IMG/VR virus record: IMGVR_UViG_3300011114_000957
Coordinates: 1-43,699 of that record
Source: a virus
Length of the DNA stretch: 43,699 nt
Strand: one strand, 5' to 3'
Shown here one piece after another: positions 1-43,699 of this stretch (its first letter is position 1; each line of letters starts with the position of its first letter). Below the pieces are notes generated by a model. It saw nothing but the letters and a program-made list of their open reading frames with translations. It made no database searches and was not told the origin of the DNA. The position numbers were made by a program, and so were the translations under genes.

Positions 1-2298
1 ACATCCAGCAGTCTGACCTAATTCGTAAGTAGTTTGGTAATATGGTTCGCATTTTAATAGTTCTTGTTGAGTATCTACTAATACATTTTTAGCATAGTTA
101 ATAACATCTAATTGAACTTGAGCAATACTTAGTGTTACTCCTCCAAGTTTACCAGCAGTCAAGCCTCCAATACCAAAACCTATACCATACCAACCGTCTT
201 CTTCTCCGCTTATAGAAATAATCTCGTTAGCGTTTTGATTTCTTATTGCAGTAGTTTCCCCACCTTGCCATCCAGACTTATGTACCCATTGTGATGAAGG
301 AATGGTTAAATCGTATCTTGACCATGTAGGTGTAATTTGAGTTCCATTCCCCGAATTTATTGTTCCGTTATAATATATTATAGAGTTTTGTATTGAATGA
401 GTAATACCATTACCGTCAGCAGAAAAATTAGCTACAGTCGTAATATCAGCAAACGGATTATCAGCATATCGTGTTACTTGTATTTGAGGAATAATACCTG
501 TGATACCACCTACAGTTTTTGCCCAAAAAGATAAATATAATGTACGATCTAAACCAAGTCTAGCACCTTTTTGAATATGTTCAATTCTTGGGTATATTAT
601 TTCCCTTGAGACGAGGCCTCTGGTACCTGTTATACCACTAAATTGACAAGCAACATCAATATAATACGGACTACCTCCAAAAACTCCTTCAGTGCCAGTA
701 AAATTTTGTCGCTCAACTGACAGAGTTATTCCTGTGCAAAGTTCTGGATTTTTAACCACAAACCATCTATCGGCAAATGGTGTTGAGAATGTATTGAGAG
801 AACCTGTGGTAAGACCAGTCACACCTCTTTGCCAAATACGAAAAGATCCATTAATACATAAATCTGTATTACCTTGTCCAGTTAATCCAGCAAGAGCATT
901 CACTTGACTTGTAACCGTATTTACAGAGCTTGTTAATTGATCTACATTAAATGTTGCTATGTTTTGCGTTTTGTCTAGTGTTATCACTGCCGTAGTGGCA
1001 TCAGTTTTAATAAAATCTAAAAATTTATAAGTAGGATTATTGTTATTAAAATTTAACAAACCAGAACTATTTTGTATTGATGTATTCTTAAAAGCACATT
1101 TTCCGTATGCGTACATTGGAATATTATCTGGTCCTTGCAGAGTAAAAGCCCCACTCACAGCAGTTTGTGTAGGGGGATAAAACCCTGTATCTAAATCTGC
1201 AATTTTAGTAGTAAAAGATCCTCCTGGAGTAGTTATTTCTAAAATTACAGAAGTTCCTGTGTCTAGAATTAAATTACTAACTAATCCTAAAAAATTTGGA
1301 CCAATATGAAACTTTGTAGTATCTGGTACACCAAAAGGGTTATCATTTTCAGTATATTTTAATACTATTATATTTTTAAAAGAAGAATTATTTAGTTTTC
1401 CAGATAATTTTACATTGTCTATAAATCCTATTGGTGCTGTACTCAATCCAACATCAAAGTCAGTACCACCACTTATTACATTTTCGCTAGCTAGATTATC
1501 AGGAAACAGGTAAACCAAATCTCCAGGTTTAATGCTGGCAGTAGTTCCCAGATCATTCATAGTGGCATCATAGTATCCACCACCAGAATAGTTTATCTGA
1601 ACCACAATCTTGTTGTCTAGTTCTGCACTAATACCAGCACTAATTCCTTCTATCAGAATTCCTCGATACGGAAGAATTGCTCCAGAAGTTCCTGTAATTC
1701 CCAACAGAATAGGCTTAGATACTTGTCCGTAACTAGTTGGCTCAACTGTGGTAATTCCTCCAGGAACGGTTGGACTCAGAAAGTATGCTTGACCTGGAGA
1801 CAGGGTTCCGCCAGAAATTCCTAGAATATTTCCAATAGTCTTAGAAAATGTCGTATTATTAATGGAACCATAAGTTGCAACAACGGTACTAGACGCAGTT
1901 TTGTCCACAACAATACCTAAAACTTCAGATCCGCTTGCACTAGATGCTACGGCAAACGTTAATCCTAATACGGAATCTACTCGAACCACATTACCTGTAG
2001 TTAAGCCAGAAACTGCAGGAGTAATACTGATTGTGGTGCTAGAAATTGAAGGAACTGCACCAGCAAAGGTTACGGTGCCATTAAACTTGATATTGCCGTC
2101 AAAAGTTACTCCAGTAGTTACTGTGTCAGCGTGACTAAACGTATAATTACCCAAACTAGTATAGGTGATACCGATACCATCACCAGCAAATCCCTTATAC
2201 ATGCTAATACCATTTAATGCATTAATGGCTGAATTTGTAGTATTGAACCATGTATTAAATGTATCTGATGTCGTTAGCGGTGTGATTGGTGTTGGCAT
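1..2298 (-). CDS. Tail fibre / virion surface protein, C-terminus off the window
   Basis: An open frame of 766 codons runs from an ATG at 2298 to the left edge with no stop, so the protein is cut by the window. Residues 1-150 are Thr/Ser/Gly/Val-rich beta structure starting MPTPITPLTTSDTFNTWFN. Around residue 450 there is a short helical stretch (VDQLTSSVNTVTSQVNAL), followed by ITG/GNTDLCINGSFRIWQRG. The pattern NGxFRIWQRG opens a jelly-roll-like carbohydrate-binding domain seen in many phage tail proteins. The part in the window ends in this domain. It is the last gene of the minus-strand baseplate operon, where T4 has its short-fibre and adhesin genes. I infer a trimeric, host-facing fibre; the receptor cannot be read from sequence. 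Confidence 0.8.
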   Translation of the reverse strand, partial: MPTPITPLTTSDTFNTWFNTTNSAINALNGISMYKGFAGDGIGITYTSLGNYTFSHADTVTTGVTFDGNIKFNGTVTFAGAVPSISSTTISITPAVSGLTTGNVVRVDSVLGLTFAVASSASGSEVLGIVVDKTASSTVVATYGSINNTTFSKTIGNILGISGGTLSPGQAYFLSPTVPGGITTVEPTSYGQVSKPILLGITGTSGAILPYRGILIEGISAGISAELDNKIVVQINYSGGGYYDATMNDLGTTASIKPGDLVYLFPDNLASENVISGGTDFDVGLSTAPIGFIDNVKLSGKLNNSSFKNIIVLKYTENDNPFGVPDTTKFHIGPNFLGLVSNLILDTGTSVILEITTPGGSFTTKIADLDTGFYPPTQTAVSGAFTLQGPDNIPMYAYGKCAFKNTSIQNSSGLLNFNNNNPTYKFLDFIKTDATTAVITLDKTQNIATFNVDQLTSSVNTVTSQVNALAGLTGQGNTDLCINGSFRIWQRGVTGLTTGSLNTFSTPFADRWFVVKNPELCTGITLSVERQNFTGTEGVFGGSPYYIDVACQFSGITGTRGLVSREIIYPRIEHIQKGARLGLDRTLYLSFWAKTVGGITGIIPQIQVTRYADNPFADITTVANFSADGNGITHSIQNSIIYYNGTINSGNGTQITPTWSRYDLTIPSSQWVHKSGWQGGETTAIRNQNANEIISISGEEDGWYGIGFGIGGLTAGKLGGVTLSIAQVQLDVINYAKNVLVDTQQELLKCEPYYQTTYELGQTAGC

Positions 2299-2318
2299 TT
2301 GTTAAAAATATCCTATAG

Positions 2319-3053
2319 TTATATTCTGATAATATGTAAGTTGTTTACGAAATTTACTTCTGCGTGATCTGTTGTGTTTGCTGCACCACATATTGGAAGA
2401 AAAGTTTCTCCTGTACCAACAGACGCACTAGTTCCAAATCCTACAATTTTTAATTGTAGTCGGGAAGCACCGCAAGGACCATTAATCACATTAATATTAG
2501 TTTGATCTTGAATGGTGTTATCTTCGTTTGTTCCTGGCGGAACAGTTGATGTGCAAGAAATTGTGATTGGTTTCACAATCATTCCGTAATAGGTTCTTGC
2601 TGATGGTGGAGTTGTAGGAGTAAAATTTGAAATTAAGGTTTGATCTGTGGCATTATAAACCCAGACTCCAAGACCACCATTAAAATTTTTGCTTTTTGCT
2701 AAGTACCAGCCAGCACCAGCAGTTAAGGATATAGAAGTAGCGGTACTAGTACTAGTGATAAGAGTGGGAGTAAGAGGTGTACATCCGTCCCATCCTGGAC
2801 CTTCCACAGAACCACCAGAGGCAGTATCAAATATTACCTTGGTTAACCAGGAAGACCCCATAGTCTGAGTCAAAGTCTGCTGAACGTAAAAAATTTCCTG
2901 CATTTCATTGAGTTCCGCAGCTTGAAGAGGAAATCCAGGTCGGAATGCCACAGCATAATAATTCTTTGCAGCATCAATCTGAGATTCTATACGGCTGCGA
3001 AAAGGATTAGTGGTAAGCGGAAATCCTGTTTTGAATGGGTCTGTTATGCTCAT
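2319..3053 (-). CDS. Baseplate- or fibre-associated virion protein
   Basis: This 244-residue protein has an N-terminal segment (residues 20-65) with AVAFRPGFPLQAAELNEMQE. It resembles the 'F.PG..LQA.ELNE.Q' motif at the start of many T4-like cyanophage tail and baseplate proteins (DUF4815-like), which probably mediates attachment to the baseplate. The rest is Ser/Thr/Gly-rich beta structure, with cysteines near 'VEGPGWDGCTPL' and 'GPCGASRLQLKIVGFG'. It lies between an unknown small protein and the fibre gene in the same operon. The exact T4 counterpart is not clear; gp9, gp10 and gp11 occupy this region in T4, but I see no diagnostic similarity to them. Structural role likely, precise role unknown. 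Confidence 0.65.
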   Translation of the reverse strand: MSITDPFKTGFPLTTNPFRSRIESQIDAAKNYYAVAFRPGFPLQAAELNEMQEIFYVQQTLTQTMGSSWLTKVIFDTASGGSVEGPGWDGCTPLTPTLITSTSTATSISLTAGAGWYLAKSKNFNGGLGVWVYNATDQTLISNFTPTTPPSARTYYGMIVKPITISCTSTVPPGTNEDNTIQDQTNINVINGPCGASRLQLKIVGFGTSASVGTGETFLPICGAANTTDHAEVNFVNNLHIIRI

Positions 3054-3065
3054 TTGTAGTTATTT

Positions 3066-3473
3066 TTATCCTGTAAATGTATTTATACTAATATCAAAGT
3101 TGTATGTTTTAACAGTTCCTGTACTTCCATTTGATATAGGAACGTCTAATACTCCAGCCGACAAGTATTCTCCCTGAGTTTTATCCAAGACTGGTGCTGC
3201 TTCTATGCGCCAGACTTCATAATCTGTTCCGTCAATAGTCCAGGTGTCTCCTAAACTTATTGCTCCTGGATTATCTGTAACATAAGCAATCACACCAGTT
3301 ACGGTGCAACTTTCTATATCAGTGGTATATGTAATTTTTCCATCAGAAGACTGTCTTACCGTTGAAAACACATTATAACTGCCAACAAATACATTTCTTG
3401 TAGTACTCACAGTACCATAATCTATAGGTGACATGTTTACTACTCTTGGTGTGTATGCGGTTTGTGTTGCCAT
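3066..3473 (-). CDS. Small beta-rich virion protein of unknown function
   Basis: A 135-residue protein starting MATQTAYTPRVVNMSPIDYG. The start is supported by an AAGGAT Shine-Dalgarno-like box eight bases upstream. It is predicted almost entirely beta (alternating Thr/Val/Ile/Tyr), with the central segment GDTWTIDGTDYEVWRIEAAP resembling the small barrel of tail or neck connector proteins. There is no signal peptide or membrane segment. It sits 12 bases downstream of the gp8-like gene and upstream of the fibre-type genes, so it is probably a minor baseplate or fibre-attachment subunit. I do not recognise the family. Confidence 0.6.
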   Translation of the reverse strand: MATQTAYTPRVVNMSPIDYGTVSTTRNVFVGSYNVFSTVRQSSDGKITYTTDIESCTVTGVIAYVTDNPGAISLGDTWTIDGTDYEVWRIEAAPVLDKTQGEYLSAGVLDVPISNGSTGTVKTYNFDISINTFTG

Positions 3474-3483
3474 TTTATAATCC

Positions 3484-4854
3484 TTAGAAAGCTGTGCATA
3501 CTGGTGTAGCTGATTTTAATTTAAGGAATACACGATATTCCATACTAGTTACCACACTACTATTTTGAGTAAATTCAGCTCGACCACCACCAGTTAGTCC
3601 TGGATTTGCTATTATTGCGTATTTGTTTATTGTGTCAATACCAGAAGTTGATTTAACATCAGTACTTGATAGACTACTTTTAATTTTATAATTTTTTGCA
3701 GGAACTAATAATTCAGTACTTTCAAAGATTCCTTCTGGGAATGTGTATAAGGTAATAACGGTATTCAGTATATTGCCTGCAGTAGTTCCAGAAATCAAAT
3801 GATCAGGAACCAAGTAATTTTGACCAGGAGATAGAGTTTCAATTCCGTAAACTTCATAAGAATTTACTCCAGTTTGCGTGGTCTTGAGCTGAACACTAGC
3901 CCCAGTTCCAATCGGATCAATTACATCTACTATTGGATTTGGTGAGGAAACAGTCTTTTGTTGTGTTGTTAAATTAGTTAAATCAATGGTAGCTTTCATG
4001 ACACCAGCAGTGTTTGTGAAATTACTCAACAGACTCAAAGCAAATTCATTGCTGCTGCCAAGAACAAAATCATATTTGTTTGCTTCTAGGGTTTCAGCAA
4101 GAGTGGAAATGATGGTGGTAGCCGCACAAAGAGGATTTTCTCCAGTGCTACTAGATGTGATTGATCCAGCAGTATATCCGTTTAAAAATATTGGTTGTCT
4201 GTCTAGAATATCAGCTAATTTTTGGCATTCGTAACAATCTGAAAATATAGTTTCGTTAGATACATCACCCTTATTGTAAACTTCGCCAGTAAGTTCATCT
4301 GAAGTAGTATTTTTAAAATACAAACAACAACACCCAAAACTAGTTACTCCAGAACCACAAAGAGGTTGATATTTTTCTACAAATGTACTATATTCCTGTT
4401 TAACATTAATATCATATAGAGGAAGGTCGGTATCATTAAGAAAAATTAATTGACTAGGATCCAGTTTAAACAAAGGCAACCAAGAATAACCATCAGAATA
4501 ACTTTGTACTGCGGGAGTTTCGTGGTTTGGTATCACTGCTGAAGTAATAACGGATCCGTCTACTCGATTATTTGTATTGTTAGATACGCACAAATATACA
4601 ACGTTATTACTCTGATTTAAAACATAATAATTATCTGTTATTCCTGGAGTCCACGGAACATATTTTTTTCCAGCTTGCCACGGATTATTTGATGCTACTA
4701 AAGCTCTTTTGTTTTCTGGAATTCTTTGAGCAAAAGAAGAATCTGCGTTGCGCTCAAAACCAGCATCAATATCAGTACGATTTCCACCTAATACTAGAAA
4801 TAATTCTTTAGGTACTTTGTTTAAGGTGAGGTTAGATAAATTAATTTGTGGCAT
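3484..4854 (-). CDS. 8: Baseplate wedge subunit, gp8-like
   Basis: The frame extends to 4890, but I start it at 4854 (MPQINLSNLTLNKVPKEL): an AAGAAG box lies just upstream and this start avoids overlap with the preceding gene. The product is 456 residues. Segment W-x-PG-x-x-x-NYYVL...VVYLCVSNNTNN, then DGYSWLPLFKL, matches the conserved 'VY.C..NN......DGY.W' core of gp8-type wedge proteins in T4-like cyanophages. T4 gp8 is shorter (334 residues), so the C-terminal 200 beta-rich residues are an extension. A Cys cluster (GCCCLYF, DCYECQK) is unusual. Order gp6, gp7-position, gp8 agrees with T4. Confidence 0.68.
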   Translation of the reverse strand: MPQINLSNLTLNKVPKELFLVLGGNRTDIDAGFERNADSSFAQRIPENKRALVASNNPWQAGKKYVPWTPGITDNYYVLNQSNNVVYLCVSNNTNNRVDGSVITSAVIPNHETPAVQSYSDGYSWLPLFKLDPSQLIFLNDTDLPLYDINVKQEYSTFVEKYQPLCGSGVTSFGCCCLYFKNTTSDELTGEVYNKGDVSNETIFSDCYECQKLADILDRQPIFLNGYTAGSITSSSTGENPLCAATTIISTLAETLEANKYDFVLGSSNEFALSLLSNFTNTAGVMKATIDLTNLTTQQKTVSSPNPIVDVIDPIGTGASVQLKTTQTGVNSYEVYGIETLSPGQNYLVPDHLISGTTAGNILNTVITLYTFPEGIFESTELLVPAKNYKIKSSLSSTDVKSTSGIDTINKYAIIANPGLTGGGRAEFTQNSSVVTSMEYRVFLKLKSATPVCTAF

Positions 4855-4870
4855 GATTCTTCTTTGTTGA

Positions 4871-5992
4871 TTAAGGGCAAACAGTAACACTTCTAGTTTC
4901 GTTTGGAAAAGTAAATCCTTCTAGTGGAGATAACAACACAAAGTCCTTTATATTTATCATACCAAATGTCATCCCAGAATAATATTTAACGGAAATTTCT
5001 TCGTCCCATGAAGGAAATGTGTATGTTGGAGCAGAAGTAAATCCAGGATAGCAGACAGCAAGAGAATCAAAAGAACCTAAAGTATATCCTCGATAGTTTA
5101 TTATTATTGGTGTTTCATAAGTTTTTGCTACAACAACATCTTCCACATTGTTAAAAATATCTTGTTTAATTTGAAAGAAATCACTAGTTCCTGCTGGATG
5201 AACCAGAGGACGAACCACAGTTTCGTAATTTGCGGGAGATAATCCAGACACATTAACCACATACGAATAATCTTGCCATATATCATTTGCATCATATAAT
5301 ACGGAAAAATTCAAATAACTAGCAGTTATTTCTGGATTAAATGTTTTAGGTTCATCGACCTGAACACCAGTTTCAGTTTGCATCCAGTCAAACGTACCAC
5401 TATTCAATCGCATTACATATTTTTTAGGATAAGAAACCGATATTCGTTCTGGTTGCACACCAAACAGTTCATTTATAACTAATTTAAAACTCTCATCAGT
5501 TCCTTTACGAGAATACAGATTAATTTTTACGTTATCTATTAAATTCTTTATATTTTTTTCGTCTACTATACCACCACTATATCCTGGACTATTAATATAT
5601 TCGGAAGGTAAAGAATTTAAATAGGTACTAGCCAGATATTTTACATAATCTCCTGGCATTTGCTCTAGATCAGTAAGATCTTCTAATCTAAAAAAACTTA
5701 CCTCATTAATATCTTTGGTATAACAGCTCAACCATTGATAATATGCATCAGTTAATGTGATTAGACTAGTAGAATTACCGCTATCTTTTTGTAACCAATA
5801 GGGAAATAATTCGCTAATATTTATTGGATATTTACATGTTCTTGGAAGGGGTTGCGTTGGAGTAAAAAACTGAGCAACTGGTTGTGCCACAGAACCAAAT
5901 TTTGTTTCCGAATCTACTTCCCCTATACTAGATACTTCAGTATTAGTTTGACTTGTTTTGTTGGGAATATTTTTACTAAAAAACAAAATCAT
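4871..5992 (-). CDS. Baseplate structural protein in the gp7 position
   Basis: A 373-residue protein directly downstream of gp6. Residues 50-90 (YPINISELFPYWLQKD...LTDAYYQWL) and 150-185 (LIDNVKINLYSRKGTDESFKLVINELFG) match a pattern common in T4-like cyanophage structural proteins: 'AYYEWL' followed by 'I...YR.KGT..SF.....LFG...'. These occupy the place of T4 gp7, although cyanophage versions are not clearly homologous over their full length to T4 gp7 (1032 residues). The remainder is beta-rich. The start follows the gp6 stop by four bases and has a weak ribosome site, so coupling to gp6 translation is likely. Role inferred: peripheral wedge component. Confidence 0.6.
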   Translation of the reverse strand: MILFFSKNIPNKTSQTNTEVSSIGEVDSETKFGSVAQPVAQFFTPTQPLPRTCKYPINISELFPYWLQKDSGNSTSLITLTDAYYQWLSCYTKDINEVSFFRLEDLTDLEQMPGDYVKYLASTYLNSLPSEYINSPGYSGGIVDEKNIKNLIDNVKINLYSRKGTDESFKLVINELFGVQPERISVSYPKKYVMRLNSGTFDWMQTETGVQVDEPKTFNPEITASYLNFSVLYDANDIWQDYSYVVNVSGLSPANYETVVRPLVHPAGTSDFFQIKQDIFNNVEDVVVAKTYETPIIINYRGYTLGSFDSLAVCYPGFTSAPTYTFPSWDEEISVKYYSGMTFGMINIKDFVLLSPLEGFTFPNETRSVTVCP

Positions 5993-5996
5993 AATA

Positions 5997-7709
5997 TTAT
6001 GTACTTACTGTTGTATTGGCTACTAATACGAATTCGTTTTTAATTATAATATTATCTGGATATCTTGGAGTTGCTATTATTGAAGTTTTTACAGTTTTTG
6101 GCAGAACATTTGCGTTGATAGTAACATAACCTGTAGTATAATTAACATATCCTAATGTTCCAACATCAACAGCTCCATTATAACCGTGAAGTTCACCCTC
6201 TAGACCAAAACCAGCAGAATCAAAAATAGTTGGTTTATCTTTAAGAATAATACTAGATCCGTTGTAGGAAAATGAATCAGAATATACTGCAGATCCTGCT
6301 GAAGATCTGCTAGTTACTGGTAGAAATTCATTTTTAAAATATACATTTTTTGATACACTTGAACCAAAAACACCTAATACTAATGAAATACTATTTAATG
6401 ATATGCTAGTTACATTTGAATACAAACTAAATACTGTTTGTTTTATGTCTCCAATTTTAATACTGTCATTAAAAGTTTTAGTGGTATTATATAACTCATT
6501 AATGGTATTCTGAATTGGGGTTATTTGATTGGTTCTAGCTCCACTAACCAATACATTCATATTTGCAGTTATTATTTGAGATTGCATATATTCTGGAATA
6601 ACAGTAACTATACTCTTAGAATTTAACAGAGTAATACATTTCTGTACGGATGGTGTAGTTTTTATTAGAGTTTCGTCAGCAAAAGACACAAAAACTCTTC
6701 CATATGCTGGAGGATCTGCTTCTTCTCCGCCCCAAATATTTACCTGATCTTGAGAAACAATATTAGCAGGAAGAGTGTCGGAATTTAATAATATTCCATA
6801 ATAATCGTCTCGTGTTACTGCTCTATCATTAGAAGCAAACATTTTAGGAGCAAAGAATTTAATTAAATTTAAATCAGCACCATCAGTACCACCATTAGAT
6901 GATATTACGGTATTTATTACTAAATTAGTATTAGTTACCGAATTAATATTGTTTGCTCCAACACCAGAAGGAACAAGATAAGATACTGTTACTACATCTG
7001 TTGCGCTTATAGTTTTACCAAAAGTAGATTGATAATCATTGATATTCTTTTTACCAAATATAACATAAAAACCACTAGATGTTCTGTCTAGAAAATAAAC
7101 AGTTCCTCCAGATTCTGGATTACTTTGAAATGTGTTGTATTTTGTCCAAGCAACTCCATTAACATTTAGTGTTAGAGTATTAATATCAATATTAGTATTT
7201 CCTAAAAATACCTTTTGCTCTGCAATATCAACACTCACTTCTAGATTATTAACAACAGATTTTGCTTCATATACGGTTAAATCTGTTGCAGAAGCTACAG
7301 AAACTTGTTCAATTGAATAAAACAAATAAGAATTTCCAGAAGGACTAAATCCAGTAAATACCGTGGAATAAGGAACAACGACAACACTACCAGAAGCTGG
7401 AGACGCATTTAATTCAATTTTAGCTGATGTTTTACCTGGAACCAAATATCCTAAGGGTTTTACCAAAGAAACAATACTGCTTTCCAGACTAGCAGTACTT
7501 AAAAATGTTTCATTAGCAATCATATTACTGTAAAACGAGTAAAATAGTGTATTATAAGAAAAAATATCTAAAAGGGTATTTAATGCAGATCCATCAAAAT
7601 CATAACCAACAAATTGAGGATTTAGTGTTGGGTTGTTTAAATAGGCTTTTAATGAGATTTTAATATCATCAAAAGTAAGAGAAGATATGTTTATTTTAGG
7701 ATTTGCCAT
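5997..7709 (-). CDS. 6: Baseplate wedge protein gp6
   Basis: A 570-residue protein whose N-terminus (DDIKISLKAYLNNPTLNPQF, then GSALNTLLDIFSYNTLFYSFYSNMIANETFLSTA) carries the hallmark of the gp6/gpJ family: 'DfdgS.l..LLdiLaYNt.y...y.NM..NE.fL.tA', followed by a proline/glycine-rich 'KPLGYLVPGKTSAK'. The middle contains RAVTRDDYYGIL, the typical gpJ motif before the C-terminal dimerisation domain. gp6 dimers form the inner ring of the six baseplate wedges and control the hexagon-to-star transition. T4 gp6 has 660 residues. It is preceded by gp25, the expected neighbour in contractile tail systems. No clear Shine-Dalgarno box is seen. Confidence 0.9.
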   Translation of the reverse strand: MANPKINISSLTFDDIKISLKAYLNNPTLNPQFVGYDFDGSALNTLLDIFSYNTLFYSFYSNMIANETFLSTASLESSIVSLVKPLGYLVPGKTSAKIELNASPASGSVVVVPYSTVFTGFSPSGNSYLFYSIEQVSVASATDLTVYEAKSVVNNLEVSVDIAEQKVFLGNTNIDINTLTLNVNGVAWTKYNTFQSNPESGGTVYFLDRTSSGFYVIFGKKNINDYQSTFGKTISATDVVTVSYLVPSGVGANNINSVTNTNLVINTVISSNGGTDGADLNLIKFFAPKMFASNDRAVTRDDYYGILLNSDTLPANIVSQDQVNIWGGEEADPPAYGRVFVSFADETLIKTTPSVQKCITLLNSKSIVTVIPEYMQSQIITANMNVLVSGARTNQITPIQNTINELYNTTKTFNDSIKIGDIKQTVFSLYSNVTSISLNSISLVLGVFGSSVSKNVYFKNEFLPVTSRSSAGSAVYSDSFSYNGSSIILKDKPTIFDSAGFGLEGELHGYNGAVDVGTLGYVNYTTGYVTINANVLPKTVKTSIIATPRYPDNIIIKNEFVLVANTTVST

Positions 7710-7721
7710 TTTATTTTTTAC

Positions 7722-8093
7722 TTATATTATTACTGTTACGTTTTGAGCTAAATTATTAGAATTTTTTTGATTATATAATACTGATATAATCCAAGAACCT
7801 TCTTCCGAATACACAATATTTATACTCTGAACATTGACTCTTGGTTCATTATTTTTTATAGCAGACTCCAGGAATAATTGTTTATCTGCAATTTCCACAT
7901 AAGAAAGAGAATTAAATACTAAATCATATGCATTTCCACCAAAATATTGAGAAAATAATTTTTCTTTTTGTGTTGTTAAAATTATATTTTTTATAGATTG
8001 TGAAATAGCATTACCATCATACTTAACATTTATATCGTTTGTTAAGTCGTTTTTAGTAAGAAGAAAGTCTATGTCCGTATATTTTGTAGCCAT
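7722..8093 (-). CDS. 25: Baseplate wedge protein gp25
   Basis: A 123-residue protein of the gp25/GPW family, close to T4 gp25 (132 residues). Diagnostic parts: YTDIDFLLTKN...DINVKYDGNAISQSIKNIILT, the FGGNAYDLVF core and the ESAIKNNEPRV helix, which corresponds to 'IESAVRNYEPRI' in T4. gp25 bridges the gp6 dimer and the sheath at the core of the wedge and nucleates sheath assembly. The start codon overlaps the stop of the upstream hub-like gene by one base (TAATG), so translation is coupled. The catalytic lysozyme role once suggested for this family is not supported. Confidence 0.92.
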   Translation of the reverse strand: MATKYTDIDFLLTKNDLTNDINVKYDGNAISQSIKNIILTTQKEKLFSQYFGGNAYDLVFNSLSYVEIADKQLFLESAIKNNEPRVNVQSINIVYSEEGSWIISVLYNQKNSNNLAQNVTVII

Positions 8094-9043
8094 TATATGG
8101 TCTTTTCTGTACTTATATTATATGTTCGATTTGGATCATGATAGCTTCCGTCCCTCATTAGATATAAAACCATGGAGTGCTTTTGGCTAGTAATTATGTG
8201 TTCATTTTTGTAAACCATCCAACGTCCATAAAACCTAGTTTCTGATATAGTTTTCATTTCTGGAGTTGGCATGTTTATAGCTACAAGATTACCTGGCTTT
8301 ATGCTAAAATCACCATTCACAACAATTTTTATTCGTTGATATGTTAATAAGGCAGTTTGAGCTTTTCTATAAAGAGGAGTTTCTTTAGGAGTATTCCAAA
8401 AAGTAGCATTTGTTTTAGAGTATTCCAGATAATGTTTAAAATTAGGACCAGCAGTCAAACCACCAGAAGACGAACCTTCACTAGATGAACTACTAGATGA
8501 AGTTGATGATTCTGAAGGAAGCGGATTTCCCTTATACAATAATCTTATTGGAGCATTTTTTGGGTTTGGAGAACCAGCATCTCCCTCACCATCACCACCT
8601 CCGTCAGCAGCAGTATCACCACCCTGATTGATACCCGTAAATCCAGAACTAGATCCAGAACTAGATCCAGAACCAGTTTTAATATTAGTACAATTATAAG
8701 AACATGATGGATTAGAATAATCAATCCCAAACCATTTAGTAGACAGGTTTTTTTTTATTAAATTACATTCATTAGTGTTATATTTTAAATTTTTTAAAGC
8801 TGTATCCGATGGTTCTGGATTAATTGGTTTTAAATCTTTTGGACAATTACAAAGAAGATCGCTTTCTGGGCAATCAACATTTGAAACATAACCATTAGGA
8901 TTCATACAAGGTCCTAAATTACTAATCTCAAAATTTCCAGAAGAATCTTTATTTAAAACAACATCATATAATTTTTCAGTATCAGAACCAATTGGACCGT
9001 AATCATCTTTAGAAAACGTAGAAGTTTTAATTAATTTACTCAT
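8093..9043 (-). CDS. Baseplate hub-like protein with Ser/Gly linkers (gp27 C-domain-like)
   Basis: A 316-residue protein with three parts. Residues 1-105 contain paired cysteines (GPCMNPNGY, CPESDLLCNCP). Residues 120-200 are low complexity, with Ser/Gly runs (SGSSSGSSSGFTG) and a Ser tract (STSSSSSSSEGSSSGG). Residues 215-316 contain GDFSIKPGNLVAINMPTP...RFYGRWMVYKNEHII...HSMVLYLMRDGSYH. This last part follows the 'GNF.L.PG..i.i......fYV..V.H' order of the gp27-type hub C-terminal domain. It sits directly after the gp27-like gene. I infer the hub function is divided over two proteins; alternatively this is a spike adaptor. A Shine-Dalgarno box (AGGAAT) precedes the ATG. Confidence 0.55.
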   Translation of the reverse strand: MSKLIKTSTFSKDDYGPIGSDTEKLYDVVLNKDSSGNFEISNLGPCMNPNGYVSNVDCPESDLLCNCPKDLKPINPEPSDTALKNLKYNTNECNLIKKNLSTKWFGIDYSNPSCSYNCTNIKTGSGSSSGSSSGFTGINQGGDTAADGGGDGEGDAGSPNPKNAPIRLLYKGNPLPSESSTSSSSSSSEGSSSGGLTAGPNFKHYLEYSKTNATFWNTPKETPLYRKAQTALLTYQRIKIVVNGDFSIKPGNLVAINMPTPEMKTISETRFYGRWMVYKNEHIITSQKHSMVLYLMRDGSYHDPNRTYNISTEKTI

Positions 9044-9057
9044 ATTTTATATTCCTA

Positions 9058-11160
9058 TTAATCTCCTGAACATTTTCCACAAATACCATCATGAGCATTT
9101 TGTGCATCAAACATATAAATTTTAGATTTTTGTTTATGAGAACCAGCAGTAAAACCTTTAATGTTTAACATAGAATCAGAAGATACTGCTTGTAATTGTA
9201 CAATTTGACCACTATAATATCTTAAAGGATTACAATTACCTTTTTGTGATACTAGATAATCACCAATAGGCATCATTGAGAAATGTTTTGGATATGAAGT
9301 TGTGTCTGCTCTAATGTCATAAGTCATAGTATTAGTAGGAACAGATATACCAGGTCCCATAGTTAAAGTCTTGTTTCCTTTTTCTTTACTTGCAGGAATA
9401 TAAGAATTTAAAAGTTCATTTAAATTATACGCATCACTACCTTTAGCATGATTTTTTGAACTAATAAAAACAAAATGATAAGGTATATTTTTAGATTCTA
9501 TAATTTCATAAGATGTATCTTTTATTTTATCTACTTCTGATCGAGGCCATAATTCAATTTGTCTCCAATCATAACGATATACGCCTCCAGGTGGACCAGC
9601 AGTTACTTCTGCTGCACTAGTAAGAATAGCAAAAAAACTACCATTTAAATTTGAATTAGAAGCAGAGTCACAACAAATAGTATTACGATAAACATCCCAT
9701 TGTGTTTTTATTGCTTTAGCATTAGCATAATCAGTTCTCGCTTTAGTTAATTGCCATTTAATATCTTTGTAAATTGTTCTGAGGAATGCTCCAGGTAATT
9801 CAGAAAAATCAAATTGTGCTTGCCAATATTCAGAATCAATTCTAGAAACTTCTCTTGATCCTGGATGTTTATTTAATAAATCTACTTTATTATGGATATC
9901 ATAGCCACCATTTTCTACAGATAATGCCATCTTATCACCCAAATATCCATGCGGAGAACTAAAATTATAATAATTCCACCAAGGAAGATCCTTTACATTA
10001 TAGGCATTACTGTAAAACCCATAATTTAAATCAGAAATTCTAACAGTTCCATAATCTTGTTTTACTCTATATTTTTCCATTACAAAATCAGTAAAAGGAG
10101 AACTATCTGCAATTCGTTTCCATTTAAGGTGATCATTTTTATAATTATAAGTTATTTGTTCATTTATAAGACTATTTTCACTATCCATAAATCCACGATA
10201 CGGATTTCCCCAATTAGGTCTTACTCTAATATATTCACTGAACGCAGCACCAGAATCGTACAGTTTAACAGGAGAAGTATCGCTAATAACTTCCATTGCA
10301 ACTATAGTATCTGAATAATTTTCACTTTGAGCTCTATATCCAGCTAAGTTATAAGCTCCTTTAAAATTGTTTGGATCAGTTAATAACGATTCAATGCATT
10401 TAAAATTCCAATTTGCAGTATCTTCCCAAAAGAAAAAATTAACAGCTTTAGGATTACCTTTAAAGCAAGCATATTCACAAACATAATTCATTAATTGAGA
10501 AATTCTTAAATTATTTCCAATTTTAAATTGTGGATAAAAGAAATTTTCAATTTTTAGCCAGATATCATTATGTGTACTATCCGCTTTTAATGGTTTTTTT
10601 AATTCAAATTTTTGCATTAAATTTTGAACAAATCCTTCCATCTTAGCTTCCTGTGCCTGGTATTCTCCTTCATCAAAACCTGCTGGTGCAGATTCTGTTG
10701 CTGAAGCTGAAAGCGGATCTTTTGATATTTTTCCAATATAGTTTGAATCAAATAAAGTATCAAAATTCTTATTAACAAACGAATCAGAAGAAAATCGTAT
10801 TGTTACTTTATTTACAGTTCCAACAGGACCATGTACTTGTTTGCTGGCAAGATCTGAAGCAACATTTACGTCTAATATTCTATATTTATGATAATCGTTA
10901 TATAATGTAAAATAAACACTATCTAAAGAACTCGTTAAGTTTAATTGGTCAAGAATATAAGAAGAATCAAAAAAAGTTATTGAACCAAATAAAGCTTCTG
11001 AAAACATATCTTCCTGAATGGTTAATTCGTCTAATAAAAAAGATTCTCCAGATGCGTTACCAGATCTTGGAAATATTTCAAAATTATTACCAAAACTATT
11101 AACAATACCTATATTTTTAATATAGATGTTTGGAAAATCAATTTCTTTATTTGATATCAT
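9058..11160 (-). CDS. 27: Baseplate hub protein, gp27-like
   Basis: A 700-residue protein. Residues 35-110 (FLLDELTIQEDMFSEALFGSITFFDS...LNLTSSLDSVYFTLYND) follow the first tube-like domain of gp27-type hubs, where 'l.i.EDmf.p..fG.i.f.Ds' precedes a YRIxDV strand. Later NYVCEYAC...AVNFFFWEDTANWNFKCIESLL matches the 'y...f.fwed..g..F..i..L' strand typical of hub domains. It is much longer than T4 gp27 (391 residues). The C-terminus ends Cys-rich (GICGKCSGD). The ATG overlaps the gp53 stop by four bases (ATGA), giving coupled translation. gp27 trimers link the tail tube to the spike. Confidence 0.65.
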   Translation of the reverse strand: MISNKEIDFPNIYIKNIGIVNSFGNNFEIFPRSGNASGESFLLDELTIQEDMFSEALFGSITFFDSSYILDQLNLTSSLDSVYFTLYNDYHKYRILDVNVASDLASKQVHGPVGTVNKVTIRFSSDSFVNKNFDTLFDSNYIGKISKDPLSASATESAPAGFDEGEYQAQEAKMEGFVQNLMQKFELKKPLKADSTHNDIWLKIENFFYPQFKIGNNLRISQLMNYVCEYACFKGNPKAVNFFFWEDTANWNFKCIESLLTDPNNFKGAYNLAGYRAQSENYSDTIVAMEVISDTSPVKLYDSGAAFSEYIRVRPNWGNPYRGFMDSENSLINEQITYNYKNDHLKWKRIADSSPFTDFVMEKYRVKQDYGTVRISDLNYGFYSNAYNVKDLPWWNYYNFSSPHGYLGDKMALSVENGGYDIHNKVDLLNKHPGSREVSRIDSEYWQAQFDFSELPGAFLRTIYKDIKWQLTKARTDYANAKAIKTQWDVYRNTICCDSASNSNLNGSFFAILTSAAEVTAGPPGGVYRYDWRQIELWPRSEVDKIKDTSYEIIESKNIPYHFVFISSKNHAKGSDAYNLNELLNSYIPASKEKGNKTLTMGPGISVPTNTMTYDIRADTTSYPKHFSMMPIGDYLVSQKGNCNPLRYYSGQIVQLQAVSSDSMLNIKGFTAGSHKQKSKIYMFDAQNAHDGICGKCSGD

Positions 11161-12962
11161 ATTAGTTCGCTTGTTTTTATATTTATCACGTCATCAGTAA
11201 GTAAAGAATTACTTATTTTTCCTGTTAATACGGTAATCTGGTCTTTATTTAAATGATTTATTTGTGTTTTATTGTATAGATCTATATTCAATAATTGTTT
11301 TTTTGGTGTTATAAATGTTTCATTAGTGTCTGGTGTTTGATGATTTGCCAAATAAACAGATTGCCAATTACTGTTTTGAGCTGGATCTAAAATTAAACCT
11401 GCCTGATCAACGTAAAGAGTAGAATTTAAATATTTTTCAATAGTTAATAATTGATGCTGAATAGTTTTTGTTTGCGTATATTTTCCATTAGCATCAAGTC
11501 TCCAAAAAGAAACAATAGTTCCAGAAGGATCATTCAATAATATTGGCGTTGCTTGTGTGAATTGATAAGATTTTACAAAAATTCTTTTATACACAGGATC
11601 TACCGAATCTACAACACCAGTATATTTGTAATTTGTTCCTGAGCCTTTAAGGACTATATGATTTTTTCCTGAAGTTACTTTAGAAAATATACCAGTTAGT
11701 CCTGTAGCATTTACAGTTTGTGTTGTTCCTAAACAACCAGTATTTTTACTATACGTTGTTATACTTCCCCATACTTCCAGGCTTCCGTTAGTTTTTAATC
11801 CAGCAGAATGTTTAGATCCTGCAGAAACTGAAACATAACCAGAAGAAGGAATTATGGTCTGATTATTGGCACTCAATCCCCAACCATAAGCAACTCCACT
11901 ATCAGTTACAGCTAATGCATGACCAAATCCAGCAGCAATAGCAGTAACACCTGTAATGCCTGGAATAGATTTTTGACTATATGTGTTATCACCCCAAACA
12001 GTAATTCCTCTAGTAGTTCCTAAAACACCAACACAAAAATTATATCCACAATCAATTTTAGATAAAGTTACTCCTGTTGGACCGCTTAATCCAAAATTAA
12101 CCACAGTACCATCAACTTTAATTCCAACACCACCACTAATACCACTAGTTGTCCAAGAGGTTTTAACTATTCCAGTTTGACCAGAATAATTACTATTAAA
12201 GGCAGTACAACCTCCAAAACAAACTAAAGAACCATCATTAATAATAGCTATAAGATTTTCTCCAGTAGCATCTATAAAAGTATATCCTCCATTGTTAGAG
12301 GAATATAACCGATCATTTCGAGTAAATTGAGAAGAATTAAAAGAAGGAACATTTCCCCATGCATATATGTAACCACCAGAATCTAAACAGGCAGTAAAAT
12401 AATCTCCTGCAGATACCTGAACTACAATATTTTGTTTTTCAAAATTATCTGGTATTAAACTTTGTCCAAATTGAGGATCACCACAATTATCAGAAGATGT
12501 AACTCCACCAGCACCTAAACATTTAATAGAAAATGGTCCATTTCCTGTTTCGTAGATAATTAAATCACCAACACTAATACCAGTTAGATCTACACCCTGA
12601 TATGGGTCAATTTTAGTAACATCTTGATATGCAGTAAATCCTGGAAGATAATTAGAGGTATTTGCAAACTGATAATACCAACCATCGTATTCATTTTCAA
12701 TCTGTGTCGTATAACTATCTTGTGATTGTGCCCATTGTCTTAACGGATCTTTAATACCATTTAATAAAAATAAAGACCAAAAATAGTCGGTTCGGTTAAA
12801 TAACCTTGCTGATAATTGATCTGGTCTTTCTCCAGGAATTGATATACTTGTTAATATAGTATTTTGTTGATCTACAGTAACATTAACAGATTTAAATATA
12901 TTGGTTACAGTTTGTGTAATTCCATCAAAATTATACTGAATTTTGGGAAAGTATTCGAACAT
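11157..12962 (-). CDS. 53: Baseplate wedge gp53 with inserted RCC1-like propeller
   Basis: A 601-residue protein. Residues 1-110 (MFEYFPKIQYN...GERPDQLSARLFNRTDYFWSLFLLNGIKDPLRQW) match gp53, whose T4 version contains 'RPEELANAIYGNPQLYWVLLMCN...YYGW'. Residues about 182-440 hold repeated blades such as YFTACLDSGGYIYAWG, GVGIKVDGTVVNFG, GFGHALAVTDSGVAYGWG and GSKHSAGLKTNGSLEVWG. These are RCC1-type repeats with H/C-x-x-A/G-L-x-x-D/N-G-x-x-x-x-W/F-G. The C-terminal 150 residues resume beta and helical structure. T4 gp53 has only 196 residues. gp53 clamps adjacent wedges together, so the propeller probably projects from the baseplate rim. RCC1 identity is from motif reading only. Confidence 0.8.
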   Translation of the reverse strand: MFEYFPKIQYNFDGITQTVTNIFKSVNVTVDQQNTILTSISIPGERPDQLSARLFNRTDYFWSLFLLNGIKDPLRQWAQSQDSYTTQIENEYDGWYYQFANTSNYLPGFTAYQDVTKIDPYQGVDLTGISVGDLIIYETGNGPFSIKCLGAGGVTSSDNCGDPQFGQSLIPDNFEKQNIVVQVSAGDYFTACLDSGGYIYAWGNVPSFNSSQFTRNDRLYSSNNGGYTFIDATGENLIAIINDGSLVCFGGCTAFNSNYSGQTGIVKTSWTTSGISGGVGIKVDGTVVNFGLSGPTGVTLSKIDCGYNFCVGVLGTTRGITVWGDNTYSQKSIPGITGVTAIAAGFGHALAVTDSGVAYGWGLSANNQTIIPSSGYVSVSAGSKHSAGLKTNGSLEVWGSITTYSKNTGCLGTTQTVNATGLTGIFSKVTSGKNHIVLKGSGTNYKYTGVVDSVDPVYKRIFVKSYQFTQATPILLNDPSGTIVSFWRLDANGKYTQTKTIQHQLLTIEKYLNSTLYVDQAGLILDPAQNSNWQSVYLANHQTPDTNETFITPKKQLLNIDLYNKTQINHLNKDQITVLTGKISNSLLTDDVINIKTSELI

Positions 12963-12968
12963 TTAAAA

Positions 12969-13736
12969 TCAAGCCAACCTTTCTGAACGACTTATGATTT
13001 GCCACTGACCATTTTCACCATTTCCGTCTTGCAGAGCAGGTTCTAGTTCGATAAATGATAATTTAATATTAATTGCTATTGGTTGAAAATCTGATCCAGC
13101 AAATGGAGTATTTAAAATCGGAGCTCTATTAATATCTACAGTTCTTAAAACAGACGGCAAGGGTTGTCCGTCCCAAGTATTCTGTAGGAGACGATTCGGA
13201 CTTCCAGTCATTACATTACACCTAAACCACCATAAAGGAGGATGTCTCATTGTTAAAAAATTATTTGTTGCTACAGGAAATACATTAGACTGAAACGCCA
13301 AAGATATCAAAGTAGCCACATCAGCTTCTTCTTTGTTTTTTGAAATTAAATTAATATTAAATGTGTGTGTTCTTCTAGCTCCTGGACTAAGAATTGATTC
13401 AAAATGATCAAATCGTAAAACACCACCACCACTAAAGAAACTACTGGCTAATTCTGCTGTGGCAGCAGCTTGGGCACCTATTAAAGCACCAATATTTGCC
13501 TTTTCTATTGCTCTAACATTCAAGCTTCCACCAGCCTGATAATTTTGAGAATTCAAAGTATTATGCTGTTGTGGATACGGAATTGATATTGATAAATAAT
13601 TACGACCTAAAATACTGGATCTAGTTCGATTTCCAGCAAATGTGCTATAGTCGGCAGCAAAAAAATCCATCCAAACAGGAATATCATAATTAAATTTTGA
13701 AGGATCATTTAATGGTGGAAATCGGTATTGTGCCAT
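12969..13736 (-). CDS. Tail tube cap / initiator, gp48/gp54-like
   Basis: A 255-residue protein, first gene of the minus-strand baseplate operon. Residues 115-165 (RRTHTFNINLISKNKEEADVATLISLAFQSNVFP) correspond to the R-x-H-x-F-x-x-x-x-x-P/S-K-x-x-x-E-A region of gp48/gp54-type proteins, followed by HPPLWWFR. These proteins cap the hub and start tail-tube polymerisation, and adopt the tube-protein fold. An Ala/Gly-rich helix (IGALIGAQAAATAELASSFF) precedes this. T4 has both gp48 (364 residues) and gp54 (320 residues); I cannot decide between them. It is divergent from the gp4-like gene across 24 bases, with no Shine-Dalgarno box. Confidence 0.65.
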   Translation of the reverse strand: MAQYRFPPLNDPSKFNYDIPVWMDFFAADYSTFAGNRTRSSILGRNYLSISIPYPQQHNTLNSQNYQAGGSLNVRAIEKANIGALIGAQAAATAELASSFFSGGGVLRFDHFESILSPGARRTHTFNINLISKNKEEADVATLISLAFQSNVFPVATNNFLTMRHPPLWWFRCNVMTGSPNRLLQNTWDGQPLPSVLRTVDINRAPILNTPFAGSDFQPIAINIKLSFIELEPALQDGNGENGQWQIISRSERLA

Positions 13737-13739
13737 TGG

Positions 13740-13747
13740 TATAGATA
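13740..13747 (+). promoter_or_regulatory. Late-promoter-like octamer in divergent gap
   Basis: The gap between the gp48/54-like and gp4-like genes is 24 bases and contains TATAGATA on the plus strand, 13 bases before the gp4-like ATG. The identical octamer occurs before the gene at 22164. On the minus strand the same gap reads TATATATC before the other ATG. T4 late promoters are TATAAATA, so this is a one-mismatch match. Inferred function: divergent late transcription of tail genes. Confidence 0.4.
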
Positions 13748-13760
13748 TATAGTTGCAATT

Positions 13761-14192
13761 ATGGCATACAAAACCAAATATAAACCAGAATTTGTGTCTA
13801 AATATGTAGGTAATGCCGATAACATTGTTTGTCGATCTAACTGGGAACGCAAATTTTGTAAATATTTAGATCAAAATGAAAATATTATTCGCTGGTGTAG
13901 CGAAGAATTGAAAATTCCGTACCTATCTACTATAGACAAACAATTACACCAATACTACCCAGATTTTTTGTTTGAGGCAGTTAAAGGCGGAATCATAGAA
14001 ACTTACGTAGTAGAAATTAAACCAAAAAAACAAACAGTGAAACCAACACCAAAAAAGAACAAAAGAGCACACCTGAATGAATGTATTACCTACGAAACTA
14101 ATACATGCAAATGGAAAGCTGCAGAAATATTTTGCAAAGAACGAGGTTGGGTCTTTAAGATTTTAACAGAAGATAACTTATTCCGAGCATAA
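13761..14192 (+). CDS. 4: Head completion protein gp4-like (nuclease fold)
   Basis: I start this gene at the ATG at 13761 (MAYKTKYKPEFVSKYVG), not the earlier in-frame ATG at 13728, which would overlap the divergent gene. The 143-residue product closely parallels T4 gp4: SKYVGNADNIVCRSNWERKFCKYLDQNENIIRW against 'SKYRGDPKKITYRSNWEKFFFEWLDKNPEIIAW', plus YVVEIKPKKQT and the C-terminal ILTEDNLFRA. The RSNWE and VEIKPK motifs are those of the TnsA/restriction-endonuclease-like core. In T4, gp4 (also called 50/65) is needed to finish heads before tail joining and lies next to gene 53, as here. The next gene starts one base after the stop. Confidence 0.9.
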   Translation: MAYKTKYKPEFVSKYVGNADNIVCRSNWERKFCKYLDQNENIIRWCSEELKIPYLSTIDKQLHQYYPDFLFEAVKGGIIETYVVEIKPKKQTVKPTPKKNKRAHLNECITYETNTCKWKAAEIFCKERGWVFKILTEDNLFRA

Positions 14193-14193
14193 T

Positions 14194-14781
14194 ATGGCAA
14201 ATAATCCAAAAAGTCCACAAAAATCAGATATTACTACTTTAATTACTGCATTTTCAACTGCATCTGGATTTCAAAAATCTAATCGTTTTCGTATCAGTAT
14301 AACACCTCCTGCAGCTATTCCTGGAGGATCAAAAATTGCTCCAACAGCATTTACGGTATTTGCTTCAAATATACAGACTCCTTCACAATCCATTATATTT
14401 TATGAAGACACTATGTCACCTTCTGGTCCACCAATCAGCATACCAATTCGAAGAAATTATGATGATCGCTATATTATTGAATTTATAATAGACAAAAAAT
14501 GGAATATTAGAGATTTTTTTGATTCCTGGATGGATAGTATGTTTGTTAATACAACCTCTGGTAGTAGCAAAGTAAATTCAAGCAGAGTACAGTATTGGAA
14601 CAAAACAGTTGGAAAATTAGTAATAGAAGCATTAGACCAAAATGATGGCGTTGCTAAAACTATTACACTATACGATGCCTATCCAAAACAAATTATTCCT
14701 ACCCAATTCAGTAACGATACACCAAACCAATATCTAACTCTTATTGTTGATATGATGTATAGATATTATACAATTACTTAA
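14194..14781 (+). CDS. 19: Tail tube protein, gp19-like
   Basis: A 195-residue protein with the layout of the gp19 tube fold: an N-terminal helix (DITTLITAFSTASGFQKSNRFRISI), a strand pair around ASNIQTPSQSIIFYED, the segment IPIRRNYDDRYIIEFIIDKKWNIRDFFDSWMDSMF and a C-terminal strand LTLIVDMMYRYYTIT. In T4 gp19 the corresponding parts are 'RPNLFQVEI', 'ALPAG', 'FDDWTVTVMND...FVDW' and 'FEVTLALDYWE'. The protein polymerises into hexameric rings through which DNA and packaged proteins pass. Its place next to gp4 and gp26 is not the T4 order. A second tube-fold family (gp54-type) cannot be excluded. Confidence 0.7.
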   Translation: MANNPKSPQKSDITTLITAFSTASGFQKSNRFRISITPPAAIPGGSKIAPTAFTVFASNIQTPSQSIIFYEDTMSPSGPPISIPIRRNYDDRYIIEFIIDKKWNIRDFFDSWMDSMFVNTTSGSSKVNSSRVQYWNKTVGKLVIEALDQNDGVAKTITLYDAYPKQIIPTQFSNDTPNQYLTLIVDMMYRYYTIT

Positions 14782-14791
14782 GGTTTATACT

Positions 14792-15685
14792 ATGGCTCTA
14801 AAAGATCTAATAACTTCATCATTTCCTCAATATTGTGAAACTCTGGTGTCTGGCAAATCTGTGTGTTTCAGACCTATGATTGTTTTGGAAGAAAAGTCTC
14901 TTTTACTGGTAAAAGACTCTGATGACAAAACTGGCGTTCTTAAAACTTTAATGAATATCATTAATTCTTGTTTTGAAGGGTTTGTTGCTAAAGAATCAAG
15001 TATTGCGGATTTCGAGCATGCCTTCTTGCTACTAAGAGCCAAATCATTAGGGGAAATTGAGTCGTTTAGTATTAAGTGCCCAGATACAGGTGAAGATGCT
15101 ATATTAAAGATTAATATTCTAAATGATATAAAGATAAACAAACCTAAAAGTAACCCAAAAATAAAAATTAATAATAATCTGCTATTGATTATGTCTCCCC
15201 CAACAATCAAAACCCTGACAAAGTATCCAGACTATAATACAAATTCTGATAAAATTTACTCCTATGTTGCTTCTTGCCTAAAACAAATCCAAACGCAAAA
15301 AGAAGTAATCAATTGTGAGGATAAGCCAGAAAAAGAAATTGTAGAGTTTATACAAAATCTAACGCCACAGCAATTTAATATGATTATTGAATACTTTGAT
15401 TCTTTGCCGTCTATTCAAGTATCCTCAAATTACAAGACTTCTGATGGTGTAACCAGAGAAATAAAGATAAAGGGTCTGTTTAATTTTATAAATTTTTTTT
15501 TTGACCACTTAACATTAGATTTGTATTATCGTCAAAACTTTCAAATGAAGTATCATCATCATTACAGCCTAAATGAAATAGAAACTATGATTCCTTGGGA
15601 ACGAACTGTTTACTTGGAACAAATCAGAAATCACTTAAAAGAAGAAACTAACAGACTAAATAATACCACAGAAATGAGCTTCTAA
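14792..15685 (+). CDS. 26: Baseplate hub assembly protein, gp26-like
   Basis: A 297-residue protein preceded by AAGG at a suitable distance. The N-terminus SGKSVCFRPMIVLEEKSLLLVKDS, followed by ILNDIKINKP, fits the 'v..rPf.vkeEK.LLmA.es...' opening of gp26-type hub assembly proteins in T4-like phages. The zinc-finger-like CPDTGE (residues 99-104) sits where related proteins carry a C-x-x-C pair, but only one Cys remains. The C-terminal third is helical and ends HYSLNEIETMIPWERTVYLEQI, also a family hallmark. T4 gp26 has 208 residues. It is thought to act with gp51 and gp28 in hub formation and may not stay in the virion. Confidence 0.72.
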   Translation: MALKDLITSSFPQYCETLVSGKSVCFRPMIVLEEKSLLLVKDSDDKTGVLKTLMNIINSCFEGFVAKESSIADFEHAFLLLRAKSLGEIESFSIKCPDTGEDAILKINILNDIKINKPKSNPKIKINNNLLLIMSPPTIKTLTKYPDYNTNSDKIYSYVASCLKQIQTQKEVINCEDKPEKEIVEFIQNLTPQQFNMIIEYFDSLPSIQVSSNYKTSDGVTREIKIKGLFNFINFFFDHLTLDLYYRQNFQMKYHHHYSLNEIETMIPWERTVYLEQIRNHLKEETNRLNNTTEMSF

Positions 15686-16215
15686 TGTTAGATCCACAAA
15701 GAGATGAAAACGGAAAACCCAAAACAAGTGATGGTCATTTTACACCCATAAATCTTCCAAATATGAAAAAATTTCATCAAAAGGAATTTGATTTAGAACA
15801 AACTAAACTTGAAAAGTCATTGAAAGAAAGAGAAGAAGCTTTAAATAAAAGAAAAAATGCTCGTCCTGATCGTCCTCATCATGATCAAGATATAACTCCT
15901 AAACGCCAAACTACTCCACCTAGACAGAGAGAAATATCTTTTGGAGAAGCATTAGCACAAGCTAAATCTGCAGCATATAATCATAGCAGTATTAGTGACA
16001 TTGAATCTAAAACTGCAAAAGTTATGAGCATGATTGGTAATGCTAACAACCTAAAAGATGCAAGAGACGTAAACCAAGGTCAAGGTCAGATAAATGCTAC
16101 TTCTGCTAATGTTACTAATAATAATCAAAGTGTAACTAATGTGAGCACAGATTTTCTTGGTGGATTACGCCGTGATTACCAACAAATGCCTAGTTGGAGA
16201 GCAAATATAGCATAA
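15685..16215 (+). CDS. Hydrophilic tail-assembly-region protein, unknown
   Basis: A 176-residue protein whose ATG overlaps the last base of the gp26-like stop (TAATG), so the two are coupled. Residues 25-60 are a charged coiled-coil (FDLEQTKLEKSLKEREEALN), residues 60-95 are basic and Pro/Gln-rich, and residues 95-175 are Asn/Ser/Ala-rich with ISFGEALAQAKSAAYNHSSI. There is no membrane segment. In T4 gene 26 is followed by the hub chaperone gene 51, so a chaperone or small hub role is possible, but I see no similarity that proves it. A strong terminator follows the stop codon. Confidence 0.6.
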   Translation: MLDPQRDENGKPKTSDGHFTPINLPNMKKFHQKEFDLEQTKLEKSLKEREEALNKRKNARPDRPHHDQDITPKRQTTPPRQREISFGEALAQAKSAAYNHSSISDIESKTAKVMSMIGNANNLKDARDVNQGQGQINATSANVTNNNQSVTNVSTDFLGGLRRDYQQMPSWRANIA

Positions 16216-16219
16216 TAAA

Positions 16220-16241
16220 AAACCCCCATTTCTGGGGGTTT
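16220..16241. terminator. Bidirectional rho-independent terminator
   Basis: A 9-bp perfect stem (AAACCCCCA / TGGGGGTTT) with a TTTC loop is flanked by A-runs on the left and CTTTT on the right. It lies between the convergent 15685-16215 and gp32 genes and can stop transcription from both sides. Confidence 0.9.
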
Positions 16242-16267
16242 CTTTTAACTCAGACAACTCTGAATTA

Positions 16268-17143
16268 TTACTCATCACCAAGTGACTTAAGATACGTATC
16301 AACATCAACGTCTTCAGTTTCCTGCTTAGGAGCATTTCGACCAGGACGTGTCCCTTGACGAGCCTTTGTGTCTGACTCAAAAGTATCCTCTTCACCTGCT
16401 TCACTACGAAGATTGCCGCCAAGGGCATCCACAAGCTTCACCTTGAGTTCTGCGTATGACTTGAATTCCTTTGGATCAACAAAGGGCTTCAGTGGATACT
16501 GACTGTTCCACAAAGCTTCAATCTTGGCATCATCACCGTCAAACACAGCAGATGCTGCGCTGAACTCACTCTTGTCGTAATTAACATAACCCTCAACCTT
16601 ACGAACCTTCAACTTGAAATTAGCACCCTTCCAAAAGTCAAACGGATTGACTGTTGATTCGTCTGCAAATTCAGGATTCATTTGTTCTTGAATCTTGTCA
16701 AAGATCTTCTTTCCGTACTTAAACAAGAAAACCTTGCCCTTGTTTTGTGGACTTGCTGGATCTTCCACGATTAAAATATTAGAAGTGTACGAAAGCTTAC
16801 GCTTACGATCACGAGCAATATTCTTATCGCTTTCAGTACCCGAAGCCCAAAGTTCACTGTTGCCTTCACATACTGGACACTTTTGACCAAGCGTTGTTGG
16901 ACAATTATGAATAAACCAGCCACCTTTACCACGGAATGCATGTTGATAAGTCTTAACCCATGGAATGTCCTCGCCTTGTACTGCTGGCAAGAACCGAATT
17001 ACGGCATATCCGTTACTGGCTGCATCCAGTACTGGTCGCCACATACGATCATCCTTGTAATCGTTAGTTTTATTTTGCTTCTCCAACTCAGATTGGAGTT
17101 TGCTGAAATCCGACGAATTCTTCTTCAAATCTTTAAATGACAT
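16268..17143 (-). CDS. 32: Single-stranded DNA-binding protein gp32
   Basis: I start at 17143 (MSFKDLKKN) because a full AAGGAGAT Shine-Dalgarno box sits eight bases upstream; the frame extends further but without support. The 291-residue product has the gp32 layout: a basic N-terminal cooperativity segment, the zinc site HNCPTTLGQKCPVCEGN (the His-Cys-Cys-Cys set of T4 gp32), the OB-fold core with LFKYGKKIFDKIQEQMNP and NPFDFWKGANFKLKV, and an acidic C-terminal tail ending ETEDVDVDTYLKSLGDE that contacts other replication proteins. T4 gp32 has 301 residues. It coats single-stranded DNA in replication, recombination and repair. A sigma70-type promoter lies immediately upstream. Confidence 0.95.
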   Translation of the reverse strand: MSFKDLKKNSSDFSKLQSELEKQNKTNDYKDDRMWRPVLDAASNGYAVIRFLPAVQGEDIPWVKTYQHAFRGKGGWFIHNCPTTLGQKCPVCEGNSELWASGTESDKNIARDRKRKLSYTSNILIVEDPASPQNKGKVFLFKYGKKIFDKIQEQMNPEFADESTVNPFDFWKGANFKLKVRKVEGYVNYDKSEFSAASAVFDGDDAKIEALWNSQYPLKPFVDPKEFKSYAELKVKLVDALGGNLRSEAGEEDTFESDTKARQGTRPGRNAPKQETEDVDVDTYLKSLGDE

Positions 17144-17166
17144 GTAGTATCTCCTTTTGTAAGAAT

Positions 17167-17194
17167 AGTATACAGGCAAAAACAAGGTTGTCAA
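17167..17194 (-). promoter_or_regulatory. Sigma70-type promoter for gp32
   Basis: TTGACA (17194-17189), a 16-base spacer and TATACT (17172-17167) on the minus strand, about 24 bases before the gp32 ATG. A second TTGACT overlaps the -35 just upstream. The promoter lies directly after the gp33 stop, so gp32 can be made independently of gp33. Confidence 0.75.
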
Positions 17195-17195
17195 G

Positions 17196-17426
17196 TCAAA
17201 ATAATAATTTTGTTGTTTTTTGTAGAAAATTCAAATTTTCGCCTTCTTGTTGGATTTTCTCCACAATAGGCTTAGATAAAAATTTAGCTACGCTTTCGAC
17301 AGGCAGATCTTTGGACTCACATACACTGATGACGGCATCTATATATGTTGAATTCCATTGTTCTACGTACTTCTCAACCTGACGACAAAAATCATTTTGG
17401 GTTTCATTATCAAAAAATAGGACCAT
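17196..17426 (-). CDS. 33: Late-transcription co-activator gp33-like
   Basis: This gives a 76-residue protein from the ATG at 17426 (MVLFFDNETQND); ATGs at 17435 and 17453 are in frame, and none has a Shine-Dalgarno box, so the start is uncertain. Residues DFCRQVEKYVEQWNSTYIDA, then VISVCESKDLPVESVAKFLSKPIVEKIQQEGENLNFL match the core of T4 gp33: 'Y.eAi..vCe...ie.e.vakLl.kpi.eKie.Ea..LN.L'. gp33 binds the RNA polymerase beta flap and links it to the sliding clamp at late promoters. In T4, gene 33 also lies directly upstream of gene 32. Its presence supports T4-type late promoters in this genome. Confidence 0.82.
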   Translation of the reverse strand: MVLFFDNETQNDFCRQVEKYVEQWNSTYIDAVISVCESKDLPVESVAKFLSKPIVEKIQQEGENLNFLQKTTKLLF

Positions 17427-17483
17427 AGTACACATATATATAACAGCTTTCATGAATAATACAAATAATACTTGGAGAAATAA

Positions 17484-18716
17484 ATGCCAGATACAGACCA
17501 AAACCTTACAGTAGACATAACAGGAACAACTGCCGCTATTGCCACCGATTACGTAAACAGTAGTCATTTTCAGGTAAATAAACTTGCTTGGGGGGATACT
17601 GGAGCAGCTAATAGAGTTACTACGTCTACTCCACTCCCAGTAAATATTCAGACGGTTACAGCAACTCTGGGAGTAACAGGCAGCGTTTACGGTCTGGGTA
17701 ATTTTAAAGTTATTAACGGAACGACCTCTACAATAGTTGTTAGCGGAACCACAAGTTCCTCATACACTCCAGTTCAGATAAACGGAACAATTCAAGGGGT
17801 TACTAATAGTGTATTGGTTGGCGTTACTGGATCAGTTAATGTTATTAATGCTGTAACCATTCTTGGTGGCAGTACTTTCTCTTATGTGAACCCAATAGGC
17901 ATTACTGGTGGTCGTAATTTAAACTATATTACCGATACTGTTAGTATTCGAGGAAGTACTGTTGCAATTTCCAGCATGCCATACGTAGCACAAAGCACAG
18001 ACAGTATTCGTATTTACAGTACTGCAGGAGCAACACAAATACCAGTTACTCTGTTTAGTGGTACTGGTGCTGCAATCGGATCATCTGGCGGAGCATTAAA
18101 CGTTAATCTGGTTGGAGCAGGTCTTACTGCTACTGTTAGCGTTGCTGCCGTGGTTGGAGTTTGTCAGTCAAGTCCGTTCTATATTGCAGGAGCTACGGCT
18201 GGTCCAGAAGTTCGTGTTGTTGGAACTTTCGGAGCATCTAAAGCAATGGCGGTAATCTTTCCGTCAGAATCTCCTCAATCGGTTTCTGTAAGTAATCAAG
18301 TTTCTGTGAATGATTCTGCAATTAATACTAATATATTAACTCTAGATTCCAAATTAAATACTCTAATTACTAATACCAATAACATGTACACCTCCATGAT
18401 TAGTGGTGGTATTACTGGTAGTCCAGTTCAAACCAAGATTACTAGTATTGCACGTCCAAGCATGGTATACACAGGAACCAAGGTATTAGGTATGACTGCA
18501 GGTAACACAATAACTTTGAGTTCTCAGAGTTTAAATACAGGAATTACTATTAAAAATAAATCGTTTGCTGATATTAATATCCAAGGTAATGGTACAACAA
18601 ATAATACTTATACTTTAGGAAGCAATGAAATATTGTTTATTGAAACTAACAACTTAAGTAATATTACTTTTAATGTTATGTCTGGATCTGGATCATTTAC
18701 GTACATAGCAACCTAA
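17484..18716 (+). CDS. Virion structural protein, beta-repeat type
   Basis: A 410-residue protein starting MPDTDQNLTVDITGTTAAI, with a TGGAGAAA ribosome site. Most of it is Val/Thr/Ser/Gly-rich with recurring V-T-G-S-V and V-x-I-x-G steps (GVTGSVYG, GVTGSVNVI, ISSMPYVAQ), typical of extended beta fibres or head/whisker decoration. Residues 285-310 form a short coiled-coil (SAINTNILTLDSKLNTLITN). The C-terminal 80 residues look like a compact beta sandwich (NTITLSSQSLNTGITIKNKS). There are no Cys and no membrane segments. It is the first of three tightly spaced plus-strand virion genes. Fibre, whisker or decoration protein; I cannot choose. Confidence 0.6.
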   Translation: MPDTDQNLTVDITGTTAAIATDYVNSSHFQVNKLAWGDTGAANRVTTSTPLPVNIQTVTATLGVTGSVYGLGNFKVINGTTSTIVVSGTTSSSYTPVQINGTIQGVTNSVLVGVTGSVNVINAVTILGGSTFSYVNPIGITGGRNLNYITDTVSIRGSTVAISSMPYVAQSTDSIRIYSTAGATQIPVTLFSGTGAAIGSSGGALNVNLVGAGLTATVSVAAVVGVCQSSPFYIAGATAGPEVRVVGTFGASKAMAVIFPSESPQSVSVSNQVSVNDSAINTNILTLDSKLNTLITNTNNMYTSMISGGITGSPVQTKITSIARPSMVYTGTKVLGMTAGNTITLSSQSLNTGITIKNKSFADINIQGNGTTNNTYTLGSNEILFIETNNLSNITFNVMSGSGSFTYIAT

Positions 18717-18720
18717 TTAT

Positions 18721-19635
18721 ATGTCTGTCCGAAATACAAAAAGTGGTTCGCCAGTTCAAAACACAACTCCTGGAGTCCAATATGCTTTGGCTCGTTCTGA
18801 TATTTTTTACTTTCTTCAGTTCATTAACTACGAAAGTGAATTGTACAAGAATAATTCCACACTAACATCTAGACCAAATCTAGTTTTTTATACTGAAAAT
18901 TCAGTAAATAAAGTTATTCTAGATTATACTTCTGCTTCCATTACCGATAAAAATTATCTTAAAAGCTTTTTTGCTAGTCTAAATCAAATTAGTGGTATTA
19001 CTTTAAGTGGTGGTTCTTATCTAGAAGAAGCTAAAACATTAGAAGCAGACTTATCTTCTAGTTTAACATTTTCTGAATTTAAAAATAATTACGTATTTGC
19101 TACAGTAAATTCCACAACAAATAAGAGTATTTCGGCTGATATCTATTACGGTAAATATTTTATCGACACTCCTCAAATAACAAGTGGCGTTACTTTAGGT
19201 CAAAACGTATTAACTAAACGATACGCATTAGTGTCTCCAACAAGTATTGGTAGTAATGCTTTAGAAAATTTAGGAATAATTGCAGGGGACGTTATTGAAG
19301 TAGTTAATCCAAATTCACAAAATAATTCAATAAGATATACTGTTATTAGTTCTATAAAATTAAATGATAAAACCGTAATAGAATTAAATCAATCTGCAAT
19401 TTCAGAAAATTTAACTGGCTCTCCTTCTATAGTTAATTTGTATATTGAATCAAATAATACTTCCCAAAATTTAGTTGCAAATATATCAGACACCGTAGTA
19501 AATACTTGTTTAGTAAATAATAAGCCATTATCTAATAATACTAAATATCAGTGCGATCTTAGAGGTGGTGTATTTATACCAACTATAGTTAATAATGCGT
19601 CGTTTGCTAATACTTTGCCAAATACAACTTTATAA
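18721..19635 (+). CDS. Probable virion protein, unknown family
   Basis: A 304-residue protein beginning four bases after the previous stop. Residues 25-125 are mixed helix and strand (ALARSDIFYFLQFINYESEL, LKSFFASLNQISGI) and residues 150-300 are beta-rich with Asn/Ser/Thr bias (GDVIEVVNPNSQNNSIRYTV). The first part could be an assembly or docking domain and the second a shaft or head. There is no Shine-Dalgarno box; translation is probably coupled to the upstream gene. The family is not recognised; the virion role is inferred from composition and position. Confidence 0.5.
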   Translation: MSVRNTKSGSPVQNTTPGVQYALARSDIFYFLQFINYESELYKNNSTLTSRPNLVFYTENSVNKVILDYTSASITDKNYLKSFFASLNQISGITLSGGSYLEEAKTLEADLSSSLTFSEFKNNYVFATVNSTTNKSISADIYYGKYFIDTPQITSGVTLGQNVLTKRYALVSPTSIGSNALENLGIIAGDVIEVVNPNSQNNSIRYTVISSIKLNDKTVIELNQSAISENLTGSPSIVNLYIESNNTSQNLVANISDTVVNTCLVNNKPLSNNTKYQCDLRGGVFIPTIVNNASFANTLPNTTL

Positions 19636-19644
19636 AAATTTATT

Positions 19645-21462
19645 ATGACATATATGCGATCATGTTGCTGTAAAGGAATTACTTGTACCTTTCCTGATGG
19701 AAGTATAGGAACAGGAAAAACAGGAACTTGTTGCTATATGGAACCTCTTGGCAATTGTTGTGTGCAGGGTTACGTATATTCAAATGATCCCCAAGATACG
19801 AATGAATATCTTGAAAAAATTGATTGTATTAAAGAACTAACTAAAGGTGAATGTGATTCTTATAATATTTTAGGTCAACAAAAAGCAACTTGGACTCTTT
19901 ATGGTGCCCCCACTACCTGCGAAGACCCAGATAAAGCAGAATGTTCAGAAACTATGTGTGGTTCAACTTATCCTAATGAACAAGATCCTGGAAAAGATGT
20001 TCCAGGTTTTTGTAGACTATATAAAATTGAATCTCAATATATTAGACGGCATACTGGATGTCTTTATTGGCGTCCTTGCCCTCAACAATTTGATGTAGCT
20101 GGTCGTATTACTGTTCCTTGGTTTAAACAGGACCAAACGGACATTGCGCTTTATTATAGTTTTGATTCGGGAAGTTTGACTGATATAGATATTGTATTTG
20201 ATTCGCCACCATGTTCCTCTGCCCCATGGAACCCAATGAATGGTCAGCCTGGTTTCGGTAATGGCTCTCCTGATACACAATTATACCAAAAACAATATCT
20301 GAAAAAAACTTATTTAGGTTTAGTGCCATCTGGTTCTAAACGCTATTCTGGAACTCGCAAACGTAAGGAGATTGTTTCTGATTGTACTGGTTCGACAATT
20401 CTCATTGACAACGAATACCCAGGTTATATGATGACCTGCCAATCAGTTATTCCAAGTAATCCCTCTGTTCCTACTCCTTCTAATACTACTTTGGAACCTT
20501 CTACAGGAAATTATAGTAAAACAAAAAGACATTTGTGCGATTGTATTAGTGATATAACAGAATGTGATTGTGCAAATAAAAATGCAGAAAGTTGGGATGC
20601 TGCTCGAGATCCTATTACTGGATATTCTGGCAAAACTGGAGGAGATTGGATTTGGACGGAATCAGGTGATTGTAATTTAACCACACCACCAGGAGCTACA
20701 GGAATCATTGGATGTCGTGGTGCTTGTTGTGTTTCAGTAGCAGGAATACCAACACCAGAGAAACCGTGTCCTGACTGGGTTGGAATAGAATGTATTGATA
20801 ATACTACTCAGTGTGAATGTGATAATTTTACAGAATATGGTTCTGATGGACAAGCAACTAAATTTGGAGATTTTAAAGGTCTTGGTACAACTTGCTCTGG
20901 TGATATTTGTCTTCCTGATTGTAAGCAAAGAAACTGCAACATATATGAAGTATATCAGTTAATCACTGAGCAATCTAGTCTTCCTGATTGCACTTGCTCC
21001 AAATTCAATCCAAATTGTAGTAGTACAGATTGTACTTCAGTCTTAGGCAGTAGTGCCACTGGCACACCTAATTGTGTTGATCGAATAGAGTGTACCGATT
21101 GTCCTACAAGAGATCCATTTAATTGTAGAACTGTTAGTGGTTTTGCAGGAGGTAGTAGCTACAACAGAGTGTCTGAAAGTTATGCGTATTACTGGAGTTG
21201 TGATCCTCCGCACCCACCATTTTCAGAGACTATAACAAAAATTGACGACAGACTTGGTCCAAGTTGCACATCAACATACGTTAAAACTACAACTGTAACT
21301 GAAACATTAATACAAAAAGTTCCTCCTGGTCCGTTTACAACTAGTTTTATAGATAACACACATATTACTATTGACGCTGATTCATATGGATGCAAATATC
21401 ACAACGAATCGGATAACTGTGGTACTTGTACACCCTTAACAGGATACTGCAACTGTTGCTAG
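19645..21462 (+). CDS. Very cysteine-rich probable virion protein
   Basis: A 605-residue protein with about 51 cysteines (over 8 percent) spread along its length, often as CC, CxC or CxxC: SCCCKGITC, GTCCYM, GNCCVQG, LCDCISDITECDCANK, GACCVSV, QCECDNF, DCTCSKF, GYCNCC. Blocks of the form G-A/T-CC...C...T...C.C recall Cys-rich repeats found in structural proteins of some aquatic phages. A central part (residues 165-260) with Trp and Tyr (WFKQDQTDIALYYSFDSGS) looks like a separate beta domain. There is no signal peptide. It is co-directional with two virion-type genes. Disulphides or metal sites may stabilise it once outside the cell; that is inference. Confidence 0.6.
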   Translation: MTYMRSCCCKGITCTFPDGSIGTGKTGTCCYMEPLGNCCVQGYVYSNDPQDTNEYLEKIDCIKELTKGECDSYNILGQQKATWTLYGAPTTCEDPDKAECSETMCGSTYPNEQDPGKDVPGFCRLYKIESQYIRRHTGCLYWRPCPQQFDVAGRITVPWFKQDQTDIALYYSFDSGSLTDIDIVFDSPPCSSAPWNPMNGQPGFGNGSPDTQLYQKQYLKKTYLGLVPSGSKRYSGTRKRKEIVSDCTGSTILIDNEYPGYMMTCQSVIPSNPSVPTPSNTTLEPSTGNYSKTKRHLCDCISDITECDCANKNAESWDAARDPITGYSGKTGGDWIWTESGDCNLTTPPGATGIIGCRGACCVSVAGIPTPEKPCPDWVGIECIDNTTQCECDNFTEYGSDGQATKFGDFKGLGTTCSGDICLPDCKQRNCNIYEVYQLITEQSSLPDCTCSKFNPNCSSTDCTSVLGSSATGTPNCVDRIECTDCPTRDPFNCRTVSGFAGGSSYNRVSESYAYYWSCDPPHPPFSETITKIDDRLGPSCTSTYVKTTTVTETLIQKVPPGPFTTSFIDNTHITIDADSYGCKYHNESDNCGTCTPLTGYCNCC

Positions 21463-21486
21463 CCAAGAACCTGGTTTATTAAAAAA

Positions 21487-21843
21487 TTATTCCAGAGTCA
21501 AGAGATACTTGGTGCGATTAACTGTACCCAGCATTTCGTCTCGAATATTTGCAAGATCCGTATTGCCGTTCAGGGCAGAACCTAATTCGCCAGTGGTAAA
21601 GAATTCGGTGGCTTGCGCTAACAGCTTGTCTGGACCATCCGAAGCATAGTCTAGGAGAGTCATACGAATACCACCTGCCACAGAAACTTTGCCGTGAATG
21701 CCCATCCAAGTCTCTACAAACGTATCGATTAATTCGTCTAGCGTATCGTAAGCCTTGCCCAGAGCCTTATGTTCCGAAAAACTGGTGGTCTGCCAGTGGT
21801 ACATACGAAGTTGATTTTGAAGTCCAAGAAGTTTGTCGATCAT
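21487..21843 (-). CDS. Small helical phage protein (DUF5856-like)
   Basis: A 118-residue helical protein starting MIDKLLGLQNQLRMYHWQTTSFSEHKALGKAYDTLDELIDTFVET. The pattern L-x-x-x-L-x-x-x-HW-x-T-x-x-x-x-x-HKA-x-x-x-x-Y-x-x-L-x-x-LID-x-F-x-E is that of DUF5856 proteins found widely in T4-like phages. It is reminiscent of the Dps/ferritin-like bundle, with the HW and E residues at candidate metal positions. An AGGGGAAA ribosome site lies upstream of the ATG. It is convergent with the Cys-rich gene across 24 bases, with no clear terminator. Function unknown. Confidence 0.72.
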   Translation of the reverse strand: MIDKLLGLQNQLRMYHWQTTSFSEHKALGKAYDTLDELIDTFVETWMGIHGKVSVAGGIRMTLLDYASDGPDKLLAQATEFFTTGELGSALNGNTDLANIRDEMLGTVNRTKYLLTLE

Positions 21844-21940
21844 TCGTTTTTTCCCCTAATATTAACTGATATACTCTAATAATGAATAGATCGACCCTTA
21901 ATCAATCGGATACACTAGTATCTATAGAAAATACAAGTTT

Positions 21941-21948
21941 ACTAAATA
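21941..21948 (+). promoter_or_regulatory. Late-promoter-like octamer
   Basis: ACTAAATA followed by CAGT and then the ATG at 21953. The downstream bases (CAGTATG) are identical to those at 40648-40654, where CATAAATA precedes another ATG. The 109 bases from 21844 to here otherwise hold no gene longer than a 24-codon reading frame (21882-21956) that ends ATGA on the next start. Confidence 0.45.
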
Positions 21949-21952
21949 CAGT

Positions 21953-22087
21953 ATGATAACCAAGCTCAAAACCCTAATTAAACGAGTTCTTACCCCAGTT
22001 AAATCTAAGATCAAGAAGATTCTAACAAAAATAAAGAAAATTACTAATCCTAAAACCCCAGTCAAACGAGTTAAACAAGTAAAGTAA
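21953..22087 (+). CDS. Small highly basic protein, 44 residues
   Basis: The frame starts MITKLKTLIKRVLTPVKSKI, continues in the same style (KKILTKIKKIT, then NPKTPVKRVKQVK) and ends TAA. About 18 of 44 residues are Lys or Arg and there are no acidic residues, so the charge is close to +18. Two TPVK copies flank an amphipathic Lys/Ile helix, which would suit DNA or membrane binding. A late-promoter-like octamer lies four bases before the ATG and a strong terminator follows 28 bases after the stop, so it appears to be a complete single-gene transcription unit. It might be a packaged, histone-like protein or a host-acting peptide; I do not recognise it. Confidence 0.6.
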   Translation: MITKLKTLIKRVLTPVKSKIKKILTKIKKITNPKTPVKRVKQVK

Positions 22088-22114
22088 AGAAAACAAATTA
22101 AAGTTTTTACAAAG

Positions 22115-22146
22115 CAAAGCTCCCACCTGTGACGGTGGGAGCTTTG
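22115..22146 (+). terminator. Rho-independent terminator
   Basis: A perfect 13-bp stem (CAAAGCTCCCACC / GGTGGGAGCTTTG) with a six-base loop TGTGAC, then TTATTAT. It closes the small basic gene before the next late-type promoter. Confidence 0.92.
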
Positions 22147-22150
22147 TTAT

Positions 22151-22158
22151 TATAGATA
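22151..22158 (+). promoter_or_regulatory. Late-promoter-like octamer
   Basis: TATAGATA followed by ATAGT and the ATG at 22164. It sits five bases after the terminator stem, which isolates the next gene from the upstream unit. Confidence 0.45.
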
Positions 22159-22163
22159 ATAGT

Positions 22164-23456
22164 ATGAACAATTTCACCAACTTCCTCAATCATTTAAACT
22201 CATTTGGTAACAAGCAATCTATTCAAGAATACACCGTGTGCATGCATCCGCCCTGTTTCAGTAAAATGAGAAATAAACAAAATTGGATGAACTATTCAGA
22301 CACTGATAGTTCAATGACAAGAATAGGGAAAGATATTATTGGAAACGAAACTCCAATAAAAGTTGGTGCTATTGCTGGCGCAGCTTTAGGAGGATTAGCA
22401 GGACCTGAAGGTATTCTGCCAGGTGCAGGTGTTGGTGCTCTTGGTGGAGTAGCATATAATGCCATACCACATATGATCAATAAATTTGAAGGTGATAATC
22501 CTGAATATGATACTGATTTTAATCGTGTTCAAAAACGAACAGAACAAGAAGAACAAAAACGTCGAGAAGCTGTATCAAAAGCCAATCCAGATCTGGCAGC
22601 AAGAATGCAGGAAGATCCTAGAAATCGCCCAGGAATTGGTAAGGGTATTGCACGAGCAATGAATGATATGAGTCGTATGCATACAAAGGTAAATGCTGCT
22701 AATATTAATGAAAATACACGCAGATCAATTTTTCTGAATCATCTCAATTCATTCTCTAATAATATTCAAGAAGCACGAAAATTAACTAGGTACGAACAAG
22801 GCGCAATTGAAAGAGCAAAAGCAAAAAAAGAAAAAGCTATGGCAGAATTGGATCAAACATTAGACGCATTACCAAGCAGGATGCCAGCTAATCTTAGAAT
22901 TTCTCCAGCAAGATCTGAAGGTTCTCCTAGATTTGAAATTTCTACTCCTAGAGAAACAGGAATTTCTAAAAAAGCAATAGATATTTTAGCTGATGTAGCT
23001 AGCCCTGATCAAAAAGTAGCAATGTCTGCATTGGCGGATCCAAATATAGATAATGTAGGAGTTGCAATGGCTGCACGGCATCCTGATCCACAAGTTGCAC
23101 TAGCAGCATTAGAACACCCATTAACATCAAGAGCAACATTATTTTTTGCGGCGCAACACCCAAATCCACAAGTTGCTATGGCAGCATTAAATCATCCACT
23201 AATGGATAAACACATAGCTAATACGGCACAGACACATCCAGATCCTAAGGTTGCTGCAGCAGCATTTGCCTTTAATGGTCCAAGAGAACAAAGCCAAGAA
23301 GTTATACGTCAACCATCAACATTCGCCGCCGCAGAAGCATCAAGACAACGTTTTCCGAGAATAGATACGGGTGCTCGTGATATAAACGGAGATCCAATTA
23401 AACCTGCTCCAACTCCTGGAGAAACAGCCTTCAAGCAGTGGATACGAAGCTTTTAA
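22164..23456 (+). CDS. Small alpha-solenoid repeat protein, relative of the giant repeat proteins
   Basis: A 430-residue protein. The N-terminus MNNFTNFLNHLNSFGNKQSI loosely follows the targeting-sequence pattern of the 33-43 kb cluster (F4, F7, L8) but lacks Glu10. The element FLNHLNSF recurs near residue 190 as IFLNHLNSFSNNIQEARKL. Residues 60-110 are a Gly/Ala-rich hydrophobic stretch (AIAGAALGGLAGPEGILPGA), possibly membrane-active. Residues 270-370 hold about four repeats such as ALEHPLTSRATLFFAAQHPNPQVAMA, of the same kind as those in the 2120-residue protein. Late-type control and shared repeats suggest a virion-packaged function. Confidence 0.65.
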   Translation: MNNFTNFLNHLNSFGNKQSIQEYTVCMHPPCFSKMRNKQNWMNYSDTDSSMTRIGKDIIGNETPIKVGAIAGAALGGLAGPEGILPGAGVGALGGVAYNAIPHMINKFEGDNPEYDTDFNRVQKRTEQEEQKRREAVSKANPDLAARMQEDPRNRPGIGKGIARAMNDMSRMHTKVNAANINENTRRSIFLNHLNSFSNNIQEARKLTRYEQGAIERAKAKKEKAMAELDQTLDALPSRMPANLRISPARSEGSPRFEISTPRETGISKKAIDILADVASPDQKVAMSALADPNIDNVGVAMAARHPDPQVALAALEHPLTSRATLFFAAQHPNPQVAMAALNHPLMDKHIANTAQTHPDPKVAAAAFAFNGPREQSQEVIRQPSTFAAAEASRQRFPRIDTGARDINGDPIKPAPTPGETAFKQWIRSF

Positions 23457-23773
23457 AGCATTGGTTCGTTGTCTGAGTCTTCCGACGGCTTTCGACGTGG
23501 CTTTCGTATAGGCTTCTTGATATAGAAGTTCTTGTCAAAGTACTTGTTGTCTTCGAAGCCAGGCCAATTTAATTTATCCAAGGCTTTGGTTTCAGCCTTG
23601 ATGCCCAAGGTGGTCATCCAGAAGCCTATGGCATATTTCACCTGCTTAATGGAACCGCTATATTTGTTGGTTTTAGGGTTCCAATCCTTCTCGTCCATAC
23701 TGAGAAGAATATCAAATCCCTTGTCAATCATCTTCTTGCCAATCCATCGTTTAAATTTAAGGTATACACGCAT
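23453..23773 (-). CDS. Small basic conserved protein, unknown
   Basis: A 106-residue protein starting MRVYLKFKRWIGKKMIDKGFDILL. The N-terminal 50 residues are amphipathic and basic, the middle contains GSIKQVKYAIGFWMTTLGIKAE, and the C-terminus is a Lys/Arg/Pro tail (KKPIRKPRRKPSEDSDNE) ending acidic. No membrane segment is certain. It overlaps the stop of the convergent solenoid gene by four bases. Base composition is less AT-rich than the neighbouring late genes. Function unknown; the tail would suit nucleic-acid binding. Confidence 0.55.
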   Translation of the reverse strand: MRVYLKFKRWIGKKMIDKGFDILLSMDEKDWNPKTNKYSGSIKQVKYAIGFWMTTLGIKAETKALDKLNWPGFEDNKYFDKNFYIKKPIRKPRRKPSEDSDNEPML

Positions 23774-23826
23774 AATATAAAGTTGCTTTCTTCTTGTTAG
23801 TGTTAGGGGCTAGCATGCCCTGTGAG

Positions 23827-23848
23827 GCTCTAGGATTGATCCTGGAGC
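23827..23848. repeat. Inverted repeat in structured intergenic region
   Basis: GCTCTAGGA / TCCTGGAGC form a nine-pair stem with one G-U wobble around a TTGA loop. An AGGG/CCCT pair flanks it at about 23804-23820. Together with the hairpins at 23909-24002 it marks 23781-24046 as structured rather than coding. Confidence 0.6.
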
Positions 23849-23908
23849 GTTCCTAGACGTTGATAGTGATTTGGGAGGGGTTCGTTTGTGTGAATTGTCT
23901 CTAGAATC

Positions 23909-23934
23909 AAAAAGAGGCATTGCTGCCTCTTTTT
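23909..23934. terminator. Bidirectional rho-independent terminator
   Basis: An 11-bp perfect stem (AAAAAGAGGCA / TGCCTCTTTTT) with a TTGC loop on the plus strand. The A- and T-runs on each side make it functional in both directions. On the minus strand it would end the putative RNA at 23935-24040. Confidence 0.88.
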
Positions 23935-24040
23935 GAACTACGATGGTCGAAAGGTAGCGGTTCCTTTTTTAGCATGAATAGCGCAGTTCGCACTGGCACT
24001 ATCCTTTGCCCGATCATAGTTATTTAGGCTTTTTTATCTT
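23935..24040 (-). ncRNA. Candidate structured small RNA
   Basis: Read on the minus strand, bases 24002-23978 form a hairpin: a lower six-pair stem (ATAGTG with CGCTAT, one G-U), a bulged C, an upper CAGT/ACTG stem, and a GCGA (GNRA) tetraloop. A second five-pair hairpin (AAAGG/CCTTT, about 23948-23968) follows, then the terminator stem at 23909-23934. The GNRA loop exists only on this strand, which suggests the orientation. No promoter is evident. A 36-codon frame overlaps it but ends inside the terminator and has no ribosome site. No known RNA family is recognised. Confidence 0.4.
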
Positions 24041-24046
24041 TTACAA

Positions 24047-24640
24047 TTAAGATAATTTTTTATTTGTTCTGTTAGTTACTGCACTTAATCCACTATTTTG
24101 TGCCCGCTGCATAGATTTTTCAACCATCTCAGGAGTAATCAATCTAGGGGTTCTTCCTTCTGCTCTTGCTCTAATAGCTTCTCGTCCAGATAATGAGGAA
24201 TCGTGTGATTTATATTGTGTTAAATAATCCTCTCTTTCTGGAGTCATTCCTCTTCCTACTGTTGGAAATTTTTGTGTTGGTACTAAATCAGCCTTTAATT
24301 TTGCAATATTTTTAGGAAATAGAAATTTTTGTCTTAAAGCCTCTATACCAAGACCAATAATACCAGTACCCAATAAACCAGCAGCCATTAATCCAGCAGT
24401 ATGAATTTCATTTTCATCGAGTTGAGCGGCTTGTTCCCGACCTTCTCTTCTACGTTGTGTGTTGATTGTGGTAGCATCACCACCTTTACCATAAGTTTTT
24501 ATTTTATGCTGATAAGGACCACGAGGAGGGTGAACAGGTTTCTCACGTTTTTCGTGTTTCTTAGAGTTCTTACCTTCCATAATGGTGGATAAAATTTTAT
24601 CTTTGATCAGTTGTCTTAATTCTTCTTTAATATTTTCCAT
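24047..24640 (-). CDS. Hypothetical protein with one membrane-like segment
   Basis: A 197-residue protein beginning MENIKEELRQLIKDKILSTI. Residues 1-70 are very charged, with a basic His/Lys stretch (KKHEKREKPVHPPRGPYQHK). Residues 80-103 (HTAGLMAAGLLGTGIIGLGI) form a Gly/Ala/Leu-rich segment long enough to span or perturb a membrane. The C-terminal half is polar and helical (REAIRARAEGRTPRLITPEM). The Gly/Ala segment resembles that in the gene at 22164. No family is recognised. It is transcribed with the minus-strand genes upstream. Confidence 0.55.
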   Translation of the reverse strand: MENIKEELRQLIKDKILSTIMEGKNSKKHEKREKPVHPPRGPYQHKIKTYGKGGDATTINTQRRREGREQAAQLDENEIHTAGLMAAGLLGTGIIGLGIEALRQKFLFPKNIAKLKADLVPTQKFPTVGRGMTPEREDYLTQYKSHDSSLSGREAIRARAEGRTPRLITPEMVEKSMQRAQNSGLSAVTNRTNKKLS

Positions 24641-24653
24641 AGTATATTATGTA

Positions 24654-25049
24654 TTATTTTAAAGTAATGCGACAACAAGTAAACCCTTCAGGACCTTCGT
24701 CATGGAACACAACATCGGCAACAACGCCAATAGTACCAGAGTCTGACATTAGTGGATCTCCAGCCATAATGAATGGTCCACCCTCAAAGTCAAACATGCC
24801 TTCTCCTTGGCGAACAAACTCGCTCTTGCCGTACAGCAGAATGTCTCCGTTAGGCAACAGGTCGTAGTAACGAGGTTGGTTGTAGCGTGAAGTGCAGAAG
24901 AAATTCTTTGAGTCCACAGGAGGAACAGGATCCTTTGCCTTACCAGCAAGAAGCTGGTCGATATGTTCTTCTGATAATCCTTGTGCTCGATAGGTTAATC
25001 GAAGCTTTGCTTGTTCTGCTAAGTATTCTAATTTTTTATTAATTTGCAT
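24654..25049 (-). CDS. Conserved hypothetical phage protein
   Basis: A 131-residue soluble protein. Residues 1-40 are helical (MQINKKLEYLAEQAKLRLTY) and the rest is a small beta domain with PNGDILLYGKSEFVRQGEGM and GFTCCRITLK. An AAGGAGA ribosome site precedes the ATG, which overlaps the endonuclease VII stop by one base (TAATG). No catalytic motif is visible. Function unknown. Confidence 0.6.
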   Translation of the reverse strand: MQINKKLEYLAEQAKLRLTYRAQGLSEEHIDQLLAGKAKDPVPPVDSKNFFCTSRYNQPRYYDLLPNGDILLYGKSEFVRQGEGMFDFEGGPFIMAGDPLMSDSGTIGVVADVVFHDEGPEGFTCCRITLK

Positions 25050-25438
25050 TATTCCGTCTCCTTTTCTTGGTGTGCTTTTAAATATTTTACAGCCTTTTCA
25101 ATTCCTTCTAAAGTGTCTCCAAATTTTCCAAGACCAGTGTTGCAGGGATCGCATATCCATCCTCTAATCTTTTGTGTCTTGTGGTCGTGATCCAAACAAA
25201 ACTTAGCAGTTGGTTTTCCGCAACACTCACACACATCTGGCTTAGGTGGTGCCTGCTTATGCAGCACTGCTCTTAACTGACTTTGCGTTTTTATACAGGA
25301 TCTACATCTTGTATCTAATCTATCTTTATGGTGACTGTGTCTTGCAAATTCACGACAAGACTTTTCTTCTTTGCAATAAACGCAGGTCTTTTTTGGTGCA
25401 TCAACCATGTCATCAAAATTGTCGAATAGGTTAGACAT
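25049..25438 (-). CDS. 49: Recombination endonuclease VII (Holliday-junction nuclease)
   Basis: I start at 25438 (MSNLFDNFDDMVDAPKKTC), because upstream in-frame ATGs at 25501 and 25543 lie within an inverted repeat; the start is uncertain and has no good ribosome site. The 129-residue product has two zinc-type Cys pairs (CVYCKEEKSC; CRSC) and then the endonuclease VII core CECCGKPTAKFCLDHDHKTQ, followed by RGWICDPCNTGLGKFGD. LDHDH and CNxGLG are the His-Me finger catalytic signature. T4 gp49 resolves branched DNA before packaging and in recombination. The extra N-terminal zinc domain is common in phage relatives of this family. Confidence 0.87.
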   Translation of the reverse strand: MSNLFDNFDDMVDAPKKTCVYCKEEKSCREFARHSHHKDRLDTRCRSCIKTQSQLRAVLHKQAPPKPDVCECCGKPTAKFCLDHDHKTQKIRGWICDPCNTGLGKFGDTLEGIEKAVKYLKAHQEKETE

Positions 25439-25449
25439 GGTGTGTTGGT

Positions 25450-25545
25450 GAATGCGATTCGAGGGCTGCTCTTTCAGTGAATTCTTACTGATAGGATGCA
25501 TCTCTGCTTTTCCCACATAATAAGAACAACCCCCGAATCGCATTC
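25450..25545 (-). repeat. Long inverted repeat, leader hairpin of the endonuclease VII gene
   Basis: GAATGCGATTCGAGG at 25450-25464 is complementary to CCCCGAATCGCATTC at 25531-25545 except for one mismatch, with 66 bases between. Inside it TTCTTA (minus) can pair with TAAGAA. In the minus-strand message this folds as a long stem just before the ATG at 25438, and it contains the alternative ATGs at 25501 and 25543. Confidence 0.65.
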
Positions 25546-25556
25546 AAGATCTTTAT

Positions 25557-25865
25557 TTAGTCCTTTAGTTTCTTTAGGGCTTTCTTGTATTTCTTCATAA
25601 CCTTTTTGCCAGTTTTTAAAACCATCTCGTCGTAGCGTTTGTCTGCCTTGGCATAGGTCTTTTCTTCAAAGCCTATGTACATTTCTGGGTACAGTTCATC
25701 CATAGGAATAAGATTCACACCGTTATACTCCCAAGGAAAGTGTTTAAGCAAAGCGGATGCTCGTTGACGAATCCACTTCGGTGCTGCAGGTTTGCTACAC
25801 ATCAATTGAACTAGGAACTTGCGTGTTTCTTTCAGACTGTTTACTTCTTCGTATGGTAGAGTCAT
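25557..25865 (-). CDS. BPSL0761-like small phage protein
   Basis: I start at 25865 (MTLPYEEVNSLKETRKFL) since its ATGA overlaps the SpeD-like stop by four bases. The product is 102 residues. Its N-terminus, LPYEE-x-x-SLKETRKFL-x-x-L, with PKWIRQRASALLKHFP, matches the BPSL0761 family ('LPYER...L..TR.FL..L......P..iR..A..lLRHyP'), small helical proteins common in phages and prophages with no known function. The C-terminus is strongly basic (KTGKKVMKKYKKALKKLKD), suggesting nucleic-acid contact. It is the last gene of an operon that starts at the promoter at 26851. Confidence 0.75.
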   Translation of the reverse strand: MTLPYEEVNSLKETRKFLVQLMCSKPAAPKWIRQRASALLKHFPWEYNGVNLIPMDELYPEMYIGFEEKTYAKADKRYDEMVLKTGKKVMKKYKKALKKLKD

Positions 25866-26278
25866 TTGATACTTCCGTAGTTTCTGCCACGCACAAAGAA
25901 ATTGTGTTCCGAGTCGGTAAATCCGAAGCATTCTTTGGCGTAATTGTAAATAATTTCAGAGTCAAACTTGTTGCAGGAATACACATCCAGGGTAATGAAA
26001 CGTTTAGGCTCCATGGAATGAATCTGAATACCGCTCTCAATGAGAGGAACCCAGCCACTTACTCCTGCCTTGTCAGGATAGATTTCACCACCATCCTTAG
26101 TAGGACCGTGCATCACAACAGGCTGTGACATGCGAGTCATTCCAATCTTGTCCACAACTCGTTCCAAGAACCTATAGTGGAGTTCTAAGTCATCGGCTGC
26201 TCCCTGTCTGCAGTCGTACATATCAAGATAATATGAGTATCCAAATGGAATTGTAATTTTATTTGATTCAGTGTTCAT
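25862..26278 (-). CDS. speD: S-adenosylmethionine decarboxylase-like protein (SpeD-like)
   Basis: A 138-residue protein. GVSGWVPLIESGIQIHS, then FITLDVYSCNKFD, aligns with the bacterial class 1b AdoMetDC motif 'GVSG...ISESH..IHT......iDlFTCG'. The spacing is exact: Ser82, His87 and Cys102 correspond to the pyruvoyl-forming Ser63, His68 and Cys83 of the Thermotoga enzyme. The residue after the self-processing Ser is Gly83 instead of His. SpeD makes decarboxylated AdoMet for spermidine synthesis and is carried by many aquatic phages. Both ends overlap neighbours by ATGA. The activity is unproven, and the Gly substitution could alter processing. Confidence 0.82.
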   Translation of the reverse strand: MNTESNKITIPFGYSYYLDMYDCRQGAADDLELHYRFLERVVDKIGMTRMSQPVVMHGPTKDGGEIYPDKAGVSGWVPLIESGIQIHSMEPKRFITLDVYSCNKFDSEIIYNYAKECFGFTDSEHNFFVRGRNYGSIK

Positions 26279-26844
26279 TGTGATATTTCCTTTAGTTCCT
26301 CATGAAAATGAGTGTACCATTCTGGTGCACCACCAGTTTTCCATTTAGCAAATCGTGATTTTTCAAAACAATAATAAGCTCTATATGCTTCCACAGGATC
26401 ATCGCATCTGTATCCTTCTGGCATAGCCTGAGGAAAACTGGTCATAGGACCAAGAGGAATCCTGATAGGAAGAGTAAGATCTAGAGTATTGGCTAAATCC
26501 TGCATGGCATGAGTTTTATTATAACGTCTGGTATATTCATTACACAAAGCCAAATTATGAGCAGTGAGCCATTTATAGTTAGTTGAAGAATTTCTAGTCC
26601 ATATAGAACATGGATGATTTGGCATTACATACTTACACAAACGACTTTCCATATATGGATCAGATAAGAAAAATGTTTTTCTTAGTCTTCCTGATGGTCC
26701 ATAATATGTTGATTGGTGTCCATCCAATATACGATGTGCCGTAGAAAGTAGTTGGCAACTTTCAACAATCATTTTAACGACATGCTTATCGCACATCATG
26801 TTTGCTGCAATAACAGGATCTTTATCAAGTACAAAAATATTCAT
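26275..26844 (-). CDS. Conserved phage protein, possibly pyrimidine-dimer glycosylase-like
   Basis: A 189-residue protein starting MNIFVLDKDPVIAANMMCDKHVVKMIVESCQLLSTAHRIL. The set DxDP-x-x-x-A-x-x-x-x-DKHVVKM, NHPCSIWTRNSSTNYKWL and EYTRRYNKTH is a recurring family in T4-like phages. I recall it being annotated as pyrimidine-dimer DNA glycosylase-like (Pyr_excise), but I cannot see the T4 endonuclease V catalytic N-terminus, so the activity is doubtful. A near-consensus promoter ends six bases before the ATG. It leads an operon with the SpeD-like and BPSL0761-like genes. Confidence 0.6.
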   Translation of the reverse strand: MNIFVLDKDPVIAANMMCDKHVVKMIVESCQLLSTAHRILDGHQSTYYGPSGRLRKTFFLSDPYMESRLCKYVMPNHPCSIWTRNSSTNYKWLTAHNLALCNEYTRRYNKTHAMQDLANTLDLTLPIRIPLGPMTSFPQAMPEGYRCDDPVEAYRAYYCFEKSRFAKWKTGGAPEWYTHFHEELKEISQ

Positions 26845-26850
26845 GATCTA

Positions 26851-26878
26851 ATTATACCACCGATTTGGGGTTTGTCAA
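26851..26878 (-). promoter_or_regulatory. Sigma70-type promoter of the SpeD operon
   Basis: TTGACA (26878-26873), 16-base spacer, TATAAT (26856-26851), both hexamers perfect, with GGTGG directly before the -10. The ATG of the first gene is at 26844, only six bases after the -10, so transcription should begin at or beside the start codon. The promoter overlaps the 3' end of the phosphoesterase gene. Confidence 0.85.
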
Positions 26879-27466
26879 GTTTCGGATTTCATCAATGCTG
26901 ATTGGTTTATAGCCGATGCGTTCAACGCACACAGAGAAGTAACGAGGATCTTTCTTTGGTTCTATACCGTGCATTCTTTCCATATCGGCAATAGATCCTT
27001 GTTCCGTGTCAGGATCCGCCTGCCCCAATGATACAGTTTGGTTGTGTAAATGTGCGTGAATATTTAACCAATTTGTGTGCTTCTTTTGTCTCCATAGGGA
27101 ATTTGGATGCAAAGGAATATGTGATAATATTTCACCATCCAATTTATGAGAGGAACGAATATCCTTGAAGTATTTCATATACTCTGAAACACTCAGATTA
27201 TCGTGGTTTCCTTGAATCAGAATCTTCTTGCCGTTGCACTTCTTTAGAATAGACAGCGACTCGCTGGTAACCGCAACGTCACCAAGCACATACACTTTGT
27301 CGTCAACACTAACAACGCTGTTCCAACGCTCTAACATGACAGCATCCGCTTCTTTAGCGTTTTCAAATGGACGCACCTTGTTGCCGTATATATCAATAAA
27401 CTTATACATCTTGTCGTGTCCAAAATGTGTGCAACCGATTAAGAATGTTGTTTTATTATTCTTCAT
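26852..27466 (-). CDS. Calcineurin-like metallophosphoesterase
   Basis: I start at 27466 (MKNNKTTFLIGCTHFGH) because GAGG lies eight bases upstream. The 204-residue product has the family blocks in order: GCTHFGHD (metal site 1), GDVAV (site 2), GNHDN (site 3), LSHIPLHP and NIHAHLH (sites 4 and 5), as in phage calcineurin-like phosphoesterases. The usual first ligand Asp of DxH is Cys here (C-T-H). Likely substrates are small phosphodiesters or phosphoproteins; none is indicated by the context. It overlaps the upstream gene by 11 bases. Confidence 0.82.
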   Translation of the reverse strand: MKNNKTTFLIGCTHFGHDKMYKFIDIYGNKVRPFENAKEADAVMLERWNSVVSVDDKVYVLGDVAVTSESLSILKKCNGKKILIQGNHDNLSVSEYMKYFKDIRSSHKLDGEILSHIPLHPNSLWRQKKHTNWLNIHAHLHNQTVSLGQADPDTEQGSIADMERMHGIEPKKDPRYFSVCVERIGYKPISIDEIRNLTNPKSVV

Positions 27467-27938
27467 TGTGTTCCTCGGCGTTGAAATGATACGGAGGTGA
27501 ATCAATAGCGTTTGGGGGTGAACCAAACTCATTTTTATAGATATAGGAAAGTCTTCTGTACTCTGCACGATTGCCACGCACATCTTCGGAAGCACATTGA
27601 TACAGAAGCCAATGCCGATAAGCCTCACGCCTTGCTTCGTCTCTCTCCTTGCGAAGTTTTGCAATCTGTTCAGACATCTCTGTCATGTCGGTTCTTCGCT
27701 CATACAGTTCAATGTAAAGTTTGTTCCAAATATATTGGTCATCTGTTTTAAATGTGTCTTTACTTATCTTTATACACGCATCGCAATCGCAACTAGCGCA
27801 AGGCAAGTAAGCACACTTGCAGCAGTTGTCACATTTTTTACACAAGGCACAGATACCCGATGCATAACACCATTTATTTTTGCATTGACCATGAATCATT
27901 ATCACAGTGTGGCATTTTTCAACATCTTTGTTACTCAT
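27456..27938 (-). CDS. Cys-rich zinc-binding protein with coiled-coil
   Basis: The start is taken at 27938 (MSNKDVEKCHTVIMIHG) with AAGAGAA upstream; the frame continues 16 codons further. The 160-residue product has about 14 Cys between residues 9 and 55 (CKNKWC, CALCKKCDNCCKC, CASCDCDAC), enough for several zinc sites, then a charged coiled-coil (MSEQIAKLRKERDEARREAY) and a polar tail. No family is recognised. It is cotranscribed with the phosphoesterase. Confidence 0.6.
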   Translation of the reverse strand: MSNKDVEKCHTVIMIHGQCKNKWCYASGICALCKKCDNCCKCAYLPCASCDCDACIKISKDTFKTDDQYIWNKLYIELYERRTDMTEMSEQIAKLRKERDEARREAYRHWLLYQCASEDVRGNRAEYRRLSYIYKNEFGSPPNAIDSPPYHFNAEEHNEE

Positions 27939-27998
27939 TTGTTCTCTTTTCTTGCGACACTTCTCACGACAAAGTGTCGTGAGCAATGAAATGTTGTT

Positions 27999-28268
27999 TT
28001 ACTCTTTATTCTCTTCCATCCATTTATCTAGAGTGTCTACTTCAGCGTCTGTGAGACCTAGAAATGCTTTGGTGTCTCCATAATTCCAAGCTTCCTTCTT
28101 GAACCCTTCCCACTTCGGAATGCCTGCACAGTTCCATTCATTGGTTTTAAATTTATCATGAACCAATGAACGAAGAACTTCATTCACTCCACGCAGCACG
28201 GCATTCTCTGTGCGAAGATTGTTTAATTCATTCATCTCATCAATTGCTTTTTCGCTCATGTGACTCAT
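27999..28268 (-). CDS. Small coiled-coil phage protein
   Basis: An 89-residue protein, MSHMSEKAIDEMNELNNLRT and on. Residues 8-40 form a leucine-heptad helix (LNNLRTENAVLRGVNEVLRS), and the C-terminus is acidic with GLTDAEVDTLDKWMEENKE. The ATG overlaps the stop of the small membrane protein by four bases (ATGA), with AAAAAGGA as the ribosome site. Function unknown. Confidence 0.6.
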   Translation of the reverse strand: MSHMSEKAIDEMNELNNLRTENAVLRGVNEVLRSLVHDKFKTNEWNCAGIPKWEGFKKEAWNYGDTKAFLGLTDAEVDTLDKWMEENKE

Positions 28269-28429
28269 TTTTTTTCCTTTTTAATATATTTTCGTTCTGT
28301 AATCAATGTACGAAACATATCATAGGCGGTAACAATCAGTACCACAAACATTATTGGTAGCATTAACGAAACCCAAAACATTATACAATATTTAAAAATA
28401 TTCATAACTGTATCATTATTATCCATCAT
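28265..28429 (-). CDS. Small single-pass membrane protein, 54 residues
   Basis: The frame reads MMDNNDTVMNIFKYCIMFWV, then SLMLPIMFVVLIVTAYDMF, and ends in a basic tail (RTLITERKYIKKEKK). Residues 15-36 form one strongly hydrophobic segment followed by positive charge, giving an N-out, C-in topology. The start has AAGGAGATACTAGT before ATG, almost the same ribosome site as gp32, and the stop overlaps the next ATG (ATGA). These support a real gene. Its role may be at the inner membrane (superinfection immunity or lysis control); no family is recognised. Confidence 0.72.
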   Translation of the reverse strand: MMDNNDTVMNIFKYCIMFWVSLMLPIMFVVLIVTAYDMFRTLITERKYIKKEKK

Positions 28430-28447
28430 ACTAGTATCTCCTTAAAT

Positions 28448-28518
28448 GATCCTACTGGAACTCGAATCCAGATAGCTGCCTTGAAAGGGCAGTGATTTAG
28501 CCAGTTAATCTATAGGAC
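28448..28518 (-). tRNA. tRNA-Glu (anticodon TTC)
   Basis: On the minus strand a full cloverleaf forms: acceptor GTCCTAT / GTAGGAT (two G-U pairs), D stem GATT/AATC, anticodon stem CTGCC/GGCAG around CTTTCAA, and T stem CTGGA/TCCAG around TTCGAGT. The 3' CCA is not encoded. It lies between the small membrane gene and the 28527-29039 gene, eight bases after the latter's stop, so it is probably cut from a longer transcript. Confidence 0.9.
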
Positions 28519-28526
28519 CTGAGTGT

Positions 28527-29039
28527 TTAACTCTTCTTTGTGGCACAGCACTTACGAGATCCCTTTGATGGACTTGGGAGGTATCCCTCATCATCAGAAT
28601 CGTCTCTATCCATAATGGCAGCATCTACTTCAACAGCAAGATCAGTCAGACGGCTATCCATCTCATCAAACAGATTATGCTTTGATACTTCAAGAGACTC
28701 CATTTGCAGATGAATATTACGAACCTCTTCTACAATTTGGTGCTGAACTGATTCAAAATTTCTCTGAATAGTCTGATTGGTTTGTTGTAGAGAACTATTA
28801 AACGTTCTCTGCAAATCACTAATCATGGCATCAGTGTTGCGACCAAGCGTCTCAATTTTATTAAAGAAATTTTGTTGCATATAATTCATTGTCTCAAATA
28901 CAACACCAGTCAACATAAGCATGGCACCAATAGCAAACAGGGCATAACTCAAACCAGTCGGATAACTTGCAGCCAACGTAAACACACCAAACACCACACT
29001 AGTAATACCAAACAAACTAAAAAAAACATTATTACGCAT
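28527..29039 (-). CDS. Two-pass membrane protein with cytoplasmic coiled-coil
   Basis: A 170-residue protein. Residues 5-25 (VFFSLFGITSVVFGVFTLAA) and 30-50 (LSYALFAIGAMLMLTGVVFE) are two membrane helices. Residues 52-140 form a long Gln/Asn-rich coiled-coil (SSLQQTNQTIQRNFESVQHQ), and the tail is acidic and then basic (DRDDSDDEGY; SRKCCATKKS). An AAAGG box precedes the ATG. The layout is that of an inner-membrane anchor holding a rod in the cytoplasm. Function unknown. Confidence 0.65.
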   Translation of the reverse strand: MRNNVFFSLFGITSVVFGVFTLAASYPTGLSYALFAIGAMLMLTGVVFETMNYMQQNFFNKIETLGRNTDAMISDLQRTFNSSLQQTNQTIQRNFESVQHQIVEEVRNIHLQMESLEVSKHNLFDEMDSRLTDLAVEVDAAIMDRDDSDDEGYLPSPSKGSRKCCATKKS

Positions 29040-29084
29040 AGTAACCTTTCTTGGGCATAGCCCGTTGTTAAATCAAACAGTAAT

Positions 29085-29276
29085 TTAAGATTCGAGACGT
29101 TTTGCTTTTACTTTTCTAGGCACTAACGGCATTTTATTATTTTTGCCGTATAGAGAACTACAAATAGCAAATATACCATTTACATGTTGAGGAGTCATTT
29201 GAACTCCTGAGTGTTGTAAATAGGAAACGATTTTAGACGTTAGTTCTTTACAGATTTTATTTTGTGCGTCGTTCAT
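29085..29276 (-). CDS. Small hypothetical protein
   Basis: A 63-residue helical protein (MNDAQNKICKELTSKIVSYL) with a basic C-terminus (PRKVKAKRLES). No Shine-Dalgarno box is seen; the upstream bases TTATATTTATT lead directly into the ATG, reminiscent of the late-type starts in this window. It lies between the two-pass membrane protein and the ISASR gene. Confidence 0.45.
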   Translation of the reverse strand: MNDAQNKICKELTSKIVSYLQHSGVQMTPQHVNGIFAICSSLYGKNNKMPLVPRKVKAKRLES

Positions 29277-29296
29277 AATAAATATAAAATAAATTT

Positions 29297-30028
29297 TTAT
29301 GTTATATGTTTTGCGTCATTCAATTTTTTTACATATTCGCAATAACCAGTCATCCAACTTGTACCTAATAGAGCAGATGTAACTTCTTCAATAATTATTG
29401 TTTGACTATTGGTTTGTTCGCCAAGAGACCAAGGCTTACTAGCCTCTGCTCCTCTTTTTGGACTTGTTCTCTTTACTCCAGAAAAATATTGATCTGCTGG
29501 TGTGCTTGTTCTGTCTGGAGATCCATTTGGTAGTTTTTGTGAATAATTAATACCAGGATGAAATTCTCCAAGATCAGCAGTTGTTCCTAAACTTGGCCAC
29601 GCACTTTGGCTTGGTGATGTGCCAACAAGATGGGCTTTTGTTGTGTGATGAGGTTTCATTATAATAGAATCTTGTCCAAACATGGTTGCCAGTTTAGTAA
29701 GATGATTGTGTAACATTCCATTATCGTCTCCATGATTACCAATAACCATAAAAGAATGTTCTGATACTGGAGCTTCAGTTGGTGTTCCGATATTTTCTAT
29801 AGTTCTTCCTGAAATTTTAGCAAAACTTAGTCCACGTTTTTGAAGTTCGTTAGAAAGTTGTTTTGTTAATTTTGCATTTTGTGCACCAGTTCTAACAGTA
29901 CCGTCAGGATTAGGGCTACCAACGGCTCGACTTGCACTAATAATACCAACATTCCTATTACTTCCCATGTGGGACATAATACGAGTCATTGAACTTTCTA
30001 CTAATGGAGTTGAGTATTGTATAATCAT
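29297..30028 (-). CDS. Conserved phage protein with DUF3293-like pattern
   Basis: I start at 30028 (MIIQYSTPLVESSMTRIMSH) because the longer frame would run into the tRNA-Ile gene. The 243-residue product contains GIISASRAV, a Leu-rich helix (NAKLTKQLSNELQKRGLSFA), the block ISGRTIENIGTPTEAPVSEHSFMVIG and ATMFGQDSIIMKPHH. The succession S-A-x-R...N-x-x-L...G-R...V-x-E-x-SF-x-V...FGQDS is the pattern of a widespread phage family related to DUF3293. The C-terminus has GTSWMTGYCEYVKKLN. Its upstream bases resemble the late octamers (GATATATA, then CTATT and ATG). Function unknown. Confidence 0.62.
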   Translation of the reverse strand: MIIQYSTPLVESSMTRIMSHMGSNRNVGIISASRAVGSPNPDGTVRTGAQNAKLTKQLSNELQKRGLSFAKISGRTIENIGTPTEAPVSEHSFMVIGNHGDDNGMLHNHLTKLATMFGQDSIIMKPHHTTKAHLVGTSPSQSAWPSLGTTADLGEFHPGINYSQKLPNGSPDRTSTPADQYFSGVKRTSPKRGAEASKPWSLGEQTNSQTIIIEEVTSALLGTSWMTGYCEYVKKLNDAKHIT

Positions 30029-30062
30029 AATAGTATATATCTTTCTAGTTAAATGAAACAAA

Positions 30063-30134
30063 TAGGATGCCAGGGAGTCGAACCCTGCGATAGATCGTTA
30101 TAAGCAATCCTGCGCCACCAGGCACGTACATCCC
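30063..30134 (-). tRNA. tRNA-Ile (anticodon TAT)
   Basis: Minus-strand cloverleaf: acceptor GGGATGT / GCATCCT, D arm GTGC/GCGC, anticodon stem GATTG/CGATC around CTTATAA, and T stem CAGGG/CCCTG around TTCGACT. The anticodon UAU reads the AUA codon, rare in many bacteria but frequent in AT-rich phage genes. There is no encoded CCA. One extra base sits between the D and anticodon stems. Its own promoter lies just upstream. Confidence 0.85.
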
Positions 30135-30142
30135 ATAAGAGA

Positions 30143-30170
30143 ATTATACATCCTGTTTTTCAGTTGTCAA
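30143..30170 (-). promoter_or_regulatory. Sigma70-type promoter for tRNA-Ile
   Basis: TTGACA (30170-30165), 16-base spacer, TATAAT (30148-30143), both perfect. The tRNA 5' end at 30134 is eight bases past the -10, so transcription should start within a few bases of the mature 5' end. The promoter is buried in the 3' end of the 30144-30398 gene. Confidence 0.85.
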
Positions 30171-30398
30171 GTTAATTTTAAGTTTTTTATTTGCCACATG
30201 ACCATTTTCATTCTTAATTAGGTAATTAGATTTTTGACGATCTTGGTCGTTGCCTAATCGGTAGTTGATCACATCAACCGCAAATATATTTCTGCTAGGA
30301 TGCGCCTTGTGTTCTAGTAACGCAATAATAGCCTGAGCAGTTTGTGCGGCTTCTTCTTCGGTACCCGACAGAGGAATATCAATGTGTAGACGGAACAT
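30144..30398 (-). CDS. Conserved small phage protein
   Basis: I start at 30398 (MFRLHIDIPLSGTEEEAAQT) because GGAG lies seven bases upstream; earlier in-frame ATGs lack this. The 84-residue product continues with VINYRLGNDQDRQKSNYLIK and KNENGHVANKKLKI, a compact alpha/beta protein of a kind seen repeatedly in T4-like phages. The start lies within the 3' end of the gene before it. Function unknown. Confidence 0.68.
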   Translation of the reverse strand: MFRLHIDIPLSGTEEEAAQTAQAIIALLEHKAHPSRNIFAVDVINYRLGNDQDRQKSNYLIKNENGHVANKKLKINLTTEKQDV

Positions 30399-30549
30399 TA
30401 GGTTCTCCATTATTCGTTTGTTCAATGAACTCTTTTACTTGTGATTGCAAATCTTTTAATCTTTTATTCAACACAATATAGTTTGCACTAATATTATGAA
30501 TCTCTTGCATTACTGCTAGTAAAACTTGTCTATCTCTTGGATCGGTCAC
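30379..30549 (-). CDS. Small coiled-coil protein with GTG start
   Basis: The frame starts at a GTG whose GTGA overlaps the upstream stop by four bases, and encodes 56 residues: MTDPRDRQVLLAVMQEIHNI, then a heptad helix SANYIVLNKRLKDLQSQVKE and a polar tail. It overlaps the start of the 30144-30398 gene by 20 bases. The coupling overlap and the coiled-coil argue for a real gene. Confidence 0.55.
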   Translation of the reverse strand: MTDPRDRQVLLAVMQEIHNISANYIVLNKRLKDLQSQVKEFIEQTNNGEPNVPSTH

Positions 30550-30683
30550 GAGCAATTCCTTTTGGTATTAGATTTCTTTTTACTCTTCTTTTTTTTAAAG
30601 ATCATGTCCCAGTTTTTAGCAAACTTCACTTTATCGACAGGACGATAACCATCACCTTTACCTGCATCATGTTTACTACTCAT
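30546..30683 (-). CDS. Small conserved basic phage protein, 45 residues
   Basis: The frame reads MSSKHDAGKGDGYRPVDKVK and continues FAKNWDMIFKKKKSKKKSN. The core GKGD-x-YRPVD-x-x-x-x-x-x-NWD-x-IF-x-KK is a pattern I recognise from many phage genomes, where such proteins are unannotated. It starts three bases after the stop of the 30687-30980 gene and couples to the next frame by a GTGA overlap. The basic tail suggests nucleic-acid binding. Confidence 0.7.
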   Translation of the reverse strand: MSSKHDAGKGDGYRPVDKVKFAKNWDMIFKKKKSKKKSNTKRNCS

Positions 30684-30686
30684 AGA

Positions 30687-30980
30687 TTAATCCGACGAAG
30701 TAGTTCCCCATTCGTCTAGTTCTAATGACTTAGGAAAGTTTATATTATATTCCGCAATACTTTCCTGAACATCAATATGATCGAGAACTTCATTAAGTAT
30801 GTTACGAATAGACACTAATTCACTATAGGTGTATCCGTCAATTGCTTCCTCTGTGTTCATGTTATCAAATGAGGCTAGCATTGCTCCAGAACAATGAGGA
30901 TCTCGATATACTCGAATTACTGGCTTTCGCTCATGAGTAACCGCAGACACTCCATCAACCGTAAAATTTTTATCTACCAT
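30687..30980 (-). CDS. Hypothetical protein
   Basis: A 97-residue acidic protein. A small beta N-terminus (MVDKNFTVDGVSAVTHERKP) is followed by a helix (YTYSELVSIRNILNEVLDHI). An AGGA box stands before the ATG. It is the first of four tightly coupled small genes running to 30144. No family is recognised. Confidence 0.58.
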   Translation of the reverse strand: MVDKNFTVDGVSAVTHERKPVIRVYRDPHCSGAMLASFDNMNTEEAIDGYTYSELVSIRNILNEVLDHIDVQESIAEYNINFPKSLELDEWGTTSSD

Positions 30981-30984
30981 GTTA

Positions 30985-31194
30985 TTAATCCTGTAAAAAT
31001 TGTTTATTTTCGTTAATGTCTTTACGAGCAGACTCGATTATACCACGATCAGCATCAAACCAGCCAGCACGATATTCGTCCCAATACACACCGACATTAC
31101 CACTATCGGGCATATCTCTTCCGCTTAATCTTGCTTGGTGACCTTGTTTGTATGCGTGACCTGGAATGTAATTTTCTGGCATCTTGTTTTTCAT
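30985..31194 (-). CDS. Small conserved protein with RMF-like pattern
   Basis: A 69-residue protein, MKNKMPENYIPGHAYKQGHQ and on. The order A-x-x-x-G-x-x-AR-x-SG ... Y-x-x-x-Y-x-x-GWF-x-A resembles small phage proteins and, distantly, ribosome modulation factor (A..rGy.A...G....CPY......WL.GW). The relation to RMF is weak. The ribosome site AAGGAG is nine bases before the ATG. Confidence 0.6.
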   Translation of the reverse strand: MKNKMPENYIPGHAYKQGHQARLSGRDMPDSGNVGVYWDEYRAGWFDADRGIIESARKDINENKQFLQD

Positions 31195-31297
31195 TTTGTT
31201 TACTCCTTATATAACCATTCTCATACCCAATTAGGTATAATTGTATACCTTGTAATAAGATAAGAAATGTTGCTAAAATTATAAATGTTATTTCCAT
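31103..31297 (-). CDS. Possible small membrane protein overlapping the RMF-like gene
   Basis: From an ATG at 31297 the frame gives 64 residues: a membrane segment MEITFIILATFLILLQGIQL, then YLIGYENGYIRSKQNEK and a very basic tail. The last 92 bases overlap the RMF-like gene in another frame, and the ATG follows the tRNA-Arg gene with no ribosome site. The hydrophobic start is protein-like; the basic tail may simply reflect the overlapping gene. Plausible but weak. Confidence 0.35.
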   Translation of the reverse strand: MEITFIILATFLILLQGIQLYLIGYENGYIRSKQNEKQDARKLHSRSRIQTRSPSKIKRKRYAR

Positions 31298-31308
31298 GAT
31301 ATTTTTAA

Positions 31309-31383
31309 CACACCCGATTGGATTCGAACCAATGACCTGCACTTTAGAAAAATGCTGCTACTATCCAACTGAGCTACGAGTGT
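31309..31383 (-). tRNA. tRNA-Arg (anticodon TCT)
   Basis: Minus-strand cloverleaf: acceptor ACACTCG / CGGGTGT, D arm GCTC with AGTTGGATA loop, anticodon stem GCATT/AGTGC around TTTCTAA, and T stem ATTGG/CCAAT around TTCGAAT. Anticodon UCU reads AGA, a codon common in this AT-rich genome. Discriminator G; no encoded CCA. It lies 13 bases after the stop of the Sm-like gene. Confidence 0.9.
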
Positions 31384-31396
31384 TAACCCTTTTAAA

Positions 31397-31711
31397 TTAT
31401 TGAGCACCAACAAGATTCAAGCCTTGCGGAGTAATAACGTTCTTTTGTGGAGGTGAAACAAGACCAGTCTTGAATCCCATATATTGAGTTTCGATACTAG
31501 CCTCTGGCTTCAACGCCAACAACACAAAATCATGCGGAAGTTGAATACCATCCTTTGAATCAACATAAGGCATCCAACCAACAAACGCCAGACGACCATC
31601 TGGTGTTGGAACAAGAGCCATGGCATCCTGAATCAAATAGCCGCCATCATTCTTGGTTGCACGACACAAAACATCTTCACCAGTCTTAACTCGCAAAATC
31701 ATAGTTTCCAT
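31397..31711 (-). CDS. Conserved phage protein, possibly Sm-like fold
   Basis: I start at 31711 (METMILRVKTGEDVLCRATK), since the longer frame overlaps the previous gene. The 104-residue product has a beta-strand layout, VKTGEDVLCRA...GGYLIQDAMALVPTPDGRLAFVGWMP and HDFVLLALKPEASIETQYMG. Small proteins of T4-like cyanophages with 'lktGe.vi........y.l..P........l.f..w.P' look alike and could adopt an Sm/Hfq-like barrel. RNA binding is therefore possible but is inference only. Confidence 0.6.
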   Translation of the reverse strand: METMILRVKTGEDVLCRATKNDGGYLIQDAMALVPTPDGRLAFVGWMPYVDSKDGIQLPHDFVLLALKPEASIETQYMGFKTGLVSPPQKNVITPQGLNLVGAQ

Positions 31712-31712
31712 A

Positions 31713-31940
31713 TTAATCTTTCTTTTCTTCTTTGCATCCGCAAAGATTAAACATTTTCTTCCACAAGGAACATCCTTGTGGTTTTTCAGTTGACCAACAG
31801 TTACCAGGATTATTCTCACAGACTAATCCACAATTAGTCATTGCAAGTTTAACCCCATCCAAAATTTGTGATTCAGTAAACACTAGGTCCACATCACGAC
31901 CACTAATGTTTGCTTTAGCGTAAAATAGTTGTTCTTCCAT
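31713..31940 (-). CDS. Small Cys-containing protein
   Basis: The start at 31940 (MEEQLFYAKANISGRDVDLV) is fixed by GGAGG at the right distance. The 75-residue product has six Cys in its second half (NCGLVCENNPGNCW, GCSLWKK, NLCGCKEEKKD), which could hold a zinc ion. It ends one base before the Sm-like gene's start. No family is recognised. Confidence 0.62.
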   Translation of the reverse strand: MEEQLFYAKANISGRDVDLVFTESQILDGVKLAMTNCGLVCENNPGNCWSTEKPQGCSLWKKMFNLCGCKEEKKD

Positions 31941-32030
31941 ATTGAACCTCCATCTTATATATTCTGAAAAAGAGATGCATTGTTTTACCAATGCATCCCC
32001 ATAATAAAAAGTAACCACTCAAAAGTATCT

Positions 32031-32315
32031 TTAGCGAATCGTGAAACGAGTTCCGTTCTTACGGAAACCCATCTTTCGCTTGCCCTTGTACATATCCTTC
32101 ATGGTGTAACGTGTCTTGCCAGTTGAACTGGTTTCACGAATAACTTGCCAGTTGCCAAAAGCTTCGACAACTTCACGAATATCGCTGATTGTTGCACGAA
32201 GATTAGCCACACCAAAACGAGAACGAGCCTCAGGCGCAGTGAGTGTCTTACCTGTAGCAAGATAGGAAATAACCTTTTGCATCTTGGTTGCAGGACGACG
32301 AGAAGAAGTAATCAT
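32031..32315 (-). CDS. Winged-helix/HTH DNA-binding protein
   Basis: A 94-residue basic protein. TKMQKVISYLATGKTLTAPE, then ARSRFGVANLRATISDIREV, is a helix-turn-helix with a short loop (a three-helix winged-helix core), followed by the wing strands GNWQVIRETSSTGKTRYTMK and a basic tail (KGKRKMGFRKNGTRFTIR). Similar small winged-helix proteins occur in T4-like phages and are presumed transcription regulators. It has its own consensus promoter and a structured 72-base leader, so its expression appears to be controlled separately. Confidence 0.72.
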   Translation of the reverse strand: MITSSRRPATKMQKVISYLATGKTLTAPEARSRFGVANLRATISDIREVVEAFGNWQVIRETSSTGKTRYTMKDMYKGKRKMGFRKNGTRFTIR

Positions 32316-32338
32316 ATAGTAGCCTTTCTGTTAAAATT

Positions 32339-32378
32339 CGGACCATGTTTAATATGAATTGTGTCCGTTTCAATTCAT
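32339..32378 (-). promoter_or_regulatory. Predicted H-type pseudoknot in mRNA leader
   Basis: In the minus-strand leader of the winged-helix gene, ATGAATTG (32378-32371) pairs with CAATTCAT (32361-32354) over eight base pairs. CGGAC inside that loop (32367-32363) can pair with GTCCG downstream (32343-32339). The crossing pairs define an H-type pseudoknot about 24 bases before the ATG, just upstream of the AAAGG ribosome site. It could be a translational operator or ligand sensor. Confidence 0.55.
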
Positions 32379-32389
32379 TACGATAAGTA

Positions 32390-32417
32390 ATTATACCACC
32401 TAAAATCAAGAAGTCAA
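32390..32417 (-). promoter_or_regulatory. Sigma70-type promoter of the winged-helix gene
   Basis: TTGACT (32417-32412), 16-base spacer, TATAAT (32395-32390). The bases GGTGGTATAATTA are the same as in the SpeD-operon promoter, giving a TGn extended -10. It lies between tRNA-Leu and the winged-helix gene. Confidence 0.82.
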
Positions 32418-32440
32418 GTAATCTTTAAAATATTTTTTAA

Positions 32441-32513
32441 TAAGACGAGTGGGAGTTGAACCCACACTACAGACATTTTAAGTGTCTTGACTCTGCCGTT
32501 GGTCTACCGTCTC
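32441..32513 (-). tRNA. tRNA-Leu-type (anticodon TAA), short variable loop
   Basis: Minus-strand cloverleaf: acceptor GAGACGG / TCGTCTT (G-U at both ends), D arm GAC/GTC with loop CAACGGCAGA, anticodon stem AGACA/TGTCT around CTTAAAA, and T stem GTGGG/CCCAC around TTCAACT. Anticodon UAA reads UUA (Leu), with discriminator A as in Leu tRNAs. The variable region is only five bases (GTAGT), whereas bacterial and T4 tRNA-Leu have a long variable arm. There is no encoded CCA. Confidence 0.85.
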
Positions 32514-32521
32514 GTAATACT

Positions 32522-32549
32522 AATATATCACAGATTCAGACCAAGTCAA
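32522..32549 (-). promoter_or_regulatory. Sigma70-type promoter for tRNA-Leu
   Basis: TTGACT (32549-32544), 16-base spacer, TATATT (32527-32522), eight bases before the tRNA 5' end. It follows directly after the 32553-32753 gene. Confidence 0.7.
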
Positions 32550-32552
32550 ATG

Positions 32553-32753
32553 CTATTTGCCACCAGCAGCATAATATTGCGCCAAGGTGGAACGAAGGCG
32601 AGTCATCGTTTTTGCTAGTTTACGCCAATCGGATTCGTCCAATAAATATAGTTCGTATTCGTCAATTGCATTTTCAGAGGATTTTGCAAGATGCTCGCAA
32701 GCTTTCAACAAAACTTCTTTGGACTTAGGATCAAACATAGGAACATCCTCCAT
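32553..32753 (-). CDS. Small hypothetical helical protein
   Basis: A 66-residue protein, MEDVPMFDPKSKEVLLKACE and on, predicted as two or three helices (SSENAIDEYELYLLDESDWR; LAKTMTRLRSTLAQYYAAGG). The ATG directly follows the stop of the DUF2693-like gene (TAAATG), so it is translationally coupled. Function unknown. Confidence 0.6.
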   Translation of the reverse strand: MEDVPMFDPKSKEVLLKACEHLAKSSENAIDEYELYLLDESDWRKLAKTMTRLRSTLAQYYAAGGK

Positions 32754-33362
32754 TTATTGTACATCCGTTTCTTCGTTTCTAACAAGACGAGTTACACTAC
32801 CCAGATAAAAACTTCTCCAATTACTAGCATCTAAATCCCAAACAGGAATAAGACCAGGTTTTTTTGATTGGCTTGGTAATTGTCCTTGATACTTACCAGC
32901 AAATTTAGATTGATCCAACGTACAGGTCATGCGTCTGGTAACTCCTCTAGGATAGGTCTTTCTGCCAAACCATACTGTACAGACTCCTTTACGTAATTCC
33001 GAAGTTATTTCGGAAGGCGAAGGATTATTAATCTCTATTTTTCTTAGTTTATTCTCTTTTACCGCTTTTTTTTCTTTTTCTTTAGTTTCACGATCTTCTA
33101 TGATACGAGTTTTAAGCCACTGAATTCTGTCTTCTAGTTGCGTATCTTGCTCGTCCTCTTGTTCATCAGAAGAAAGCATTCCTCTGGATACTTCTTTTTG
33201 AGCTTCGTTAGAAGCTTTTATCTTGGATTCTCCGTCCAACTTTAATTTTTTTAATTGATCCTCTAACGACACAGGCGTAAACGGATTAGTAATTTGAATG
33301 ATAGAACCATCAGGAGTTTTATCTCCTGATGGTAGATTTTTGGAACCTTTAGGCTTTGCCAT
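32754..33362 (-). CDS. Charged protein with C-terminal SH3-like (DUF2693-like) domain
   Basis: A 202-residue protein. Residues 1-115 are low-complexity and charged, with helices (LEDQLKKLKLDGESKIKASN; EDRETKEKEKKAVKENKLRK). Residues 120-200 form a compact beta domain: LRKGVCTVWFGRKTYPRGVT, then RRMTCTLDQ and VWDLDASNWRSFYLGSVTRL. The order 'L..G.v.V.F.......R.m.CTL....... V.D.....WRSf...s..' is that of small SH3-barrel phage proteins (DUF2693-like), often cited as virion or host-acting proteins. Function is not established. It begins three bases after the packaged metallopeptidase gene's stop. Confidence 0.65.
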   Translation of the reverse strand: MAKPKGSKNLPSGDKTPDGSIIQITNPFTPVSLEDQLKKLKLDGESKIKASNEAQKEVSRGMLSSDEQEDEQDTQLEDRIQWLKTRIIEDRETKEKEKKAVKENKLRKIEINNPSPSEITSELRKGVCTVWFGRKTYPRGVTRRMTCTLDQSKFAGKYQGQLPSQSKKPGLIPVWDLDASNWRSFYLGSVTRLVRNEETDVQ

Positions 33363-33365
33363 TAC

Positions 33366-33737
33366 TTACTCGTAGAAATCTGGATATTGTTTACCGTACA
33401 GACGAACAATTTTACCAGCCATAGAGTTGGCATGATTTTCACAATCCGAACCAGTTTCACCGTCCAAGTATTCGCCCTTTTCTTGCTGGTCAGCGTGAAC
33501 CAGTTCATGGGCAATACTGCGACAAACATCAAAGCCAGCCCTACCCTTTGCGTATACTTTTATACTTTTAGTCTCTGGGCAATAGCTGGCAGTAGTCATA
33601 GTGCCGTCTCGCTCATGCACCAAGTCAATTTTTGGCTTGTTCTGCAAACCAAGGTGATTGCTGGCAAAATCAATAAAGCTCTGAATATGCGATTCTATTA
33701 GAGCATTCTCGGTCAGGTATTGGGTGAATCGTTTCAT
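33366..33737 (-). CDS. Capsid-targeted zinc metallopeptidase
   Basis: A 123-residue protein. Residues 1-10 (MKRFTQYLTE) match the T4 capsid-targeting sequence. The body is a minimal zincin: VCRSIAHELVHADQQEKGEY has HELVH at 77-81 (two His ligands and the catalytic Glu), and GSDCENHANSMAGKIVRLYG supplies a likely third ligand (Glu99). It resembles the small SprT/ImmA-like peptidases. Packaging with the DNA would let it cut a host protein at the moment of infection; a housekeeping virion protease is the alternative. TATAAATA lies seven bases before the ATG. It diverges from the rest of the packaged-protein cluster. Confidence 0.8.
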   Translation of the reverse strand: MKRFTQYLTENALIESHIQSFIDFASNHLGLQNKPKIDLVHERDGTMTTASYCPETKSIKVYAKGRAGFDVCRSIAHELVHADQQEKGEYLDGETGSDCENHANSMAGKIVRLYGKQYPDFYE

Positions 33738-33744
33738 ACACTAG

Positions 33745-33752
33745 TATTTATA
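33745..33752 (-). promoter_or_regulatory. Late promoter, exact T4 consensus
   Basis: TATAAATA on the minus strand, then CTAGTGT and the ATG at 33737. The 32-base gap also carries a plus-strand TATTAAATA (33751-33759) ten bases before the ATG at 33770, giving back-to-back late-type signals. Confidence 0.65.
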
Positions 33753-33769
33753 TTAAATATATACTTTAT

Positions 33770-34282
33770 ATGAAATCATTTACCGAATATTTAACAGAAA
33801 ATGAGGGTGTTGATGATGTTACTTCGTATAATGTGTTTCCTCATCCCAGCGGTAATCTTCATCAGTATACCTTTCCAACAAATCTGGTGACTCCTGGTGC
33901 CACCACACCAAAAATTGGTATTTTAACTATTCTACACCACGAACCAACACAAAGCATGACAGCTGGTTGGGGATTTGCGGAAAAGCCACGAACACCTATT
34001 ACCTCTTTTGTTCCACCAACACAAACAGGTCCCAAGCAAAAATTAAAAGATATGTTTAATAATGCTAGAGCTGGCTGGCATGTATTCGAATTAATAAAGC
34101 AACATTGGCAAAAACATCAAAATGAATTTCCTAATGGATTTGTTCATGCTGGTTCTGGAACAGAAAACGGTTCTGGAGAAAATCCAAAAATGGATGCTGT
34201 CTACACTGGGTTGGCAAAACGAGCAGGAATTCCAATTAAAAAGGTTTCTGTTCCTGAATTAAGATCTACATATAATTTATAA
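33770..34282 (+). CDS. Capsid-targeted protein of unknown function
   Basis: A 170-residue protein whose first ten residues (MKSFTEYLTE) match the targeting pattern. The remainder is a single alpha/beta domain: DDVTSYNVFPHPSGNLHQYT, PKIGILTILHHEPTQSMTAG, ARAGWHVFELIKQHWQKHQN and MDAVYTGLAKRAGIPIKKVS. The last part (Y-x-x-LAKR-x-GI) is loosely like the end of GNAT acetyltransferases, but the acetyl-CoA loop is not visible. Its stop overlaps the ATG of the giant gene by one base. Inferred to be packaged in the head. Confidence 0.65.
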   Translation: MKSFTEYLTENEGVDDVTSYNVFPHPSGNLHQYTFPTNLVTPGATTPKIGILTILHHEPTQSMTAGWGFAEKPRTPITSFVPPTQTGPKQKLKDMFNNARAGWHVFELIKQHWQKHQNEFPNGFVHAGSGTENGSGENPKMDAVYTGLAKRAGIPIKKVSVPELRSTYNL

Positions 34283-37200
34283 TGAAACATTTTATTCAAT
34301 ATCTCACAGAAGATTCTGACCAAATCATACGTGACAATTCCACCAAAATTCAAAAACGAATGTTGGATAATGGATTTTCAGTGCCTGCACCAGACGTTCA
34401 TAGTCATTTTAAAAATCTGCTTCGTGACATGCCAGAACACCACAAAAATTGGATTGCCAAAAGATACGCAGACGGCGGTATTAAGCATGTAGAGGATATC
34501 TCCAAAGTTTCTGCTCTATTAAAGCGTCACGATGAATTGCTTGCTCAAAACCTAATTACTCCAGGAGCACTAAAAAGTTTAAAAAATGATGCTGATTTAT
34601 TTTCTATGATAAAAAAGAGAGATCCCAAGCAACAAGTACAGATGGATGCATCACTGGTAAAACCAGAAGAATATACAGTGACAGGAGCAAACGAACACTG
34701 GACCGAAATAACTCCTCACACAGAAAATGCCGCTTGTCAGTTTGGTAAAGGAACTAATTGGTGCACTGCTTCTGAAAGTAATAGTCAATTTAATCACTAC
34801 AACAAAGATGGTCCTATGCATATTCTTATTCCTAAGAATCCTGTTCATAACGGCGAAAGATACCAGATACATCCTCACTCTGGTCAAGTTATGAACGAAA
34901 GAGATCATCGTGTAGATTTAAGCGATATTGAAAAAAATGGTGGAAGATCACATTTTCGTATGGATTTGGACGATGCTTTACTTTTACCAGAACCAAAAAA
35001 TGACAGACCATTTCCAACAGGAAATTATAAAAATTATAAATTAACAGTACATACACATAAATTGGCAAAAAATCGTGATACTGAAACTGCTCTGTCTGCT
35101 CTGAATGATCCAAACGCAGACGCAATAACTACTCAAAATGCATCAGAACACCATGATCCACGAGTTGCTTTGGCTGCAGTGAAACATCCAAAGGCAGATG
35201 CACTAACTACTCGTTTTGCGGCATACCATAGTGATTCAGAAGTTGGTATGGCAGCAATACAACACCCAAAAGCAGACTTAGAAACAACTTTTGCTGCAGC
35301 AAGACATCCTGATACAGCAGTTGCAACGGCGGCAATGGAACATCCATTGGCAAACGGAACTACAATTAATAAGGCAGCAGGCAATTCTAAAAATTCAAAA
35401 GTTGCTATTGCTGCACTAGAACACCCTTTAGCAAGTATCGAAACGCTTGAAGCTGGTGTAGAAAATGAATCTTCTCCAGTTGCTTTACACGCACTACACC
35501 TAGCAACAAATGTGCCTACATTTCGAGATTTTTTCTCTAAAACAAACATACTTCAATCTGCAGTACAACATCACGATCCAGCAGTCGTTCTTGCAGCACT
35601 AAAACATCCAGATATAAACACATTGCACCTCGGTACAGCAGCAGAGCATCGAAGCGAAGAAGTTGTATTAGCAGCATTAAAACATCCAAAATCAAATCAA
35701 ATAACAGTTGAAAATGCATCTGATCCTAGCTCTGCTAGTGAACATGTGCTTCGAGCAATAATAAAACATCCACACGTAAGTGATCTTAGTCTTGCAAACG
35801 TAATAATGGGTTATCATAGTAATTCGGAAATTCAACTAGAAGCATTAGATCATCCAAAAGTTGATGATAGTGCACTTAGTGCTGGAGCAAAGCAGACGGA
35901 TTATAGAGTTGCTCTAAAAGCTGTGCAACACCCAAAGGCAGGAACTCATGCACTAGAACAAGGAGTACGTCACCACAATGCTACAGTTGGACTAGCAGCA
36001 CTACGACACCGAAATGTAGATTCGCAGACAATAAGAGCAGCATTAGCAAGCAAATATAACGATCCAGCAGTTGCTTTGGAGGCACTAAAGCATCCATTAG
36101 TAAACGAATATCATCTTAAGATAGCAGCAGGACACGAAAACCCTGAAGTTGTTATGGCAGCATTACAACACCCAAAGGCAAATGGACAAACTGTTGAACA
36201 CGCAATAGCATACGGAAGACATAATTCTGAAATTGCTATGGCAGCATTACAACACCCAAAGGCAAATGCAGCAACAACTCATGGTGCAGCAAATCATTTT
36301 GATCCAGCAGTTGCTTTGGCTGCACTAAAACATCCATTAGCAGACGAACAGACAGCTAGAACAGCTTTATTTAATCATGCAGGTGAAGACCCAAATAATG
36401 CTTTAGCACAACAGATAAGGACGGCAGCAGGACAAAAGATACACCTTACTCCAGATGTTGTATCACAACGAACAATAACAGAATCTTATTTTAAATCAAA
36501 AATTAAATCTCTTGTTAGATATAATTTAATACAGCCTTCTGCTGACTATATCACAGAAGATTATCAGCAAACATTGCGTGACAATCAGACTAAAATTGCA
36601 AAACGAATGAAAGATCATGGATTTCTTCCAGGAGTTACAGAAAATCCAGATCTTATTCACTCAGTTTTTAATGGATCAGGAGATTTTAATAATTTATCAG
36701 ATCAGCATAAATCCTGGATTGCTAAAAGATACGCAGATGGCGGTATTGAACAAGTAAAAGATCAACCAGTCCATAGGGCTTTTACAGAAGTTATTAAAGA
36801 TTTAAAACAACACGACGAACTTGTTGCCGCTAAAAAAATTCCATCAACAGGATTAAAATCTTTATCTACTGGAGATGCTCTAAAGAAAATGTTGGCAAAA
36901 TTTGGTCGTCCATCTGGTGTAGAACCAGAAGAATATAAAGTAGAATCAGAAAACGAACACTGGTCTGTGGTTATACCTCATACCAGCAATGCATCTTGTG
37001 GTTTTGCTGATCAATCTAGATGGTGTACAAATTCAAGAGAAAATACATCCCAGTTTGAAGACCACACAAGAAAAGGTCCTTTACGTATCATTATACCAAA
37101 AAATCCACAATATAAAGGAGAAAAATATCAATGGCATCAAGCTACTGATACTGGTACTGGACAATTACACCATTCATTTATGAACAGAGCAAACCTACCT

Positions 37201-40200
37201 GCTAGTTTTATTACTATGACCTCAGATGGTACTAGACCACTTCCTCCTGGACCAGTAGCTGATAGGATGGAACAAGTTAAACAATCATCTAGAAAAATTA
37301 AAGCACAATTAGATGATCCAAATGCTTCACGCAACATACTTGAAACCGCAGTAAGACATTCAGATCCTGATGTTGCAATCGCAGCATTAAATCACACAAA
37401 TTCAGATCCTGAGTTAATTGAACAAGCAATGTCACATCCAGATTTAAAAGTTGCAAAAGCAGCAATTACCTCTAGAGTTCCTGTAACAAAACATGCATTA
37501 GGTAGTGGAGTACGTAACCCAAATCCAGAGATTGCATTATACACATTACAGCATAGTAGTATAAACAATGATCATGTTCTAGCCGCATTAGAACATTCAG
37601 ATCCAAAAGTTGTATTGACTGGTTTATCTCATCCTGCATTACAGGACGTTGGATCTTCGCTTAGAAAATTAGCATCATCGAAACATAAACAACTTGTAAT
37701 GGCAGCACTAAAACATCCAAAAGCAGATCTTGATGTAATAAAATTTGCAATAAATAATCAAAATCCTGAAATTAGTAAAGCTGTATTATCTCAGCATCCA
37801 AATTTAAGTTCTCAGACAATTAATGAAATATTAGACAGCCCTTATGTTAATCATCATACTGCAAAAGCATTATTGTCACATCCAAACGCAAACACACAAA
37901 GTGTTAATCACGTTCTTAATTATTCAGATGATCCAGAACTTGGTTTGATGGCTATAAATTCTCCGCATGCAGATGTAAAAACAACGTGGTCTGCAGCACG
38001 GAACGGAAGTAAAGAAGTTGCTTTTGCTGGTCTAAAACACCCGTTAGCAGACCAAACAACAACTCAATTTGCAGCACAAAATCATACTCATCGTGATGTT
38101 GCAATAGCAGCATTAGAACACCCATTGGCAAATGCAGAAACAGTCCTTCAGGCAGCAAAAAATAATAGTCATCCTGATGTTCCAATAGCAGCATTAGGAC
38201 ATCGATTGGCAGATACACTCACAACTGTTCAAGCAGCAGAAACTCATACCAATAGTCGTGTTCGTTTAGCAGCAATACAACACCCAAAAGCAAGTCAAGA
38301 AACATTATATGCAGCAAAACATACTACAAATCCTGATGTTGCTGCAGCAATATTAAAACATCCATTATTGAATGATAAAGATATTATTAATACTATAATG
38401 AGTCAGTATAAAGATACAAACTCTGCAACTGAACCCATACAAATGATGGCAGTAAATCACCCAAATGCAGACACAACCACAACTCATTTCGGAGCACAAA
38501 GCGGGCATCCACATGTTGTTATGGCAGCTTTGCAATCTCATAATGCAGATATTAGAACAATTAATTTAGCAGCAAGTAATCCTCAACTCAAAGATCCAGG
38601 AGTTGCCATGGCAACTCTAACACATAAATATGCAAATGCAGAGACAACTCATCATATAGTACAAAATAAAAATGCAGAAATTGCTATGGCTGGTCTGAAT
38701 TCTCCACACGCAGACGCAAGAACAACTCACCTTGCTCTAAGTCATCGTGATTCAACAGTTAAACTAGCGGCTATAAATTCTCCGCATGCAAACGCAGACA
38801 CAATTCGTGGTGCAATGAGGGGTGAGGAAGCAGAAATAGCTATGGCAGCTCTGGCTTCTCCGCATGCAGACACAAAAGCAACTCATATAGGAGCACTGAG
38901 TAATCATGCACAAATTGTTATGGCGGCACTGCGTTCTCCGCATGCAGACGCAAGAACAACTCATAATGCAGCAGGACATAAGATTCCAGAAGTTAGTCTG
39001 GCGGCTCTGGCTTCTCCGCATGCAGACGCACAAACAACTCATTATGCAGTACAGCATGATAGCGAATATGTTGCTAAAGCAGCTCTGGCTTCTCCACACG
39101 CAGACGCACAAACAACTCATCGTGGAGTACAGAGTAAAAATATGGAAGTCGTTATGGCGGCTCTGCGTTCTCCGCATGCAGACGCAAAAACAACTCATAG
39201 TGCAGTAAATCAGAGAAATAAAGCAATTGCTCTAGAGGGTCTGGCTTCTCCGCATGCAGACATAGAGACAATTTATGGGGCAGCAAGTCACAGTAATCCA
39301 GAAGTCGTTATGGCGGCTTTGGCACACCCCCTGGCAGACGAATATGCAGTTAATCGTGCATCAGAGCAACGAGATCCAGCAATAGTTATGGCAGCACTAA
39401 AACATCGAAAAGCAAATAATGTTACAACCCATAATGCAGTGTCTAACTCTAATCCAGAAGTCGCTCTAGCTGGTCTGCGTTCTCCGCATGCAGATAACCA
39501 CACAACTGAGAATGCAGCACAACACTACCATTCGCATGTTGTTCTGGAGGCTTTGGCTTCTCCGCATGCGACTGCAGAAACAACTCATGTTGCAGCAGGA
39601 CACAGCAATCCAGAAGTCGCTATGGCGGCTGTAGCTTCTCCGCATGCAAACCAACACACAGCTTATCTTGCAGCAGGACACAGCAATCCAGAAGTCGTTA
39701 TGGCGGCTGTAGCTTCTCCACATGCAGGCACAGAGACAATTAATCGTGCAGCACACAATCGTGATTCCAAAGTTGTTTTAGCTGCTATACGTTCTCCGCA
39801 TGCAGACGCAAGAACAACTCATATAGGAATAAGGAATCAGGATGTACACGTTGGTTTAGCAGCTCTGGCTTCTCCACACGCAGACGCAGAAACAACTCAT
39901 CATGGTGCAACTCATTTCCATACCGCTGTTTCTCTGGCAGCTGTGAATCACAAACATGCAGACGCAATAACAACTTATAACGGAGTACAATCTCCTAGTG
40001 CAGAAGTTGCTATGGCAGCTCTGGCTTCTCCTCATGCAACCACAAAAACAACTCATCATGCAATGAATAATGAAAATGCAGTAGTTAATTCAGCAGCTTT
40101 AGCTTCACCACACGCAGACGCAGCAACAACTCATCATGCTTTTGATCTTAATCGTGAAGATCTTTCTCTGGCGGCTCTGGCTTCTCCGCATGCAGACGCA

Positions 40201-40644
40201 AGAACAACTCACCTTGCAACAATGAGCGGCAATCAAGCAGTCGCTACGGCTGGTCTGGCTTCTCCGCATGCGGATGCAGAAACAACTCACTACGCAGTAA
40301 GAGAAGGTGATTTTCCAGAACTTGGTCTGGCAGCACTAAAACATAAGCATGCAGACGCACTAACAACTCATCATGCATTCTTAAACAGAAATCCAGCAGT
40401 CGCTCTGGCGGCTCTGGGTTCTCCTTATGCAACCACAAGAACAACTCATAATGCAGTAAGATATGACAATGCAGATGTCGCTTTAGCAGCTCTGGATCAT
40501 CCGCATGCGGATGAGCAAACGTTTAGTATTGCAGCAAGACACCATAATGCGGATGTGCGTCTACTGGCTGGTATGAGTCTAGCGGCTAGAAAATCTGATG
40601 CGGCTAGAAAAGCTGGTGGTATTTTAGATACTGGTACCGCATAA
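34282..40644 (+). CDS. Giant capsid-targeted alpha-solenoid protein, two fused modules
   Basis: A 2120-residue protein starting MKHFIQYLTE (targeting pattern). Module 1 has an N-terminal domain (residues 11-265) with WIAKRYADGGI and GKGTNWCTAS, then about 17 repeats of 26 residues (265-705). The joint ITESYFKSKIKSLVRY leads to module 2 at YITED (756-760), where the whole order repeats: WIAKRYADGGI, the second domain with SRWCTNS at 912-918, then about 42 repeats (1015-2105). Repeats read ALASPHADAxTTHxAxxHxNPEVxMA and recall leucine-rich-variant or HEAT solenoids. [LI]-x-E sites at E10, E734 and E759 are candidate prohead-protease cuts. The long open frame continues without frameshift. Confidence 0.8.
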   Translation: MKHFIQYLTEDSDQIIRDNSTKIQKRMLDNGFSVPAPDVHSHFKNLLRDMPEHHKNWIAKRYADGGIKHVEDISKVSALLKRHDELLAQNLITPGALKSLKNDADLFSMIKKRDPKQQVQMDASLVKPEEYTVTGANEHWTEITPHTENAACQFGKGTNWCTASESNSQFNHYNKDGPMHILIPKNPVHNGERYQIHPHSGQVMNERDHRVDLSDIEKNGGRSHFRMDLDDALLLPEPKNDRPFPTGNYKNYKLTVHTHKLAKNRDTETALSALNDPNADAITTQNASEHHDPRVALAAVKHPKADALTTRFAAYHSDSEVGMAAIQHPKADLETTFAAARHPDTAVATAAMEHPLANGTTINKAAGNSKNSKVAIAALEHPLASIETLEAGVENESSPVALHALHLATNVPTFRDFFSKTNILQSAVQHHDPAVVLAALKHPDINTLHLGTAAEHRSEEVVLAALKHPKSNQITVENASDPSSASEHVLRAIIKHPHVSDLSLANVIMGYHSNSEIQLEALDHPKVDDSALSAGAKQTDYRVALKAVQHPKAGTHALEQGVRHHNATVGLAALRHRNVDSQTIRAALASKYNDPAVALEALKHPLVNEYHLKIAAGHENPEVVMAALQHPKANGQTVEHAIAYGRHNSEIAMAALQHPKANAATTHGAANHFDPAVALAALKHPLADEQTARTALFNHAGEDPNNALAQQIRTAAGQKIHLTPDVVSQRTITESYFKSKIKSLVRYNLIQPSADYITEDYQQTLRDNQTKIAKRMKDHGFLPGVTENPDLIHSVFNGSGDFNNLSDQHKSWIAKRYADGGIEQVKDQPVHRAFTEVIKDLKQHDELVAAKKIPSTGLKSLSTGDALKKMLAKFGRPSGVEPEEYKVESENEHWSVVIPHTSNASCGFADQSRWCTNSRENTSQFEDHTRKGPLRIIIPKNPQYKGEKYQWHQATDTGTGQLHHSFMNRANLPASFITMTSDGTRPLPPGPVADRMEQVKQSSRKIKAQLDDPNASRNILETAVRHSDPDVAIAALNHTNSDPELIEQAMSHPDLKVAKAAITSRVPVTKHALGSGVRNPNPEIALYTLQHSSINNDHVLAALEHSDPKVVLTGLSHPALQDVGSSLRKLASSKHKQLVMAALKHPKADLDVIKFAINNQNPEISKAVLSQHPNLSSQTINEILDSPYVNHHTAKALLSHPNANTQSVNHVLNYSDDPELGLMAINSPHADVKTTWSAARNGSKEVAFAGLKHPLADQTTTQFAAQNHTHRDVAIAALEHPLANAETVLQAAKNNSHPDVPIAALGHRLADTLTTVQAAETHTNSRVRLAAIQHPKASQETLYAAKHTTNPDVAAAILKHPLLNDKDIINTIMSQYKDTNSATEPIQMMAVNHPNADTTTTHFGAQSGHPHVVMAALQSHNADIRTINLAASNPQLKDPGVAMATLTHKYANAETTHHIVQNKNAEIAMAGLNSPHADARTTHLALSHRDSTVKLAAINSPHANADTIRGAMRGEEAEIAMAALASPHADTKATHIGALSNHAQIVMAALRSPHADARTTHNAAGHKIPEVSLAALASPHADAQTTHYAVQHDSEYVAKAALASPHADAQTTHRGVQSKNMEVVMAALRSPHADAKTTHSAVNQRNKAIALEGLASPHADIETIYGAASHSNPEVVMAALAHPLADEYAVNRASEQRDPAIVMAALKHRKANNVTTHNAVSNSNPEVALAGLRSPHADNHTTENAAQHYHSHVVLEALASPHATAETTHVAAGHSNPEVAMAAVASPHANQHTAYLAAGHSNPEVVMAAVASPHAGTETINRAAHNRDSKVVLAAIRSPHADARTTHIGIRNQDVHVGLAALASPHADAETTHHGATHFHTAVSLAAVNHKHADAITTYNGVQSPSAEVAMAALASPHATTKTTHHAMNNENAVVNSAALASPHADAATTHHAFDLNREDLSLAALASPHADARTTHLATMSGNQAVATAGLASPHADAETTHYAVREGDFPELGLAALKHKHADALTTHHAFLNRNPAVALAALGSPYATTRTTHNAVRYDNADVALAALDHPHADEQTFSIAARHHNADVRLLAGMSLAARKSDAARKAGGILDTGTA
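35080..40570 (+). repeat. 78-bp tandem repeat array in the giant gene
   Basis: The coding repeats have a 78-base unit (26 codons), interrupted at 36385-37320 by the module joint and second N-terminal domain. Units from about 38690 onward are the most alike, sharing TCTCCGCATGCAGACGCA with the SphI-like palindrome GCATGC. Units before 38000 are diverged in base sequence although the protein pattern persists. Confidence 0.85.
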
Positions 40645-40647
40645 ATA
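40640..40647 (+). promoter_or_regulatory. Late-promoter-like octamer
   Basis: CATAAATA overlapping the giant gene's stop codon, then CAGT and the ATG at 40652. The string ATAAATACAGTATG is nearly the same as that before the small basic gene at 21953. The short intergenic gap suggests extra late transcripts for the downstream gene. Confidence 0.5.
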
Positions 40648-40651
40648 CAGT

Positions 40652-43003
40652 ATGAATCCTTTTCTTACATATTTAACCGAAGACTCTAAATCTACTATAG
40701 ATAATAATTCTAAATTAATAGAAAAAAAATTAAAGGCGCATGGAGTTGATCTGCCGCCAGGTAGTCCAGGAAGCGTTCACGACTGGTTTAATGGCGTGAT
40801 GGGTGCGGCACCAGAACATCATAAATTGTGGATAGCAAAAAGATATGTTAGTGGCGGTATTGCTCATACCGAAGATATTCCTGGAACTTTAAATTTATTG
40901 CAACGTCACGACCAGTTACTGGCGCAGGGCAACATATCTAGTGGAACCCTACCAAAACTAAAAACTAATGCAGAATTATACTCTTTCGTAAACAAAAATG
41001 ATCCTGATAAAGATGTGGCTGTTGGAAAGGAAAAGGTTAATTCTGAACTGGTAAAGCCACACGAATATACTGTGACAGGAGAAAATGAAGACTGGACCGA
41101 AATAACTCCTCACACAGAAAATGCTAGTTGTTATTTTGGTAAAGGAACTAATTGGTGCACAGCTCCTACTGGCAATAATTCTAGCAATCAATTCAACGAG
41201 TATAATAAACAGGGTCCTATTCATATTCTTGTTCCTAAAACTCCACGACACAAAGGAGAAAAATATCAGGTACACGCTCCAACACATCAAATAACAGACG
41301 AAACAAATACAGAAGTAGATTTTAGGGAAATAGAAGGATATCAACGACCAGTTCCTCATAAAGGAAAAATTAGTGAATATAAACAAAGACTAGAAACACA
41401 TATGCATGCAGAGAGTCCTGATTCAGCAATTGCTCTGGCTGCTCTGGCTTCTCCGCATGCAGACGCAAGAACAACCCATTATGCAGCACAAAATCGTAAT
41501 GCAGATGTTGCTTTAGCGGCTCTGGCTTCTCCGCATGCAGACGCACACACAATTTATATGGCAGCATTAAGTGCCAATCAAGCAGTCGCTATGGGGGCTC
41601 TAACACATAAACATGCAAATGCGGAGACAACTCATGCTGCAGCAAAAAGTCCTGATCCAGCAGTCGCTATGGCTGGTCTGCGTTCTCCGCATGCAGATCG
41701 TAAAACAACTAGTTTTGCAGTAGGACACAAGGATCCAGCAGTCGCTCTTGCGGCTCTGGCTTCTCCGCATGCGGATAACTACACAACTAAGGTTGGAGTA
41801 GAACGTAAAGAGCCTGCAATTGCTCTGGCAGCTTTAAATCATAAAGATGCAGATAAATATACAACTCGTATAGCAGCAGGGCACAGCAATCCAGAAGTTG
41901 CTCTGGCAGCTTTGAATCATAAAGATGCTGATATTTTTACAGCTCAAAGTGGAACATATCACCCCAACCGTAATGTTAAGAATGCGGCTTTAGTACTTCA
42001 AAATACATTAAGAAACGAAAAAAGATCTTTACCAGAATCCTATTCTCTTGGAAAAATTAAGCCTTTTATTCGATTTTTAAGCGAAGAAGATCTGACTCTG
42101 GAGTATCACGACACTCTGAATCCTAAAATTTGGGATGGAGACGAGTTAAAACCAGAGGTTCAGGCTAAATTGCTCCAGATTGCCAAGAAATGGGCAACCT
42201 TTGCCAAGATTCCAGACTTTGCCGTCACAGATATCATCCTGGTTGGCGGCAATGCCAATTACAACTGGACAAAATTCTCGGATCTTGACCTGCATGTCGT
42301 TGTGAATCGTGAAGATCTGGCTGATTGTCCTGATCTGCTAGACGATTATCTGCAAAATAAAAAACAATTATGGGCCCTGGTGCACGACATCACGATTTAC
42401 GGTCATGATGTGGAACTTTACGCTCAAGACAAGGAGACTCCTTACCCGAAAAAGCAAGGAGTCTACAGCGTCAAGGGTAAAAAGTGGATTGTCCAGCCGA
42501 AACACGAAGCGGTTGACTTTCGTGGACCTGTTTTACTGGCAAAAGTGAAGCAGTATACGGAAAGAATTGATACTCTGATCTCTACAAATGCGGAAGATGA
42601 GAGTTTTTCCAAATTAAAAGAAAAATTTAAGAATATGCGCTCCTCAGGCTTGAAAAAGATTGGAGAATTCTCTCTGGAAAACTTAATTTTTAAAGAATTA
42701 CGAAATCGAGGAGTAATTGACCGAATGACGAAGTATTTACAGTCACGACTAGACCAAAAACTCAGTTTAACAGAGAATTATGATTTTCAACTTCAAATTC
42801 ACAACAATAAAACCAACGAATTAGTTGGAGTGAAGCAGTTAAACAGTGAAACAAAATATAAAGCAATGGATATAGGTCTCAGAGCTATACAAGACGCAAA
42901 AAGAGGATTCAAATCAGAATATCCCAAAGCAGGTGATGTGGCAGATCATCACTTTTCTATAAGATATCCACACGATTCCAGTTGGATCACTCCAAACAAT
43001 TAA
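40652..43003 (+). CDS. Capsid-targeted fusion: solenoid plus nucleotidyltransferase
   Basis: A 783-residue protein starting MNPFLTYLTE. Residues 11-250 are the same N-terminal domain as in the giant protein (WIAKRYVSGGI, GKGTNWCTAP). Residues 258-446 are about seven 26-residue repeats. LPESYSLGKIKPFIRFLSEE (460-479) contains IKPFIRFLSE, a second targeting-sequence copy with Ile for Met. Residues 480-700 form a nucleotidyltransferase-fold domain: LEYHDTLNPKIWDG, GGNANYNWTKFSDLDLHVVV (the G-x...S-D-x-D signature) and DVELYAQD for the third acid. A last domain follows LTE (706-708). Related nucleotidyltransferases occur in many T4-like phages. I infer delivery into the host after cleavage. Confidence 0.82.
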   Translation: MNPFLTYLTEDSKSTIDNNSKLIEKKLKAHGVDLPPGSPGSVHDWFNGVMGAAPEHHKLWIAKRYVSGGIAHTEDIPGTLNLLQRHDQLLAQGNISSGTLPKLKTNAELYSFVNKNDPDKDVAVGKEKVNSELVKPHEYTVTGENEDWTEITPHTENASCYFGKGTNWCTAPTGNNSSNQFNEYNKQGPIHILVPKTPRHKGEKYQVHAPTHQITDETNTEVDFREIEGYQRPVPHKGKISEYKQRLETHMHAESPDSAIALAALASPHADARTTHYAAQNRNADVALAALASPHADAHTIYMAALSANQAVAMGALTHKHANAETTHAAAKSPDPAVAMAGLRSPHADRKTTSFAVGHKDPAVALAALASPHADNYTTKVGVERKEPAIALAALNHKDADKYTTRIAAGHSNPEVALAALNHKDADIFTAQSGTYHPNRNVKNAALVLQNTLRNEKRSLPESYSLGKIKPFIRFLSEEDLTLEYHDTLNPKIWDGDELKPEVQAKLLQIAKKWATFAKIPDFAVTDIILVGGNANYNWTKFSDLDLHVVVNREDLADCPDLLDDYLQNKKQLWALVHDITIYGHDVELYAQDKETPYPKKQGVYSVKGKKWIVQPKHEAVDFRGPVLLAKVKQYTERIDTLISTNAEDESFSKLKEKFKNMRSSGLKKIGEFSLENLIFKELRNRGVIDRMTKYLQSRLDQKLSLTENYDFQLQIHNNKTNELVGVKQLNSETKYKAMDIGLRAIQDAKRGFKSEYPKAGDVADHHFSIRYPHDSSWITPNN
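41425..41990 (+). repeat. 78-bp tandem repeats, second array
   Basis: About seven units coding ALASPHADARTTHYAAQNRN-type repeats. The base sequence of the first units (CTGGCTTCTCCGCATGCAGA) is essentially the same as in the giant gene 1-3 kb upstream, so the two arrays can recombine or have exchanged sequence. Confidence 0.8.
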
Positions 43004-43672
43004 TTATTTTTGATTATATGCCGCATCAATTGCTGCGTAATAGGCAGGATCTTGTTGGCGTGAAGCATTGCGCCAATACTGAACAAATCTTTCACGATCT
43101 TGTGGCGACATTTCCTTGGTGTCATCAATCTTCAGTTCACGCATCTTGCCACGCATCACACCAACCGCCATTTGTTGATACGGTTTATGGTATTTTTCAT
43201 CACTCAGAGTGCCGCAACCACCAGGACCACATGCGTCTCCTATCTTTACATTACCTAACATGCGTTTTCCTTGTGCCACATACTGGTTTACGTAGTCTTC
43301 CTGTCCCTTGAACAGGTCAGGCTGAGTCTTTAAAAAACCAGCAGCAGTGGACTTGGTGATCTGAACTGGACCATAGGCAGTGGATTTACCTGATGCCTGT
43401 TTTGTTCTGATGTATTGTGCTGGGTTATAGTCTAGAGCATTTCCAATATCAGTTCCTCGGTGTTCTCCAGCCACAAGAGCCTGATACAATTTCATGTTAT
43501 GTGCGCCGCCAAAGTGAGCATACGGATCGGCTACTGGAGCAGCAGTCTGGGTGGTGGGAGCGGCTGCAGGTGGAGCTGGTGGTGCCTGGGCTCCAGCAGC
43601 CAGCATGGAGCCAGCCAAAGCCAGGGGAGCCAATACGGAACCTTCTTGGAGATATTCGATAAATGGTTTCAT
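43004..43672 (-). CDS. Capsid-targeted lysozyme (SLT/transglycosylase-like)
   Basis: A 222-residue protein. Residues 1-10 (MKPFIEYLQE) follow the targeting pattern with Gly11 after the Glu. Residues 12-50 are hydrophobic and then Ala/Pro-rich (VLAPLALAGSMLAAGAQAPP), which could also serve as an export signal once exposed. Residues 58-222 are lysozyme-like: ALVAGEHRGT with Glu70 as the likely catalytic acid, then SGKSTAYGPVQITKSTAAGF, the S-x-AxGPxQIT signature of soluble lytic transglycosylase-type enzymes. It probably cuts peptidoglycan during entry. It is convergent with the fusion gene, with stop codons adjacent. Confidence 0.78.
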   Translation of the reverse strand: MKPFIEYLQEGSVLAPLALAGSMLAAGAQAPPAPPAAAPTTQTAAPVADPYAHFGGAHNMKLYQALVAGEHRGTDIGNALDYNPAQYIRTKQASGKSTAYGPVQITKSTAAGFLKTQPDLFKGQEDYVNQYVAQGKRMLGNVKIGDACGPGGCGTLSDEKYHKPYQQMAVGVMRGKMRELKIDDTKEMSPQDRERFVQYWRNASRQQDPAYYAAIDAAYNQK

Positions 43673-43676
43673 ACCA

Positions 43677-43684
43677 TATTTATA
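43677..43684 (-). promoter_or_regulatory. Late promoter, exact T4 consensus
   Basis: TATAAATA on the minus strand followed by TGGT and the lysozyme ATG at 43672; upstream is a run of T. With T4-like spacing the transcript would begin within a base or two of the start codon. Confidence 0.65.
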
Positions 43685-43699
43685 TAAAAAAAAAAAATT

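Follow-up and report, generated by a model that had tools for sequence, protein, structure and literature searches.

Five adjacent genes share an N-terminal decapeptide

The window, meaning the whole 43,699-nt stretch of DNA that was analyzed, is a fragment of a phage of the T4 superfamily. Between positions 33366 and 43672, five open reading frames (ORFs) that start with the motif M-x-x-[FY]-x-x-[FY]-[LI]-x-E lie side by side, and all of them are intact. They are given below with their promoter elements; a slash marks the position after Glu10 of each tag.

33366..33737, minus strand: tagged gene 1, MKRFTQYLTE/N and a 113-aa HExxH metallopeptidase-like body (AHELVH...DCENHA)
33738..33769, no strand: 32-bp divergent promoter region, flanked by the start codons of genes 1 and 2
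33745-33752, minus strand: TATAAATA for gene 1, 7 nt from its ATG
33770..34282, plus strand: tagged gene 2, MKSFTEYLTE/N and a 160-aa body
34282..40644, plus strand: tagged gene 3, MKHFIQYLTE/D and 2,110 aa; mature protein, 227 kDa
40652..43003, plus strand: tagged gene 4, MNPFLTYLTE/D, WCTA domain, solenoid, internal tag, and nucleotidyltransferase; 783 aa
43004..43672, minus strand: tagged gene 5, MKPFIEYLQE/G, hydrophobic stretch, Pro/Ala linker, and lysozyme-like body (AYGPVQITKST)
43677..43684, minus strand: TATAAATA for gene 5, 4 nt before its ATG

No strict match was found at any other start codon of the window, and the five adjacent genes with a common decapeptide start that a sequence-only reading had described were thereby confirmed. 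Each tag lies at the extreme N terminus and has F4 and Y7, followed by LTE or LQE ending at residue 10. As that reading had also claimed, positions 4, 7, 8, and 10 agree with T4 MKTYQEFIAE, which was taken from AF158101. Residue shuffling of the 48 called genes gave a mean of 0.017 expected matches against the 5 observed (Poisson estimate for at least five, about 1e-11), and a chance origin was rejected. Applied to T4 as a control (1,037 in-ORF start codons, 60-108 kb, 48 kb), the regular expression matched only ipII and ipIII. The five tags average only 70% DNA identity, yet the four key positions are kept in all of them, and synonymous codons vary (TTT/TTC, TAT/TAC, and GAA/GAG).

The residue after Glu10 is mostly Ala in T4. 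Residue 11 of the window genes is N, N, D, D, or G, and it also varied in the census of viral contigs described below. The mature proteins, from 13 to 227 kDa, have pI values of 5.6, 9.2, 6.7, 7.3, and 9.1; three of the five are not basic.

Promoters and bodies of genes 1, 2, and 5

The exact TATAAATA box, which resembles a late promoter, precedes genes 1 and 5 only. Gene 4 has CATAAATA 4 nt upstream of its ATG, with C at -13. A consensus late-promoter box was not found upstream of gene 2, and the start of gene 3 overlaps the gene 2 stop codon (TAATG).

Genes 1 and 5 both recur with their tags in two relatives, G002 (97% and 88% identity, respectively) and G001 (92% and 82%). A homologue of gene 1 with 40% identity, starting MNYKQFLRE, is present in cyanophage B23; in Pfam, gene 1 gave only a weak match to the putative metallopeptidase DUF6782 (E 0.04). 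Gene 5 had no family match in Pfam, PHROG, or PDB and no counterpart among known phages, and the name lysozyme given to it earlier has no support from these three collections. Neither the search for relatives of the gene 2 body nor a pattern scan yielded any. The gene 2 side of the divergent region is 91% identical to the DNA upstream of the lysozyme-like gene in G002 and G001. In gene 2, a different body has been swapped in behind the conserved promoter and tag DNA of that gene.

Modules and internal tags of genes 3 and 4

Genes 3 and 4 encode multidomain proteins with the following parts.

34312..35031, plus strand: WCTA domain copy 1, gene 3 (GTNWCTA...GPxHILIPKxP...GExYQ)
35059..36486, plus strand: alpha-alpha solenoid block 1, gene 3, 26-residue repeats (period 26)
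36499..36558, plus strand: degenerate internal tag KIKSLVRYNLIQPSADYITE/D, gene 3, at the junction of two modules
36559..37296, plus strand: WCTA domain copy 2, gene 3
37309..40626, plus strand: solenoid block 2, gene 3, 26-residue repeats
42056..42085, plus strand: internal former tag IKPFIRFLSE/ED, gene 4, with ATT where G001 has ATG
42086..42769, plus strand: nucleotidyltransferase domain, gene 4 (GGN...SDLDLH; phrog_36119, E 7e-83)

The five bodies had been called unrelated. Four independent types stood up to analysis rather than five, since genes 3 and 4 have an N-terminal domain (52% identity) and the 26-residue repeat in common. The repeat region was modeled as paired helices with a pLDDT of about 90 and is best described from this model as an alpha-alpha solenoid, nothing more specific. 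A variant leucine-rich repeat was rejected, given the paired helices and the lack of Pfam support. A weak PADLOC match to SIR2, which covered repeats only, was treated as noise.

The WCTA domain had no Pfam or PDB match and no Foldseek match at E < 0.001, its models being poor (pLDDT 58 and 64), and a pattern scan confirmed no relatives. Homologues are encoded by a contig locus that turned up through the cassette scan, where the domain stands behind its own tag, MLSFRQYLKE (L263), and by PA5oct (EST35_0205, marked ESI-MS/MS in the PA5oct record). For the nucleotidyltransferase of gene 4, which has relatives in T4-like cyanophages, the NTP_transf_2 match (E 0.0013) was below the cutoff.

In the gene 3 protein (2,120 aa), only two [FYW][LIVM]xE sites occur, one of which is the internal KIKSLVRYNLIQPSADYITE; in gene 4, IKPFIRFLSE is the only such site besides the N-terminal tag. 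The stretch of G001 that matches the latter opens a separate tagged gene, MKPFIEYLREDDLTLEYHDTLNP, and in G002 and L125 the nucleotidyltransferase tag is internal, as in the window. On this comparison, the gene 4 nucleotidyltransferase is the fused form of a protein that is separately tagged in G001, its old tag now being internal.

Relatives of the window and turnover of the locus

The nearest long relative, G001 (153,850 bp), is collinear with the window, 52% of which aligns with it at a mean DNA identity of 78%; G002 is collinear too. The tag island was covered only to 19% in G001 and 36% in G002, versus 74-79% for the region from 24 to 33.4 kb. This pattern points to a swap site at which metallopeptidase-like, nucleotidyltransferase, solenoid, lysozyme-like, and other bodies are exchanged while the promoter and tag are conserved.

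The sequence-only reading had proposed searching for a gp21-type prohead protease and for further motif starts, and G001 provided both. Its gp21-type protease (PF03420, E 1.2e-35; phrog_207, E 2e-74) adjoins the portal, gp22, and gp23 genes, forming a full T4 head module, and at least six of its genes are tagged (MLSFIQYLAE, MLSFLQYLTE, MKPFIEYLRE, MKTFIEYIQE, MKRFTQYLTE, and MKSFREYLKE). Candidate L/I-x-E sites are also present in G001 gp23 (...QQYISE/ANTMG) and gp21 (...KFLTE/AADG). PF03420 had no match in the window, a 43.7-kb fragment, so gp21 may lie outside it.

Census of promoter and tag cassettes

Among viral contigs, at least 37 body families unrelated to one another stand behind TATAAATA, about 5 nt, and the tag. 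With the first census pattern, one body family accounted for 100 of 127, and the census was rerun with a tighter promoter distance. The matches listed then contained 120 cassettes, 116 of which had bodies of at least 40 aa that fell into 37 body clusters. When Glu10 was replaced with Lys10 as a control, 35 were found in the whole collection, versus at least 119 with Glu10, and only 21 of the 35 were open. T4 gp23 was found in 9 of 25 cassette contigs, many of the 25 being short.

Tagged proteins in other phages

In 49 kb of cyanophage S-SM1, the only strict match is SSM1_190 (MKKFSAFLNE/A). The published proteome of purified S-SM1 virions reportedly includes the cluster to which it belongs, T4-GC190 (PMC3037559). 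Together with gp21 and the additional tagged genes of G001, this virion protein supports the earlier proposal that the shared start is a T4-type delivery tag. A looser motif was not enriched among the ESI-MS/MS proteins of PA5oct (5 of 88 versus 15 of 302; P = 0.48), from which we conclude that jumbo phages at this distance have a decayed form of the motif.

Proposed function of the tag

Head-packaged proteins that are injected act before phage gene expression and decide the survival of restriction and other early defenses; to our knowledge, almost none have been described outside T-even phages. We consider it very likely that the five starts are capsid-targeting sequences (CTSs) of the T4 kind on gp21-trimmed, head-packaged, and probably injected proteins encoded at a late-promoter swap locus. 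Late in infection, transcription would start from T4-type late promoters a few bases ahead of the ATG. Aromatic residues 4 and 7 would then draw the products into the prohead core, where gp21 would trim them after Glu10. DNA would be packed around the trimmed proteins, which would probably be ejected with it into the next host. Internal former tags are probably cut by gp21 as well, after residue 759 in gene 3 and residue 478 in gene 4, and the products of both genes would each be delivered as two modules. Counted against this reading were residue 11 not being Ala, the nonbasic proteins, the 227-kDa cargo, the PA5oct result, and a window without gp21.

Alternatively, the tag may bring proteins into the prohead as core or assembly factors, or leave them trapped there, without injection. 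The core proteins gp22 and gp67 have L/I-x-E sites as well (PMC9026906), and the 227-kDa solenoid protein could serve as a scaffold or length gauge. Nevertheless, such a role is improbable, as close relatives exchange bodies, which is unexpected for assembly factors, and many tagged bodies resemble enzymes whose targets would be cellular (NUDIX, zeta-toxin-like kinase, Zn protease, and nucleotidyltransferase). Moreover, T4 is known to inject its internal proteins (IPs) and Alt (PMC9026906, PMC12373910).

It is far less probable that the common start aids expression rather than targeting, for instance by favoring initiation on late mRNAs that lack a leader. The ATG follows TATAAATA by about 5 nt in 100 of the 120 cassettes listed, so the transcripts are probably leaderless, and the start codons are AT rich. 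However, what is conserved across several synonymous codons is aromatic residues 4 and 7, aliphatic residue 8, and Glu10; the portal and tube-like protein genes of G001 have boxes equally close but lack the motif; and the tag persists inside fused proteins, where initiation is irrelevant. A functionless relic of recent 5'-end duplication or recombination, as might be suggested by the promoter and tag DNA that gene 2 shares with the lysozyme-like gene of the relatives, is negligible as an explanation, because the diverged tags still keep all four key positions and these recur in unrelated phages and T4.

Beyond packaging of the five products, we propose tentatively, and with slightly less than even confidence, that a portable cassette, in which a late promoter is followed after about 5 nt by a start codon and the tag, makes almost any gene head-packaged cargo in T4-superfamily phages far beyond coliphages, some cargo being polyproteins that the prohead protease cuts at internal tags inside the capsid, freeing separate effector modules. 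The census suggests that a kit of ready-made proteins is carried into victims by many more phages than recognized. If the tag can be relied on as an address, sequence would directly reveal packaged effectors, including many family-less proteins, in very abundant environmental phages, and ten residues placed just behind a late promoter would give a ready means of loading other T4-like phages with proteins. A new testable point comes from the internal tags, namely, prohead proteases as polyprotein processors.

Relation to known head-packaged proteins

The principle was established in T4; what is new is its scale, together with the giant solenoid protein and the tags at internal positions. In the T4 CTS, residues 4 and 7 serve targeting and residues 8 and 10 serve processing by gp21, which recognizes L/I-x-E; for T4, the tag was shown to suffice for packaging a foreign protein (PMC9026906). 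The T4 proteins IP1 to IP3 block GmrSD nucleases, a different one for each protein (PMC12373910). The window genes resemble T4 IPII and IPIII in their N-terminal decapeptide with aromatic residues 4 and 7, aliphatic residue 8, and Glu10, in the unrelated bodies behind one tag, and in the variable locus, probable late expression, and gp21-type protease (here in a near relative). IPI has a longer propeptide than this decapeptide. In contrast to the T4 IPs, all of which are far smaller than the 227-kDa cargo, the window bodies differ and are mostly not small basic proteins, the putative promoters stand immediately ahead of the ATG, and tags also lie inside fused proteins. Because they are not small and basic, the window proteins were classed simply as bearing a CTS-type tag and not as IPs.

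Polyvalent proteins, MuF fusions, and other head-packaged effectors are similarly multidomain and probably injected (PMC9503650, PMC5512222) but rely on head or portal domain fusion or on very large proteins, whereas the window has a ten-residue tag. The cytidylyltransferase SSM1_190 is likewise a tagged enzyme of a related T4-superfamily phage, although its body differs from those of the window. Alt, the ADP-ribosyltransferase of T4, is also a head-carried enzyme with a gp21-processed propeptide (PMC9026906), but none of the five genes was identified as an Alt homologue. In relatives, inspection by eye alone suggested some ART-like bodies.

Tagged starts in the window

The window, 43,699 bases in length, is a viral contig of the T4 superfamily, with recognizable genes for gp6, gp25, gp53, a gp4-like head completion protein, tail tube, baseplate hub, gp32, and the late coactivator gp33. 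The five tagged ORFs described by the sequence-only reading were recovered intact at their positions. They were the only window ORFs with starts matching M-x-x-[FYWLIV]-x-x-[FYW]-[LIVM]-x-E. Shuffling residues within the 48 called window genes gave 0.017 matches expected by chance, and the Poisson estimate for five or more tag matches in the window was about 1e-11. The view that the bodies are unrelated had to be given up for genes 3 and 4, which have an N-terminal domain (WCTA domain) in common at 52% identity; the conclusion on chance stands when this pair is counted as a single event. In a positive control covering 60-108 kb of T4, 1,037 in-ORF start codons yielded two matches, IPII and IPIII. 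IPI (MKTFKEFTSTTTPVSTITE) was not picked up because of its longer propeptide.

In the T4 tag, residues 4 and 7 serve mainly targeting and residues 8 and 10 serve processing, with gp21 cleaving after L/I-x-E (PMC9026906). As proposed, all five window starts satisfied these four positions. The T4 gp23 site, FLTE|A, resembles window YLTE; residue 11 was Ala in none of the five proteins, and the mature forms of three of them are not basic. The lysozyme label of gene 5 comes from inspection by eye only. Behind the gene 5 tag (43037-43642), a hydrophobic alanine-rich stretch is followed by a Pro/Ala linker; together they look like a membrane or export segment ahead of a possible cell-wall enzyme.

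Head module and tagged genes in relatives

No gp21 was found in the window, which is a fragment. Two contigs are collinear with it: G002 (52,792 bp; 81% mean DNA identity across 73% of the window) and G001 (153,850 bp; 78% across 52%). G001 carries the head genes for terminase, portal, prohead protease, scaffold gp22, and gp23. Its prohead protease (PF03420, E = 1.2e-35; phrog_207, E = 2e-74) supplies the gp21-type enzyme presupposed by the sequence-only reading, and candidate L/I-x-E sites lie within its gp23 (QQYISE|ANTMG) and gp21 (KFLTE|AADG). Further tags, which that reading proposed to look for, start at least six G001 genes:

MLSFIQYLAE (GTG start, at contig end)
MLSFLQYLTE
MKPFIEYLRE
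MKTFIEYIQE
MKRFTQYLTE
MKSFREYLKE

G002 has five strict tags plus MLSFKQHITE, whose body shows weak ParB-like similarity. Strict tags were absent from gene starts in two unrelated T4-like contigs having gp21 (G003 and G004); therefore, the tagged arsenal is not universal. At G001 118335-118709, the tag MKSFREYLKE is followed directly by CWTGYKAVGTKRKGKRQVPNCVP and DUF6321; in PHROG families, this post-tag peptide sits at the C terminus of larger proteins.

Body turnover and internal former tags

The two relatives cover 19% and 36% of the island at 33,366-43,672, compared with 74% and 79% of the preceding 9.4 kb. The promoter and tag DNA of gene 2 is that driving a lysozyme-like gene in G002 and G001. 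The 45 bases upstream match at 91% identity; identity is 93% across the first five codons (G002) and 49% across the remainder. T-even ip loci encode diverse proteins with only the targeting sequence in common (PMC3012670, PMC12373910), and the island resembles them in that the bodies vary while the targeting sequence stays.

G001 encodes the nucleotidyltransferase as a tagged protein of its own (MKPFIEYLREDDLTLEYHDTLNP), and tagged separate versions also occur on L126, L036, and L054. In the window and G002, the same nucleotidyltransferase is fused behind solenoid repeats, its former ATG now being ATT and its tag internal (IKPFIRFLSE|ED and IKPFLKYLTE|ED); a more distant contig, L125, has the same arrangement. 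Aromatic-[LIVM]-x-E occurs only at residues 7-10 and 475-478 of the 783-residue gene 4 protein and only at 7-10 and 490-493 of the G002 fused protein. In the 2,120-residue gene 3 protein it occurs at 7-10 and 756-759, the second site directly preceding another copy of the N-terminal domain. Judged from these positions, cleavage at internal former tags would free whole modules.

Late-promoter-like boxes and cassette census

Late-promoter-like boxes lie 2-7 nt upstream of many start codons. Those close to starts include the following:

Window 33745-33752, late-promoter-like box
Window 40640-40647, late-promoter-like box
Window 43677-43684, late-promoter-like box
G001 55186 and 63157, late-promoter-like boxes
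L231-L343, boxes of cassettes on scanned contigs

Box-to-ATG gaps in the window were 4, 4, or 7 nt, and equally close boxes occur at some G001 structural genes, e.g., portal. The IMG/VR collection was searched for TATAAATA-N(2-9)-ATG followed by F4/Y7/L8/E10 codons, and at least 119 stretches matched this promoter-plus-tag pattern. Among the matches listed, 119 of 120 cassettes had a frame running without a stop for 40 or more codons or as far as the contig end, 100 had a gap of exactly 5 nt, and bodies of at least 40 amino acids (n = 116) formed 37 clusters; Pfam families among the bodies listed were DUF6267, NUDIX, zeta toxin, Zn protease, integrase, DUF6321, and NTP_transf_2. The T4 box spans -13 to -6 (PMC2988020), and a 5-nt gap therefore places the ATG at +1, making leaderless late messages likely. 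One locus, L263, has the window-type architecture of tag, WCTA domain (40% identical), and repeats. Substituting Lys for Glu10 gave 35 stretches in the whole collection, 21 of them open, mostly one family (MSYFRSYFEKNN...) with scattered box spacing. This control, with one alternative residue only, favors selection for Glu10 without proving it. Another viral contig (L116, 5781-8444) has six clustered tagged genes, some ART-like by eye.

Virion evidence and proposed mechanism

The only strict tag in 49 kb of cyanophage S-SM1 is MKKFSAFLNE|AERS, at the start of SSM1_190. This protein is a cytidylyltransferase assigned to cluster T4-GC190, and the orthologue in P-SSM2 begins MKSFSQFLTE. Purified S-SM1 virions are reported to contain T4-GC190 peptides (PMC3037559). 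The WCTA-domain homologue of jumbo phage PA5oct, EST35_0205 (MKLFEVFTLYEDK...), carries an ESI-MS/MS note in its GenBank record. The loose motif was not enriched among PA5oct ESI-MS/MS proteins, which counts against the tag reading. The known cyanophage S-CRM01 (L002, 14983-19561) has a run of genes with the tag-like starts MNFSEFLEA, MISFDQFLSE, MKKLDQFLTE, and MKLFNQFFKE, some annotated as kinase.

The motif, gene context, turnover, and a virion precedent were observed; recruitment, trimming, internal cutting, and ejection we infer from T4. Tagged genes would be transcribed late, F4/Y7 would recruit their products into the core, gp21 would trim after Glu10 and perhaps also at internal tags, and, following DNA packaging, the tagged proteins would be ejected along with the DNA. 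In T4, the targeting sequence and its variable internal proteins are long established; packaging of effectors in phage heads is a recognized theme (PMC9503650). The open-licence literature searched contained no description of the tag as a cassette among T4 phages that are cyanophage-like or environmental. New are the scale and cargo variety, the 227-kDa solenoid cargo, the former tags left inside proteins where modules join, and the constant distance between promoter and tag.

Other window features

29297-30061 (-), weak S-adenosylmethionine lyase match (PF23780, E = 4e-4) and DUF3293 match; a possible anti-restriction gene
About 30050-31350 (-), upstream sequences resembling tRNA fragments (GGTTCGACTCCC; CTCGTAGCTCAGTTGG); tRNA genes may be present
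11157-12962 (-), fusion of a gp53-like baseplate wedge protein with RCC1 repeats (Pfam RCC1_2, E = 1e-20); the architecture is unusual for a baseplate
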